Position numbers and translations under genes: made by a program. A stretch of 64,000 bases of DNA from positions 272,192,047 through 272,256,046 of the forward strand of contig OY282559.1 in the NCBI GenBank assembly GCA_958295665.1, written 5' to 3'. This DNA is from Tipula vernalis (taxonomy: Eukaryota; Arthropoda; Insecta; Diptera; Tipulidae). The notes below the pieces were generated by a model. That model was not told the DNA's origin. It searched no databases and worked only from the letters and a program-made list of their open reading frames with translations. Shown here piece by piece: positions 1 through 64,000 of this stretch (position 1 is its first letter; every line of letters begins with the position of its first letter).

Positions 1-1200
1 CAAACGTTATAGCTTATCAAACAGTTTTAAGACGTTATAAATTATCAAATAGTCTTAATGAGCTTATCGCGCAACGCTTCTTGTTTTGATTTATGCTTTG
101 CTGTGAAGAATAATTTATCATCGTATTTTCTAAATTAGGAACTGGATTGTAACCAAATACTTTTAATCCAGTTGTTTAACAACCGTCGACGTTTGAAAAT
201 TACCAATCTGAAATATGTCATTTAAGTAATTGAATAAAAATTTGGAAATTTCCTGGTATGTAATTAATTTTGAGATGAATTTTTATGTTTCTTGATATAA
301 AAGCTTTCCAAAATTAATCATTTACTGATATTTTGCCCCTTACATATGGATATATTTAATTTAATTGTAAAGGAATTTTGTCTTTTAAATTAGTGAATGA
401 AACCATATCCAAACTTTGAAAACCATCCTACCAACAAGTAAAATAATTTTATTTTTCGAAAAGAATTTTAACATAAGGAACCAAAATTAACAGTTTCCGA
501 TTATTTTCAACGATTAAATTTCAATTTTCTATGTAACCTTTCTAATACCTCAAGTACCTACACTTCTCGGATAACCGTTTTAAATTAGGACTTCGGTTGG
601 TATTTTGAAAAATCTCGTTTATAATGTTAAAATTTGTTCGGCTAACAAGAGTACTGTTTTATTTGTGAAAGATGATCGAAGCCAATTAAAATGTACATAT
701 AAATTTAATTCTCGAGGTAAAACTATTAAACGAGTCCAAAAAATTATCAATTTCTGAATTTGGAATCGCCACAATGATTATTATGAACATACCGATAAAA
801 TAAAGATAGGTTTGAGGGAAGGGGGAGGGGGGGGGTCCAGTTTAGTGTAGTTGAATAGCTTTTTCAAAAATATTAAATACGTATTATTTGTTATTCGATG
901 CGGTATGTACTATGCAAAATATTCTACCGTCCCGGTACATTTTTTTCACCCTGTTTATATATTCATAGTATAGATAGAGTAAAACATAGTACGTAGTAAA
1001 ATAACGGTTTATCGTGTGCAATCCACTCTCATTATTCATTGTAGGCTCTCGAATGAGGAAAAGTAGATATATTTACAAAGTATTGTAGAGCATTTAGGCT
1101 CGAATTCAGAAGGTGATAAGCATAATTCATATAACAACGATAACATGAACCTTAATTTTGATGCTGAGGAATCAGATGTGGAAGTTTTATAATTATTATT
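1..1200. other. AT-rich DNA without recognisable genes
   Basis: No reading frame or known repeat is recognised here. The first 60 bases hold about two diverged copies of a 28-base direct repeat beginning ACGTTATA and containing TTATCAAA. A G-rich run lies at about 817-836. Nothing else stands out. Confidence 0.5.
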
Positions 1201-2350
1201 AAAACTTGGTTACAACCACCCAAGGTTCCGCACTCAATGCCACGAAGGGCCCATGGTACAAACGAGTGAGTCTATCCTAAATAGAGAAGCGTGCTGCAGC
1301 CTTAATAAACTGAAGTAGTTTAGGCCTAGGCAAGGAAGACTGCTGAGCTTCCGCAATAGGGCCAGAGTTAAATAATTGCAAAGTAACTCCGTTGAAAGTT
1401 GGATGACTGCATACGAAGTGAATGCGGAGATGTACTTTAAAATGGCCGTGACCAGTAAGAATGGCGATCAAAACTCTCAACTGGCTGAGAGATAAAGCAA
1501 ACCTAGTAGCCCTCAAGTTATGTTCACTAATAAAAAGTTTCACAATGCTCCAGCAACCAGTAGCAAGCCATTGCTGTTTTAATTCACTTATGTTCGGGAC
1601 CGATAAATTTAAACCCAGCCCCAGCTTCTACTAGATAATCAGCAATATCATTGTCCTCAATGCCACTATGGACAGGAACCCATATGATCGTCACTCTATA
1701 ACTTGAACAGAGAAGATGTATAATTTACAGTCCTCAACAAATTTACCTTGATACAGTCAAGGAATTATTCAGCGAATTCAGCACAGATAATCTGTCTGTT
1801 CAGGAAACAAAGTTTTTAGGGCAATGGCTTCCGCTTGAAACACTTTGCAGTACATTCCATAACCAGAACTATTCTCGGAGCGAGAGCCACCAGAAAAGAA
1901 GACCATCGAGTCATGCAAGCTGTCAAGAAAATCCAGTGATCTCCACTGATTTCTCGAAGGTCGTGCGACCACCGAATATAATTTAGTGAAATTGAATTCA
2001 GACATCAGTCTATCATTAACCATATCAATTTCTGGTACTAATGATGAGTAATCATTTAAAATTGTTCTATGGCCCACGATTGAACCAAGAGGAACTACCT
2101 GTGCTTAAAATGAAAGAATGTAGCTGTGGAAAAGAATAGAATTGATTCCATGGCAAGAAGGGGAGTTTATTCCATAGCACCTGTAATGGCACTACAAGCA
2201 ATAATATGTAGACCATTAAGTTTAATAATTGAAGCCTTTAATTTAACCACCGGGCCACCAAACACCAAAAATTTGGACAATATTGGGCACCTTTAGTGTA
2301 ATATTTAGTAAACCGATGCATAGTTTGCTTTGTAGGCATATAAAACAGAA
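1201..2350 (-). pseudogene. LINE remnant: 3' part of ORF2 with RNase H
   Basis: This is the decayed 3' end of a non-LTR retrotransposon read on the minus strand. Between 2,077 and 1,778 the translation holds an RNase H-like start (FFSGGSRSENSSGYG followed by VFQAEAIAL), the usual arrangement of the first catalytic strand and the following helix; the expected catalytic Asp before GS is replaced by Gly. At 1,543-1,277 comes a segment like the RNase H tail region (LSQLRVLIAILTGHG). Upstream, around 2,150-2,210, a short stretch resembles the ITGAM..TP..AME segment that lies between RT and RNase H in I/LOA/R1-like elements. The pieces are in different frames with stops, so it is a dead copy. The clade is not resolved, but RNase H limits it to elements that carry this domain. 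Confidence 0.65.
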
Positions 2351-2651
2351 ACGTTGACAAGGATTACACCAATTACATAAAAAGGAATCTAGACAAAAAA
2401 CCATTGGAAATGGTTTGGAACCTTTGGAGCAGGAAGAATTGCTAGACTATATTGGACTTCTGATTGTCATTGAGACCCACCGATCAAATTATAACCCTGT
2501 GCCACAGCTCTGGAAGTAGAATGCGTATTACTTATATCCCATCACAATGGCTGTTCGGAGTTTCTTTAAAATAGCGTGGTTCATTATTATAAGGCGGGCA
2601 CCCATTACGGAAGTATTTAGAGATTGATTATTGGAAGATAGCTGAAGACTA

Positions 2652-2742
2652 TGTAGCGGCTCATTCATTCATTTATATATATCAAACAATCATTTATGTA
2701 AATTAACATTCACTTACCACTACAATACAGGGTTAACGCATT
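2652..2742 (+). repeat. Truncated 5' LTR of the gypsy element
   Basis: These 91 bases match 5,935-6,025 almost base for base, including GGTTAACGCATT near the end. After 2,742 the two copies diverge abruptly, which marks a deletion junction inside the 5' LTR. Confidence 0.85.
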
Positions 2743-2856
2743 CCCTACGTCGAAACCATCGACGTCTCAGCATATCAACAAGCTTGATGCTGAAGAGAGT
2801 AGTTTAAAAAACTACCAGCAAACAGTGTAGGGACCCCAATAAACCCTAATCAATAT

Positions 2857-5800
2857 ACATCTCGATTATTTGTAATCGACAAAATAAACAAAATAACTTA
2901 TTTAGTCGACACTGGCGCTGACCTTTCGGTTATTCCAGTTTACAATTAAAGAAGTGAGTTTAATATTCTAAAAAGAAATTCAAATCTAGTTTTGTCCGTC
3001 GCCAATGGCACTAATATCCATACTTACGGCACAAAGTTGCTTCAGTTGGATTTGGGACTAAAACGAACCTTCACGCATGCTTTCATATTAGCTTCTGTGA
3101 ATCGTCCCATCATTGGCGCCCACTTCTTGTGCAAATTCGGACTATTGGTTGATCTAACGAATAAACGGCTGGTTGATTCAGTGACAAAGCTGTCAATCAA
3201 TGCCAACATGGTTCACGTCGACACACCGACCCCGATCCATTATTCAATCACCAACAGCTACGGCACTTTGCTAAAAAAGTTTCCTCAACTTACAGCAGAG
3301 CCGAATTATAAATTGCCAGTCCGACACAATGTGGTCCATCACATTGTCACAGCAGGACATCTGCCTGTATCAAGACCAAGAAGACTAGATCAAGTCCGCC
3401 ATAAAGCAGCATTTACGGAATTTCAACATACGGTGGAATTAGGGATTTGCAGGCCCTCTGCATCTCCCGTTTCATGTCCATTGCACATGGTAAAGAAAAA
3501 AGTTCTCGATTAGCGACCATGTGGGGATTATAGACGATTGAACACGGTAACAATACCTGATCGTTATCCTATACCTCACATTCATAATTTCTCCATGCAT
3601 TTACATGGATGCAACATTTTTTCAAAGATCGATCTCGTCAGAGCTTATCATTTGATTCCCGTTTCCCCTGAGGACGTTTTCAAAACGGCAATAACAACTC
3701 CTTTTGGCCTGTTCGAATTCACTCGAATGCCATTCGGATTACGTAATGCCGCTCAAACGTTTCAGCGTTTTATGAACGAAGTCGTTCGAAACTTAGACTT
3801 TGTTTTCGTCTACATTGACGATACTCTTGTGGCATCGCAAACTGAGGAACAGCACAAACTCCACCTGGAACAACTCTTCCAAAGGTTAACTGAGTTTGAT
3901 GTTCACATCAATAGTTCCAAATGCGTCTTTGGCGCGTCAAATCTTGATTTCCTCAGCCACAAAATAACCCCTAATGGTATTCTGCCGTCCGAAGAACGAA
4001 TTAATGCTATTAGGGAATTTCCAGCTCCAAGCTCAATAAAGCACATTCAGCGGTTCATCGGTATGGTAAACTACTACCACCGATTTATACCAAAGCTCGC
4101 TGAAATACTTGCACCAGTTCACAGCAATTTGGTCGTACTTCTACGTAAACCCAAAACACCCAAGAATTTCTCTTGGACTGACGAATGTGAACAAGCATTC
4201 ACGTGACTCAAGGCTGAACTGGCGAAAATAACACTGCTTGCACATCCATTGAGCAATTCAAAACTAAGTTTAACTACTGACGCATCTAACACTGCCGTTG
4301 GAGCAGTATTGCAACAGTTTAATAACGAGTCTTGGGAACCATTGGGATTTTTCTCAAGGAAACTTTCAGATGCTGAAAAGAAATATTCCGCATTTGATCG
4401 GGAATTACTCGCAATATATCTGGCAGTGAAACACTTCAGATATTTTGTCGAAGGTCGGGATTTCACAATCTATACCGACCACAAACCTCTGACTAGAGCA
4501 ATTCAGTCTAAAACTGAACGTAATCCGAGGCAAGCTCGTCATTTGGATTATATTAGTCAATTTACCACAGACATTCAGCATGTGCACGGTTATGACAACG
4601 TTGTTGCAGATACACTCTCTAGCACAACGGACAACGTAATGGCCACAGTCGAAACACAATTCGACTTAAATAAAATCTCAATTATACAACAGGCTGACCT
4701 AGAACTTCAGAAATTGCATTCTGGTTCCGAATGTCACACTAGTTCATCACTGAAACTAGCTAGCACTTGTCAAATTACCTGACCTTGAAATCTTCTGCGA
4801 AACATCCACGGGTTACAATCGCCCGTACATCGCAGAACCACTTCGTCGAACAATCTTCGATGCATTACATAACATTTCACATCCTGGTGTCCGTGCAACT
4901 CGTAAGTTGATTACTGCTCGATATTTTTGGCCTAGTATGAACAAAGACGTAAGCCTTTGGGCTCAGTCCTGTTTATCCTGCCAACGTGCCAAAGTCCAAA
5001 GGCATACTAAATCATCCCATGGACAATTCCAAATACCATCAGGTCGTTTTGAACATATCCATATAGATATAGTAGGACCACTTCCTCTATCTAACGGATA
5101 TACTTACCTGCTCATCTGTGTCGATCGATTCACTCGATGGCCTGAAGCCTACTGCATGACCAATATGTCAGCTGCAACCATTGCCTTGACTTTTGTCAAC
5201 AATTACGTTTCACGATTCGACGTGCCCCTTAATATCACTACTGATCAAGGAACGCAGTTTGAGTCAAAGCTTTTCAGCGAGTTAACAAAACTCCTTGGCT
5301 CACATCGGATTCGTACAACGGCTTATCATCCTCAAGCTAACGGCATGGTCGAACGCTTCCACCGGCAACTCAAAGCTGCGTTAATGACCAGAGGAAACAC
5401 AATCAATTGGAGTTCGGAAATACCCATGGTACTACTGGGAATCCGCGCAACCGTGAAAGAAGATCTGAAGTGCTCACCAGCTGAAATGGTTTATGGACAA
5501 ACCATCAAGCTACCAGGTGAGTTCTTCGTCGAAAATCCTCTTTTACCCTTACCAACTAGCGACACAGTCATCGACCAACTCCGAAACACCATGCAAAACC
5601 ATCCCAAAATCAACTCGGCAAGCTAAACAAGATGACCTTTTTGTTCCCAAGTCACTTGCCAACTGTGATTTTGTGTTCGTAAGAACGGACAAGGTTCGCA
5701 CAGGCTTATCTCCTCCTTATGAAAGGCCGTTTAAAGTCATTCGACGCCTTCGGAAGCAATTCACCGTGTCAATTAATGGAAAAAACCAAACCATTTCAAT

Positions 5801-5906
5801 TGACCGGCTCAAACCGGCTTACGGCATACTATGTTCCACTGATGCGAAATCAGTGTCTCGACAACATAAATCAGTTCGTTTCAAGCCTAACACTGAACTT
5901 CCTTAA
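2857..5906 (+). pseudogene. Gypsy pol polyprotein remnant (protease, RT, RNase H, integrase)
   Basis: Domains in order are: aspartic protease with LVDTGADLSVIP near 2,910-2,940; reverse transcriptase with [15 protein letters not shown] at 3,811-3,822; RNase H with TTDASNTAVGAVLQQ near 4,261-4,320; integrase from about 4,784 with a CLSCQ zinc-binding pair and a DDE core (D in HIDIVGP, D in TTDQGTQF, E in GMVERFHR, residues about 54, 113 and 149 counted from 4,907); and a C-terminal segment ending SIDRLKPAYG. The frame is broken by stops at 2,947 (TAA), 3,511 (TAG, where [11 protein letters not shown] is usual, so probably Trp to stop) and 4,204 (TGA), and by frameshifts near 4,740-4,780 and 5,600-5,620. 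The copy cannot make an active polyprotein. All catalytic motifs are still readable, so decay is mild. Confidence 0.9.
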
Positions 5907-5934
5907 GGAGGGGAACTCACTTACGGGGGAGCCC

Positions 5935-6025
5935 TGTAGCGGCTCATTCATTCATTTATATATATCAAACATTCATTTATGTAAATTAACATTCACTTAC
6001 CACTACAATACAAGGTTAACGCATT
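5935..6025 (+). repeat. Start of the 3' LTR of the gypsy element
   Basis: It begins TGTAGCGGCTC directly after a purine-rich tract and matches the 5' remnant over the shared length. The LTR continues past 6,025, but with no second full copy its end cannot be fixed. The open frame at 6,035-6,343 probably lies in LTR or flanking sequence and is not recognised. Confidence 0.75.
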
Positions 6026-6345
6026 AAATATCTTTTGCGTCACATACTGACATCTAGCGAATATATCTGGTCAACAAAAAATACAATTCGACATCGAATT
6101 TTCCTCTGTTGCTCCACCTTGCTTTCATTATCTTTTTCAATTCAATTACGAGTTAATATTTTCTCTGTGTCTCCATCTCGGGTGCAAAAAGCACAACTAC
6201 ATAAATTGATTACTGTAGATGAACAGCTTTTTCGGTTCAAGGCGCGAACGAAGTTTATGTGGTATATCCCTTCAAAATCCGCACAAACCCGTTTTTTAAA
6301 TCAAGGAAAGCGTGTTGTCAAAGAGCATAGCTCCAGTCACTGAGC

Positions 6346-7275
6346 GGAAGAGGTTTTAAATTCGGCTTAAAATTCACGGATATATTAAAAAGTAAAATTT
6401 ACTATCTTTACCTGGGTAAATATTGACAATGTGAAGGTTAAAGATAAACAAAATTTTACCTAACATAAACATTTTCAAAATGTGCAGAGAAATTTCCACA
6501 TCTGATAAATTTTCAACCCACTTTGTATCGAAAATCTCTTGCTCTTTAGTTTCACTCATAATAAATTGTCTGAATTCCTGCTGCAGATTCAAGTGGCTGT
6601 CTTAATTCCGAAACTGCTATTTTTGACTTCTTATTAGGGTATAACCCGTATAACTTAAATTATTTCCGTTAAACTGAGTATTTTTCATTTTTCAAATTCT
6701 ACCCTTGTTACGTTAGGAAAACATTCGTTATCAAAACTTTTATTTAAATTATTGTATAAATTGTAACCTTCACTTAATAACCTTAACTCTCCTTTTCTAG
6801 AATTAATAAAAAAAATTAAGCTACAAAAACCACAAATTAATTAATTAATGGGATACTATTATTAAACATTTGAAGAACGATGTTAAATTTTTGTATCGTA
6901 CACAGTTTTTAGAATTTTCAGTTAATTAATTTTGTGTTTTTTGTAAATTTATCTAGGCAAAAACCGCATAAGGAAAATTGTTTAATGTTTAAATGATGTA
7001 ATAAAAGAAATAATTCAAATTTTTCAGATTGTACTGAATATCACTGTAATGTACTATTGTACTTTTATAAATGAATTGTATCTAAAAAAGTATAATTGTA
7101 CCTAAAATTCCATCACTGCTAGGTACCGATTATAAATCTCACGAACTTAAGTTTACCGGACGGGGTCGTTTGGTGTTTCGGGTTATTTGATTGAGTCGGC
7201 TGTACCTTTTGCCCCTTTTTAAACAAAAGCTTTTTTTTGTTGGCCTAATGGTTACAAAGTCGTAAATTCTGCAAG
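6346..7275. other. AT-rich DNA without recognisable genes
   Basis: No coding or repeat signature is recognised. The short minus-strand frame at 6,374-6,592 has no family resemblance. Confidence 0.4.
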
Positions 7276-7404
7276 ATGCAGATTTCACCTTTGAACTATT
7301 TGGGTTGTCTTCTAAAACAAAAAATCAAAAACTCAAAATTCCCCCAAAACAAATCCCGAAACAAAAAATTCAGAAAATCAAAATCCAAAAACGCAATTTT
7401 TAAA

Positions 7405-7545
7405 AAATGTTCTTGCAGATTTTCTCATTTCTCGGCGAACCAGGTTTCCAAAACTGCAAAATATCGATTTAAAAAATGTCATGTCCGTTATTCCTTCCTT
7501 CCTGTCATACATTTTTAGTTTTACTCCCATTCTCAGTTTATTCTC
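7405..7545 (+). repeat. Dispersed repeat copy, related to 20,295-20,460
   Basis: The order of short matches TGTTC...CAGATTTTC...GGTTTCCA...CAAAATATCGATT...CCTTCCTTCC...ACTCCCATTCTCA is shared in the same orientation with 20,295-20,460. The two copies are strongly diverged. No terminal structure was found. Confidence 0.55.
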
Positions 7546-8269
7546 CATTTCGAATTTCACAAATCTATCGAATTTCAATCTAGCTTACTAATCTATCGAA
7601 ATATCACATTATCGAAATTCAGTCGGTTGAATTTTAATCGACCGAATGATTTCAATTTATCGAATTTGAATCTATCAAATTCAGTCTATTTAGTTCATGA
7701 ATCTATAGAATTTCAATCTGTCGAATTTCGGCATATCGAATTTCTATCTATTAAATGATTCTAACAAACCACCAATTTCCATTATTTATCGAATTTCAAT
7801 TTGACGACTTTCAGTCTATCTGGTTTCTAATCTATTGAATTTCAATTCATCGAATTTGAAACATTCGAATTCATCAATTTATTAAGTTATTCCGGTTTGG
7901 GGTCGTTTGACTTATAGCGAATTGGTCGCAAATAATATATCAACTAAAAGTTTGACCGCGATACGCAAGTATCTTTTTCTAACACAAAGCGTAAATTATA
8001 AAATTTGAATAAATCGAATATGAATCTATCGAATTTCAGTCTATCGAAGGACTTCATCGTTAAATTTCACCAATCTACCTTTAGGCAACCTTATCTAGAA
8101 AAAAATAATACAGAAACTGAAAATTCCGAAAAAAATCAAGAAAACTAAAATCCAGAAACACAATTATCAAAGTGCGGCCCAAGTTAAAATTGAAATTTAT
8201 AAAATGTCTATAAAATTTGAGTTTTCCGTAAAGTTCTTAATTATTAATGGTAATGTAAATTGCTTCGTC

Positions 8270-8480
8270 AACCTTTCAGACATAGATCAATGGAATTGTA
8301 TCGCTCATATAGCTTCTACTGACAGTTCTACCACAAATTTTTCAAGGTATTTTGTGGTTGTCTTAATTCGTTGGGTTAGTATAGTATTGACGAATGTATT
8401 GGAGTGAATTACGGATTTAATGCTTCGTTAATGATTCGTCAACATTGCAGACACAGATCAATGGAATTTTCAACTATTCT
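8270..8480 (-). repeat. Dispersed repeat copies, inverted relative to 19,871-20,060
   Basis: CAGACATAGATCAATGGAAT through AATTCGTTGGGTTAGTATAG at 8,275-8,390 is the reverse complement of the repeat at 19,900-20,030. A second partial copy (GATTCGTCAACATTGCAGAC, then ACAGATCAATGG) follows at about 8,430-8,470. The family is unknown. Confidence 0.65.
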
Positions 8481-8825
8481 GGATTTTAAAATTTCCGGAT
8501 TAATGTGCAGGCAAATGTATAATCCATCGAATTTCTATTCACCCACCAACATATCGAGTTTCAATCTGTCCAATCTATCGAAATTTCGAGCTTTAGAATT
8601 ACAACCGGTTAAATTTCAGGCTATCGATGCGAAGGATTTCAATCAATCGAATTTCAATTTGTCGTATTTCATTCTATCTTTTAAAATTCAGGACAATTGA
8701 AAAGTAAAAACCCAGAAAAACAAAATCCCGCAAAAAAAAAATCTAGAAATTATCAGAAAAGCAATCCAGAAAAAATATTTTGTTTAAAATAAATGAAAAA
8801 AATTCCAATTTATAGACATTTTTTC

Positions 8826-8944
8826 ACCTCCATCTATCAGTAGAGGCGGTACGAGCGATACAATTCCTTTGATCTGGGTCTACAAGGTTGACGAATCATT
8901 AACCAATTTAAAACAAATCCGCAGTTCAACTCAATACAATCGTC
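8826..8944 (+). repeat. Left half of the dispersed repeat that hosts the satellite-armed element
   Basis: It carries CAATTCCTTTGATCTG, GGTTGACGAA and AAATCCGCA in the same order as the unbroken copy at 19,871-20,060. The missing right half (CTAACCCAACGAATTAAGCC) resumes at 18,525, on the other side of the 9.56-kb insertion. Together they show the pre-insertion site. Confidence 0.75.
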
Positions 8945-8952
8945 GTTGTCAT
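8945..8952 (+). repeat. Target-site duplication, left copy (GTTGTCAT)
   Basis: The eight bases GTTGTCAT precede the left terminal repeat and recur at 18,517-18,524 directly after the right one. Comparison with the unbroken copy of the host repeat near 20,010 fits a single copy before insertion. Confidence 0.8.
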
Positions 8953-8990
8953 ACCGTTGTGAAGTTAGCACGTAAAGTTAGCACGAAAAA
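8953..8990 (+). repeat. Left terminal inverted repeat with two AGTTAGCACG motifs
   Basis: The first 38 bases contain TGTGAAGTTAGCACG followed by AAAGTTAGCACGAAAA. The decamer AGTTAGCACG therefore occurs twice in close succession and recurs inverted at the right end. It is a candidate recognition site for the mobilising protein. Confidence 0.75.
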
Positions 8991-9866
8991 TTTCAAAATG
9001 TATGCACGGCAATACTTTTAATCAAAGACTTAAACCAGTTTTTTTTTTATACGGATAGTTCTAAAAACAGCCTTACAAAATTTAAAAATAAAAAAATGTA
9101 CAACAACTTATCGTAATAACCTAAATTAAAAAGTTTTACCCAAAAAAAAAAAATTCTTAGCAAAGCGCTAAGTCCGACTGCAACACGAACAGAAAAACTG
9201 AAGTTAGTTCTTCCAATACAATTCCAAAATTATTGCATTATTTTGTTCATTATTTTGTTTTTATTTTCTTGACCAAATGTATAGTATTTTCAATTTCGAC
9301 AAATAAAAAATAGTATATTGTATAACAAATTAAGAAGCCAAGTCATTGCAATACAAAAGGGAAATTTGCAGCCTGAGCGATAGAGAGGGCTGCAATCAGT
9401 TGAGTATTGCAATTATGCGTTTACACACGAGTTACAAACGCTATTTTTTCTACGATACAATAGTCCTGTAATAATTATAAATAATTAGCAACATAAAAAA
9501 TTAAAAATTTGTAAGAATCAAGAAAATTAATAACTGAAACGTTCAGAATATAATTAAAACATTTGGGTTTTCATCACAAATCGTGTGGCAATTGAGAAAT
9601 CGTTGTGCAATGAAATTACAACACGATTTGTGCAAAGTATCCTTTTCTTGTATAATTAAATTTCAAAAATCATCAAAGAAAGCTTAGGTTACTTCATTAT
9701 GGTAGAAAAATATATTTAATTGGCTGATAAAATGAAAATTTGATTGTTTTCATTGGAAAAAATTATTTGGCACAGAAAAAATTAGATTTTTTTATTCTCA
9801 GCCAATTAAATAGGATTTTAAATGAAATAATGGAATATTTTCAGGATTATAGAGAAACAACAGTTT
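8991..9866. other. Left subterminal region of the satellite-armed element
   Basis: It is AT-rich with no coding signal. A 135-base segment at about 9,335-9,470 (AAGTCATTGCAATAC ... CACACGAGTTACAAACG) is matched, diverged, at 23,228-23,350 outside the element. This suggests either a related element fragment there or a captured dispersed repeat here. Confidence 0.5.
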
Positions 9867-12800
9867 AATTTTCAATTAAAGTAGAATCATTAACGAGCTA
9901 TTTGAGAAAATTTTGTAAATTTTGTATGGTTAGGAAGAGAGTACTAACGGTCCGTGCTGGACCCTTCCTCACATTTGTCGGACATGAATTTAATCTTCAA
10001 TTAAAATAGGATCATTAACGAGTTATTTGAGTAAATTTTGTAAATTTTGTATGGTTAAGAAGAGAGTACTAACGGTCCGTGCTGGACCCTTCCTCACATT
10101 TGTCGGACATGAATTTAATTTTCAATTAAAATAGAATCATTAACGAGCTATTTGAGTAAATTTTGTAAATTTTGTATGGTTAGGAAGAGAGTACTAACGG
10201 TCCGTGCTGGACCCTTCCTCACATTTGTCGGACATGAATTTAATTTTCAATTAAAATAGAATCATTAACGAGCTATTTGAGTAAATTTTGTAAATATTGT
10301 ATGGTTAGGAAGAGAGTACTAACGGTCCGTGCTGGACCCTTCCTCACATTTGTCGGACATGAATTTAATTTTCAATTAAAATAGAATCATTAACGAGCTA
10401 TTTGAGTAAATTTTGTAAATTTTGTATGGTTAGGAAGAGAGTACTAACGGTCCGTGCTGGACCCTTCCTCACATTTGTCGGACATGAATTTAATCTTCAA
10501 TTAAAATAGGATCATTAACGAGTTATTTGAGTAAATTTTGTAAATTTTGTATGGTTAAGAAGAGAGTACTAACGGTCCGTGCTGGACCCTTCCTCACATT
10601 TGTCGGACATGAATTTAATTTTCAATTAAAATAGAATCATTAACGAGCTATTTGAGTAAATTTTGTAAATTTTGTATGGTTAGGAAGAGAGTACTAACGA
10701 TCCGTGCTGGACCCTTCCTCACATTTGTCGGACATGAATTTAATTTTCAATTAAAGTAGAATCATTAACGAGTTATTTGAGTAAATTTTGTGAATTTTGT
10801 ATGGTTAGGAAGAGAGTACTAACGGTCCGTGCTGGACCCTTCCTCACATTTGTCGGACATGAATTTAATTTTCAATTAAAATAGAATCATTAACGAGCTA
10901 TTTGAGTAAATTTTGTAAATTTTGTATGGTTAGGAAGAGAGTACTAACGATCCGTGCTGGACCCTTCCTCACATTTGTCGGACATGAATTTAATTTTCAA
11001 TTAAAGTAGAATCATTAACGAGTTATTTGAGTAAATTTTGTAAATTTTGTATGGTTAGGAAGAGAGTACTAACGGTCCGTGCTGGACCCTTCCTCACATT
11101 TGTCGGACATGAATTTAATTTTCAATTAAAATAGAATCATTAACGAGCTATTTGAGTAAATTTTGTAAATTTTGTATGGTTAGGAAGAGAGTACTAACGG
11201 TCCGTGCTGGACCCTTCCTCACATTTGTCGGACATGAATTTAATTTTCAATTAAAATAGAATCATTAACGAGCTATTTGAGTAAATTTTGTAAATATTGT
11301 ATGGTTAGGAAGAGAGTACTAACGGTCCGTGCTGGACCCTTCCTCACATTTGTCGGACATGAATTTAATTTTCAATTAAAATAGAATCATTAACGAGCTA
11401 TTTGAGTAAATTTTGTAAATTTTGTATGGTTAGGAAGAGAGTACTAACGGTCCGTGCTGGACCCTTCCTCACATTTGTCGGACATGAATTTAATCTTCAA
11501 TTAAAATAGGATCATTAACGAGTTATTTGAGTAAATTTTGTAAATTTTGTATGGTTAAGAAGAGAGTACTAACGGTCCGTGCTGGACCCTTCCTCACATT
11601 TGTCGGACATGAATTTAATTTTCAATTAAAATAGAATCATTAACGAGCTATTTGAGTAAATTTTGTAAATTTTGTATGGTTAGGAAGAGAGTACTAACGA
11701 TCCGTGCTGGACCCTTCCTCACATTTGTCGGACATGAATTTAATTTTCAATTAAAGTAGAATCATTAACGAGTTATTTGAGTAAATTTTGTGAATTTTGT
11801 ATGGTTAGGAAGAGAGTACTAACGGTCCGTGCTGGACCCTTCCTCACATTTGTCGGACATGAATTTAATTTTCAATTAAAATAGAATCATTAACGAGCTA
11901 TTTGAGTAAATTTTGTAAATTTTGTATGGTTAGGAAGAGAGTACTAACGATCCGTGCTGGACCCTTCCTCACATTTGTCGGACATGAATTTAATTTTCAA
12001 TTAAAGTAGAATCATTAACGAGTTATTTGAGTAAATTTTGTAAATTTTGTATGGTTAGGAAGAGAGTACTAACGGTCCGTGCTGGACCCTTCCTCACATT
12101 TGTCGGACATGAATTTAATTTTCAATTAAAATAGAATCATTAACGAGCTATTTGAGTAAATTTTGTAAATTTTGTATGGTTAGGAAAAGAGTACTAACGA
12201 TCCGTGCTGGACCCTTCCTCACATTTGTCGGACATGAATTTAATTTTCAATAAAAATAGAATCATTAACGAGCTATTTGAGTAAATTTTGTAAATTTTGT
12301 ATGGTTAGGAAGAGAGTACTAACGGTCCGTGCTGGACCCTTCCTCACATTTGTCGGACATGAATTTAATCTTCAATTAAAATAGGATCATTAACGAGTTA
12401 TTTGAGTAAATTTTGTAAATTTTGTATGGTTAAGAAGAGAGTACTAACGGTCCGTGCTGGACCCTTCCTCACATTTGTCGGACATGAATTTAATTTTCAA
12501 TTAAAATAGAATCATTAACGAGCTATTTGAGTAAATTTTGTAAATTTTGTATGGTTAGGAAGAGAGTACTAACGATCCGTGCTGGACCCTTCCTCACATT
12601 TGTCGGACATGAATTTAATTTTCAATTAAAGTAGAATCATTAACGAGTTATTTGAGTAAATTTTGTAAATTTTGTATGGTTAGGAAGAGAGTACTAACGG
12701 TCCGTGCTGGACCCTTCCTCACATTTGTCGGACATGAATTTAATTTTCAATTAAAATAGAATCATTAACGAGCTATTTGAGTAAATTTTGTAAATTTTGT

Positions 12801-15800
12801 ATGGTTAGGAAGAGAGTACTAACGGTCCGTGCTGGACCCTTCCTCACATTTGTCGGACATGAATTTAATTTTCAATTAAAATAGAATCATTAACGAGCTA
12901 TTTGAGTAAATTTTGTAAATTTTGTATGGTTAGGAAGAGAGTACTAACGGTCCGTGCTGGACCCTTCCTCACATTTGTCGGACATGAATTTAATCTTCAA
13001 TTAAAATAGGATCATTAACGAGTTATTTGAGTAAATTTTGTAAATTTTGTATGGTTAAGAAGAGAGTACTAACGGTCCGTGCTGGACCCTTCCTCACATT
13101 TGTCGGACATGCATTTAATTTTCAATTAAAATAGAATCATTAACGAGCTATTTGAGTAAATTTTGTAAATTTTGTATGGTTAGGAAGAGAGTACTAACGA
13201 TCCGTGCTGGACCCTTCCTCACATTTGTCGGACATGAATTTAATTTTCAATTAAAGTAGAATCATTAACGAGTTATTTGAGTAAATTTTGTAAATTTTGT
13301 ATGGTTAGGAAGAGAGTACTAACGGTCCGTGCTGGACCCTTCCTCACATTCGTCGGACATGAATTTAATTTTCAATTAAAATAGAATCATTAACGAGCTA
13401 TTTGAGTAAATTTTGTAAATTTTGTATGGTTAGGAAGAGAGTACTAACGGTCCGTGCTGGACCCTTCCTCACATTTGTCGGACATGAATTTAATTTTCAA
13501 TTAAAGTAGAATCATTAACGAGCTATTTGAGTAAATTTTGTAAATTTTGTATGGTTAGGAAGAGAGTACTAACGATCCGTGCTGGACCCTTCCTCACATT
13601 TGTCGGACATGAATTTAATTTTCAATTAAAGTAGAATCATTAACGAGTTATTTGAGTAAATTTTGTAAATTTTGTATGGTTAGGAAGAGAGTACTAACGG
13701 TCCGTGCTGGACCCTTCCTCACATTTGTCGGACATGAATTTAATTTTCAATTAAAATAGAATCATTAACGAGCTATTTGAGTAAATTTTGTAAATTTTGT
13801 ATGGTTAGGAAGAGAGTACTAACGGTCCGTGCTGGACCCTTCCTCACATTTGTCGGACATGAATTTAATCTTCAATTAAAATAGGATCATTAACGAGTTA
13901 TTTGAGTAAATTTTGTAAATTTTGTATGGTTAAGAAGAGAGTACTAACGGTCCGTGCTGGACCCTTCCTCACATTTGTCGGACATGAATTTAATTTTCAA
14001 TTAAAATAGAATCATTAACGAGCTATTTGAGTAAATTTTGTAAATTTTGTATGGTTAGGAAGAGAGTACTAACGATCCGTGCTGGACCCTTCCTCACATT
14101 TGTCGGACATGAATTTAATTTTCAATTAAAGTAGAATCATTAACGAGTTATTTGAGTAAATTTTGTAAATTTTGTATGGTTAGGAAGAGAGTACTAACGG
14201 TCCGTGCTGGACCCTTCCTCACATTTGTCGGACATGAATTTAATTTTCAATTAAAATAGAATCATTAACGAGCTATTTGAGTAAATTTTGTAAATTTTGT
14301 ATGGTTAGGAAGAGAGTACTAACGGTCCGTGCTGGACCCTTCCTCACATTTGTCGGACATGAATTTAATCTTCAATTAAAATAGGATCATTAACGAGTTA
14401 TTTGAGTAAATTTTGTAAATTTTGTATGGTTAAGAAGAGAGTACTAACGGTCCGTGCTGGACCCTTCCTCACATTTGTCGGACATGAATTTAATTTTCAA
14501 TTAAAATAGAATCATTAACGAGCTATTTGAGTAAATTTTGTAAATTTTGTATGGTTAGGAAGAGAGTACTAACGATCCGTGCTGGACCCTTCCTCACATT
14601 TGTCGGACATGAATTTAATTTTCAATTAAAGTAGAATCATTAACGAGTTATTTGAGTAAATTTTGTAAATTTTGTATGGTTAGGAAGAGAGTACTAACGG
14701 TCCGTGCTGGACCCTTCCTCACATTTGTCGGACATGAATTTAATTTTCAATTAAAATAGAATCATTAACGAGCTATTTGAGTAAATTTTGTAAATTTTGT
14801 ATGGTTAGGAAGAGAGTACTAACGGTCCGTGCTGGACCCTTCCTCACATTTGTCGGACATGAATTTAATTTTCAATTAAAATAGAATCATTAACGAGCTA
14901 TTTGAGTAAATTTTGTAAATTTTGTATGGTTAGGAAGAGAGTACTAACGGTCCGTGCTGGACCCTTCCTCACATTTGTCGGACATGAATTTAATCTTCAA
15001 TTAAAATAGGATCATTAACGAGTTATTTGAGTAAATTTTGTAAATTTTGTATGGTTAAGAAGAGAGTACTAACGGTCCGTGCTGGACCCTTCCTCACATT
15101 TGTCGGACATGAATTTAATTTTCAATTAAAATAGAATCATTAACGAGTTATTTGAGTAAATTTTGTAAATTTTGTATGGTTAGGAAGAGAGTACTAACGG
15201 TCCGTGCTGGACCCTTCCTCACATTTGTCGGACATGAATTTAATTTTCAATTAAAATAGAATCATTAACGAGCTATTTGAGTAAATTTTGTAAATTTTGT
15301 ATGGTTAGGAAGAGAGTACTAACGGTCCGTGCTGGACCCTTCCTCACATTTGTCGGACATGAATTTAATTTTCAATTAAAATAGAATCATTAACGAGCTA
15401 TTTGAGTAAATTTTGTATGGTTAGGAAGAGAGTACTAACGGTCCGTGCTGGACCCTTCCTCACATTTGTCGGACATGAATTTAATTTTCAATTAAAATAG
15501 AATCATTACCGAGCTATTTGAGTAAATTTTGTAAATTTTGTATGGTTAGGAAGAGAGTACTAACGATCCGTGCTGGACCCTTCCTCACATTTGTAGGACA
15601 TGAATTTAATTTTCAATTAAAGTAGAATCATTAACGAGTTATTTGAGTAAATTTTGTAAATTTTGTATGGTTAGGAAGAGAGTACTAACGGTCCGTGCTG
15701 GACCCTTCCTCACATTTGTCGGACATGAATTTAATTTTCAATTAAAATAGAATCATTAACGAGCTATTTGAGTAAATTTTGTAAATTTTGTATGGTTAGG

Positions 15801-16246
15801 AAGAGAGTACTAACGGTCCGTGCTGGACCCTTCCTCACATTTGTCGGACATGAATTTAATTTTCAATTAAAATAGAATCATTAACGAGCTATTTGAGTAA
15901 ATTTTGTAAATTTTGTATGGTTAGGAAGAGAGTACTAACGGTCCGTGCTGGACCCTTCCTCACATTTGTCGGACATGAATTTAATCTTCAATTAAAATAG
16001 GATCATTAACGAGTTATTTGAGTAAATTTTGTAAATTTTGTATGGTTAAGAAGAGAGTACTAACGGTCCGTGCTGGACCCTTCCTCACATTTGTCGGACA
16101 TGAATTTAATTTTCAATTAAAATAGAATCATTAACGAGCTATTTGAGTAAATTTTGTAAATTTTGTATGGTTAGGAAGAGAGTACTAACGGTCCGTGCTG
16201 GACCCTTCCTCACATTTGTCGGACATGAATTTAATTTTCAATTAAA
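9867..16246 (+). repeat. 125-bp satellite array, about 51 tandem copies
   Basis: The unit is 125 bp, measured between successive TCCGTGCTGG occurrences (9,951, 10,076, 10,201 and so on). One copy near 15,420 lacks nine bases. Copies are nearly identical but fall into variant classes that recur together: one with AATCTTCAATT, ATAGGATC and GGTTAAGAAG; one with AACGATCCG; one with TTAAAGTAGAATC and GAGTTATTT; and a majority type. Each unit holds the imperfect hairpin GGTCC-GTGCT-GGACC inside flanking AGGAAG and CTTCCT. The array forms the left arm of the element at 8,953-18,516. No open frame runs through it, so it is non-coding. Confidence 0.97.
10115..12114 (+). repeat. 1-kb higher-order repeat (8 x 125 bp) present twice in tandem
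   Basis: Units 10,115-11,114 and 11,115-12,114 share the same order of eight variant monomers. They also share private changes 1,000 bases apart, such as TAAATATTG (about 10,289 and 11,289) and TGTGAATTT (about 10,787 and 11,787). Later in the array a shorter block of four or five monomers recurs from 12,365 to about 15,100. Confidence 0.85.
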
Positions 16247-16311
16247 ATATAATTAAAGAGACCTTTGCGAAATAGTTTGAAAAATTTGAGCATTAATTTT
16301 GCTCGCAATTT

Positions 16312-17337
16312 TTATTGATTTTTCTTACGAAAAATGATTAAGTGAGGTATTACTTTTTCAGCTGCAGGTTTAGTTATAGCTTGAACGTGTGATTTTAAAT
16401 CATCGTACTTTTCCCATTTATTACCTCTTCTGCAGTAGCTTACGTAATGTGGTTGGCTTTGTGAAGGTATGTAACTTACCAATGAGTTAATTTCGTATAT
16501 TTTATTTTGATGCACAATTCTTTCTTGGATATCATTAATTGGAATAGGTGATTGCTTATTTATGAATTCCGTTTGGATTGCAATGACGTCCATTGAAATT
16601 CTTTTAGAAACATCCAGGTAGATTCCACAAACTTTACATTTCTTTTGATGAATTTCCGTAAAATTTCGTTTTAAATTTGTAAACCCTGTTTTTTCTAGGC
16701 CAAAAATATCTATATTAATGTATGATCTCTCTTCAGTTGTTTCTGCGAGACATTTTTGACAAATGAAATTTATTATTTCGCTAGGATTGCTTTTCATAAA
16801 AAAATCCGAAATTTTTGAAATATTGCAATCACAGAAATTTGTATATTGATAAATATCAATTAAAATTTCATTCCTGACAATATAAGCCCGGGACATGTTT
16901 CGTTCTGTTAAATGCATTAATAGATCTCTAAGTTTTGAAGGTTTCATATCATTAACTTTGAATGAATTAATGGCACTTTGAACAAATGAGTCGAAGCCGC
17001 AAGTATTTTTATAATAATCATTAGTGAGGCTCCCGTTTTCCAGCAAAGGCCAGGTATTAACGGTAGACCAAGCTGAGGATAAGTTTCTGCTACATGATTG
17101 TGTCGATTTTCTTAATGGCGTTTCATTTAAAGGAAGAAGGGTTGATCCCAAAATTGAAATTGATTTGCTTTCCTTAATTTGTTTGTCACTCGATTGGGCA
17201 AGCTCTTTTATTTTTTGAAAATAAAAATTCGATTTATTTTTTTGTATATTTAAAGATAAATTTTTTTTGGTACCATCGTATTGTATGTGCCTTTGGAGAT
17301 GTGATGGGTTATACGAAATAATTGCGCGACCCGTCAA
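16312..17337 (-). CDS. USP-like cysteine protease (C19-type fold), transposon-encoded
   Basis: This uninterrupted 341-residue frame resembles ubiquitin-specific proteases. The Cys box is NTCGFDSFVQ (Cys113, with Asn111 where USPs often have NTC). The His box is QPHYVSYCRRGNKWEKYDD (His297, with Asp312 or Asp313 as the third member). Two Cys pairs between them, CQKC (193/196) and CKVC (234/237), sit where USPs carry a zinc-binding insertion. At about 230 residues from Cys box to C-terminus it is short for a USP. Residues 1-110 have no recognised domain. The gene lies alone between the two inverted satellite arms. Codons 1 to about 23 lie in the last copy of a 174-bp tandem repeat, so the true start or a 5' exon is uncertain. 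It may deubiquitinate, bind ubiquitin or act in transposition; the open frame beside decayed neighbours suggests recent function. No expression evidence exists. Confidence 0.75.
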   Translation of the reverse strand: MTGRAIISYNPSHLQRHIQYDGTKKNLSLNIQKNKSNFYFQKIKELAQSSDKQIKESKSISILGSTLLPLNETPLRKSTQSCSRNLSSAWSTVNTWPLLENGSLTNDYYKNTCGFDSFVQSAINSFKVNDMKPSKLRDLLMHLTERNMSRAYIVRNEILIDIYQYTNFCDCNISKISDFFMKSNPSEIINFICQKCLAETTEERSYINIDIFGLEKTGFTNLKRNFTEIHQKKCKVCGIYLDVSKRISMDVIAIQTEFINKQSPIPINDIQERIVHQNKIYEINSLVSYIPSQSQPHYVSYCRRGNKWEKYDDLKSHVQAITKPAAEKVIPHLIIFRKKNQ

Positions 17338-17668
17338 ACGGTTTTTATGAATTTTTCAAAATTACACTACTCAAAAAATGGTGAATGTGTGCGTTTGGTG
17401 GCCTTTGATACGCAATCGTAGAAATGGCTACGCGTATCTTAGTGTACCATCGTATTGTATGTGCCTTTGGGGATGTGTTGGGTTATACGAAATAATTGCG
17501 CGACCCGTCAAACGGTTTTTATGAATTTTTCAAAATTACTCTACTCAAAAAAATGGTGAATGTGTGCGTTTGGTGGCCTTTGATACGCAATCGTAGAAAT
17601 TACTACGCATATCTTAGTGTACCATCGTATTGTATGTGCCTTTGGGGATGTGTTGGGTTATACAAAAT
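17270..17668 (-). repeat. 174-bp tandem duplication over the 5' end of the USP-like gene
   Basis: GTACCATCGTATTGTATGTG starts at 17,270, 17,444 and 17,619, giving units of 174 and 175 bp and a partial third. The copy nearest the gene encodes its first 22 or so residues. The outer copies differ by a few bases (GGCTACGCG against TTACTACGC) and run directly into the right satellite arm. On the gene strand the unit may hold the promoter or first exon. Confidence 0.85.
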
Positions 17669-18228
17669 TTACTCAAATAACTCGTTAATGATTCTATTTT
17701 AATTTAAAATTAAATTCATGTCCGACAAATGTGAGGAAGGGTCCAGCACGGACCGTTAGTACTCTCTTCCTAACCATACAAAATTTACAAAATTTACTCA
17801 AATAACACGGTAATGATTCTACTTTAATTGAAGATTAAATTCATGTCCGACAAATGTGAGGAAGGGTCCAGCACGGATCGTTAGTACTCTCTTCCTAACC
17901 ATACAAAATTTACTCAAATAACTCGTTAATGATTCTACTTTAATTGAAGATTAAATTCATGTCCGACAAATGTGAGGAAGGGTCCAGCACGGACCGTTAG
18001 TATTCTCTTCCTAACCATACAAAATTTACTCAAATAACTCGTTAATGATTCTACTTTAATTGAAAATTAAATTCATGTCCGACAAATGTGAGGAAGGGTC
18101 CAGCACGGATCGTTAGTACTCTCTTCCTAACCATACAAAATTTACAAAATTTACTCAAATAACTCGTTAATGATTCTATTTTAATTGAAAATTAAATTCA
18201 TGTCCGACAAATGTGAGGAAGGGTTTAT
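17663..18228 (-). repeat. Inverted right arm: about 4.5 copies of the 125-bp satellite
   Basis: The units here are the reverse complement of the left array (ATGTCCGACAAATGTGAGG, AGTACTCTCTTCCTAACC). Several lack the same nine bases as the short unit near 15,420 of the left arm. The last copy stops inside GTGAGGAAGGG and gives way to subterminal DNA. The arms are strikingly unequal, about 6.4 kb against 0.57 kb. Confidence 0.95.
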
Positions 18229-18516
18229 TAAGGTATTCTAATTATCGGTACAAGAAAACAAAAGAGCTGGTTTCAATATTTTTCGTGCTAACTTTGCTTG
18301 ATTTCAACTATTTATACACGAGTAAATATGAATATTCCATTTGCAATTTTGTTATTCTTTGATTTTCTCTTTTTTCGTGCTAACTTTATTCCGGGCTATC
18401 GAATATTACATTTTTCGTGCTAACTTTTTAGTACAAATGTGTCTTTGATTTGTTTGTACTAAAAGTGTTGCCATTGCGTTTTACGTGCTAACTTTTCGTG
18501 CCAGCTTCACAGACAT
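18229..18516 (-). repeat. Right subterminal region and terminal inverted repeat
   Basis: The motif TTTCGTGCTAACTTT, the reverse complement of AAAGTTAGCACGAAA, occurs at about 18,281, 18,373 and 18,413. Variants TTTTACGTGCTAAC and TTTTCGTGCCAGC follow at 18,479-18,506, and the end is CTTCACAGACAT. On the left there are two such motifs, both at the very end. Confidence 0.75.
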
Positions 18517-18524
18517 GTTGTCAT
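18517..18524 (+). repeat. Target-site duplication, right copy (GTTGTCAT)
   Basis: It is identical to 8,945-8,952. It is followed by CTAACCCAACGAATTAAGCC, the continuation of the host repeat seen uninterrupted at about 20,014-20,033. Confidence 0.8.
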
Positions 18525-18671
18525 CTAACCCAACGAATTAAGCCAACCCCGACAAAGTAAAAAAATTGCAAAAAGCTACTCCACACCACCGCTTTCACGA
18601 TTATTTGAAATTCTAACATTCATAGAAATCGGAACATTTTTCAAAAATTTGTGTTTTTTAATAATTATTCA

Positions 18672-19012
18672 CATACTAAAATAGAGACCTCCCCAAAGCC
18701 GCTTAGCATTGGTCCTTTCTGCGCAAGGATGACATGAAATTATGCAGCTTCCTTTTGTTTTCATATTATGCAGTTAACAAATTTAACGTGGTCTTCCCTT
18801 TTAATAGGGTTCATTATTTGGTATTTCTCAACAACAAAAATCCCGAAAAACACAAATTTAATTGCCAGAAGACCTCATTCGATTTTCATTAAATACGACC
18901 AATAATAATTTGATAACCAAAAAGATGCTACATAATTTTTTGTCTTCCTTGCGCAGAGAGGACCAATGCTAAGCGACTTTGAGGAGTTTTTTATTTTAGT
19001 ATGTAAAACAGA
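18672..19012. mobile_element. Small inverted-repeat element (MITE-like)
   Basis: CATACTAAAATA ... CGCTTAGCATTGGTCC ... TGCGCAAGGA at 18,672-18,729 is repeated inverted at about 18,946-19,012. The arms are about 60 bp with some mismatches and the spacer is about 220 bp. No coding signal or clear target duplication was found, so the family is unassigned. Confidence 0.6.
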
Positions 19013-19087
19013 AATGTAAATATTAATATAAATATCCATGTTTATGAAACATTTATCACATTTTCCTGTCATCCTTAAAAAATCTGC

Positions 19088-19244
19088 AGAGCTATTTGGG
19101 AATTCGATTCGAACGTGATCGAGTCTTCGATATATAAGATTCATATTTGATTTAAATAAGAAACGAATGAATCTGATTCAATTCAAATGGAAATCTAATA
19201 CATCGCATACTCGATCACGTTCGAATCCAATTCCCAAATAGCCC
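19088..19244. mobile_element. Short inverted-repeat element with about 35-bp arms
   Basis: GCTATTTGGGAATTC ... GAACGTGATCGAGT on the left mirrors ACTCGATCACGTTCGAAT ... CCCAAATAGC on the right, with a spacer of about 85 bp. The minus-strand frame at 18,875-19,144 overlaps it and is not protein-like. Confidence 0.6.
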
Positions 19245-19870
19245 CCCTGGACTTTATTTTTCTAGATTTTGTTTTTTTGGGATTTTTAGTTTCTGTATTT
19301 TTTTTCTAGATAAGGTAGCCAACTCTTATAAAATATCTGTAAAAATCGAATTTTAGTCGAGATATCTTAATACCACTATTTATGATTCTGGAAATCGCTT
19401 CAACCTTCAACCTTGCAGACGTACATAGATAAAACGAATTGTATCGCTTCTTCTGATGTATGCAGAAACATTTTTTTTTGTATAACAAACATTTGTATTT
19501 ATTTATTTATGATTAAAATTATCAGAGATGTATTATACAATTTTTTACTAACTCTTATGATTAGACGAATGTATGCTGATTAATATACCTCAACAATTTT
19601 TTAAATCACGTATAGAACTAAAAATCTTATAAACAATTTTAAAAAAACAAACAATATTTTAGGCGAATACGAGTTGCTTATCGAAACCACAAATTGAGAT
19701 AAAATAATTTAAAACACAAGGTTTTCTGTTGTTTTTAAATATTTTCACATAAAAGTGAAATTTAGGGTGCTGTCTGTTAATTCACCCCAATTATTTTATT
19801 TTTATTTTTTACAGAAATCATTTATTCATTTAAATTTAAGCATTTATTTTTAGACTTTTGTCGTCACTTG

Positions 19871-20060
19871 AAACATTTGTGGTACATCTATCAGAAGTAG
19901 CGATACGAGCGATACAATTCCTTTGATCTGTGTCTGCAAGGTTGACGAAGCATTAACGAATAATTAAATCCGCAATTCGCTAAAATAGATTCGTCGATAC
20001 TATACTAACCCAACGAATTAAGCCAATCACAAAATAATTTGTAACATTTGTGGTAGAACT
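19871..20060 (+). repeat. Unbroken copy of the dispersed repeat
   Basis: It runs from ACATTTGTGGTA through CCTTTGATCTGTGTCTGCAA and AATCCGCAATTCGC to CTAACCCAACGAATTAAGCC. It spans the junction that is split by the satellite-armed element, so it serves as an empty-site reference. Inverted fragments lie at 8,270-8,480. Confidence 0.7.
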
Positions 20061-20294
20061 ATTAGTAGAAGCGATTTGGGGTGAATTAACAGACAAGTAC
20101 CAAATTTAGTATTATTTATGTACAAAAAAAAAGATTTTCGATCATTTATTGATCATCATCAAGTTCTAGCCTCAACGAAACATGGTGATCGTAAACTATA
20201 AACAATAATAAAATTAATTTTTATACTTTTGTGTTTTAAAATATTTTATTTTTACTTTTCTCTTTCAAGTTATAATGGGTAAGAATTGTTATCG

Positions 20295-20460
20295 CGAAAA
20301 AAATGTGTTCCAGATTTTCACATTTTCCGACGAGGAATCAGGTTACCAGATATCCAAAACATCGATTAAAAGATTAAAAAAGTGTTCGTCTTTCGGTCCT
20401 CCAGTTCTTCCGTCCTTCCAATGATATATTTTTGTTTTGACTCCCATTCTCACAAATATT
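20295..20460 (+). repeat. Dispersed repeat copy, related to 7,405-7,545
   Basis: It shares CAGATTTTC, CAGGTTACCA, CATCGATTAAAA, CTTCC(GTC)CTTCC and ACTCCCATTCTCA in order with the copy at 7,405-7,545. It is diverged and has no terminal structure. Confidence 0.5.
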
Positions 20461-20801
20461 GATAGTTTTGGGCAAAATTTTCCAAATTGCATTTTGGTCG
20501 TGGTCTTAGTAATAAACTATTTTTGTTAACTTTCGGGTCCATTCGAGTGTTAAATATACTAAAAGAGGAACCCCAAATAGATTTTCTCAAAATTGTTCCA
20601 TAGGTGCCTTTAAGATAAAATGAATAGGTTATCTATCGTGTAATTGGATATTTAAGTTCTAAGTTTACCTGCAATAGCTGCTTTGCGAGTGGCAAACAAT
20701 TTCTTCAATATTCCCAAGAAATTATCTATATTAGGCTTTTAAATTCTTTCTGTGACGTTTTATAATAATTCAATGATTCAAATTCTCGTATATAAATCTT
20801 A

Positions 20802-21333
20802 TGCGGGCCTCAGATGATCAATAAGCATTGCCAATATAACATTGCCAATGTTGAAAAAAAATATTGACAAACAGCAATTGCCTCAGACGATCAAAACTAT
20901 TGGCAATACACTTAAATGTCAAACAAAGAAAAATTTTTATTTTCAGATTAATATATTGTATTTTATAACAGGTCCCACTCTAATCACTACTTTTACCTAA
21001 TATACTAAATATGCAAATACTTACATAAATTTAATTTAATATTCATATTTGCATAAATGCATTGCTATTTGTAGGTAATCGTTTCGTTTTCATGGTTATT
21101 TAAACCAAACTCAAATGTTGACAGCTCTTCGTATTGATTCTTTGTCAATAAAGTATCTCAGAAGATCAATAGTATTGTAAATATTTTATCAATATTAAAA
21201 ACATTTTGCTTTTCATAAAACCATCGCCACAATATTTTGTAAATTGACAATCCTTCATAAAGTGTCCTCACATGTTCAATACTATTGCCAATACTGAAAT
21301 ATTGGTAATAGATATTGATCATCTGAGGCCCGC
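20802..21333. mobile_element. 532-bp MITE with TTA duplication, PIF/Harbinger-like
   Basis: GCGGGCCTCAGATGATCAAT at the left end is mirrored by ATTGATCATCTGAGGCCCGC at the right end. TTA flanks both sides (20,799-20,801 and 21,334-21,336). Inner motifs with TTGCCAATA are also mirrored. A 3-bp TTA duplication fits the PIF/Harbinger group by family knowledge. There is no coding capacity. Confidence 0.75.
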
Positions 21334-21348
21334 TTAAGTAGCAAGTTA

Positions 21349-21944
21349 AGTCCCAATTCCACTGTGAAAAATTGACTGAGCTGACTTGAAGTTAGAAGAA
21401 GACAAAAAATAATAATCCATCAGAGAGACAAAGATAAAGTATTTTGTTATTGTTTTTTTTTATAGCAAAGTTTATGGATACATCTTGACAGCAAATTAAA
21501 ACATAACCAAGAATAATTAAAAAAAATTATGAATTAGTGTTAATTCAAGTATTTTTACGATTCAAAATAATCTAAAAAATTAATTATTATTAATACTCAT
21601 ATCAGAATTATTTTATTCAAATTATTTCCGTCATAAAATACAAAATTTAAAAAAAATCTTTCCCATACAAATGCCATACAATTAAAATTATCAGCGTGTG
21701 CGAGAAATATTTTTCATCGGTACACAATATTTTTGTACATGTATTAGTTCGACTGCCATAAAATGTTTTCGATTTGATACTTTTTTTTAATTTCGACCTC
21801 AGTGCACTAACACAGATACACATTTTTTGTAAGTAAAAACTTGACTGACTCCGTTGTGTGTCTCGTTCACACAACCACCGATTTTATATTTTTATCTCAA
21901 GTTATTTTTACTGACAAACTTTGATTCACAGTGGAATTGAGGCA
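21349..21944. mobile_element. 596-bp inverted-repeat element with TTA duplication
   Basis: CAATTCCACTGTGAA near the left end is mirrored by TTCACAGTGGAATTG near the right end. TTA lies at 21,346-21,348 and 21,945-21,947. The outermost bases of the two ends differ. It stands only 12 bp from the previous MITE. The minus-strand frame at 21,647-21,874 is not recognised. Confidence 0.6.
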
Positions 21945-21947
21945 TTA

Positions 21948-22380
21948 CCAGGAGACGAAAAAAACTAATGTGATTAGTGTTCGACGGAATTCGACTTATT
22001 AAAGGGGCTGTGATAGAGGACCAGATTTTAAGTAAAACATCCATTGGTTTACCAATTTTCAAACTAAGAAAATTATATTTTATTATTTTACCAATTATTA
22101 GTATAAATTCAGGTTGTTTTTATTAAAATTATATAATTAATTTTGTTTTTTAAACTATTAAAAAAATAAAATATAAGAAGCCGAATTTGCGATGTCATTC
22201 ACCATTTTCAAGGCTTGAAGCACAATTATCAGTTATTTCCGTAAACAGTTTTCCGTCATTGAAAAAATTGAACAAAAAAAAAAAAAAAAAGCAATTTGTA
22301 GCATTCCTGTCCTAGACTACTCAATTTTATATTTTCCACGAACATAATCATTAAAGGTTGGCTTTAGTTAAACAAGTCTA
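21948..22380. other. AT-rich DNA without recognisable genes
   Basis: Nothing is recognised except an A run at about 22,273-22,290. Confidence 0.5.
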
Positions 22381-23011
22381 TAGTTGCTTTCTAATCGACC
22401 AACCGCAAGCACTCGCTAGCAAACCGCTAGTAGAAAGGTTTTATCCTTCCTATGGTCGATTGGAACGATTAAAATGGATGATACTCGTATGAGTAAAAAT
22501 ACCCAATCAATCATATATGTTTTGTAATTGCTGTCAAAACTTTGGTGCGACGAACTATTAAAAATAAAAATGAAAGACAATGAGAAGAGACGACAAAAAA
22601 AATTGGACATTCGCCGAAACTAAGGATTTAATTCATATTTATGGAAACAGGCAGGAACGTAAAACGTACAATAGAAAAGTACACAAGAGTATAATTTATC
22701 AAATTTCCAGTGATATTTATATTTACTTCCGATTAAATTTTTTTTTTAACAACGACGTTTTAACGTATTGTCAAATGCGATAGAAAAAGTTTTATTTTTG
22801 ACACACCAAAAATAAATATTTTTGACATAAAAAAGCGGTTCTACCCTCAACCGTCTAGCGGCGAAATTATGCGTAACTGCTTCTAACTGCTTCTAACTGC
22901 TCGTGAAAAATAACAAGAGCAGTTACGAGTAGTTCATTGAGCGAAGATAAAAACCTTTCTACTGGCGGTTTGCTAGCGGGTGCTTGCGGTTGGTCGATTG
23001 GAAAGCAACTA
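22381..23011 (+). mobile_element. 631-bp element with about 60-bp TIRs and a Myb/SANT-like frame
   Basis: TAGTTGCTTTCTAATCGACC at the left end is mirrored at the right end with one difference in the first 20 bases. Similarity continues through ACCGCAAGCAC and GCTAGCAAACCGC for about 60 bp. Between the arms is a 68-residue plus-strand frame (22,580-22,783) beginning MRRDDKKNWTFAETKDLIHI, which looks like the first helices of a Myb/SANT-like domain often encoded by Harbinger and some hAT elements. The target duplication is unclear (possibly TA). It is probably a deletion derivative of a larger transposon. Confidence 0.7.
22580..22783 (+). pseudogene. Fragment of a Myb/SANT-like DNA-binding protein
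   Basis: The frame begins with NWTFAETKDLIHIYGNRQE, with the tryptophan and acidic/aliphatic spacing of the first Myb/SANT-like helix, and continues to KSIIYQISSDI, where the third helix would end. The remainder is hydrophobic read-through. Only the domain survives, inside the 631-bp inverted-repeat element, so it is a relic of that element's DNA-binding protein. The similarity is weak but the position supports it. Confidence 0.45.
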
Positions 23012-23227
23012 ATGAATGTAAGCAAAATATTTTGATAATTCAGTCACACTTAGGTTATGAATCTAAAAAGAATAAAAGGTTATTTAAAGAAGCTTGCCAT
23101 ATTTGGACACCCAATAATCCTGTGAATTACAAAGTTGATAGTAAGAGGTTACAGTTAAATTACACAAACGTTATTAAAAATTACATTTTTGCTCAGTTGC
23201 ATAAATAAAGAGTTGTATAACAAGTGA

Positions 23228-23350
23228 ATACCACAAGTCATTGCAATACGAAGCTGAAACATACAATCACTTGAATATTACAATTGAACGTTTTCACACG
23301 AGTTATACACGGTATTATTTGTACGAATTTAAAGAATTATTCAGAATTAA
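23228..23350 (+). repeat. Diverged match to the left subterminal region of the satellite-armed element
   Basis: ACCACAAGTCATTGCAATAC ... TTACAATTGAACG ... ACACGAGTTATACACGGTAT corresponds in order to segments at 9,335-9,450. It may be a fragment of a relative of that element or a shared dispersed repeat. Confidence 0.45.
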
Positions 23351-23539
23351 AGAAAATTCTCTTAAATGTGTATGTAGGTAGTTACATACCAAAAAATACA
23401 AAAACTGTAGAAATCGTGTAGTCATAGACTATAAAAACAAATCACTATCATAATTTACCTCTAAAAATCAGTGTGTCATTTCGCTTAATTGTAAACAACA
23501 TAGTTTTTTGTGTTCTAACCATTTCAACTTTTGTGCCAA

Positions 23540-24175
23540 TAAAACCCAATTTGCGGCACGCGCTGCTTTTCTGTTTTAATTTGAAGAAAAATGTAGCCTA
23601 TGGACAATCGATTGCTAGGTGAAGCATATGGGGAACATGCTCCATCAATAAAATCATGTGAGTACTGACTGGTTCGGCGTTTTAAAAGTAGCGATTTTGA
23701 CACTAGTAACAAAGAACGTGAACGCAGGCCAGTAAAGTTTGAAGCCAAATAGAGTATTCATGGCAAGAAGCTAATGCTGTGCAATTAAGCCGAGCATTGA
23801 AGCCCACAATATGCCAAAAGGCATAACAAAGTGATCTTTCAGCACGCAAAAGTCGTTAAGGAAACTTTGGAGGCGCTTCAATGGGATGTGTTACCCCACC
23901 CGCCGTATTCACCAGACATTGCTCCTTCCGACTACCACTAGTTCCGGTCGATGACTCATGACCAGGCCGAGCAGCACTTCACTGCTTACGAAGAAGCCAA
24001 AAATTGGGTCGATTCGAAAAGAGGAGGAATTTTTTCGATGCGAAATCCGTACGTCTGAAAGGTGGGAAAAAGTCATAGCTAACGATGGACAATACTTTGA
24101 ATAAAATACATTCTACCGATTTCTCTGAATAAAGCTTCGAAGTTATAAAAAAAAACCTCAACACTTATTTGTACT
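23540..24175 (+). pseudogene. Mos1-like mariner transposase remnant
   Basis: Two conserved parts of a mariner transposase are recognisable on the plus strand. The N-terminal helix-turn-helix region includes RLLGEAYGEHAPS and FRRFKSSDFDTSNKERERRP at about 23,600-23,740. The C-terminal catalytic region includes LEALQWDVLPHPPYSPDIAP near 23,870-23,930, where mariners have the third metal ligand of the D,D34D triad in PDLAPSD, followed by EQHFTAYEEAKNWVDSK and ERWEKVIANDGQYFE to a stop near 24,103. The middle, with the first two catalytic Asp, is deleted, and there are stops and frameshifts. TTTGTACTCCCAGTAAC near 24,163 may be the inner part of the 3' terminal repeat. The element cannot move itself. 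Confidence 0.85.
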
Positions 24176-24965
24176 CCCAGTAACTGGCCATTGGCTCTTA
24201 GAAATGGCTAAAATTGACATTTATAGTTTTCGCAAACTTAGCTTTCACATCTATAGTATAACGAATCTAACTAAAGGACAACTTCAGAATTTCAGATACA
24301 ATTACTGATTGTGAGGACCCACCCAGTCACAACCAGTAATTGGTACAAAAATTTTGACGGGATACCGATACATTTCCTCCCAATTAGTAACTTATTTCGA
24401 CACGCTATAGCTGTTTGACTTTCGATTTCTATACAATAAGCGAGATTTTAAACAACTCCTCAATTCGGTGTTATTATTTGTCAAAAGGTTTAGCTCCACC
24501 ACCACCGACCATTTTATTTTTGTGCACTTAAAACTCTGTATAAACCGTTACTTTAATACTCTGATTATTCTTGTAAATCTGGGGGATAATCTTCTTGCAG
24601 ACGTCAGTTCTTTAGTATTTTGTTTATCGCTTTGTCTCCAAACTTAAATTTCCTTTTTCCAGAATTTACTCATGAGTGAGAAAATTTAGTCGCCAATCGC
24701 CATGATTTTGCATTTTCTTTTTGGGTGGTTCGTCTCGATATGCTTGGGCGATGAAAATGAACAATCGCCCAAAAAAAATTTTGGGGTTTTATTCATTTTA
24801 GGTTTTTGCGTGTTTATGAAATCTCTGTTTGGGCAATTGTTCAGTTGGGTGATAAAGCATATTGGATAATCACCCAACATTTTTCGTTCTTATTATGTAC
24901 ATGGTTTTAAAAAGAAGTTGACGAAAAATTACACACAAAACTTTCCAACTCAGACCAAAACATCT
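24176..24965. other. Spacer without recognisable genes
   Basis: A small imperfect inverted repeat (ATTACTG...CAGTAAT) lies at 24,312-24,351. The minus-strand frame at 24,686-24,880 has no family resemblance. Confidence 0.4.
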
Positions 24966-24969
24966 TTAA

Positions 24970-27452
24970 CCTTCTCTCTGTGTATTGGGGTCAAATTGAC
25001 CCCAGTCGATTTTAAAGTTAAAAAAAATACGTTTCTTATTATTTAAATGGCCCATGCCCTATAAGATAGCCTCAACTAATATCTTATACACGCAATACAA
25101 TGAAAATCAGGCCCAAATTACTTGTAAATTTTATAATTACCATAGTCTGAAATAAACCAAACGCATTTCTGTGTACTGGGGTCAAAATGACCCCAACCAT
25201 GCACTATTTTCTATATAAATCAAAATATTATTTACTTTTTATATCTATGAATGTATTGTATATGTCTGTGATGTGTTGTGCAATTTTTCTGCTAATTAGA
25301 AAGTGAGACTAAGAGAGAAACTGCTTTGTTATTCACTTTTTATATGTGTATTATACATAAAAACGCTAAAAAATCTGAGTTTTCGAAAATTTGGTCAAAA
25401 CTGGGTGAAAAACCTTAAATTATGGCCAAAAACTGTCGAAAAATGTCAACAACTGTCAAAAACTGTCGGAAAGTGTCAAAAGCTGTGCGTGTGATATTGG
25501 AAAAAAGAGGAAATAAAATATTCTTATTGTTTGGTGAGTACAATATTGAAATATACCGATTAATTTAGAAACTGTTCTAACTGGTTGAAACAGTTCTGAA
25601 CGTTAATGAAGCAAGATTGTACATTTTTCAGTTTTTTTCGCTGTCAAAAAGAACTGTCAAAAAATGTCGAAAACAAAGGTTTTAAAAGACTGTCAAGAAC
25701 TCGTGTCAAAACGTAACATAAACTGTGCCACAAATACTAGTTTTTGACACTACCCGTCTCTGGCATATATGTATATATCTACCTATTCCTAATATTTTTT
25801 CTCATTTTACTTTTGTATTATTTTATCGTTACCGATATTTCGAATGATCGTAGTTATTATTGTGCGAAAAAGACAGAGCAGCCAAGAGCCCTACTTCTAC
25901 TCCTAAGGTATCAGATGAAGCGGAAATAGCAAACGACACTATTGATGTAGAGTTTCCGATGGCGATCAGCGTGAAAAAGTTGTTGAACCGATATGTTGAA
26001 CCGATAAATTTTGATAACGATTAACATTTTCAACTTGTCGCTGACGATCGAGGAAATGAATAAGAAAATGCTGAAAATGCGACTATTGAGGATAAAGAAA
26101 CAAACACTGGTATGTGGTACTATGTATATGTATATCCAAAATAAAAAACTATCGGAAAGTGGAGCTTAAAACATTCGATTGTAACCAAAACACGCAACTT
26201 TCTCCTACTGCGAGAAAGAGAAGGTTTGACGGTTCAAACAGCAATAAATCAAACCAATCAGTTATTATAACTGTCTAAGACAGGAGCGGCTAAAAATCGA
26301 TAGATTGGCAGCATTTCAATATACATATATGGAATATGTCCCTGGCAAACATTCGAGGACCTCATAAACCATCATGAAATTTAATCATTGATCAACAATT
26401 GGCACTAGGTCGAGGGAGATATTCTTTCCGACAGTATTACCTTCGAAGCCAGAGAAGTTTAGAATTAAAATATTCTGGCTATGCGACGCAAAGAATTCTT
26501 TCCCATTGAACGCAGAAGTATTATATTGGTAGGCAACCAAGAGAGCATAGTTCGGTTATAAATTCCAAATCAAATTCATTTCAATATTCTGTTTTGATAT
26601 CAACCTAACACTTGTGGGTTTTATTCTTAAACCAAATAAAAACGTTTGCTATTATCAACTTTACACAACTATAATGGAGTAGACCGTGAGTCTAATATAA
26701 CTAATTAAATTTTGGATTATAACGCAACAAAATGAGGGCTGGAGACACCTTCTTTAAATTAGTGAGAACCTGTACATGCAAACGGAAAACTCAACGATGG
26801 CCGATGGTGTTATTTTTTAACCTTACTGACCTTTCTGATGTTGCAGCCTTTACGCTTTGTATAAAAGCGCCAACCGCCCCTTTGTATGAAACTCGGAAAG
26901 CATCCGAAAGAAAATCATTTCTAAAAGAATTGGCTTTGCATTTGGTGCAGGTCAACGTATTGAAGCTGCACTCAAACACTCGAAAGTTAAATAAAAATAA
27001 GGACAGCAATCGACTTAATAGGTTATAAAGCATTACCAATTAGGCGGGAATCAACAGGCGAAGAAGTGACGGTTAAGATTGTTAGCAAACAACGAAGATT
27101 TTACTTGAGCCATCAATCATCTGATATGAAAACCAGAACAAGATGTCATTTTTGTAATGAGCCATTTTGTCCAAACCACACCAAAATCATATGTATAGAT
27201 TGCATAAAAAAACGGGAAATTGTTTCGGATGAAGAGGAAGTGGCATCAGATTATGCATCTGATTAAAACATAAATTTGACTAATTAAAATGTGATTTTCA
27301 GCGAATTGAACTGTTAATTTTTTTTTTATGATATTTGTAGAAAATAAAGAATTTTTATTTACTTTCCCTATGAAATACATGAAGATATCAATGGGGTCAG
27401 ATTGACCCCTATACACAGACAACGTGATAGTAAGCTATACACAGAGTGAAGG
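24970..27452 (+). mobile_element. piggyBac-like transposon with TTAA duplications
   Basis: The 2,483-bp element lies between TTAA at 24,966-24,969 and 27,453-27,456. Its ends are CCTTCTCTCTGTGTA and, reverse-complemented, CCTTCACTCTGTGTA, matching the piggyBac pattern of a short repeat starting CC with a TTAA target. A palindromic subterminal motif GGGGTCAAATTGACCCC lies 18 bases in on the left, recurs near 25,179 as GGGGTCAAAATGACCCC, and appears on the right at about 27,393 as GGGGTCAGATTGACCCC. The 5' half also holds short repeats of AACTGTCnAAAA at 25,428-25,735, which look like a later local expansion. The transposase inside is broken. Confidence 0.9.
26440..27266 (+). pseudogene. piggyBac-like transposase remnant, C-terminal half
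   Basis: The readable part begins near 26,450 with a decayed match to the KIFWLC region. It continues at 26,732-27,028 with AGDTFFKLVRTCTCKRKTQR and PMVLFFNLTDLSDVAAF, corresponding to the region around the third catalytic Asp (usually GGVDTLDQ). It ends at 27,066-27,266 with a cysteine-rich RCHFCNEPFCPNHTKIIC segment, typical of the zinc-binding tail of piggyBac transposases, then an acidic C-terminus. A stop and frame change separate the last two parts, and the N-terminal half (25,900-26,440) is scrambled. A second, separate fragment of the same family lies at 56,655-57,047. Confidence 0.85.
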
Positions 27453-27456
27453 TTAA

Positions 27457-28039
27457 AGGTGAGGAAAACATAGTAAATTGATTATTGTACAGAGACAGTC
27501 AGCATATACATATGTGTGTACCTTTATCGAAAGGGGGCTAAACGGAATAAAAAGAGTAGATGTTTTATGCTTAGATTATCAACTTTTTGAGTAGGCGAAG
27601 AAAAGGAGAAAAAAAACTTGTATTTAAAAACAACATGGCCGCTTAAAGTCAACTTTTACCGTAGTATAGAGAATTGAAGAAAATGTTTAACTCGCTATTT
27701 GTTAACCCGATCTTTAATGTTTTTGGTTATCTCCTACATTCACAACAGCTTCCATTTGGGTTGGAGAAAATTTTCAAACCAAGTTTATGTTCGATTAAAG
27801 GTGACAAATTGAGAAAAGATTTTTGCTTTTCAAATATCTCTTTCAACTCTAGATCTTTAAAAGTTTCAATTTGAAGGTGTAAAAGGTTCAATTTGAAGGT
27901 CAAAGTTTTTAGGTGGTTCTGTTGGTAATTCTGTTGATAAAATTATGTCAAATGATTCAGTGATTCTTACGGATGTATTTTGAAATGTGTATTGTATCTC
28001 ATTTAAGAACGACCAATTGTTTGTTTAATAATATACCAT
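27457..28039. other. Spacer without recognisable genes
   Basis: The open frame at 27,674-27,874 does not resemble a known protein. Confidence 0.4.
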
Positions 28040-28310
28040 GTCAAAATCACAGCGAAGTCATTATCTCAGAAAAGAAATTATTAATCCTGGTGATGTTACT
28101 AAAATTGTTGGTATTATATATGGTATGTTAAAAGCTAACACAGAAATTATATCTCCAACTTCGGAACATTTTATCAATCAAAGTTTTTTGAATAGTAGTT
28201 ACTCGTGATTCTTTAAAAACCGCAGTTTTAATTCTCTTGTTCAAAAAGGGTGATTAACTGCTTAAGGATAATTATCGTCCTATTTCTTTCCAGCCCACAC
28301 ATAATGTTTT
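28040..28310 (+). pseudogene. LINE reverse transcriptase remnant, plus strand
   Basis: Near 28,215-28,295 the translation reads TAVLILLFKKGD, then LLKDNYRPISF after a stop. This is the start of the RT domain of non-LTR elements (usually K.A.V.P.FK.GD...NYRPISL). The match stops where the minus-strand LINE begins at about 28,330, so this older copy was probably interrupted by it. Confidence 0.6.
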
Positions 28311-28329
28311 AAATTTTATTTTATTTTAA

Positions 28330-30900
28330 AAAAGAAAAATTTATTCGGAACCATAAGCTCCAGTACAATTTTGACTAAAAATTAAATTATTAAAAGCACA
28401 AATAAATTATTCAACTGAAAAAATTTTTTTTAATGATTGTCTGATTTCCACTTTCGTCATGTTTAAGTCGCAAAATATGCAAAGTGCGTTATAAAGTTTC
28501 GACATAGAATTCAAAGACTCGTCGCTTCCATAATTCGTTCGGTGAAAAGCAATTTTCAAGAGTGTGCGAGTACGTAGGTTTTTAATAGGAGCATACAATT
28601 TTAGGTTCATTAACAAGTACGCACTCAAAATATACCGTTAAGTAAATCGGAAATAAAAATAGCTCCAGCATGCTGACGACGAATTTCAAGTGGCTCAATT
28701 TTCAAAGATTTACATCTATCTACGTATGAAGGGATTTTCCCACCAAGGTAATCGACGGTCAAACTCCCCAGATTTATATGCATAAAAAATGAGAAAAGAT
28801 TTTTGTATTGATTCAATTCTGCTTATGTGTTCATTATAACGTGGAGACCGTACGCATGATGCATATTCGAGCTGTGAGCGTACAAGAGATTGATACATAC
28901 AAACAAAAACTCTAGGATTATTAAACTCTTTCATACTACGTTTTAAAAATCCTAGAAACATAGAATTGGGCTTTGGCACAAATCATGTCAAAATGACGTT
29001 TAAATGATAATGTAAAAGTGAATTTAATTCCACGATCCCTTATTTCGTTAACACGATTCAAAGTGTTATTTGCAAGGTTGTAATTATAAATAAGATACGA
29101 AGATGAACGTGTAAACGTCACCATTTTGCACTTAGCTACATTCAAATGTAATAAATTCTTACACCAAGAGCTTACCCCGTCTATATCAATTTGTAATTTA
29201 CCTGCATCAGATAGACTACGAATAGGAGAAAATATTTTTAGGTCGTCAGCATATATTAGACATCGGGAAAATTTTATGCTTTTTGTGATACCATTTACAA
29301 ATAATATGAAAATAAGTGGACCAAGATGTGAGCCCTGAGGTACTCATCAATCTACTTATGATTTTAATTTTTGCAAAACAAAAAAGTGATTGATTGAGTC
29401 AAAAACCTTACTGAAATCGGTGTAAATGACATCCAGTTGAGCATTACTCTCAATCACCTCCGTGGCATGTTTCGTAAACTCCACTAAATTTGACACAGTA
29501 GAACGCCCACGGAAAAAACCATGTTGCTCATCTACAATAAACGACTTTAGTCCAAAAAACATATAATCACACACAAGTGACTCAAACAATTTTGGAATGG
29601 CTGACAACAACGAAATTCCCCTTTAATATCGGTACAATATGAGACGATTTCCAGGCAACCGGAAAAACACCTTTTAAAAGTGAATCATTATATAAAATTG
29701 ACAAAGGCAGCAATTTTTAAGAAAGTACGAAGGAATACCATCTGGGCCACATCCGTCCTTAAACCAATGAAGGGATTTAACGATATCCTCTGGAGATATA
29801 TGAGGTGTGTACAAACAAGATTTGGTACAACTATACCTTCTGCATTAACATATTTGTCGTTATCAATATCAGTCCGACTATATATATTTTGAAAAAATGA
29901 AGCAAAGCAATATCCCCAGAATTAGTACTAGTAAAATCATTGAACCGCATAGTTGATGGAAATCCAAAAGTTTTTCTTTTGGAGTCAACGAAATTCCAAA
30001 ATGATTTTGGATTTGAAGTCATATTATTTTGAGCCTTAATAATAAAATTTTTATAAGCAATTGAATGCAAATCGTCAAAATGTTTCGATAAAATTAAAAA
30101 TGGTAATATGTCGTCAGCGTTTCCGGATAACTTCCATCTTCGATATAATTTTTTCTTACGATTACGTAGGTTTATTAGATCGTTGTTAAACCACGGAAGA
30201 TATTTACGATTAACTTTTTTATTAGAAACCGGTACAAACCATCATTATCAGCACGCCTAAAATCATAAAATTTAATAGAATTACAATTATTAGTATTAAA
30301 ATTAGACACCAAAAACTCTGATACGTTTAAATTGATTTCCATAGATTTGTGGTTGACATCGTTGATGATATACGGAACTGCTAACTTTATCATAAAGAGA
30401 TTGGCAGAGTTAGCAAAAAACAAGTGTAGAAATTTACCATTATAGTTAGAAACGTTATTTATCTGAACGAGACCAGATGACAAAATGGAATCAATACATA
30501 TTGATTCAGCCTCCGACTTAACATTGTACGGAATGACGCAGTTTACGTCGTCATCTACCAGCCATTCGACCTTTGGCAAGTTGAAATCGCCAACTATCAG
30601 CACGTTGTCAACTAAGTTGAGTTTATAAATTATATTATACAAACAGTTTGTATATGTCGTATAAACTTCAGATGAAGGCCTCGGTGGAATGCCAATAATG
30701 AAAATATTCTTCTTAAATATATTTAACTTGATGCATAAAAGTTCAATTGTTGAATCACTATCAACGGCCTCACTTACAATAGATGAATGAACTGCCATCA
30801 ATACACCTCCTCCACTTGATTTGACACTAGATAGTGCCGAGCGGTCACACCTGTATACAATATAGTCTGCCGGAAAATACTCAGAAAGTCAGAACTATAT
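28330..30900 (-). pseudogene. LINE A: endonuclease and reverse transcriptase, decayed
   Basis: Read on the minus strand this is ORF2 of a Jockey/CR1-like non-LTR element. The endonuclease part at 30,880-30,175 includes YRCDRSALSSVKSSGGGVLM and VLIVGDFNLPKVEW (the GDFN box). A linker follows at 30,070-29,830 (NPKSFWNFVDSKRK). The RT at 29,610-28,936 includes DEQHGFFRGRSTVSNL, a PQGSHLGP stretch and the catalytic YADD at 29,254-29,243. The C-terminal region at 28,979-28,407 includes YQSLVRSQLEYASCVRSPRY. There are several frame changes and stops. No RNase H was seen. The A-rich 3' end lies near 28,305-28,335. Confidence 0.85.
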
Positions 30901-31079
30901 ACATATATTCGGATTTAAATTGATCTCTACAATCACGTAAACGGGATACATAGAAGCAACGACAAAGCGATAGAACTCAGCGGATTTAGAGGCAATACCG
31001 CGAACATTTTGAAATTTTTTTGGAACAATTCAGATATATTGGAGCACAGTATGAAATTAAAGGATCCACTAGAGTTCGA

Positions 31080-32354
31080 ATAATGTAACGAATAATATTG
31101 CTTACTTAAAATCCCTTATATTTTACTGCACAGATTATTCACATGCACAGACTAGTTCAATTTATTATCTATGAATAAACCCAAGCTTTTGAGTTGGTCA
31201 TATAAATCGATCCTTTGATTATCAATTACCAGATGAATAGACGGTAAAATTACTTGCTGGGAACGATATAATCATTTACTGGGGTTAATTTTGAGTTTAT
31301 TTACGGTTGACCAATCAAATACGTTGGATAAGGTAATATTCAGATTATGTACTACATTATCAACAGAGTCGGACTCTCTAAACAAATACAATTGCAAATC
31401 ATCAGTATAAAGATGATGGCAAGTATTATTAGTTTTTTGAACGACCTTGCTTATTTCATTTATATAAAGAGAGAACAATATTGGCCCCAAAATCGAACCT
31501 TGAGGAACTCCAGAAGTAATATTTTACTGATTGCTTTTTTAAATGGAATAATAAGAAAAGACTAATTGACAAGCGCATTTAGAAAAGTTATACTCTTTGC
31601 ATAGCTTCATCACTAAGGTTGTATGGTCAACTTTATCAAACGCCTTAGAAAAATCAAAAAGAACTATAATATCAAATTTACCATCTTCTATATTAGTAGT
31701 AATATCGTCCCCAACATTTAAAAGTGCTGTAGTAGTGCTATGATGCGCTCGAAAACCAGATTGATATTTGTTTAATAAGTTATATTTTGTTAAATCACCG
31801 TTTATTTGGTATTGAATCATTTTTTCAAACAGTTTGGATAACACTGGTAAAATGCTAATTGGACGGAAATCGTTCACAGTAACTGAGGCACGTGTTTTAG
31901 GAAGAGGTGTAACTACGGATATTTTCCACGTTTAAGGATAGACAGGTTTAGTAAGTGCTGAATTTATTAGATAGGTTAAAGGTATTAAATGTTTAATAAA
32001 AATAAGTGGTATGCCAACAGCACCACGACATAGACACCATTTTCAGAACTATATTGCAACGTATCCAAATTCAACTTATTATTATCTGCAAGGAAAACCA
32101 AACCAAAATATTCATTAAACTCTTCAGGAGTTATATTAGATTTCGAGTCAGCACAAGCAGAATGAATGTAAGCCCTACAATTTTTTCAGAATAATTTACA
32201 TGGGATGTTTTTGTTAAAACGATTATCGAAAAATTGGCGTTTTGTGGACTTAATCATATTATTTTCTTTATTTCTAACTCTGATATATTCTGACCGATTG
32301 AATCCAGTTTTATTTCGTTTCCAGTTCTCCTAAAGAAAATCGCAAATATTTCGG
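31080..32354 (-). pseudogene. LINE B, 3' part: reverse transcriptase
   Basis: Minus-strand RT sequence of a second non-LTR element. At 31,877-31,539 it reads NDFRPISILPVLSKLFEKMI, then SGFRAHHSTTTAL and FDFSKAFDKVDH, with the first catalytic Asp in LFDFSKAFD. At 31,490-31,272 it reads GPILFSLYINE and HHLYTDDLQLY, with YTDD in place of the usual YADD. The part between 32,354 and 32,171 is the linker region that is duplicated at 36,371-36,554. The element is split here by a LOA insertion, and its endonuclease resumes at 36,555-37,150. Confidence 0.85.
32171..32354 (+). repeat. 184-bp direct repeat, left copy, flanking the LOA element
   Basis: It starts AGCCCTACAATTTTTTCAG and ends GCAAATATTTCGG. 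It matches 36,371-36,554 at equal length with about eight or nine substitutions. It is LINE B sequence duplicated on both sides of the LOA insertion, so it reads as an unusually long target-site duplication. Confidence 0.85.
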
Positions 32355-32425
32355 CTGGTGAGAGGAGTAACAGGGCTGAGAGGACACAGGCACCATCAGC
32401 AGGTAAATCAGGGCTAAATCGCTCC

Positions 32426-32635
32426 TTGGAAAGAGTGGCTGGTTACCCCAGCAGCCAGAAAGATCCCGGGAGCAAAGATGACACAAACAATCCAGGAACC
32501 TCAGGCACTGCACGTGGAGAACGCAAATCTGGAAAGGGGAACAAAGCTGATAAAAAACATGGGTTTAACTCGCAGAGTTCCACCAAACCACGTGCTAGTA
32601 GTAGCAGCACACAGGGCGGATGGCCGAAAACATAA
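32426..32635 (+). pseudogene. LOA ORF1 fragment (gag-like)
   Basis: A 70-residue hydrophilic frame rich in Ser, Gly, Lys and Gln (GTARGERKSGKGNKADKK). It matches in position and composition the basic low-complexity part of LINE ORF1 products. No zinc knuckles were seen in it, so the assignment rests on place rather than motif. Confidence 0.45.
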
Positions 32636-32729
32636 AGATCTATGCATGCATCTGTAAGATGCGTACAAATCAACCTACATAGAACCAAGGCCGCCACATC
32701 TGTGGACCAACAATGGAAGAATTAAAGGG

Positions 32730-35700
32730 TTGCCAAATAAGACAGGTAAGCTAATTTACAACACAGAAGTAAAAAAGACGAGGACAGCGATTCTCTGTCG
32801 TTCGTCGTACAATATCTTCTCAATTAACCAATTTATTTCCAGAGACATAACTGCAGTCTCATTAGAGATACCTCTATCCAGAGAAGGCATGGTCACAATT
32901 AATATGGCATCAGCCTATTTTCCCGGGGACGATAACGACCCACCTCCGGAAGAAGTACAGAGCTTTATCAATTACTGGGTAAAAGTTCATCATTGGTTGT
33001 GATGCTAATTCACACCACACAATCTGGAGTAGCACCAACACCAATACAAGAGGTGAGCAACTTTTTGAATACTGTTCATCAAATAATATTGCTATAAATA
33101 ATACAGGGAACGAGCCGCCCTTTGTGAAGCCATTAGAAGGGAGGTGCTGGACCTTACTATGTCTGACATGGGTACCTCCAGCACAGTCCAGAATTGGCAT
33201 GTATAGGGGTAAGCATCTTTGTCGGATCATAGGTGTATAAGATTTGATATTAGAACCCCCTAAATAACAGAAGCTACGGTAAGAATACCTAAAGGTACGG
33301 ACTGGGCTGTCTTTACCAATAAACTACAAGACAATGTAGGGGGTTTACAGAACTATATCGGCTCTGTTGCAGAGCTTGATAGAGTTGCTGATAATCTCAC
33401 CAGGGCAATAATTGATGCCTATCACTCAAGTTCTCCTGAGGTGCGTGTTAGAGGAACTAGGGATGTTCCTTGGTGGACCTCCGCCCTGGAGACTAAAAGA
33501 AAAACAGTGCGTAAGCTCTTTAACAGAGCAAACATAACAGATGACTGGGCAGCGTGTCGAACTGCCCTCACCCAGTATAATGAGACTCTGAGAAAGAGCA
33601 AAAGATAGAGCTGCAGAACTTTTTGCGAGAAGATATACGAGATTCCGGCAGCTTGCCGACTCCAAAAAGCCCTCGAATTAGATCATAAAAACCCTCTGGG
33701 CTCAGGAAGAAGGCTGGACAGGACCTTAACCACATCAAGGAAAGAGACTCTTGAATGTCTGGTGAAGGGACAGTTTCCGGAGTGCACAATCATTGCGGGT
33801 CAGGAGGACCCTGATATGAGCGTGGTGCATCCATATCTAGTCCCAAGGGGGGTCTACAAGCGAGCGATGGAAATCTTCACCGCTGGAGGGTTGCGCTGGG
33901 CTATCAATTAATTTGGTATCTTTAAGTCTTCAGGAGGGGATGGAATCTATCCTATTTTTCATCAACGAGGCCTGGATGTATTGGAGCCCCACCTAATCAA
34001 ATTATATAGAGGTAGCTTTAGTCTGGAATACATCCCCAGATGCTGGAGGGAAGTAAGAGTCATATTCATACCAAAAAATGGGAATAAATCCCCCGATGAC
34101 ATTAGGTCCTACAGACCTGTTAGCCTTGCATCATTTATACTTAAAACCACGGAAAAAATATTGGGCCTATATATCAGACTCAATACAATTCAAAGATGTC
34201 CTCTAAATCCTAGCTAACATGCTTATCAGGTGAGCAAATCTACGGAGACAGCCCTGCATGAATTAACATCGGAAATCGAGGATACACTTCGCAACAAGGA
34301 GGCACTATTATATTCCTTCATTGACATCCAGGGTGCCTTCGATAATACTAATTTCGAGGTGATTCGGGAACTAGCTGTAGCGAGGGGTATCGACTCCTCA
34401 ATCATCGGGTGGATAATAAACATGCTCAGAAGCAGGAGTATTAAAGCCTCGATTGGCGAAGCAAGCATCTGAATTGCACCTACCAAGGGCTGCCCTCAGG
34501 GCGGAGTACTGTTGCCGTTGCTGTGGCTCTTGGTAATGGACCACTTGCTCGCTATTTTGAGGAACTCCCGAATATCAATCATTGCCTATGCTGATGATCT
34601 GGTGCTGATGGTCAGGGACAAATTTGAAAGCACAATAGCTAAGCGTACGCAACATGCTCTAAGATTGGTAAACGAGTGGTGTGTTGAAGTAGGCCTTAGC
34701 GTCAATCCCAAAAATATAACATGTACTATCTTTACAAATCGGAGGAGAATTTCCTTTCCTCCTATAACTATGAATGGGGAAATACTCAAAATAACGTCTG
34801 AGGTTACATATCTAGGGATCATTTTTGACCAAAAATAAACCTGAAACCTCCACTTGAAATACATCGCAAATAAGGCAAACAAAGCATACTTTGGGTGCCA
34901 ACGTATGTTTGGTAAAACATGCGGCCTAAACCCACAAATGATAATCTGGCTTTACCAAACCATCATAAGACCAATGATATCTTATGCGGTGTTTATATGG
35001 TGGCCAAAGACAGAGCAAATAAATGCTCGTTCAGCTTTGGACAAAATTCGAAGATTAATATATTTGGGCGCAACGGGAGCAATTAGGACCTGCCCTACTG
35101 CTACCCTTGAAAGACTGCTAGGACTCTCACCAGTCCACATATATCGTCGTGTCCAAATAAAAGTATTACATCTGCAAATCATTAATTTTTTGGAAGGGCG
35201 TGTCAAGTTTTTAATGTTAAATTTGGCTTAATTCTTTTTAAATAAAATTCTTGCCACACTTTCTGGAAAGAACTTTATCCAAAAAAAAATTAAGCCGAAA
35301 TTAGCAATAACAACTTTAGAGCCTCTTCAGAAAAAATAGTGATTTGTAGATGTAATATTCTTATTTGGACACGACGATATGTCAAAAGTGTGGCAGGTTT
35401 GAGAGCCATAAAACTGAAAGTAACAAGTCAGGTTAGACTGGCTAGTTCGGGACACAATAGCATCCTGGATAAACTAAACTTGGCAGACGATATTGCCCAG
35501 CTATCAGATATGATGGTAAAGACTACTGACTGCCGGAGGAACTTCACGATCCGGATACCCGAAAGGGACATGGTGGGGAACATCATTTCCTCCTTACCAC
35601 AGCACGCATCGGTGTGGTGTGCCGATGGGTCAAAAACAAACGAGGGCACGGGTGCGGGGGTTGTGCGGCCCGGTTTCAGGCTCTGTATACCGTTGGGAAA

Positions 35701-36210
35701 GACCCCTACGGTTTTCCGTGCTTCAGTGCCCCAAAAAGAAGTATATAAGAACGGAGATCTACATAATCTCGGATAGCCAGGCTGTTTTATTAGCCCTGGC
35801 AGCTCCGTTGTTCAGCTCTAAACTGACATTGAGCTGCTACAGCAACCTTAGAAGGTTGGGTAGCGACAACAAGGTTACCCTCTTGTGGTCCCTCGGCCAC
35901 TATAACCAGGGAAAGAGGCCGCAGACACCTGTGCAAAAGAGGGTGCGGGTGGAATCTTCTACGGCCCCGGCCGAGCCTAGCGTTGCCTATTCCAAAGGCC
36001 ATGTAGCAAGGAGAGACCTCTTCTGGGAGCAGAGATGTTCTGCTTCACTCTGGGAGTCATCTCGGGAATGAAACAGGGAAAACCCCATCAGAGAACTGCA
36101 AGTTCTGTAATCTGGGAAGAGAAACATCCGAACACTCGCTGTTCGAGTGCAGTGCGATCGCCCTAAGAAGAATTAAAACACTCAATGCTTACTCTTAGTG
36201 GCCTCACGCC
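32730..36210 (+). pseudogene. LOA ORF2: endonuclease, RT, RNase H, zinc ribbon; broken
   Basis: The endonuclease shows MASAYFPGDDNDPPPEE at about 32,904-32,955, then GCDANSHHTIWSSTNTNTRG near 33,000-33,050 and NNTGNEPPF. The RT runs from about 33,920 (SGGDGIYP) through SYRPVSLASFILKTTEKIL, ALLYSFIDIQGAFDN with the first Asp, GCPQGGVL, and IIAYADDLVLM with YADD at 34,587-34,598. RNase H begins with WCADGSKTNEGTGAG near 35,613-35,660 and continues in another frame with ISDSQAVLLAL. A zinc ribbon CKFCNLGRETSEHSLFEC follows near 36,090-36,145. Frames change several times, and stops occur at about 34,215, 34,470 and 34,836. A fold-back duplication breaks the region between RT and RNase H. Confidence 0.88.
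35139..35383. repeat. Fold-back (inverted duplication) inside the LOA element
   Basis: The segment at 35,139-35,185 (ATATATCGTCGTGTCCAAAT ... TACATCTGCAAATCATT) is repeated inverted at about 35,338-35,383. Inside the spacer a second inverted pair (AAATTTGGCTTAATTC and AATTAAGCCGAAATT) lies at about 35,219 and 35,289. Coding sequence resumes after the right arm, so this is an insertion or inversion that split the gene. Confidence 0.75.
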
Positions 36211-36370
36211 GACCCTGTGGATGTTCATGACCTTGTGGCGTTTATCAAAGACCTGAATCTACATTTCACATAGATTGATTTCTCTACTTTTACACGGGGA
36301 TGCACAATAGATCTTGCTGGTCGAAGTGCACAGGGTTCCTCTTACCAACCCACCCTATTTAAAAAAAAAA

Positions 36371-36554
36371 AGCCCTACAATTTTTTCAGAATAATTTACA
36401 TGGAATGTTTTTGTTAAAACTATTATTGAAAAATTGGCGTTTTGTGGACTTAACCATATTATTTACTTTATTTCTAACTCTAATATATTCTGACCGATTG
36501 AATTCAGTTTTATTTCGTTTCCAGTTCTCGTAAAGAAAATCGCAAATATTTCGG
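36371..36554 (+). repeat. 184-bp direct repeat, right copy
   Basis: It follows the A run of the LOA element and matches 32,171-32,354 without length change. Beyond 36,554 the LINE B sequence continues (TACCTGATAATGTC), whereas after the left copy the LOA element begins. Confidence 0.85.
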
Positions 36555-37150
36555 TACCTGATAATGTCATTACCAAAGTTAAACTCAGTTAATCTTATTT
36601 CACTAAGTACTTTCGAAGCGGTGCAAAAATGTTAAGTAGTTGCTCATTTACATCGCGTAACGAATAAAGACTATTCCAGTCTAAAGAGCTGGCAGCTCTT
36701 TATAATTCCCAGTATAAATGGCATAGGAACCATAAATCAAATCGTGAGTAGTAGCGATTCTGGGACCCAGATTTGCGTGAAAGTACCAAAATTGGCAGGA
36801 TAATTAGCAAACGCTAAAACAATTAAGGTATAGCTTTGCCCATGAAATTAGTGGCCTCTTTTGAAATTAACTTACGACCAAAGGAAGACATTAATGATTT
36901 TAATTTTTTGGCCTTTGGTTTAGTACTAAGACAATTACAATTAAAGTCCCTAACAATTATTACTTCACTGAATTTAGATATAATATCATCCAAGATAATT
37001 TCAAGATCATAGATAAATTCTATTTTGGGTGGGCAATAAATCACTCCTATAACTAGTTTATTATATTGATTACCAATTTATATGAGCATAACATCAATAA
37101 CACCAATTTAGTAACCTTTGCATTCCAATTGAACCTGTTTATAATTTTAA
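36555..37150 (-). pseudogene. LINE B, 5' part: endonuclease
   Basis: On the minus strand at 37,044-36,823 the translation reads MIYCPPKIEFIYDLEIILDD, then EVIIVRDFNCNCLS. This is the C-terminal half of the APE-type endonuclease, with the usual IVGDFN box changed to IVRDFN. It belongs with the RT at 31,080-32,354; the order of domains on the minus strand is consistent once the LOA element is set aside. Confidence 0.8.
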
Positions 37151-37562
37151 GTATCTACGTTTGCATCTGGATAGTCAGTTAAGTCCATCATGTTTGTTAA
37201 ATCTGGGCTTTTCTATGGATTACGTTGTTGGGGTGGGGTTTATTTGAATACATTGGAACCGTGATACGTCGTCGTGATTATTTTTGTGGCTTGTAAAATT
37301 TTGCCATTGCAACACTTATACTGGAATACAACAACTAGATATACCCAATATTATCGATTGGTAATAATCGAATGTCTACAAATCAAACAAAAATTATAAA
37401 ACGTGTAATTGGAAAAATTCATCGATTTCCAGGTAACAAAATTCGAAGTGTTGTATTGAAAAATACATACAATCATTTTTATTAAAATTTAATTTTGTTG
37501 AATTCGAGAACTAAGCTTTTCACAATTGTTAAAGTGTATTGTGTATTGTATTAAATCTAAAA

Positions 37563-38714
37563 ATGAGTGAGGACCGTGATTTCCTTATTAAATCACCAGT
37601 TGGTGGGAAAGAAAGCGTTTGATTTCTCTCCCGGTACTCTTAAATCATTGTTCAGTCGTTTGCCACATATGTATCAGCGGTTTGTTGAAGCTCAGACTAA
37701 ATTAGAAATTTATGATAAGAACACAGATGACGTTTAGTCAAAACTTTTGGATTTTATTGAAGAAGTGGATGAGAGCAAAACTCAACCAATAATCCAGTCA
37801 ACTGTGAACGAATCAAATATTTCTACCAACTCAGCTGCGTCTTTTCAAAATCATCTCCAGATTTCAATTCCTGTGTGCGAAATGAAAGTACCTGAATTTG
37901 ATGGGCAATTTTCAGACTGGAATGACTTTAAACCAGTCTTTCAGGAATTAATTAATAACAATCCCAAACTTTCAAAGGTAATTAAATTTCAATATCTTCG
38001 TCAGTCTATAGACAAAGGCAAGGCCGCACATTTTATTCAGGGAATTCCACCCACCCAGGAGAATTATGATTCTGTCTGGAAGTCGTTGTCCGATTATTAC
38101 GATAACGAAACCTGAATAAAATGTGTTCACATGAAAGCACTTTTACTCCCTGAAACCTCTTCGATAGGAAAATAATGCGGCAGCATTACAAATTTTTATT
38201 GAATCGTTCTTAAAACAATACAATGCTTTGAAGGCTTTACGGGAAAATAAAGTCAAAAAAGGCGTGTGTTAAACTTTTAACTATTAACGAAGTCATTGAC
38301 ATGCCAGGGTCTGGCGTGCCAGGGTCCTGGAAGCTAGTTTGTCATCCCAATTAGCGGTGGTTCGTAAAATAGATACACATTCTCGCGATAAATATAAACA
38401 GTCTTTATACTTCTCAACCTGTGATTTGCAAATATTGTAAATCAAATCACAATATGTTCAGGTGTAGTGCATTTAATGACTTACCATGGTCAAAAAAGAA
38501 TGACTGGGTGATAGCATCAAGCTTATGTCGGAACTGTTTTGGAGCTCATGATCTCAATTCGTGCCAATCCTGCGGGTGCAGAAATTGTGGTCGCCGCCAT
38601 AATACTTTGTTACACTACACAAGGAGCGCCTGGCACTACCACAAACGACAAGTACGATCTTTCACCATAAAGTTCAGAAGCATTATCAATAAAACCCAAT
38701 CCTTCAACACTTAA
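37563..38714 (+). pseudogene. BEL gag remnant (DUF1759-like and zinc knuckles)
   Basis: An ATG at 37,563 opens a short frame that soon shifts. The matching region resumes with RLPHMYQRFVEAQTKLEIY, a stop at 37,736, and a 122-residue frame at 37,747-38,115 with VPEFDGQFSDWNDFKPVFQE and IKFQYLRQSIDKGKAAHFI, the core of the DUF1759 gag domain. At 38,421-38,714 come the cysteine-rich knuckles (CKYCKSNHNMFRC, then CRNCFGAHDLNSC, then CRNCGRRHNTLLH), the set found in BEL gag proteins. A short duplicated GTCTGGCGTGCCAGG-like stretch near 38,308 lies in the decayed gap between the two frames. Confidence 0.85.
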
Positions 38715-38777
38715 TCGCTCGATTAAGGGTGATCAACCTCAATCTAGTTCGGTAGCTTACAAATAGTCAAAATCAAG

Positions 38778-39206
38778 GTGATGCTTCAGGGTCAGTATGT
38801 TTCGCAACTACATCTCAAATTCTTCTACATATATACTCCCGTAATTTGGGTTTATGGTGCTAGTGGTGTAAAATATCCCTGTCGTGTTCTGCTTGATTCG
38901 GCTTCTCACAAAAATTTCGTAACCGAAGATTTATGTCAAATGTTACAAGTACCACAGAAACCTACTTTTTCATTGGTTTCCAGGGTTAACGAAAATGTAA
39001 CGCAATTAAAAAATGAGGTGCACTTGAAAATTCAATCTCGAACATCTAAGTTTGAAGCAAGTCTCGATTTTTTGGTAATGTTAAAAATAACAGGAGAATT
39101 ACCACTTGTTCCAATTACATTCAACAATCGGGAGATACCGGATTCCATTCAACTTGGTGACCCGTTCTTCTATAAATCACAAAAAATCGATATGTTGAAC
39201 ACATGA
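38778..39206 (+). pseudogene. BEL aspartic protease domain, truncated pol
   Basis: The frame contains CRVLLDSASHKNFVTEDLC, the BEL-type protease active site (DSAS where retroviral-type enzymes have DTGA). It is followed by the DUF1758-like body with LGDPFFYKSQKID. It ends where RT should begin and abuts the integrase frame, overlapping it by four bases in a different frame. It is intact as far as it goes but truncated. Confidence 0.8.
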
Positions 39207-40210
39207 AATGTGTTTTTGTTCATGTTGACCACATGAATAAAAACCAGTGTATTCCAAAGCAAAGTCCACTAAAAAATTTAAATCCTTTTTTTGATTCGTC
39301 AATGCTGCTGCGAATTGGAGGACGGTTGAGTAATTCAAATTTGGGCTTTGATAAAAAATATCCTATCATTGTTCCAAAATGTAAATTTGCGGAACTAATT
39401 GTTCAAAACGAACATTGCCGAAATCTCCACGCTGGTCCGCAGGCTTTATTAAGCTTTGTACGACAGAAATATTGGGTGATAGATGGTCGTAATATGTGTC
39501 GCAAAATATTTCACAAATGTTTGCGATGTTTCAGAATGAAACCTACCTCAGTCGAACAGCTAATGGGACAACTGCCCGCTAGTCGAGTGAATATAGGTAG
39601 AGCATTCGAGAATGTCGGTGTCGATTACTGCGGTCCATTTGCAATAAAACCATTAGTACGTTCTAATGTCACTCTTAAAGCTTATATCACAATTTTTATA
39701 TGTTTTTCAACAAAAGCTGTGCATATCGAGGTGGTGCATGACCTATCAACCCCGTCGTTTATATCTGCATTCCGACGGTTTGTCGCTAGTAGAGGTCGAT
39801 GTATTAACATGTACAGCGATAATGCGATGAACTTTATAGGAGCAAGAGCTGAGGTCAGAGAGATTCAGAGATTGTTTGACTCGGAGATTCATCGCTCCAA
39901 GCTCGCTAAATACTTTGCTGAAGAGAGCATCAATTGGATGACTATTCCTCCGCGGTCACTTCATTTCGGTGGGTTGTGGGAAGCTGCCGTGAAAATCATG
40001 AAACATCATCTCAAAGCATCCCTGGGAACGTATAGTTTTACAATCGAAGAACTAATGATAATTACCGCTCAAATAGAAGCAATTCTTAATTCACGGCCTA
40101 TTACGCCTATGTCCAATAATGTTGATGATTTAGCGCCTCTTACACCGGTACATTTTCTTATTGGATGCCCTTTGAATTGTTTGCCTGAACCTACACTAAT
40201 GCACTTTTAA
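39203..40210 (+). CDS. BEL/Pao integrase, open 335-residue frame
   Basis: This integrase moiety remains fully open. The N-terminal zinc site is HCRNLH (71/76) with C106 and C109 (CLRC). The DDE core is D141 (VDYCGPF), D206 (YSDNAMNF) and E260 (GLWEAAVK). The conserved AILNSRPITP and LTPVHFLIG stretches follow. In a complete element this would be the C-terminal part of Pol, inserting cDNA into the genome. Here the RT and RNase H in front are deleted and the DUF5641-like tail behind is shifted out of frame, so the ATG at 39,203 is only the first in the open stretch. Retention of all catalytic residues suggests the deletion is young or that the frame stayed open by chance. Confidence 0.8.
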   Translation: MKCVFVHVDHMNKNQCIPKQSPLKNLNPFFDSSMLLRIGGRLSNSNLGFDKKYPIIVPKCKFAELIVQNEHCRNLHAGPQALLSFVRQKYWVIDGRNMCRKIFHKCLRCFRMKPTSVEQLMGQLPASRVNIGRAFENVGVDYCGPFAIKPLVRSNVTLKAYITIFICFSTKAVHIEVVHDLSTPSFISAFRRFVASRGRCINMYSDNAMNFIGARAEVREIQRLFDSEIHRSKLAKYFAEESINWMTIPPRSLHFGGLWEAAVKIMKHHLKASLGTYSFTIEELMIITAQIEAILNSRPITPMSNNVDDLAPLTPVHFLIGCPLNCLPEPTLMHF

Positions 40211-40525
40211 CGGACTGTCGCGATACCAACGCCTTCAATACTGTACACAAATTTTCTGGAAATTTGCTGAGTTACAACGCCTCACCAAGTGGCAAAATAA
40301 AAATCCAAATATTAAAGAGGGAGCGTTTGTTCTTCTTAGGGATGATAACGCGCCCCCTTTGAAATGCTTGTTGGGTCATATCATCAAACTCCATCCAGAA
40401 AAGGATGAACTTGTTTGAGTGGTTTCAGTGAGAACGGAGTCGGGAGTGTTTGAAGGAGGGATTGACAGAGTATGTGTCTTACCCATAGAGAGTTTGCCGG
40501 ATGAGGTATTGAAAAATGTCTGATT
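40211..40525 (+). pseudogene. BEL DUF5641-like tail of pol, out of frame
   Basis: After the stop at 40,208, other frames give LTKWQNKNPNIKEGAFVLLR and PLKCLLGHIIKLHPEKDELV, then a stop, then VVSVRTESGVFEGGIDRVCV, the chromodomain-like end of BEL Pol. At least one frameshift and one stop separate it from the integrase. The same domain occurs on the other strand at 56,265-56,650 from a different element. Confidence 0.75.
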
Positions 40526-40534
40526 TTTCACTGA

Positions 40535-43500
40535 TATGTCGTGGAAGCAATTAAAAAAAAAAATAAAAAAATTTTTTTTTGTTAAACTTTTCAAACTTTT
40601 TGTGAAATGCTTTATTAACTGAATTTACAATTGTTTTAGCTGATTATTTTTTTTATATTGTATGAATTACCTGAGACACATGAAGTGAATCATCGATACA
40701 TTTTTCCAAATTAAAAATTTTTTTTGTATTAAAATATAATCAATGAAAAAACGTTTGATTTCGAAATTACACTATTTCAAGGTGGCCGGCAAGGCATGTT
40801 TAGGCTTAGAATAATTTAATAATAATATTCTCCTTTGTTATATAGAGCCATCTGTAAAAAATTAAAAATGTAAAGACAAAAAATAAAATGTCAATAGACG
40901 TCACCTCTATCGTAAAATTTAATAAAAATAAATATAGAAAACGAAATGAAGAAATGAATTCGAAATTTCAGTTTTTTGATTTTTGAGTAGTTTTTTGGAG
41001 TTGGTGTGTAAAGGAGCAAGAAAAATAATGTTAGATCTTAAAAAACACAATTATAATTTAATTTAAATAAAGTAAATGCGTTTTATTTATATGTGCAAAG
41101 CAAAAGAAAAGGAAGCGTTTTTTTTTAAATAAAAGTTTATGTTAATCGGCAACAGCATTTCTTGATTTACTTTGACAATTCAACTTCGTGCTGGTTTGAT
41201 CTAGTTCAATAATTGCAGTTTTAACCGATTTTAAAACATAAACATATTCTTAATATGGTTAACCATTGCAAAAACGCTAAAACATTTGGGTTGCTATTTA
41301 CAACGCCCTCCGGTCATTCGTCTTGATCTTTCACTGTACAAGTTGAATGTCTGTCGTTAATATGTTAGCGATTTGCTTAACGATTTAGCCTGATAACACT
41401 TTAGGGATTTAAATGTCACAATGTGATCATCACATTCACAGCCGATTTTAAACCAATTTGATTTCACATTCTTTCATGTTGATGATAATTTTATTGATAT
41501 ACTCGTAGGTAGATAAGAATGTAAGTCACAAGATATTAGGGTTGTATTGGGAACCACACTTATATTATTTTAAGAACAAGGTGAAATTTTAGATACCGGT
41601 GTGAATACAAAAACAAACTAAGTATTTTTGTTCGAATCAGGTAACTTATTTGATTCGGTTTGGGTGGCTTTTAATTTGGGAATATTAATTGACTTATAAT
41701 TCCGCCATATTCTCCATATTTTGGAAGGGGCCATATGAGGCTACGGTGAAGAGTGGTAAATTTCATTTTAAATGAGCTGTTGGAAATGGTGACGGTTGGA
41801 AATGACGGTTTGTCTAAATTCACGACATCTTGGTCCAATATCGAGGGAGTCCAATAACATAACCTGTTTTATAGCGGAATATTTTTTGGTCGTGCAGCCG
41901 ATCGCTTATCTTCTCGATTGGCCTCTTCATCGGTATTATCACTATTTTGTGATTTGGTTAAAACAATCATAATACATGGCATTACACCGGGCTAATATAA
42001 ATACTATATACATCATAGAATTCGAAAAAAAAACACATTGTATACTGGAGTCCAATCAACCATAGCATGACTAATTGACAAATAATAATTAAAATAGATA
42101 TTGCTTACGTATCTCGAAATAAATTGCAAAATAGCACGCGCTCTATACATTTAATTGCACCCGTACGTTTTTCATTGTATAAAGCACGCGCTGCGTACTT
42201 GGAACGTATAGATAAATCGCAAGAATAATTTAAATTTAAGCGATAAAACAAGTAAGCGATAAGAGATTGATGTTACCGCATACATATGTGTACACTTTTA
42301 TCAAAGGTAGGTCAATAATTAAAAAGCTGCCGATAGGTTTATTTATAAATACATAGAAATTTGTACGAGTATATTACGAGTACATACATAGTGTCGAGTA
42401 TTTTAAGCAATTCATGACCTTACATTTTTTTTTTAATCCAAACTTATAATCAATAATGGGCCATAAAGTTTATTGAATGCTGTAAATATTAATCTTTATT
42501 GTAGAACATAGGTGATGTTTCGTGGTTAGACAATTGATTATATTCGTATTCGTAGTTATAAATACTCGATGATGCAGACTATTGCCTTATTCTGCTTATC
42601 TATTTAGTACATTGTAGAGTTTAACTTACCTTTACTTGATTTTACAAAGTAAACTAAATATTTATCTCTCTAATTTGATGGATTATGCAAGACGAAGCAC
42701 ATTAAAATATTTTAATGATCTAGGTATGGAAACGGCTTGTTGATCCAGTTGTCAGTTTGATTCATCAACAGGGTCTTCTTTTAAACTAACACATTTTTCC
42801 CCGCGATCGTCTATTCTATTTAACTCTTCCAAATAGTAGTTGGATTAAACAGTCGCTGAGGGCCAGATCGGTGAATACGGTGGATGGTCAATCAATTAAA
42901 GTATGCCCAATCCTTCAGTCAAATTATGACAAGTCAAGTTTCATGAGGGGAGCCGGGGAAATTCGTTTGAATGAAAGACCCGTATAAAATTTAAAAATTT
43001 GTATAAATTCAACCTTTAAAGTGTCATGTCCCTACTGTTGTAGTTAGTAGTTGTGTTGTAGTTATAACTGTTTTATTGAATTTTATAATATGCTTCCCTT
43101 ATGAAACTTAACGTATAACATGTGACAATCCATAATGAGTTTCTATTCAGCCATAAAATTACTATATGGAAATACCAGTTTATAGGTTGTTTTAACAATT
43201 TTGCTTTTATATGAAGTATGTTTCAGCTGAAATATACAGGCTGGTAACTTTCGGCTGAGATAGCTAAGACGCTATCTACATTACCGAAATCCTAGTCCAT
43301 CCTGGACAAAACATTTTCTTGCGTGAAATCGTATTACTATTTCTAGATGTGGATACTAGAAACTGATTCTAAGGTTAGATTTTGATGAATCAACCAGTTT
43401 TATTTATGAAAACCATTATCATTAAAAATGATCAGAATTTAGCTCCTGTAATCGCTTTTGTCAAATGTTTACTGTCACCTATTCAAGACTAACAACAGCA

Positions 43501-44395
43501 ATTTGCCTGCGTTCTTTTGGTTGATACTATATAAAAAAATATTTTCAGGGGGGCTCCAATAAAATCCGCAGCCAGCCAAACAAAAATAATTATTTGAAAA
43601 TTGGTTCTATTTAAAAATGATCATCTGTTTCTTTGGGAACAAAAAAAATCAAATCTTGAAACTAACGAACGTCTCGCAAAGAAGGAGACGGCAAGAGATT
43701 GTTCGGCATAAAACTCGGGCAAAGACAAACACTTTAATGAATTCGAGAATATTATGAAACAGTAATAAGTTTAAAAAAGGTTTAATGGTTGGGTTATCTC
43801 AACTGATCTATGGAGAAACATTTTGCGAAAATTCACCTTCCTCAACAAATAAAAGTCAGGACAAAGATATGTTTGGATAACAGTCACACTGGAATTTCAC
43901 CATAATACCTTCAATCGATATGAAAAACGAGGTAACCGGATAAAACGACGTACCGTATAAAACTTGTACTTTTCGTTTTTTTTTTGTTGATAAGATTCTA
44001 TTCTAATTTTTATTGTTAATTCTTTTCCAGAATTAAAATTTAATTTTCCTTTTCCTGAAATTCCATTCTAATTTTAAAATTAAATCTCCCTTTTCCAGAA
44101 TATTTAAAAATTGAATTACTTTGGTCCAAAAGGACCAATGTATTAAAATCTTTTCAAAAATGACTGAACAATAATTTTGTTTGTGCAAAACCACTTTTCG
44201 CGACGTTTTGAAAGTCTCTGTGTCCAAAGGAAAAACAAAAAAAATGTCCGTCCGTCTGTCTGTACCCATAGTAACACAAGAAAGGAAATCTGTTTCTATG
44301 GTCAAGGTGTAAAGTAAGAAAACTTTTGGAATCTATACGTCAAAAGGGTCTGGTACGAGTTGATCCAAAACCATCTTTTTAAATAAATATTTAAT
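40535..44395. other. AT-rich DNA without recognisable genes
   Basis: No coding, RNA or structured repeat signal is recognised over 3.8 kb. CAAGGTGGCCGGCAAGGCA at about 40,779 resembles the purine-rich tract before a BEL 3' LTR, but no LTR pair was found. CCGTCCGTCTGTCTG near 44,247 is a short local repeat. Confidence 0.5.
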
Positions 44396-44397
44396 AT

Positions 44398-45735
44398 ATG
44401 CTGGTTTAATGATTGAGTTGGACCTTGAGTTTACGGTTGACTTTACGATTGAGTTGGGTTCCATATCCGAATTGAGTTGGAGTTGAGTCGAGGGTTGAAT
44501 TGGGTTCCATTAACGGCTTGAATTGGGTTTGGGTGTCAAATTTGCGGTTGAGTTGGGTTCCGTTTGCGGGTTGAATTGAGGTTTAGTTGAAGTTGGGTTT
44601 AAGGTTAGTGACGGTTGAATTGGGGTTAGCGTATGTTTAGTTCATGTATGCATGTAGTTTTTGAAACAATGTTATTAAGGAGATGAGTTGGGCGTGAGTT
44701 TGGGGTTAATTTAGGGGCTGGGTTGCAGGTTGCGGGTTTGAGTTGGGATTGAGCTGAGTAGGAGTTAGCGGTTAAAATGGGAATTTATTTGGGGTTGAGT
44801 TGGAAGTGAACTTGAGTTGTTTTTTCAACGAATGCAAATTTTCGACTAACGTTGATTTGAGTATTGAGTTGTACATTGATTTTGCGGTTAAGTTGGACGT
44901 TGAGTTGGTGGTCGAGTTAGGATTGAGTTGAGTTGGTTTATAGATTTTTTTGGGGTTGATTTGAGGTTTGAGTTGCGAGTTGAGTTGGGGTTGAGTAGAG
45001 GTTAAATGAGGGGTTCAGTTAAGGTTTTGTTTTGGGAGAGTTGTAGATTGAGTTGGAAGTTAGCTTGAGTTGAGTTCATGTTCGCTTGAATATTTTTGGA
45101 CCATGTTGATTTGGGAATTGAGTAAGGCATTGTGGTTGGGTTGAGTTGAGGGCTAAATTTGTAGTCGAGTTGTACGTCATTAAGGTGGAATTCGGGTTGA
45201 TTTAAGCTTCATGCATATATCTAGTTCTAGTTGGGGATTTATTTGGCGGTTAAGTTGAGATTTGAGTTGGAAGTTAGCTTGACTTGTTCTGAGTTGAATT
45301 CACGTACGTAGGGTGGAGTAGAGGTTGAATTAGGGTAGAATAGAGTTTGAGTTGAAGTTGAGTTAGATTTAGTGAGGGGTTCGGTTGGGGATTAATTTGA
45401 AGTTGAGTCCATACATGCTTGTAACTTATTTGTATGCGATTGGATATTGAGTATGGAGTTGAAAAAGCTTTAGATTTGGTTCACGATAAGTTAAGCTGAT
45501 ATTGAGTTGGGGTTGAGTTAACTTGTGTTGGGAGTGAATTGAGTTAGACGTCAAGCTTGGGGTTGATTTAAAAGTTGATTTTGAGTTGAATTAGTGACTG
45601 AGTTGAGGAATGAGTTGGCGATTGATTTGATAATTGCGCTGGAGATTGCGTTACGATTTAGCTGGAGGTAGACTTGTAATTTGAGTTTAAGGTTGAGCTG
45701 ACGATTGTGTTAAGAGGTCAGTTAGGGATTGATTT
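44398..45735 (+). repeat. Degenerate GTTGAGTTGGG-like minisatellite tract
   Basis: Variants of GAGTTGGGGTTGAGTTG recur irregularly for 1.3 kb, with units of roughly 10-12 bases separated by diverged stretches. The strand is strongly purine/T biased (many TTGAG and few C). No open frame of interest crosses it. Confidence 0.8.
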
Positions 45736-45739
45736 GGAA

Positions 45740-48700
45740 GTTCATTTTGAAAACCGAAGTTCTATTTAAATTGTGCCTTCCTGTTTCAGAAATGCGTTTT
45801 TCATTTTGTTGCTTGAAAATAATTAAAAGGATTGCTCTATCTGTTCCTGTTGTACTCTACTTGGAAGCCATAAATGATGTCGAATTACAGAGTGCTTGTA
45901 TTCCACTTCAAATTCTTCAAAAAGTAGAACTTAGTAAAGTAAAATGATACAATTTTTTACCATTCTAGATGATAAAGAGACCAGAGCCTCTTCACTGGTG
46001 GGCCTATTCCCTGATAATTTTCTCCTTAAGTTTCTTTCTTAAATTTTGCTTCAAAATATATTTACGCAATAAAAGGATATATTGGAATCATGAAAATTTT
46101 CAACTTTCAGTTTTTTTTTGATTTTTTAATAAAGCTGACGGCTGCAGTTTTACAACACTCATCTAAGCTTTTCGCAGAGGTGTTCAAATTATTAAAATCA
46201 CTTTGAATGATAATTTATTTAATTTACTAATCATTTTAAACACGTGGTCACAGTTGTTGATATAAATATTACGTGTTTTAAAATAAATTATTTATGTACT
46301 AAATTATTTATGTAAGCTATATTTCAATTTAAAAAAAAATACTATTTCTAGCAGAGCTAGCTCAAAATATTGAAAATATGAATTGTTCTCTAGGACTAGA
46401 TCTACATTTATTTGCTTTGGTATATTGATATAACTAGGCTAGAAGCAGCTCTGAAGGTGTTACAAATTTTTAAAAAAATATAATACATTTAGTACAAATT
46501 AGTACATGTTAAATTTAGCACTTATAATATTTAGTACAGAAGTAAAATTATATTTAAAGTACGCATAATAAATTACTTACTTAAAAAATAATTTTTACTT
46601 GTGTACTAAATATTTTTACTGGTGCTAATTTTGTACAAATCGGTTCTAATAATTTGTTCACCGACTGTATATTATGTTAGTTACAAATTTCCGAAACGTA
46701 TTTCACTTTCGACAATTTTTTAATAAAGACAAGTAAGTACTTTACTCGTACCAAAAACATAAATCATATTGGCATGTAAATAATTTAGTTTCTGTGTAAC
46801 GAAACATTTATTGGTTTTTGGTTATAGTTGGCAGGAATGTGGAAAACCACAAGGATATGTCGTGAAACATTTATCTGTATACTTTCTATAGCCCAAACAG
46901 TTTTAGGATCAGCCTAAACATTACAATTAAGCGTCCCTTAAAAAATGTGAGATCACATTAAGTTTTGGTGAAAATCGGCAAACTGGAAACAGCATTTTAT
47001 CTCATCTCGAGAAGTATATGGAACTAGCCTATTTGTTAACCGATTCTAATGAAATTCGAAATATTCAATGGCAATAAATATTAAAACCACTAACGTTTTC
47101 ATAAAAACAATAAGCGATAGAATCGAAACACATTGTTAAATTTCACAATCGCAATCAGTTAAAAAAAAATGTTTTATGGCAGTAATTAAAGATAATGGTC
47201 ATAAAAGAATTCCAAGGAAGTTATGTGTTACAATCAATTGTTTCCAGTTTGCGACGAACAATCAACAAGAAGATAAAGTAATTTATTTTAAAAATTTAAT
47301 ATTAACGTGTAAGTGCACTTGTACTTTAATAAAATTTAGAACAAATTAAATCATTCATTCTTCGCGGAATGACAAAAATTATTTGTTCAATAGAAGTTCT
47401 CCTCGTAGAGCACGGATTAGCTTTGAATTACGCCATATTACAAACTTGTGCTAACATGTCAACGAGAAAATTTATTTGTAAACGACAATGATTTTTATCG
47501 ATCAAGAAATTGTGAGAAACAGATCGAGTACCGCAGCGTTAAAGATATAAAAGCATTTACGCCTGAGCAGACTTTATAACCAATGTAACGTAGGTAACAA
47601 TTATCAAAATATGTATATGGGTCAAACCGATTGGTTCACAAATATTTATCACTTGTATTATTATAAAGCAGACAACAGTGATAAAGGGGCAGTGACATAA
47701 AATAATGTCTAACTAAAATTATTTCATACAATTTTCTTTATTAATTTGTTGATATTGCTAATTGCAAATGATTATACTCTCAGGATCCTTGCTAGATGCA
47801 TAGTGGAATTGAAGTATTGTTTAAAGTTTGTGAGCAGTCGTCGTTAGATGATTAGTCCAGATTGAACAACCAAATGGCCCAAATCATGGACAATAGGTAA
47901 ATCCGAAAAAAATTCAGTATCAAATTCAATATTTACTCAAAAACAGATTACTGAGACAATTACATCCCCATGTTATGTGTTCATTGTTAATTAATTTTGA
48001 CCTAATTAATGCAAACTGCAATCAGTTATTTAATTTTATTAGACAATTCAAGATTTAATTGACACTCGTTAATGTAGCTCACAAGTGTATTTATCCAGCA
48101 TTAGAACAGATCACAATTAAAAATTTGGGTCACTTGTAAATTCTAAAAAATAACTAAAAAGATCTTTAGTACAAATATTAACCGTAAAATGTAGCATGCG
48201 ACTAAAATTCTACACGAAAAACTACTTGTATATTGAATTTAATTATGAAATTCTGCAAATAAAATGTAAACTACAAATGGTGGGAAATCCCCAGAAGCTT
48301 GTTTACATTGTACGTATGTATGCGAATATTCAATAAAGATTTCAACACCCCGTATGCAGGCAAAACTACATAATTATATTTGTAAAATATTATCAATTTT
48401 ATAATAAAATGTTATAAATACCAAAAAGCCAATAGAAAATTATACTTTTGTGGTAAAATTTGTTTCCGAAATTAAAACATTTGTAAACTTGCATTTATAT
48501 TTGAATTTTTTTAATTTGCATAACTTGATCTTAAATTCACCATTTTATTTGACTAAAATACTTACATTTTACAAAAATCCAATAAAAGACGAATAAAGTT
48601 AAGAAAACAAATTAAAAACTATCACTTTCTGTCGTTATAAGATCGCACACAATTTTTATTTTTGCCACAAACAAATCCACACGATCAACTATTTTTTTTT

Positions 48701-50380
48701 TTTCTTGTTAATTTTATTTATGAATATCACATTTAGCTAGTTACAAAAAATATTTACACAATTTACACAACGCGCTAAAACCAAAACTATGTACAAAAAA
48801 CTGAAAACTAGATCAAACTCTTTTGTTTTACTTATTTATTTGTGGTAGCCGCGCAAAATTTTCATTCAACTTGTCGCGATCGCTAACAAAACTAAAATAA
48901 TTTGTAAAATTCTCAAACAACTTTATTAATTCTCATTTTGTATGAGTTGTTGTAGTAAACTGTAAATAGACCATTGAATTAAAACAGCTGACAAAAATGC
49001 AAAATATTAATTTTTACAACATTACATTACATATACATACATAAACAAAACGATTTTAATCAGCACTCACGATAGAAACGCGATCTACCTAAACAAACGA
49101 TCAAATTCAAATAAAACTTGTTTTTTTGTTTTATAACAAGCGATAAACACGATAGGAGGGGAAATTTTTTATGTACAATTCGCCTGAATGTATACTATTT
49201 TTGATATAAACTGATCGTTTTCACACGTAATTAAAGCTTATTATCGGCTTGATCTTGTATTTAATTATAAACTAATAGATTTTTTTTATATATAATTTGT
49301 GGTTTATTATTGTTGTCTGGTGTTATGTATGTACTTATAAAATATTTGACCAAGTGATTAAGATCTGTTGTGTTCATTGTAAATAACAAGAAGGTTGTCT
49401 GTTATTTTTTGTTTTATTTTTATAGCTTATGATTATGCGACGGGTTATTCGGAAATTAATAAAAATACGAAAACCGCTTTGAGTGGATTCCCAATCCGAA
49501 GACCTTTAAAATTTAAGGTATACAGAAATTGATATAAGTTAAATTTTTGCTGTTACATTCATTGCTGTCCAATATCTTGTTATGTTAAGTGGTTATGGAA
49601 GTGTTGTTTATAATATTGAAAAAAAGAAAAAAAATACTAGAGTTAAGTCTAACGTTATTTGATCGAGCTGATATTGGATTATGCGCGGCTTTTCAAAATA
49701 AAACCAAACTAGTTTACTGATTTAATTGTTGATAACATTTTTTCAGTCGTTTAATTTATTTTATTTTATTTGAATGTGTTTTATGTGATGGGTACCACTT
49801 AACTGTCTTTATTAATTAATTTAGATTTTGTCTAATCGAATCGCTTATTTCAAAAAAAAGACCTAAATCATGTAGCAATAGTTTAGAGATATACGATTAA
49901 AACTGATTAATTTTTCATTAGTCTAAATCTTTTATTTTTGTTTTTTAATAATTGCTAGAACTAATGAGTTTTTTGTGGTATTAACTATTAAGTATTTTAA
50001 AGTAAATTAATGAAACGGAAGCTGGTGGAATTACCCTGTTAAAATTAGCCGAAGGCTTTCAGCATATATGTAGATAGTGTCTTATAGTAGATAGTGTCTT
50101 GACTATATCGCCCGAAAGTTACTAATTGTCAAAATAACCTAACAACTGATACTGCCATATAGGGCTTTTATGACTGGATACAAGCTCATTTTGGTTTCCC
50201 ACTGCTTACGATAGGAACTACACGTTAAATTTCGAGAGAATAGCACAATATAAAATTTAAAACTTTCTATAAGTTTAACCTTTAAAGTTTCATGTCTATA
50301 AAGTATTTCAATAATTGTGGCCAGCCAACAGTTAACATGTTTCACAAGCCCCATACGACACTTTAATATAAAATAATTTT
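45740..50380. other. AT-rich DNA without recognisable genes
   Basis: A long stretch with no recognised gene or mobile element. The frames at 45,729-45,947 and 50,139-50,354 are unremarkable. Runs of short direct repeats such as TTAGTACA (46,490-46,640) are present. It could hold regulatory or intronic DNA of a host gene outside the window, but nothing seen proves it. Confidence 0.45.
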
Positions 50381-50381
50381 T

Positions 50382-50609
50382 TCTCTATTTTTCTTGATAA
50401 AACCCCTTGTACTCCTCCGGCGCCCGTCTGATTACATTAAGAGTTTCAGATGAGCTAGTTTTGTTTCTAGGATTGAAATTGTATCTCCTGTGCAAATGTT
50501 CGTATAATTTTTTCTCATATATTATGTGATACATCTTGGAAATTGAAAAGTTTTCTGACCCATCAATCTTTCCAGTTAATAATGTCGGCAGTGCAAATTT
50601 CTTTAACAA
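50382..50609 (-). CDS. Unrecognised 74-residue frame, possible exon
   Basis: The minus-strand frame (KKFALPTLLTGKIDGSENFS ... RRAPEEYKGFYQEK) has a balanced, soluble-protein-like composition with charged clusters and no low complexity, unlike its AT-rich surroundings. No family is recognised. It stays open slightly upstream of the first ATG, so it could be a terminal exon of a host gene or a remnant of a mobile element. Nothing around it supports either reading. Confidence 0.25.
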
Positions 50610-50834
50610 TATATCGGTTATTTTTGGAGGATCTTGTTATTAACTCATTGAATTCATGGACGGCGAAAATTCTATCAATTTTTTAAATTATATTTTAATA
50701 ACTCCAAAGTCCCTACTACAGGGTATAGGAAAGAATGTCCGTGCACTGGATAAAATTGCTCAACACTTCAGTTTTTATAGTCGGATATTATACATAATTT
50801 TCACATTTAGTTTTGAATTTAAATATGTAACAAT

Positions 50835-53800
50835 ATTTTTTTTATTTTTTTATTTTTTTATTTATTTATTAAAAATTAACAATTTTTAACACTAAACTAA
50901 AACTACAAGTTTTGAGGAAAGCGGACAGCTAATGGATTTATGGTCCTTTAAAAGCTAATCAGCTCTCCTCTAAAACAAAAATTAGACAGAAATAATGTAC
51001 ACGGTATAAAATAACAATTTAGTAATAAACTGCAAGTTGAATATATAATAATAAAAAAAATATAAAATAATAAAATTAGGTGAATAAACAAATTAAAAAA
51101 ATACAGATAATATGTCGCGTTAAAGATAATCTTCAACCAGTTCAGCCAAATACGTCTTTAAAGTTTTCTTGAAATTGTAAGCATTCACAGATCTAGTAAT
51201 AACAGTCGGTAAATGATTATATACATATGAACCAAAGTACGATATGGATTTTCTACCAAATTCAGTTTTGATTTTATAACATTTTAAAAGATTAGAACGA
51301 CGGGTTGTATGGCTAGTATTTATTTACTGAAACGCAATGTTTGATAGCGTTGACGATAACCACAAACATTTATACATATTTAGTGAAACATGAAATTGGA
51401 ATAATGCGTTTATTGGCAGGATTCCTTCAGCTACATTCTTATACAGCTCGACGGAGGGAAACAAGTGTGGAAGCCTATAGATAGCTTTGCAGTTTTTGTT
51501 TTGTAAATTTTGCAACCTTTTTATCTTTGATTTTCCAATATGACCAAAATAAGCAATCGCAAAATAAAATCTTATGTGAATAAATTAAGAATAAATCATT
51601 TTTAGAATATGTTGTGGAGCAAAGGAAGCAAGCTTCTTAATCAAATAAATAAACGGACTGACTTTTAAACTCAACACGTATGAATGTGTTCATTCCAAGA
51701 CATACGCTTATCAAGTAAAACTCCAAGATATTTGAGTTTATCAACCCCCTCGATAATACCATTTGAAACTTGCAAGGGTTGGAAATCACAATGAGGGAGG
51801 AATGGGGATTGAAAGATAATAAATTTGGTTTTGTTGAGGTTTACAGATATTTTATTTACATTGAAATATTATATAAGTACAGTAACGTCGTTTTCCATGT
51901 GTGTCATAGCTTGGGAACAATCTTTGGAATTATAGAATATTGCGGTATCATCAGCAAACATTCTAATTTTCCCAGCCAGAGGTAGGTGTGATATATCATT
52001 TATGAAAATCAGAAATAGAATACGGCCAAGTACACTACCCTGAGGGACGCCGCAATTAATAGTTAGAGTGCTACTAATTATACCATCTAAAGCCACAAAT
52101 TGTTTACGATTTTGAAGATTACTCATCAAAAGATTATAAGCCAAGCCCCGAAAGCCATAGCAATACAACTTATTTAGAAGTAGGCGATGTTCAATGCAGT
52201 CAAACGCTTTATGCAGATCTAAAAATAAACCACATATATACTCCTGATTATCGAAATCTCGGTAAATCAGATCAGTAATCTCAATTAAAGCGGAATCTGT
52301 GCCAGACCCTGTCTAAAACCATATTGATGACAGTAAAAAAAATCTAAAGCATTTAGATATTCAGTCAGGCGAGTTGCAATTAAATTTTCAAGTATTTTGT
52401 CAAACACAGACAAGACAGAAATTGGTCGATAGTTACTAGCAGCTTTGCAGTCTCTTGATTTAAATATAGGTGTCACTTTTGCAACCTTCAAACAATCAGG
52501 ATAAATACCGGTTTCAAACACTACATTGAATAAATCCGACAATATTTGAGAAAAGAATGCTGAGTTACGTTTTATAACAGTATTATGAATATTATCATAC
52601 CCACCACCCTTATTATTGTCTAAATTATTAATTATATTATATGTTTCCGTAAAGGAGATTGGGCGCAAGAAAAAAATGAATTCGAGCTGTTATTGTGCAG
52701 ATTGTATAATTCAGTGTTACCATTACTTGTAGAAGAGAGGCTGTTGCCAACATTCACAAAATGGTTATTGAATATATTCACAATACTGGGAAGGTCTTTG
52801 TATTCGACATCATTTTGTACAATGGAGTGGATATCCGCTTTAGTATTATGCTTTATGAATTGATTTATTTGATTCCATACTTCCTTTTGATTTAAATTAT
52901 TAAACAAATTTTTGAAATATAATTTTTTTGCGTAGTATTTTTTTAGATTTGATCTTTTTATTGAGTAAATCTAGTCTGTCCTTTAACGCAGAGTTGTTTG
53001 TGCTTTTTTTAAACCTTTTGATTTCCAAAGATCTAGATTCATCCAGGGACAAATACTAGCATTTTTCATATTCACCTGTATTGTTTAGACTTCGAAAATT
53101 TACCAACCAACTCATTATATTTTCCAAAGATTAATTTTAGGGTTGTCAGGGTTGTGAATGTCAAATGAGGTTGAAAATAAAAATTCATCGAAGTATTGAT
53201 TCACTTTGTCATAATTTACCGTTTTCTTTTCTAATTCCTTATTTATGTATTTCGGTTTAAACACGAATTTTGAAAAAATAAAACTATGATCACTGATATC
53301 AGATTCAATTGTTGAGTTAAAAACTCGATCTATATTAAGAAAACTGCTAATAGCATGATCCAAGATATTACCACTTACTGGTCTGGTAGCAAATATGTTA
53401 GTAACAATCATACCATGACGTAATAAGGTGGAATTGTACTCAGAAATTAGTTTTAATTTTTTATTAATCGGTATATTCAAATCTCTTACTTTAATAAAGT
53501 CAGAATTGGAATTGTTGCTACATAGAAGTTGTTCCAAGATGGGGGCGAGTAGAAGAGACCAGAGACGCAACGATTTCAACAACAACGTCAAGCAACACTA
53601 CCTACAGTTAGTACAAATTTGGGTGACCGCATGAGGGAACATGATGATTGAACGAAATCTCGCCCCCCTCACAACCGCCGATGGAACAAATGGTGGAGGG
53701 AATAATAATAGTTGTTTACAGCTTTTCAGGAAAAAAAAAGAGTTTGCGGCACCAGGAAAGTTTGTGTTGTCATTGTGTCTTCTTACAGGTTGGAGCAGTA

Positions 53801-54420
53801 GATCAACTTTAAAATTGTATTGTCTTGTGTGGTGCTAAATAAATTACTAAAAAAAAAAATAAAAAAAAAATAAAAAAAAAAAAAAAAAAATATTACTAAC
53901 AAATTTACTAACTATCAACTACTGAGGTGTCTGGAATTGGGTTGAGTCTTTGTTGCTAACATTCCTTTCCCATCCCTCGATCTTGTTATATGTAAAAAGG
54001 TGGTGTATGACAGTGGCCTGGCCAGGGGCGGATATCATACTATTAGACTTATGTGGTTATCGATGTGAAGCCTTTCTTTACGGGGTTTGGCTTCATGAAG
54101 AATGGTGTCGTGACATGGGTATAGTGGTGTGGTAATTCGCATTTATAATACGAGACTTGCTTAATGCTTGATCGTACATCGCAATCAATCAATCAACATA
54201 GAAGTTGTTCCAAGATTTCTAAAAAATAAGTAGTATCAGTATAGATCCCACAAACATATTAATTGGATTAAGCCCCGAGAGTTGAATATAAATAAACTGG
54301 AACGGCAAGGTCCCATCGTCAGTGTTTAGGATATTATAGCGAATATCTTCCCTGATGAACATCGCAATTCCCCCCCCCTCCCCCCCCTCCCCCCCCCCCA
54401 GACCTGTCATCTCTACAAGA
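50835..54420 (-). pseudogene. LINE C: endonuclease and RT, split by a retroposon
   Basis: The minus strand encodes ORF2 of a Jockey/CR1-like element. The endonuclease starts near 54,410 (GGGIAMFIREDIRYNIL, PFQFIYIQLSGLNP) and resumes at 53,540-53,115 after a 656-bp insertion (LDHAISSFLN, ESDISDHSFIF). A linker follows at 52,907-52,632. The RT at 52,668-52,285 and 52,168-51,869 contains SNYRPISVLSVFDKILENLI, CHQYGFRQG, CGVPQGSVLGRILFLIFIND and MFADDTAIF, with FADD at about 51,959-51,948. The C-terminal region lies near 51,515-51,130. Frames change at several points. A T-rich run at 50,836-50,865 is the A-rich 3' tail. No RNase H was seen. Confidence 0.88.
53541..54196 (+). mobile_element. 656-bp retroposon with 20-bp target duplication and (CAAT)n tail
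   Basis: The direct repeat CATAGAAGTTGTTCCAAGAT lies on both sides (53,521-53,540 and 54,197-54,216), inside the endonuclease of LINE C. The insert starts GGGGGCGAGTAGAAG and ends in GCAATCAATCAATCAA, a tetranucleotide tail of the kind made by some LINE reverse transcriptases. An A-rich block at 53,850-53,890 lies in the middle, so it may be a composite of a polyadenylated segment and a 3' LINE-like tail. The short frames inside (53,641-53,838 and 53,950-54,135) show no known protein. Confidence 0.85.
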
Positions 54421-54941
54421 GAAGACGTTTGAGAAATTTTTAATATTCAAGGAGAATATAATTTGAGCTTTTAATAAATGTTTCGGTTATAACTATCAAA
54501 TGAATCTCAGTATGTAAATGTAAACTATCAATGAAATTTAGTAAATCGCCAAAATTAAAAGTCATTCAATAAAAACTGATTAGAAAATCTAAAGCGATAT
54601 ATAAGAAAGAAAACTTTAAAAGTATGTAAAAAAAAATTTGAATACCAAAAATATGAAAAGCTGAACGTGGATATAATATAAAGTGTGGAAAAAAAAATAA
54701 AAAATCCATGCACTAAAACTAAAAATATCGATAAAAGACTGAAGGACAGAAACAATGAATCACGATAGTGTAATATTACCTTTAAAATACAGAATCTTGA
54801 TACCAACATATAGTGCAAATGTAGTTGTGTGATGTAATTGTGATGATGCTTTATTAATTGTAGATGTGTATTAAACCGTTTCCTGTATAGCGGAAGCAGC
54901 AGCCGGTGGTGATTTTGGTGTCCTAATAGTGGATGAATCAT
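54421..54941. other. AT-rich DNA without recognisable genes
   Basis: The long minus-strand frame here is created partly by the palindrome that follows and has a low-complexity, histidine- and phenylalanine-rich translation. It is not considered a gene. Confidence 0.5.
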
Positions 54942-55022
54942 ATGAATCAATTTGATAAATCCTTGAATCAGCTTTTTCCCGTAGGTAAAAAGCTGATTCA
55001 AGGATTTATCAAATTGATTCAT
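54942..55022. repeat. Perfect 36-bp palindrome with 9-base loop
   Basis: The arm ATGAATCAATTTGATAAATC ... CAGCTTTTT (54,942-54,977) is the exact reverse complement of 54,987-55,022. The loop is CCCGTAGGT. No mismatch was found over 36 pairs, which is unusual in this otherwise diverged DNA. Confidence 0.9.
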
Positions 55023-56264
55023 TTAATCAAAAATATATGGTCATATTTTGAATAGAAAACCAGAGCTAGACCTTATCTTAAGAGGATTTGAATTCACTTA
55101 TTAAAAAAAAAACCATCAAGTTTTTGGCTACAAAGCTGGAAACTAGCTCTCCTGGACTACAAAGAGCTGGAAAAGTAGTCCAAAAATGGATCCACATCCG
55201 TACACTTAAAAATTCCAACTGGTAAGCGAAACCTACTTGAAACGAACACCGTGACGGTTAAGGCTAAAAGATTCATGCTATTAATGCAAGTTTTATACTA
55301 ATAAAAACTAAATTAGGATCATATTTTTGCTCAAATCAAATTGTAATTCAAACACAATTTTCAATTTAAACTACCATCAAGCATTATAATCAATTATAGT
55401 TTAGAATTAATATTCTTTTATACCTCGTGCTGATACTAAATAATTTTATTGTTTTGTTGTAATTGTGTTTCGTATTGCAATTTTTACTAATTGCAATTTT
55501 AAATTTAGTTTGGAATACCAAACTTACACTTCTCGAATCATTTTAAAATGAAAGCTGAAATTGTAAATTTTGTATTTCACTCAAAATTATAAATCAATTC
55601 CTCCTTCAACTTTTTTTTCAAATCGAGTTTGGAACTTAGCCTACTTGTACTCAAAATATCACAAAATTTCTATCTAATTTGTAGGACTTTGACTTTCGAG
55701 TCGAATAGTTGCATTTGGCTGTGAACAATCGATGAATGCCGATATTAAAAAATATGAACCGTGTTGTTACTTTCTCGAAAATTTATTTAATTTATAATTT
55801 ATTTTCTTTGTTACAAAATAATAAGTTTTCCTTTTTGTGTTTTATTAATTATGGGTGAACCAAACACACTTGTATCACCTCAGCCAACTTATAAACAAAA
55901 CAAAACCAATCACAAGTTGATTTTTCCAAAAGCACAAAAGAGAAAATCCCAGAAAGCAAAAATACGTTGCTATAAATTAATATGTTCCACAAATGTGAGT
56001 TTCATCTTTTGCGCTGTTGAAATCTCATTGTTTTGGATGATCAATGTCAGGCGTTAACATACCCGTGACCTTGAAATCTCGATGAATTCCAACAAAAAAT
56101 TTATTTATTATTATTATTTTTTTTTACATCAATATAATAATGATAATTACATATTTAATCTAATTCTAATTACTTAACATAATTGTGGCTTATATTATAA
56201 TTGTGATTATACTAAAGGTTACTAAATATGGAATATATAATTTTTTTTTTTTTTTTGAATCATT
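55023..56264. other. AT-rich DNA without recognisable genes
   Basis: The frame at 55,851-56,057 is lysine-rich at its start and hydrophobic at its end, and matches nothing recognised. Several T and A runs are present. Confidence 0.45.
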
Positions 56265-56650
56265 ACCCATACAAATCGAACTGTTCGAGAACGCTAGTTT
56301 GACTATTCATCAAGTGGCAAAACACTGATTCGATTAACTGCCCGTTTCAATATGGACTGCGCAGTTTTTATGCTGATTACCCGAACAACCCCGTCTTTAC
56401 CCTGATGAGTCTCTACTATACGCCCCAAACACTATTTCGTAGGTGGGAAGTTTTCTTCGTGTAATAGTACCAGTGAACCAATTTTGAAACTGTGGTTGCC
56501 CTTCTGCCATTTATGACGACGTTGGAGGTCAGCCAAGTATTCCACATGCCACCGTTTCCAAATCGACTGTAGTTAATGTTGAAGTATTTGAAATCTAGAC
56601 AGCCTATTATTCAGTAAATCAAGAAGCGAAGGTTCTGCTATTGAAGTTAA
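56265..56650 (-). pseudogene. BEL/Pao pol tail remnant (DUF5641-like)
   Basis: On the minus strand the translation gives EYLADLQRRHKWQKGNHSFK near 56,540-56,480, a VLLHEENFPP-like stretch, and GKDGVVRVISIKTAQSILKR near 56,400-56,340 ending in a VLPLDE-like stretch. This is the C-terminal domain of BEL polyproteins. It is only a fragment and is not the same copy as 37,225-40,530, being on the opposite strand and diverged. A piggyBac-like fragment abuts it on the right. Confidence 0.75.
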
Positions 56651-56654
56651 AGTG

Positions 56655-57047
56655 GAACCTATTATTACAACAAAACAAAAGGCGGTGTTGATACCTTAGA
56701 CAAGCTAGTAAGCGTATACACATGCAAAAGGAAAACCAAACGGTGGCCAATGGTTTTATTTTTTAATATGATTGACCTTGCGGGAATAGCAGCATTCAAT
56801 TTGTATAAGTGTGCCAATCCCCAGTTATTCGAAAAACGAAAAGCTTCAGAAAGGAAACTATTTCTAAAACAATTAGCCATGCAATTGGCACAGGCAAATA
56901 TATTGGAGCGGCTATCCAACCCGAAAGCGTTAACAAAAAATGTTAAAATAAAGTGTTACACGTAGAACGAGTTCCAGTGGAAGGTGAAAAAGCGACATCA
57001 GCAGCTAAACGCCCAAGATGTTATCTTTGCCCACGATCCACTGATAC
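56655..57047 (+). pseudogene. piggyBac-like transposase fragment, interrupted by a hAT element
   Basis: The fragment starts with GGVDTLDKLVS-like coding, the third catalytic Asp region, at about 56,680. It continues in the frame 56,750-56,965 with MVLFFNMIDLAGIAAFNLYK and RKASERKLFLKQLAMQLAQA, and ends after a frame change with RPRCYLCPRSTD, the start of the zinc-binding tail. It stops at 57,047 where the hAT target duplication lies, so the tail continues beyond the window if intact. It is closely similar in plan to the copy at 26,440-27,266 but not identical. Confidence 0.85.
57040..57047 (+). repeat. hAT target-site duplication, left (ACTGATAC)
   Basis: ACTGATAC precedes TAGGGTTTGCA at the left end and follows TGCAAACCCTA at the right end (63,990-63,997). 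Eight bases is the hAT duplication length. Confidence 0.85.
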
Positions 57048-57109
57048 TAGGGTTTGCAGACCGGGTTTACCCGGTCTCTAAAACCCGGGTTTTTTGCAAA
57101 TTTTATGAA

Positions 57110-57118
57110 CTCGAAAAC
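57110..57118 (+). repeat. MULE-like target-site duplication, left (CTCGAAAAC)
   Basis: CTCGAAAAC occurs directly before ATGCACGTGAAG and again at 61,996-62,004 directly after CTTCACGTGCAT. Nine bases is the classic Mutator-type duplication length. Confidence 0.9.
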
Positions 57119-57888
57119 ATGCACGTGAAGTTTTTCCTAAACTTCTCCTAAACCTTACAATTCCTTTACACTGTTAAATTTGATTTTATTAATTCATAAA
57201 AACTCGTCATTCTTGTAACGGAGCACTTCGAATACTATCATACAATTCATATTAATGACAAAATAGGGCATGTATGGCAATAAACAATTTTAGGGGAATC
57301 AAAGGAAAAGGGGGTTCCTGAAACCAATTTGTGAAATTGCACAGAAGTGAACAGCATTTTTAACTCAATTTATTCTCGCCTCGAAGTAATTCGAGTACTA
57401 CCATCATTGTGGCTATGCAATTCTAATAACTGGTAATCCAGAGCATATATGGCAATAAAATATTTTGGGGGAATCGGAGGATAAGGGGGTCCCCGAAATC
57501 AATTTTGTGAAATTATATCCGATCTGAAATTCTATGGATGATAATCGATTGTTAATGTGTCTTCAATTGAATTTAAGTAAAAAAATCAAAGAGACTTATT
57601 GTATAGCTGGTATTCTTTGAATCATTACGACTATAGAATTATACCCACTGACATACACGAGCATTCATATATTGCAATAAAAAGGCTGATTTCAATTCTC
57701 CTTTCGTTTATGAAACCTATAATAATTCTTTGAACCAAGAACCAAAATTACTTTGACGAATAATCTCTACGGCAATGTTTACAAAAATCATTAATAATAA
57801 AATTCTCAGTTGAGCAGAACACATGTATTTTTCTCTGATATTGCTTGCAAGTTTCAGTATTACTATTTGCAATATGCGACACATTTTC
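57119..57888 (+). repeat. Left 770-bp terminal inverted repeat
   Basis: It mirrors 61,226-61,995 with equal length and few substitutions (for example AATTCCTTTACACTG against AATTTCTTTACACTG). Its inner end, 57,717-57,888, is an inverted copy of the 3' end of the Ulp1-like gene; the minus-strand frame seen there is that copy, not a separate gene. Confidence 0.92.
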
Positions 57889-57920
57889 AACGGATATCCG
57901 TTTAACAAAATGTTTAACTT

Positions 57921-58050
57921 AATTTATTCTCGTCTCGAAGTAATTCGAGTACTACTATCGTTGTGGCTATGTAATTCTAATAACTGGTAATCCAGAGCAT
58001 GTATGGCAATAAAATATTTTGGGGGAATCGGAGGATAAGGCATAAGGGGG
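57921..58050 (+). repeat. Direct repeat of part of the left TIR
   Basis: AATTTATTCTCGTCTCGAAG ... GGGGGAATCGGAGGATAAGG repeats 57,367-57,489 in the same orientation with a few changes and a seven-base insertion (CATAAGG). The element therefore has an extra subterminal copy on the left only. Confidence 0.85.
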
Positions 58051-58612
58051 TAATATAAATATATAAATATAACGGCCAGAAATACATATATTAAAGAAAT
58101 AATAATAATTTTTTATCGACAAGAAAAAAGTTTGAAAAGGTATAAATAGACGTGAATTTACTTTAATTTTTTCATTCGTTGTTTGAATTTCAAAGCGTTT
58201 AAAGGTGTTTCCATATTGAGCTCAATATATTTTTATAGTAGTGTCATTTTTCAGATTTATTTTTAGGCTGTTGGTAGTTGTGGAGGTGATTTTTGTATTG
58301 TTGGATTGGTTGATAGTTGTTTTGTAATTTGTTATAATATATTTTTTATTGAATTCTTGATTTAGTTATTTTAGTCGATAAGAATTAGTTATATATTATT
58401 ATAATATTATTAGTTTAGTTCCCTTAGTTTCTAGTTATTAGTTATAATTTAGTTACTATAGTTACTAGTATTAGATATAGTTTAGTATAACATAAATTAA
58501 GGTATTAGGTTAGGTTTGATTATATGTATATCTTTATATTTTAATTTTCATTTTATTGTCTAATATAAAACTTATTTAAAGCTATTTTTTTCTATTTTTT
58601 ATTACTTTTAAA

Positions 58613-60393
58613 ATGGTGAAAAAATATAATAAAAAGCAAAGTGGTAATTTACCAAAATTTGATGCCACCAAACTGTTAAAGTGCGCTAGAATTATATTTG
58701 GAGACAATTTTAAAATTCCAAGGCACGATTCGGGAAAAATTAAATCATTATGTCAAATGATGAAGATTAATAATAATGCGGTTAATCGGAACCGTATTTA
58801 TAATTATTTCAGATATCATAGAAATGGTGTTAATTTGCTTCAAGATCCTGATAAGAATGAATCATCAATTTACTTGATCAATGAACCGCCTTTTAATTTA
58901 AGTAGTTCATTAAATAATTCTGAATCATTAAATGATCGACATTTTAACGAAAAATTGCCAATTATAATTGAGGAACCATCACGGAATAGTTGGTTACACC
59001 GTGGGGTTATGAAATTGGGTGACTTTGATTTTGAAACCCGTAATTACAAGTTAATTAGAACTAAAATACGTGAAGCAATGACAGTTGCGGGGAACACCTG
59101 CATTTTATGCTTTAAATCAATAAACATAAATAGTTCGTATACAGTAGTTTATGGTGTTTGTAAATACCAAAATCACAAACAACAATTTAAATTTGAGTTA
59201 CGCAGAGATTTCCTAATGTCTTTCTTCACTATTGGTGATGATATGATTGATCATGGTGATGTAAAAGAATTTGTTCAACTTCGGGGTCAGAGAAGAATTG
59301 CAAAACAGAATGAAATGGAGAATGATTTCGCCCATAATATTCTACTTAAGTCCTACAATAATTTAAATTTTGACTTAGCGAAAGCTGGAAATACACAAGA
59401 GTTCGTAAATTTGGTTAATTTGCGGAAAGCCAAGTCCGAGAGGAAACTTTTAAAAGATTTGGTTTTCGATTGTGAGGTGCATGATGTGATGTACAGACGA
59501 GCTAATCAACAGGCGAATGATGACTACATTTATTCCGTTTCTGATCCACTGTCAGTGACTCTTTTACGCAAAACAATTCAGATTTTCTTACTATGCTTGT
59601 GTCATTAAAGTGAATGGCATAATTGTATCAATTGCAAAACTGATAAGCAGCAAACATGGTATAGCCGCAATATCAAAACTATTCATTGATTTACAATCAG
59701 AAATAAAGCATTGCCAACCAAAAGTACGAATGCCCCTCTACTTCGTTACAGATTGGTCCTGGGTCCTTATTAATTCCATTTTAAAAATGAACAATATGGA
59801 TTCAGCTTCTTACTTACCATACACATACAAAATTTTAATAACTGGACAATCCAGTGAAATAATAAATACATTTACATATATGTTGCTGTCATTTTATAGC
59901 ATTAATTGTACGGCAAATTAAAAGTAAAATATCAAATTGCAAAAAACATGTTCGGGAGTTTATATTAGTTATTGTAAATCTAATTCTAGATGCAGATCAT
60001 TTAGAAGACATAGATCAAATATTTGCAATTTTTTTTACAGTTTGCCTTTCAAAAACCAAAGACGATGGATTTGAGAAAGCCTATTCTAGATTTATTAATG
60101 TTGTAGAAAAGATGTATTCTACTGATAATAGTAAATATAATGATTTGGAAATTTCGAAAGATAGTCATATAGAAAAGGATGATGATGAAACCGAGTATCC
60201 GGAAAATACTAATACGTCCGAGTACTATAAAAGATATTATGAAATATATTCCGAAATTGCTTGTAATATAAAAGATATTGATACTGTTACTAATGAATTG
60301 TCCAAATTTTATAACCTATTTCTTAAAACAATATATAACATACCTACCACTTTGGGCTTCTGTTTATTTAAAGAAAATTACACATGTGAATAG
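58613..60393 (+). pseudogene. MULE-like transposase, frameshifted
   Basis: An ATG at 58,613 opens a 331-codon frame. It has a basic N-terminus with a possible DNA-binding fold (KLLKCARIIFGDNFKIPRHD), a zinc-like pair of Cys (CILCFKS) near residue 165, and a conserved-looking middle (GDVKEFVQLRGQRRIAKQNE, then DYIYSVSDPLSVTLL). Near 59,580 the frame shifts and about 40 residues, including the expected first catalytic Asp, seem missing. The next frame (59,610-59,921) has SSKHGIAAISKLF and LYFVTDWSWVLINSI, matching the MULE H and second Asp region. A further shift near 59,900 leads to the frame ending at 60,393, and the C-terminus (LPLWASVYL, ALAENWFNILK) lies in the start of the following frame. 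At least three frame changes make it inactive. Confidence 0.75.
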
Positions 60394-61366
60394 AGTATCT
60401 AACGCCTTAGCGGAAAATTGGTTTAATATTTTGAAAAATAAGTACATGGTAGAAACACATATGAAAGTTGGAAGGTTTGTTGACCTCTTAAGAGAAAAAT
60501 CTGCACAGCGCATTCAATCGATACGGTTTGAACCTGTGCTACGACATAGAAAAAGGAATTCATTATCACAAAATTTTAAAATTAATAACCATTGGGTAAC
60601 AAGTCTTAATATTTCATGTTTTTCATCATTAGCCGGCAATGGGTATTTAACTGATGACGTTTTATACCTATGCATCTCTCTGGTAACCAAAAACAAAAAT
60701 TCGGTCTGTTTGGATCCTTATCAGGTATTAAAAGTTTTTAATACACATGAATCGTTTATATACGACGAAAACTGCGACAGCCAATTTGAGCTCCAAATTT
60801 TCCCTGAAGTGAGATATATTTTCTTCCCACTATGTATTAATGAAAATCACTGGGTTCTCATTTACATAGACTTAGATTTAAATATAATTGTTACGTACGA
60901 TCCATTATCCCCTAAAAAAATTTTGAAACCCGAAGGAGATCTAGCACAAAATTATTTGAAACAGCTAGGAAAAATGCGGAAATTGACCTATCCCACGTTT
61001 GAAATAAAAACAAATCAGACTTTTCCAAAACAAAGGGATTGTTTTAATTGTGGAGTCCTTTTGATTTATAGTATTGATCTGTTAGTGAATTGTAATTTTA
61101 CTATAGAAATTCATCTATCTGAAAAAGAAAGCTACATAGCCGCTTTAACTCAATATAGATACAACCTTCAAGTAATGATACTTAGAAATTCAGTGTCTGT
61201 CAAAGATAATTGTTTAATATGCTTCGAAAATGTGTCGCATATTGCAAATAGTAATACTGAAACTTGCAAGCAATGTCAGAGAAAAATACATGTGTTCTAC
61301 TCAACTGAGAATTTTAATATTAATGATTTTTGTAAACATTGCCGTAGAGATTATTCGTCAAAGTAA
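60278..61366 (+). CDS. Transposase C-terminus fused to a Ulp1-like (C48) protease with zinc tail
   Basis: The 362-codon open frame begins within the transposase; from about residue 30 it carries RVSNALAENWFNILKNKYM, the usual transposase end. Residues about 100-300 form a Ulp1-like cysteine protease: His191 (NENHWVLIYID), Asp208 (TYDPL), Gln252 and Cys258 (KQRDCFNCGV), with the His-x16-Asp and Gln-x5-Cys spacing of SUMO proteases. Residues 312-357 form a zinc-binding module (CLIC, CKQC, H, CKHC). Family knowledge suggests cleavage of SUMO-like proteins or processing of a fusion; the role in transposition is unproven. In an intact element it would be the C-terminal part of one transposase-protease polypeptide. 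Residues 317-362 are encoded inside the right terminal repeat. The start at 60,278 is nominal; translation probably began in the upstream, now shifted, frame. Confidence 0.8.
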   Translation: MILLLMNCPNFITYFLKQYITYLPLWASVYLKKITHVNRVSNALAENWFNILKNKYMVETHMKVGRFVDLLREKSAQRIQSIRFEPVLRHRKRNSLSQNFKINNHWVTSLNISCFSSLAGNGYLTDDVLYLCISLVTKNKNSVCLDPYQVLKVFNTHESFIYDENCDSQFELQIFPEVRYIFFPLCINENHWVLIYIDLDLNIIVTYDPLSPKKILKPEGDLAQNYLKQLGKMRKLTYPTFEIKTNQTFPKQRDCFNCGVLLIYSIDLLVNCNFTIEIHLSEKESYIAALTQYRYNLQVMILRNSVSVKDNCLICFENVSHIANSNTETCKQCQRKIHVFYSTENFNINDFCKHCRRDYSSK

Positions 61367-61995
61367 TTTTGGTTCTTGGTTCAAAGAATTATTATAGGTT
61401 TCATAAACGAAAGGAGAAATTGAAATCAGCCTTTTTATTGCAATATATGAATGCTCGTGTATGTCAGTGGGTATAATACTATAGTCGTAATGATTCAAAG
61501 AATACCAGCTATTCAATAAGTCTCTTTGATTTTTTTACTTAAATTCAATTGAAGACACATTAACAATCGATTATCATCCATAGAATTTCAGATCGGATAT
61601 AATTTCACAAAATTGATTTCGGGGACCCCCTTATCCTCCGATTCCCCCAAAATATTTTATTGCCATATATGCTCTGGATTACCAGTTATTAGAATTACAT
61701 AGCCACTACGATGGTAGTATTCGAATTACTTCGAGGCGAGAATAAATTGAGTTAAAAATGCTGTTCACTTCTGTGCAATTTCACAAATTGGTTTCAGGAA
61801 CCCTTTTTCCTTTGATTCCCCTAAAATTGTTTATTGCCATACATGCCCTATTTTGTCATTAATATGAATTGTATGATAGTATTCGAAGTGCTTCGTTACA
61901 AGAATGACGAGTTTTTATGAATTAATAAAATCAAATTTAACAGTGTAAAGAAATTGTAAGGTTTAGGAGAAGTTTAGGAAAAACTTCACGTGCAT
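61226..61995 (-). repeat. Right 770-bp terminal inverted repeat
   Basis: The inverted partner of 57,119-57,888. It includes the last 46 codons and stop of the Ulp1-like gene (stop at 61,364-61,366), then about 630 bp of non-coding subterminal DNA, and ends CTTCACGTGCAT. Confidence 0.92.
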
Positions 61996-62004
61996 CTCGA
62001 AAAC
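61996..62004 (+). repeat. MULE-like target-site duplication, right (CTCGAAAAC)
   Basis: It is identical to 57,110-57,118. It is followed by CCTGTTTTTACTTAAAACCC, which continues the AAACCC-rich subterminal DNA of the hAT element. Confidence 0.9.
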
Positions 62005-62640
62005 CCTGTTTTTACTTAAAACCCGGATTTATATTTCAAAATACATTATAATTAAAATGTATTAATTAATACACAAACAGATAAATTCCGCTGAAGATAG
62101 GACGATAACATCGTGAGGATAGAAAAGTTATATATGTCACCTGTGCGAAAGGTTTGCAGGTTCAAAAACCCGGATGAAATGTTAATTTTCTGAGTGCAAA
62201 AACCTGGATTTTTACAAGCGCCAGGTTTTTATTGAAAAATGAATGATACCATATATCAACTCTAGGAATTTATTTTTATTTTTATAAATCTTTTCCATTC
62301 GCCCATTATTCGTAACTACAGAAACAAAGTAAATTATAGATCATAGAAATGTCAGTTTAACATCATTGATACATTATCTAAGAGACCCGTCTAGTAGGAA
62401 CAAACACTCAGATACCCTTCCGTATAGTACAAAATCACAAATATTGAAATAAGGAGGAAAATTGTTTAAACGGTAATTTAAAATTTTATCAGCAACCGCC
62501 GATGCTCTACCAATTGAATGTTGCGACGTTTCTGTCAAACTATTAATGGTCGAAGAATTGATTTGGCCATTAAAACTGCCTCTTTGCAGCAATCAAAACA
62601 AACCCTCCAAAGTGCTAATTTAAAAAAAAAAAAGAGTGAT
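62005..62640. other. Left-internal part of the hAT element after the nested insertion
   Basis: Repeated AAACCCGG and AAACCTGG motifs run to about 62,240. The minus-strand frame at 62,374-62,592 (SFNGQINSSTINSLTETSQH, ASAVADKILNYRLNNFPPY) has a protein-like composition but no recognised family; it could be part of an accessory protein of the hAT. Confidence 0.4.
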
Positions 62641-62800
62641 TAATGTTTGAGTTTTCAGGTGAAAGGACCAACCACTTAGAAAACTACAGCTATAGAGCTT
62701 TACTATCGATATCGCCAACTTCGACTGACGCAGAAAGAATATTCTCAATAACATGTAATATTTGGACTAAAACCAGAATACGCTGGGTGATAATGCAATA
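62640..62800 (+). pseudogene. hAT transposase dimerisation-domain fragment
   Basis: The translation near 62,695-62,790 reads ALLSISPTSTDAERIFSITC then NIWTKTRIR. This corresponds to the C-terminal hAT dimerisation signature (P.TSA.SER.FS.AG......R..L) with Glu-Arg retained. Upstream transposase sequence is absent and stops follow at once, so only this tail survives. It fits the hAT-type ends and 8-bp duplication of the enclosing element. Confidence 0.8.
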
Positions 62801-63319
62801 ATGCTTTAGCATTTTTAAAACATTTTTTTTTGCGATACTATTAAAATTTTGCATTAATGCTGTGTGTCTAACACCAATTTTTTTGACTAAATTAGTGACA
62901 TTAAGCTATTCGCCGCCAGGTAATTACCGAAAAGTCTCTTCGCAAGGTAACTTTTCAATTTACTTATCATTTTATTTTACGTCGTGGAATACATACTATA
63001 TTATGCTTTTAAAAAATAATAATAAAAAAATAATAATTTAAAAAATCAAAAAATAAACTAAAATCATCGTATTAAAATGGCAAAACGGCATTAAAGTGTT
63101 AGATGCAAGTATAAAATATAAAGAAATAAAGTTTTATATCGTTGTGCATTGAACATTTACACTTTTAAGGGTCCTATGACAACACTGTCAGCTTCATCAA
63201 AGCCCGGACAAAGCTGAACCATATTTTTGTTAAAAAGATTTACGATTTGAGAGTAGTTGGGAGTAAGTTAATTTAATTGTGTATTTCATGTACTTTTATA
63301 AATGCCTTCCTTTTATAGA

Positions 63320-63640
63320 AAAGTGGGCGCGGAAGCAGGAATCGATGAGGATTGGTCTAGGTTAAGGAAAAAATGGGCCAAAATTATGACGAGATACAAG
63401 GTACAGCATTTTTATACTGTTTTCTACGATATCTAGCAACATTTTTTTTATTATAGTCGATTGTCGATCCTCCCACTGGGATAGGGAACGAAGACGACGG
63501 GCCAGGTCCTTTGATCTGGCCCTATTTCGAATTGGTACATGAATTTTCGTCGGCTCGCCACAACATAAACCCTCCCGATCTGTTCAACACCGCACTGCCT
63601 CCAGAAGTACGTAGTCCGGATTACCAGATTACGTAGTACG
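63320..63640 (+). pseudogene. Myb/SANT-like domain in two exons with a 56-bp intron
   Basis: Exon 1 (about 63,320-63,400), preceded by a TTTTATAG acceptor-like site, encodes VGAEAGIDEDWSRLRKKWAK then IMTRYK. A GT...AG intron at 63,401-63,456 follows. Exon 2 (63,457 to a stop near 63,636) encodes SIVDPPTGIGNEDDGP then WPYFELVHEFSSAR. The pattern of tryptophans and the xWPYFE stretch resemble the MADF/Myb-SANT-like DNA-binding domains carried by many hAT and Harbinger elements. The exon junction keeps the frame, so the intron call is reasonable. It is probably the DNA-binding part of a hAT-encoded protein; the start of the gene is not visible. Confidence 0.6.
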
Positions 63641-63894
63641 GATTAAAGTCGGAATTTAGAATAATGAAAAGTCAGGCACAGCTTGTCTTATTGCCCCTTA
63701 TGCCATCTATGAACCACTGGTAGGAACTAATAGACAATTTAGAAAAGTCAACAATTTAGTCAAAAAAATCGACGTTAGGCACACAGCATAAGAATCATAT
63801 TAGACATTGAACTGTTTATTTATTTTAGTATTTAATGAATAAAATTGGATTTCTGACTTCCTATTTTAAATGTTTTTGTTATTTTAATGAATTT

Positions 63895-63989
63895 AAAAAA
63901 AACCCGGGTTAAACCCGGTTACCCGGGTTTAAGGATTTTCCAAACCCGAAAACCCGGGTTTTAAAATTTCCGGGTTTTTGCAAACCCTA
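63895..63989 (-). repeat. Right terminal and subterminal repeats of the hAT element
   Basis: Four copies of ACCCGGGTT or close variants occur in 80 bases, ending GGGTTTTTGCAAACCCTA. The palindromic CCCGGG cores probably form the transposase-binding region. The left end carries matching motifs at 57,060-57,100. Confidence 0.8.
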
Positions 63990-63997
63990 ACTGATAC
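63990..63997 (+). repeat. hAT target-site duplication, right (ACTGATAC)
   Basis: It is identical to 57,040-57,047. The last three bases of the window (TAA) would resume the interrupted piggyBac-like fragment. Confidence 0.85.
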
Positions 63998-64000
63998 TAA

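Follow-up and report, generated by a model that had tools for sequence, protein, structure and literature searches.

In Foldback (FB) and Galileo elements, tandem repeats make up long inverted arms that differ in length from copy to copy; a 7-bp target site duplication (TSD) is a Galileo/P trait, and Galileo itself is described as a P-superfamily element. The closest known system to the one analyzed here is Rehavkus-1_TC, with which our comparison is by description only, followed by Tetris and Tm1. In its published description, Rehavkus-1_TC of Tribolium castaneum is a Mutator/Rehavkus DNA transposon of about 9.5 kb whose inverted termini contain the 164-bp satellite TCsat23, mostly in arrays of five and eight monomers and none above nine (PMC10218199); a 9-bp TSD and a PHD finger are listed among Rehavkus traits (PMC6446971). 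Tetris of Drosophila virilis is described as a Foldback element with satellite monomers of about 220 bp inside its inverted repeats, flanking end domains, 8- to 10-bp TSDs, and arrays that expanded within the element; the account gives it neither coding capacity nor a known autonomous partner and reports contigs of TIR-220 alone (PMC4079207). Tm1 of root-knot nematodes is presented as a Mutator/Foldback element with a 9-bp TSD, repeats of about 14 bp, and a Phantom-type transposase of 496 amino acids (PMC3169594). For Phantom MULEs, 8- to 10-bp TSDs are given, with a mini-satellite after the transposase ORF in aphids (PMC6446971).

The window analyzed here is a 64-kb stretch of Tipula vernalis DNA in which positions 8,953 to 18,516 are a DNA transposon of 9,564 bp. 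We interpret it with good confidence as a copy that has lost internal sequence and is non-autonomous, from a family of cut-and-paste DNA transposons that is most likely Mutator-like. As described, Rehavkus-1_TC resembles it in its size of ~9.5 kb and in having a satellite in inverted termini; satellite adjoining the termini, a Rehavkus trait, is present in the window family. Direct reading and a script check confirmed the inverted ends and 8-bp direct repeat claimed in a preliminary description of the locus. The TSD, GTTGTCAT, lies at 8945-8952 and 18517-18524, and the element ends read ACCGTTGTGAAGTTAGCACG on the left and, as reverse complement, ATGTCTGTGAAGCTGGCACG on the right. At this base composition, the probability that 8 bp agree exactly by chance at a single fixed position is about 4e-5.

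The left terminus (8953-8990, plus strand) consists of an asymmetric ACCGTT followed by two tandem 13-bp units, GTGAAGTTAGCAC/GTAAAGTTAGCAC. The right flanking domain (18225-18516) contains four exact minus-strand copies of AGTTAGCACG and a variant terminal unit and terminates in ...GTGCCAGCTTCACAGACAT. Terminal similarity is short, comprising two tandem 13-bp units per end, with 3 more motif copies inside the right end; differing short motifs at the outermost ends, followed by short tandem repeats, are a likeness to Tm1 as described (PMC3169594). The left flanking domain (8953-9863) has no tandem satellite copies and meets the satellite at a position shared with the other young copies compared. 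The left arm (9864-16253, plus strand) is an array of 51 monomers of a 125-bp satellite (51 anchors, 97% matches) that includes stretches organized as higher-order repeats of 4 and 8 monomers. It is followed by a coding-centre remnant (16315-17270, minus strand), which is the USP-like C-terminal part of a transposase-USP gene; by 2.3 copies of a 175-bp tandem repeat (17270-17668, plus strand); and by the right arm (about 17669-18224, minus strand), in which about 4.6 monomers of the 125-bp satellite, with anchor spacings of 116, 116, and 125, lie in the opposite orientation. The arms are thus as first described, oppositely oriented around coding sequence, but the "single gene" between them is only the 3′ part of a longer one, and the 175-bp array is also present. 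The two arms are very unequal, and their starting points within the satellite monomer differ in phase. From the centre, some 3 kb or more has been lost, and only because of this internal deletion does the open frame at 16315-17355 reach into the 175-bp repeat. Rfam and tRNA scans gave no matches.

The insertion splits a host repeat whose 5′ piece (8831-8952, plus strand) breaks off exactly at the duplication and whose 3′ piece resumes from 18517. When the flanks were joined in silico, the resulting empty site aligned across the junction to an uninterrupted copy at 19885-20030 (plus strand), upholding the reported split repeat and its unbroken neighbor. It also aligned across the junction to a second uninterrupted copy, inverted and lying within 8261-8468 (minus strand), which the preliminary description had missed.

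A genome search for the element ends, which scored 40 left ends and as many right ends and sets a lower bound on copy number, recovered further copies, distributed over three large scaffolds and a small one. An absence of further copies with such ends, given in the preliminary description as grounds for refutation, is thus contradicted. Thirty of the 40 left ends were matched to a right end (7 were not fetched, and 3 were fetched but unpaired), and the left terminus of the window copy is nearly identical across these 30. Exact TSDs, at different sites, flank 27 of the 30 pairs; 24 are 8 bp long and 3 are 9 bp long, so that 8-bp TSDs dominate here, 9 bp being the length given for Rehavkus, and all fall within the 8- to 10-bp range given for Phantom MULEs. 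Two of the remaining pairs have TSDs with one mismatch, and one has no TSD. Paired copies span 1,095 to 51,629 bp and share an order of parts (left end, left domain, SAT+, centre, 175-bp repeat, SAT-, right domain, right end), with some parts absent from many copies. All 18 copies read end to end contain the 125-bp satellite, 16 of them in both arms, and it occurs in the young and the older subfamily alike, which indicates that the satellite belongs to the element. These copy-variable, TSD-flanked inverted arms bear out the Foldback-like anatomy first proposed and are a likeness to FB and Galileo.

Individual copies vary widely. The satellite was seen in the right arm only in L017 and L069; L017 has no visible left array, yet its TSD is exact, and L070 and L071, also with exact TSDs, have one and two left monomers, respectively. 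Among the left ends outside the 30 pairs, L027 showed no satellite within 9.9 kb. At the other extreme, L011 has about 70 monomers in the part fetched, which, with the 51 in the left arm of the window copy, contrasts with the maximum of nine given for Rehavkus-1_TC. In the 51.6-kb copy, a second satellite was found at 7 sampled points spanning 24 kb. By eye, the first 32 bases around the left satellite junction match those of the window copy in 8 of the 13 young-type copies, a number that includes the window copy itself, and differ at 1 to 3 positions in the other 5.

In fuller copies, the gene encodes a fusion protein in which a DDE-type transposase bearing MULE-like motifs is joined to a USP-like deubiquitinase domain. 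Among the scored matches, the window's own family has five coding loci, none with an uninterrupted gene and one (L018) with an inverted centre. The window's own frame has no relative in protein databases; the fuller protein has four, and a profile search added one further 314-amino-acid piece only. A PDB sequence search returned nothing, and no protein relatives were found in viral contigs. Within the genome, relatives of the gene are numerous (36 to 70% identity; 59 of 2,553 candidates scored and 12 inspected for arrays). Stop-free frames of 1,000 amino acids or more were present in 30 of the 59, and relatives encode proteins of 1,000 to 1,192 amino acids. Inverted arrays of another satellite (123 to 186 bp) flank the gene in 6 of the 8 relatives sampled; one of the others showed an array on one side only, and one showed none. 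The window holds a related element at 57119-61995, with a 9-bp TSD.

The retention of inverted satellite arms in those six relatives despite changed satellite sequence would be expected if the arms were kept for a role in transposition, as extra transposase-binding sites or silencing decoys, and a functional role has been argued for Galileo and Tetris repeats in the Tetris paper (PMC4079207). We consider such a role possible but doubtful: in the window the AGTTAGCACG motif is confined to the end domains and absent from the satellite, L017, L070, and L071, with no visible, one, and two left monomers, respectively, have exact TSDs, and one sampled relative showed no array.

The DDE residues of MULEs characteristically include a CxxH between the second D and the E, and the predicted catalytic motifs occur in the order D, D, CxxH, E in all 7 aligned proteins. 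Pfam gave no transposase match for the protein and the structure model of the transposase is poor (mean pLDDT of 46), and we therefore base the MULE assignment on motifs, TSD length, and the literature. USPs (peptidase C19) are marked by a Cys box, a His box with an Asp, two CxxC zinc pairs, and the USP fold. The Cys box and, from the His box, the His and the Asp that follows Tyr are present in 7 of 7 aligned proteins, as is the first CxxC; the second is present in 6, with L077 deviating. Foldseek likewise scored the C-terminal part as USP-like (best E value of 1.1e-10, to USP18), at TM-scores of only about 0.44 to 0.47, and a Pfam UCH match fell below its cutoff (E value of 0.008). Pfam scans found no PHD finger in the 882-amino-acid L016 frame and the last 764 amino acids of L018 (E values up to 5) or in P0003 to P0006 (E values up to 1). 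The protein thus differs from Rehavkus, as described, in ending in a USP-like domain without a PHD match; neither inverted satellite arms nor a USP domain is mentioned for Phantom MULEs in the account consulted (PMC6446971).

On these sequence features, Mutator/Rehavkus is the likely superfamily. An 8-bp TSD also fits hAT and P elements, and no profile match is decisive; nonetheless, membership in either is unlikely given the D, D, CxxH, E order and the TSDs of 9 bp, found in 3 of the 27 exact cases and in the related window element. As for Galileo, which the preliminary description named for comparison, motifs, TSD length, and literature favor Mutator/Rehavkus over it, the comparison with Galileo being by description only, and Galileo/P membership was dropped because the TSDs are 8 to 9 bp and no THAP domain was matched by Pfam in the scanned proteins.

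The preliminary description held that the transposon had carried the satellite into the locus. The satellite does lie within the element, but it is family-wide and, in the longer arrays, was apparently amplified in place, and so is not cargo of the window copy alone. To examine array growth, we compared the longest exact internal repeat with blocks shared between copies in 12 left arrays, using the arrays alone. The internal repeat was longer than any shared block in 7 of the 12, including all 4 arrays of 6 kb or more, which indicates amplification in place; in the other 5 a shared block equaled or exceeded it. Another such family has the 175-bp repeat of the window copy as its own arm satellite, in inverted arms, which shows that satellites do move between elements and lends some plausibility to the idea that a single transposon picked up a preexisting free satellite and brought it here. 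We regard that idea as improbable, however, and dropped capture by the window copy alone: the 125-bp satellite is in all 18 end-to-end copies of both subfamilies, and among the matches listed (40 of 306 candidates scored) every one falls within 8 elements and none lies outside. On satellite origin, the element's own single-copy domains yielded only a 26-bp match, at the margin of the array in an older copy, and this match is a stub of the array and therefore no evidence; a 25-base satellite core had no exact match in viral and prokaryote contig collections. Tandem arrays are hard to assemble and assembled lengths may be wrong, but we dismiss as extremely improbable that the inverted right array arose from a join in the assembly, since the part order recurs at many loci on several scaffolds, 27 of 30 with their own TSD, and relatives have an equal inverted layout with other satellites.

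The window element would thus be one internally deleted member of a Mutator-like family mobilized by transposase that fuller copies or close relatives supply. The transposase would recognize ends bearing GTGAAG and 13-bp motif repeats, the putative bound sequence, and would generate the 8- to 9-bp TSDs. Between the ends, the inverted arms are built from the family's own 125-bp satellite; after insertion they may lengthen or shorten by unequal exchange or repair slippage and may recombine with each other, and satellites may transfer between families through recombination or nesting. The USP domain could keep ubiquitin-dependent pathways from removing the transposase or its complex. Tetris, as described, is similar in its satellite within inverted repeats, end domains, TSDs, and in-element array expansion, but coding copies exist here and no free arrays were found among the matches listed; for Tm1, no long satellite is described in the account consulted (PMC3169594).

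The birth and dispersal of satellite DNA are a long-standing question. Several related elements in the same genome carry their own satellite arms, and new satellite DNA may therefore originate in and spread from such elements. Tentatively, and at somewhat less than even odds, we propose a superfamily of transposase-deubiquitinase transposons in which inverted satellite arms are a standing but exchangeable part, each family having evolved or acquired its own 123- to 186-bp satellite, arms reaching tens of kilobases, and satellites passing between families, such that these elements would rank among the main sources from which this genome gains new satellites. The many exact-TSD insertions, and the related families with different satellites, offer arrays of one to about seventy monomers per arm, so that satellite growth, exchange between elements, and possible escape become measurable copy by copy. 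The transposase-USP fusion, in turn, suggests that the elements may interfere with host ubiquitin control.

The ends of the 9,564-bp element at window positions 8,953 to 18,516 and the GTTGTCAT duplications beside them, as given in a preliminary description, were borne out on re-reading of the sequence. The 125-bp satellite arrays described there as lying in opposite orientations comprise 51 monomers on the left and about 4.6 inverted monomers on the right. The host repeat was likewise correctly read as split, with an unbroken copy nearby: the flanks, once joined, align across the junction to positions 19,885 to 20,030 (direct), and they also align across it to a second unbroken copy, inverted, within 8,261 to 8,468. 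Since both empty-site copies carry one A beside the target and the occupied site does not, the original target may, for the window copy alone, have been 9 bp, with one A lost later. Two palindromes adjoin the insertion (18668 to 19007 and 19091 to 19242) and a third lies at 54942 to 55022; these are possibly small inverted-repeat elements. A 63-bp stretch in the left domain of the element (9393 to 9455) is 81% identical to positions 23264 to 23326, outside it.

Further copies with the same ends, for which the preliminary description proposed a search, were found in the 1.27-Gb genome (three scaffolds of 464, 412, and 371 Mb). The first 108 bases gave 40 matches at 93 to 100% identity (40 of 135 candidates scored), and the last 111 bases gave 41 rows (40 of 143 candidates scored), of which 40 span at least 109 of the 111 bases at 98 to 100% and the remaining one is a short match. 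Thirty of the 40 left ends were paired with a right end. Three of the 10 unpaired ends were fetched, and seven had no partner among the scored matches. In locus L010, the left end directly adjoins satellite of the same kind, as though inserted in another copy's arm; in L028, 11 bases separate it from right-end sequence, as though inserted into another copy; and L027 has a left end and some of its left domain, with no satellite within 9.9 kb. At C2:294398033-294398261 (L028) and C2:406552449-406553881 (L010), two copies have their ends near one another and unusually oriented. Target-site duplications (TSDs) were exact in 27 of the 30 paired copies (24 of 8 bp and 3 of 9 bp); two others had one mismatch in 8, and one had three mismatches. 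Paired copies are 1,095 to 51,629 bp long (median, 4,748), a range to which arrays, centres, and inserted sequence each contribute, and the three longest (26.6, 43.5, and 51.6 kb) have exact 8-bp TSDs. Ten sampled points in the 43.5-kb copy (L059 to L068) comprised eight of 125-bp satellite, one of a diverged form (72%), and one of the ends of another, related copy, so this span is partly foreign. Ten samples of the 51.6-kb copy fell twice in 125-bp satellite, seven times in a 175-bp repeat (spread over ~24 kb), and once in the coding centre.

These copies form a transposon family with inverted satellite arms. The usual order is left end, left domain of ~0.8 kb, satellite (+), centre, 175-bp repeat, satellite (−), right domain, and right end, and many copies are missing parts of it. 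The 125-bp satellite was present in all 18 copies read end to end (window, L009, L015 to L017, L019 to L023, L025, L026, L069 to L073, and L075) and in both arms of 16, with L017 and L069 carrying it in the right arm only. The short copies L015, L020, L070 to L073, and L075 have no centre, and no more than about 30 bases separate their two arms, as in a classic foldback element. At the two ends the outermost six bases are not alike, and two tandem 13-bp units, GTGAAGYTRGCAC-GWAAAGTTAGCAC, come next; a comparable arrangement, with short tandem repeats behind unlike outer motifs, is described for Tm1 of root-knot nematodes (PMC3169594). Two subfamilies are distinguished by their start. In the ACCGT subfamily, the left domain adjoins the satellite directly, and the ACCGA copies compared have ~175 bp extra within the left domain and ~185 bp extra within the right.

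Compared by eye, 32 bases around the left satellite junction matched the window copy exactly in 8 of 13 young-type copies (a count that includes the window copy itself) and differed by 1 to 3 bases in the other five. Among 489 near-full monomers, the mean difference was 3.2% within one copy's arm versus 3.7% between copies in the same arm. To gauge array growth, the longest exact internal repeat was compared with the longest exact block common to any other copy, using the left arrays alone of 12 copies (L012 was excluded as a short array). The internal repeat was longer in seven (window, 1,128 versus 730 bp; L011, 3,167 versus 546; L014, 1,350 versus 287; L024, 621 versus 314; also L009, L015, and L025), including all four arrays of at least 6 kb, and shorter in five (L010, 724 versus 730 bp; L013, 403 versus 456; L016, 322 versus 395; L018, 272 versus 321; L075, 90 versus 314). 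Because internal repeats exceed shared blocks, the long arrays show apparent amplification in place, besides shared ancestry. In L018, one of the five coding loci, the centre is flipped with respect to the ends, an arrangement that recombination between inverted arms would yield. The satellite arms may serve a function.

The frame in the window copy covers the 3′ portion of a longer gene, whose remainder is encoded in L016 and L018. Aligned with L018, the window copy lacks 3,467 bp of centre; since L018 holds more 175-bp copies, which account for part of this gap, the loss of unique centre is ~3 kb. None of the five window-family coding loci among the scored matches holds an uninterrupted gene: a stop interrupts the N-terminal part of L018, L016 is frameshifted and without the putative catalytic glutamate, the window copy has its deletion, and the remaining two have stops. 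The L018 protein is 35 to 36% identical to the database proteins P0003 to P0005 (1,000 to 1,192 amino acids) over 99 to 100% of the query. Pfam gave no match to a transposase domain; key residues of the putative catalytic motifs, which in the window family read LDGTGG, IDFSFAELNS, CCSH, and HVENYF, were present in all seven aligned proteins. All seven also have the Cys box of the USP protease domain, both His and Asp in its His box, and its first CxxC pair, and the second CxxC pair was regular in six. A 324-residue C-terminal model (mean pLDDT of 68.6, and 66 to 94 in blocks of ten residues from residue 101 onward) matched USP structures, best with USP18 (E value of 1.1e-10), at modest TM-scores of about 0.44 to 0.47. 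The element is likely on the Mutator/Rehavkus side, and we infer a role for its USP domain.

A second related element, at window positions 57119 to 61995 (4,877 bp; 9-bp TSD, CTCGAAAAC), has 780-bp inverted arms that are 97.8% identical, internal repeats that resemble the C1:10504943 family's 176-bp satellite at 71 to 82%, and broken transposase pieces matching the protein of locus L096 at 27 to 40%. It ends in a Ulp1 domain where the window family has USP. The C terminus of P0006, a transposase relative from another source, resembles an OTU protease by eye (one member of the alignment has a Pfam OTU match, E value of 0.096), and for this reason USP, Ulp1, and perhaps OTU domains may interchange at the C terminus of related transposases. 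Other window frames with a mobile-element look, recognized mostly by eye, lie at 2950 to 5903, 28939 to 31931, 32658 to 36068, 37738 to 40207, 51872 to 53597, and 56651 to 56962 and include gypsy-type, several non-LTR, and BEL/Pao-type frames and a piggyBac-like fragment; domain searches matched an H2C2 integrase at 39203 to 40210 and DDE_Tnp_1_7 at 56651 to 56962.

A genome search with the L018-type protein returned 59 scored matches of 2,553 candidates; by eye, 38 of the 59 were stop-free within the match and 30 had stop-free frames of at least 1,000 amino acids. Four stretches with relatives were fetched: L076 and L077, two copies of one family (41% identity), have inverted arms of a 124-bp satellite; L079 (39%) has such arms of a 173-bp satellite; and L078 (67%) has a 125-bp array whose unit is similar in part, together with a 95-bp repeat recurring inverted on the opposite side and a terminal 13-bp motif identical to that of the window family. 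Eight more relatives, plus-strand matches chosen from the 59 to differ in score, were sampled at distances that had been set before looking. Six were flanked on both sides by inverted arrays of a single unit (with periods of 173, 173, 186, 174, 123, and 176 bp), one had a 181-bp array on only one of its sampled sides, and one had no array in the sampled stretches. One of the two 173-bp units recurs in L079; apart from this match, units were unrelated across families or partly similar (71 to 76% over 71 to 110 bp or shorter stretches), and none from the sampled relatives matched the window's 125- or 175-bp unit.

Satellite-bearing inverted termini are already known, since the consulted parts of a MULE review attribute to Rehavkus 9-bp TSDs, a PHD finger, and, ahead of the 3′ end, a mini-satellite, and note a mini-satellite in aphid Phantom elements (PMC6446971), and those of a Tetris study describe foldback repeats able to seed satellites (PMC4079207). 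The consulted portion of a 2026 arthropod MULE survey makes no mention of satellite, tandem, or Ulp1 (PMC13359780). Among the open-licence papers listed in our searches, we found no report of a transposase-USP fusion with satellite arms or of an arm satellite peculiar to each of many families.

Every listed match to the 125-bp satellite fell in eight elements with at least one known end, and no free arrays were seen outside elements among those matches (40 of 306 candidates scored). Outside the window family, the 175-bp repeat formed at least 10 clusters with both orientations close together (by eye; 38 of 198 candidates scored), and other clusters among the listed matches had a single orientation only. 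In L096, the 3.9 kb between an inverted 175-bp pair contain a 1,063-amino-acid frame from the protein family to which the window-family protein belongs; the two are about 24.5% identical. The window family thus carries a distant relative's arm satellite as an additional array.
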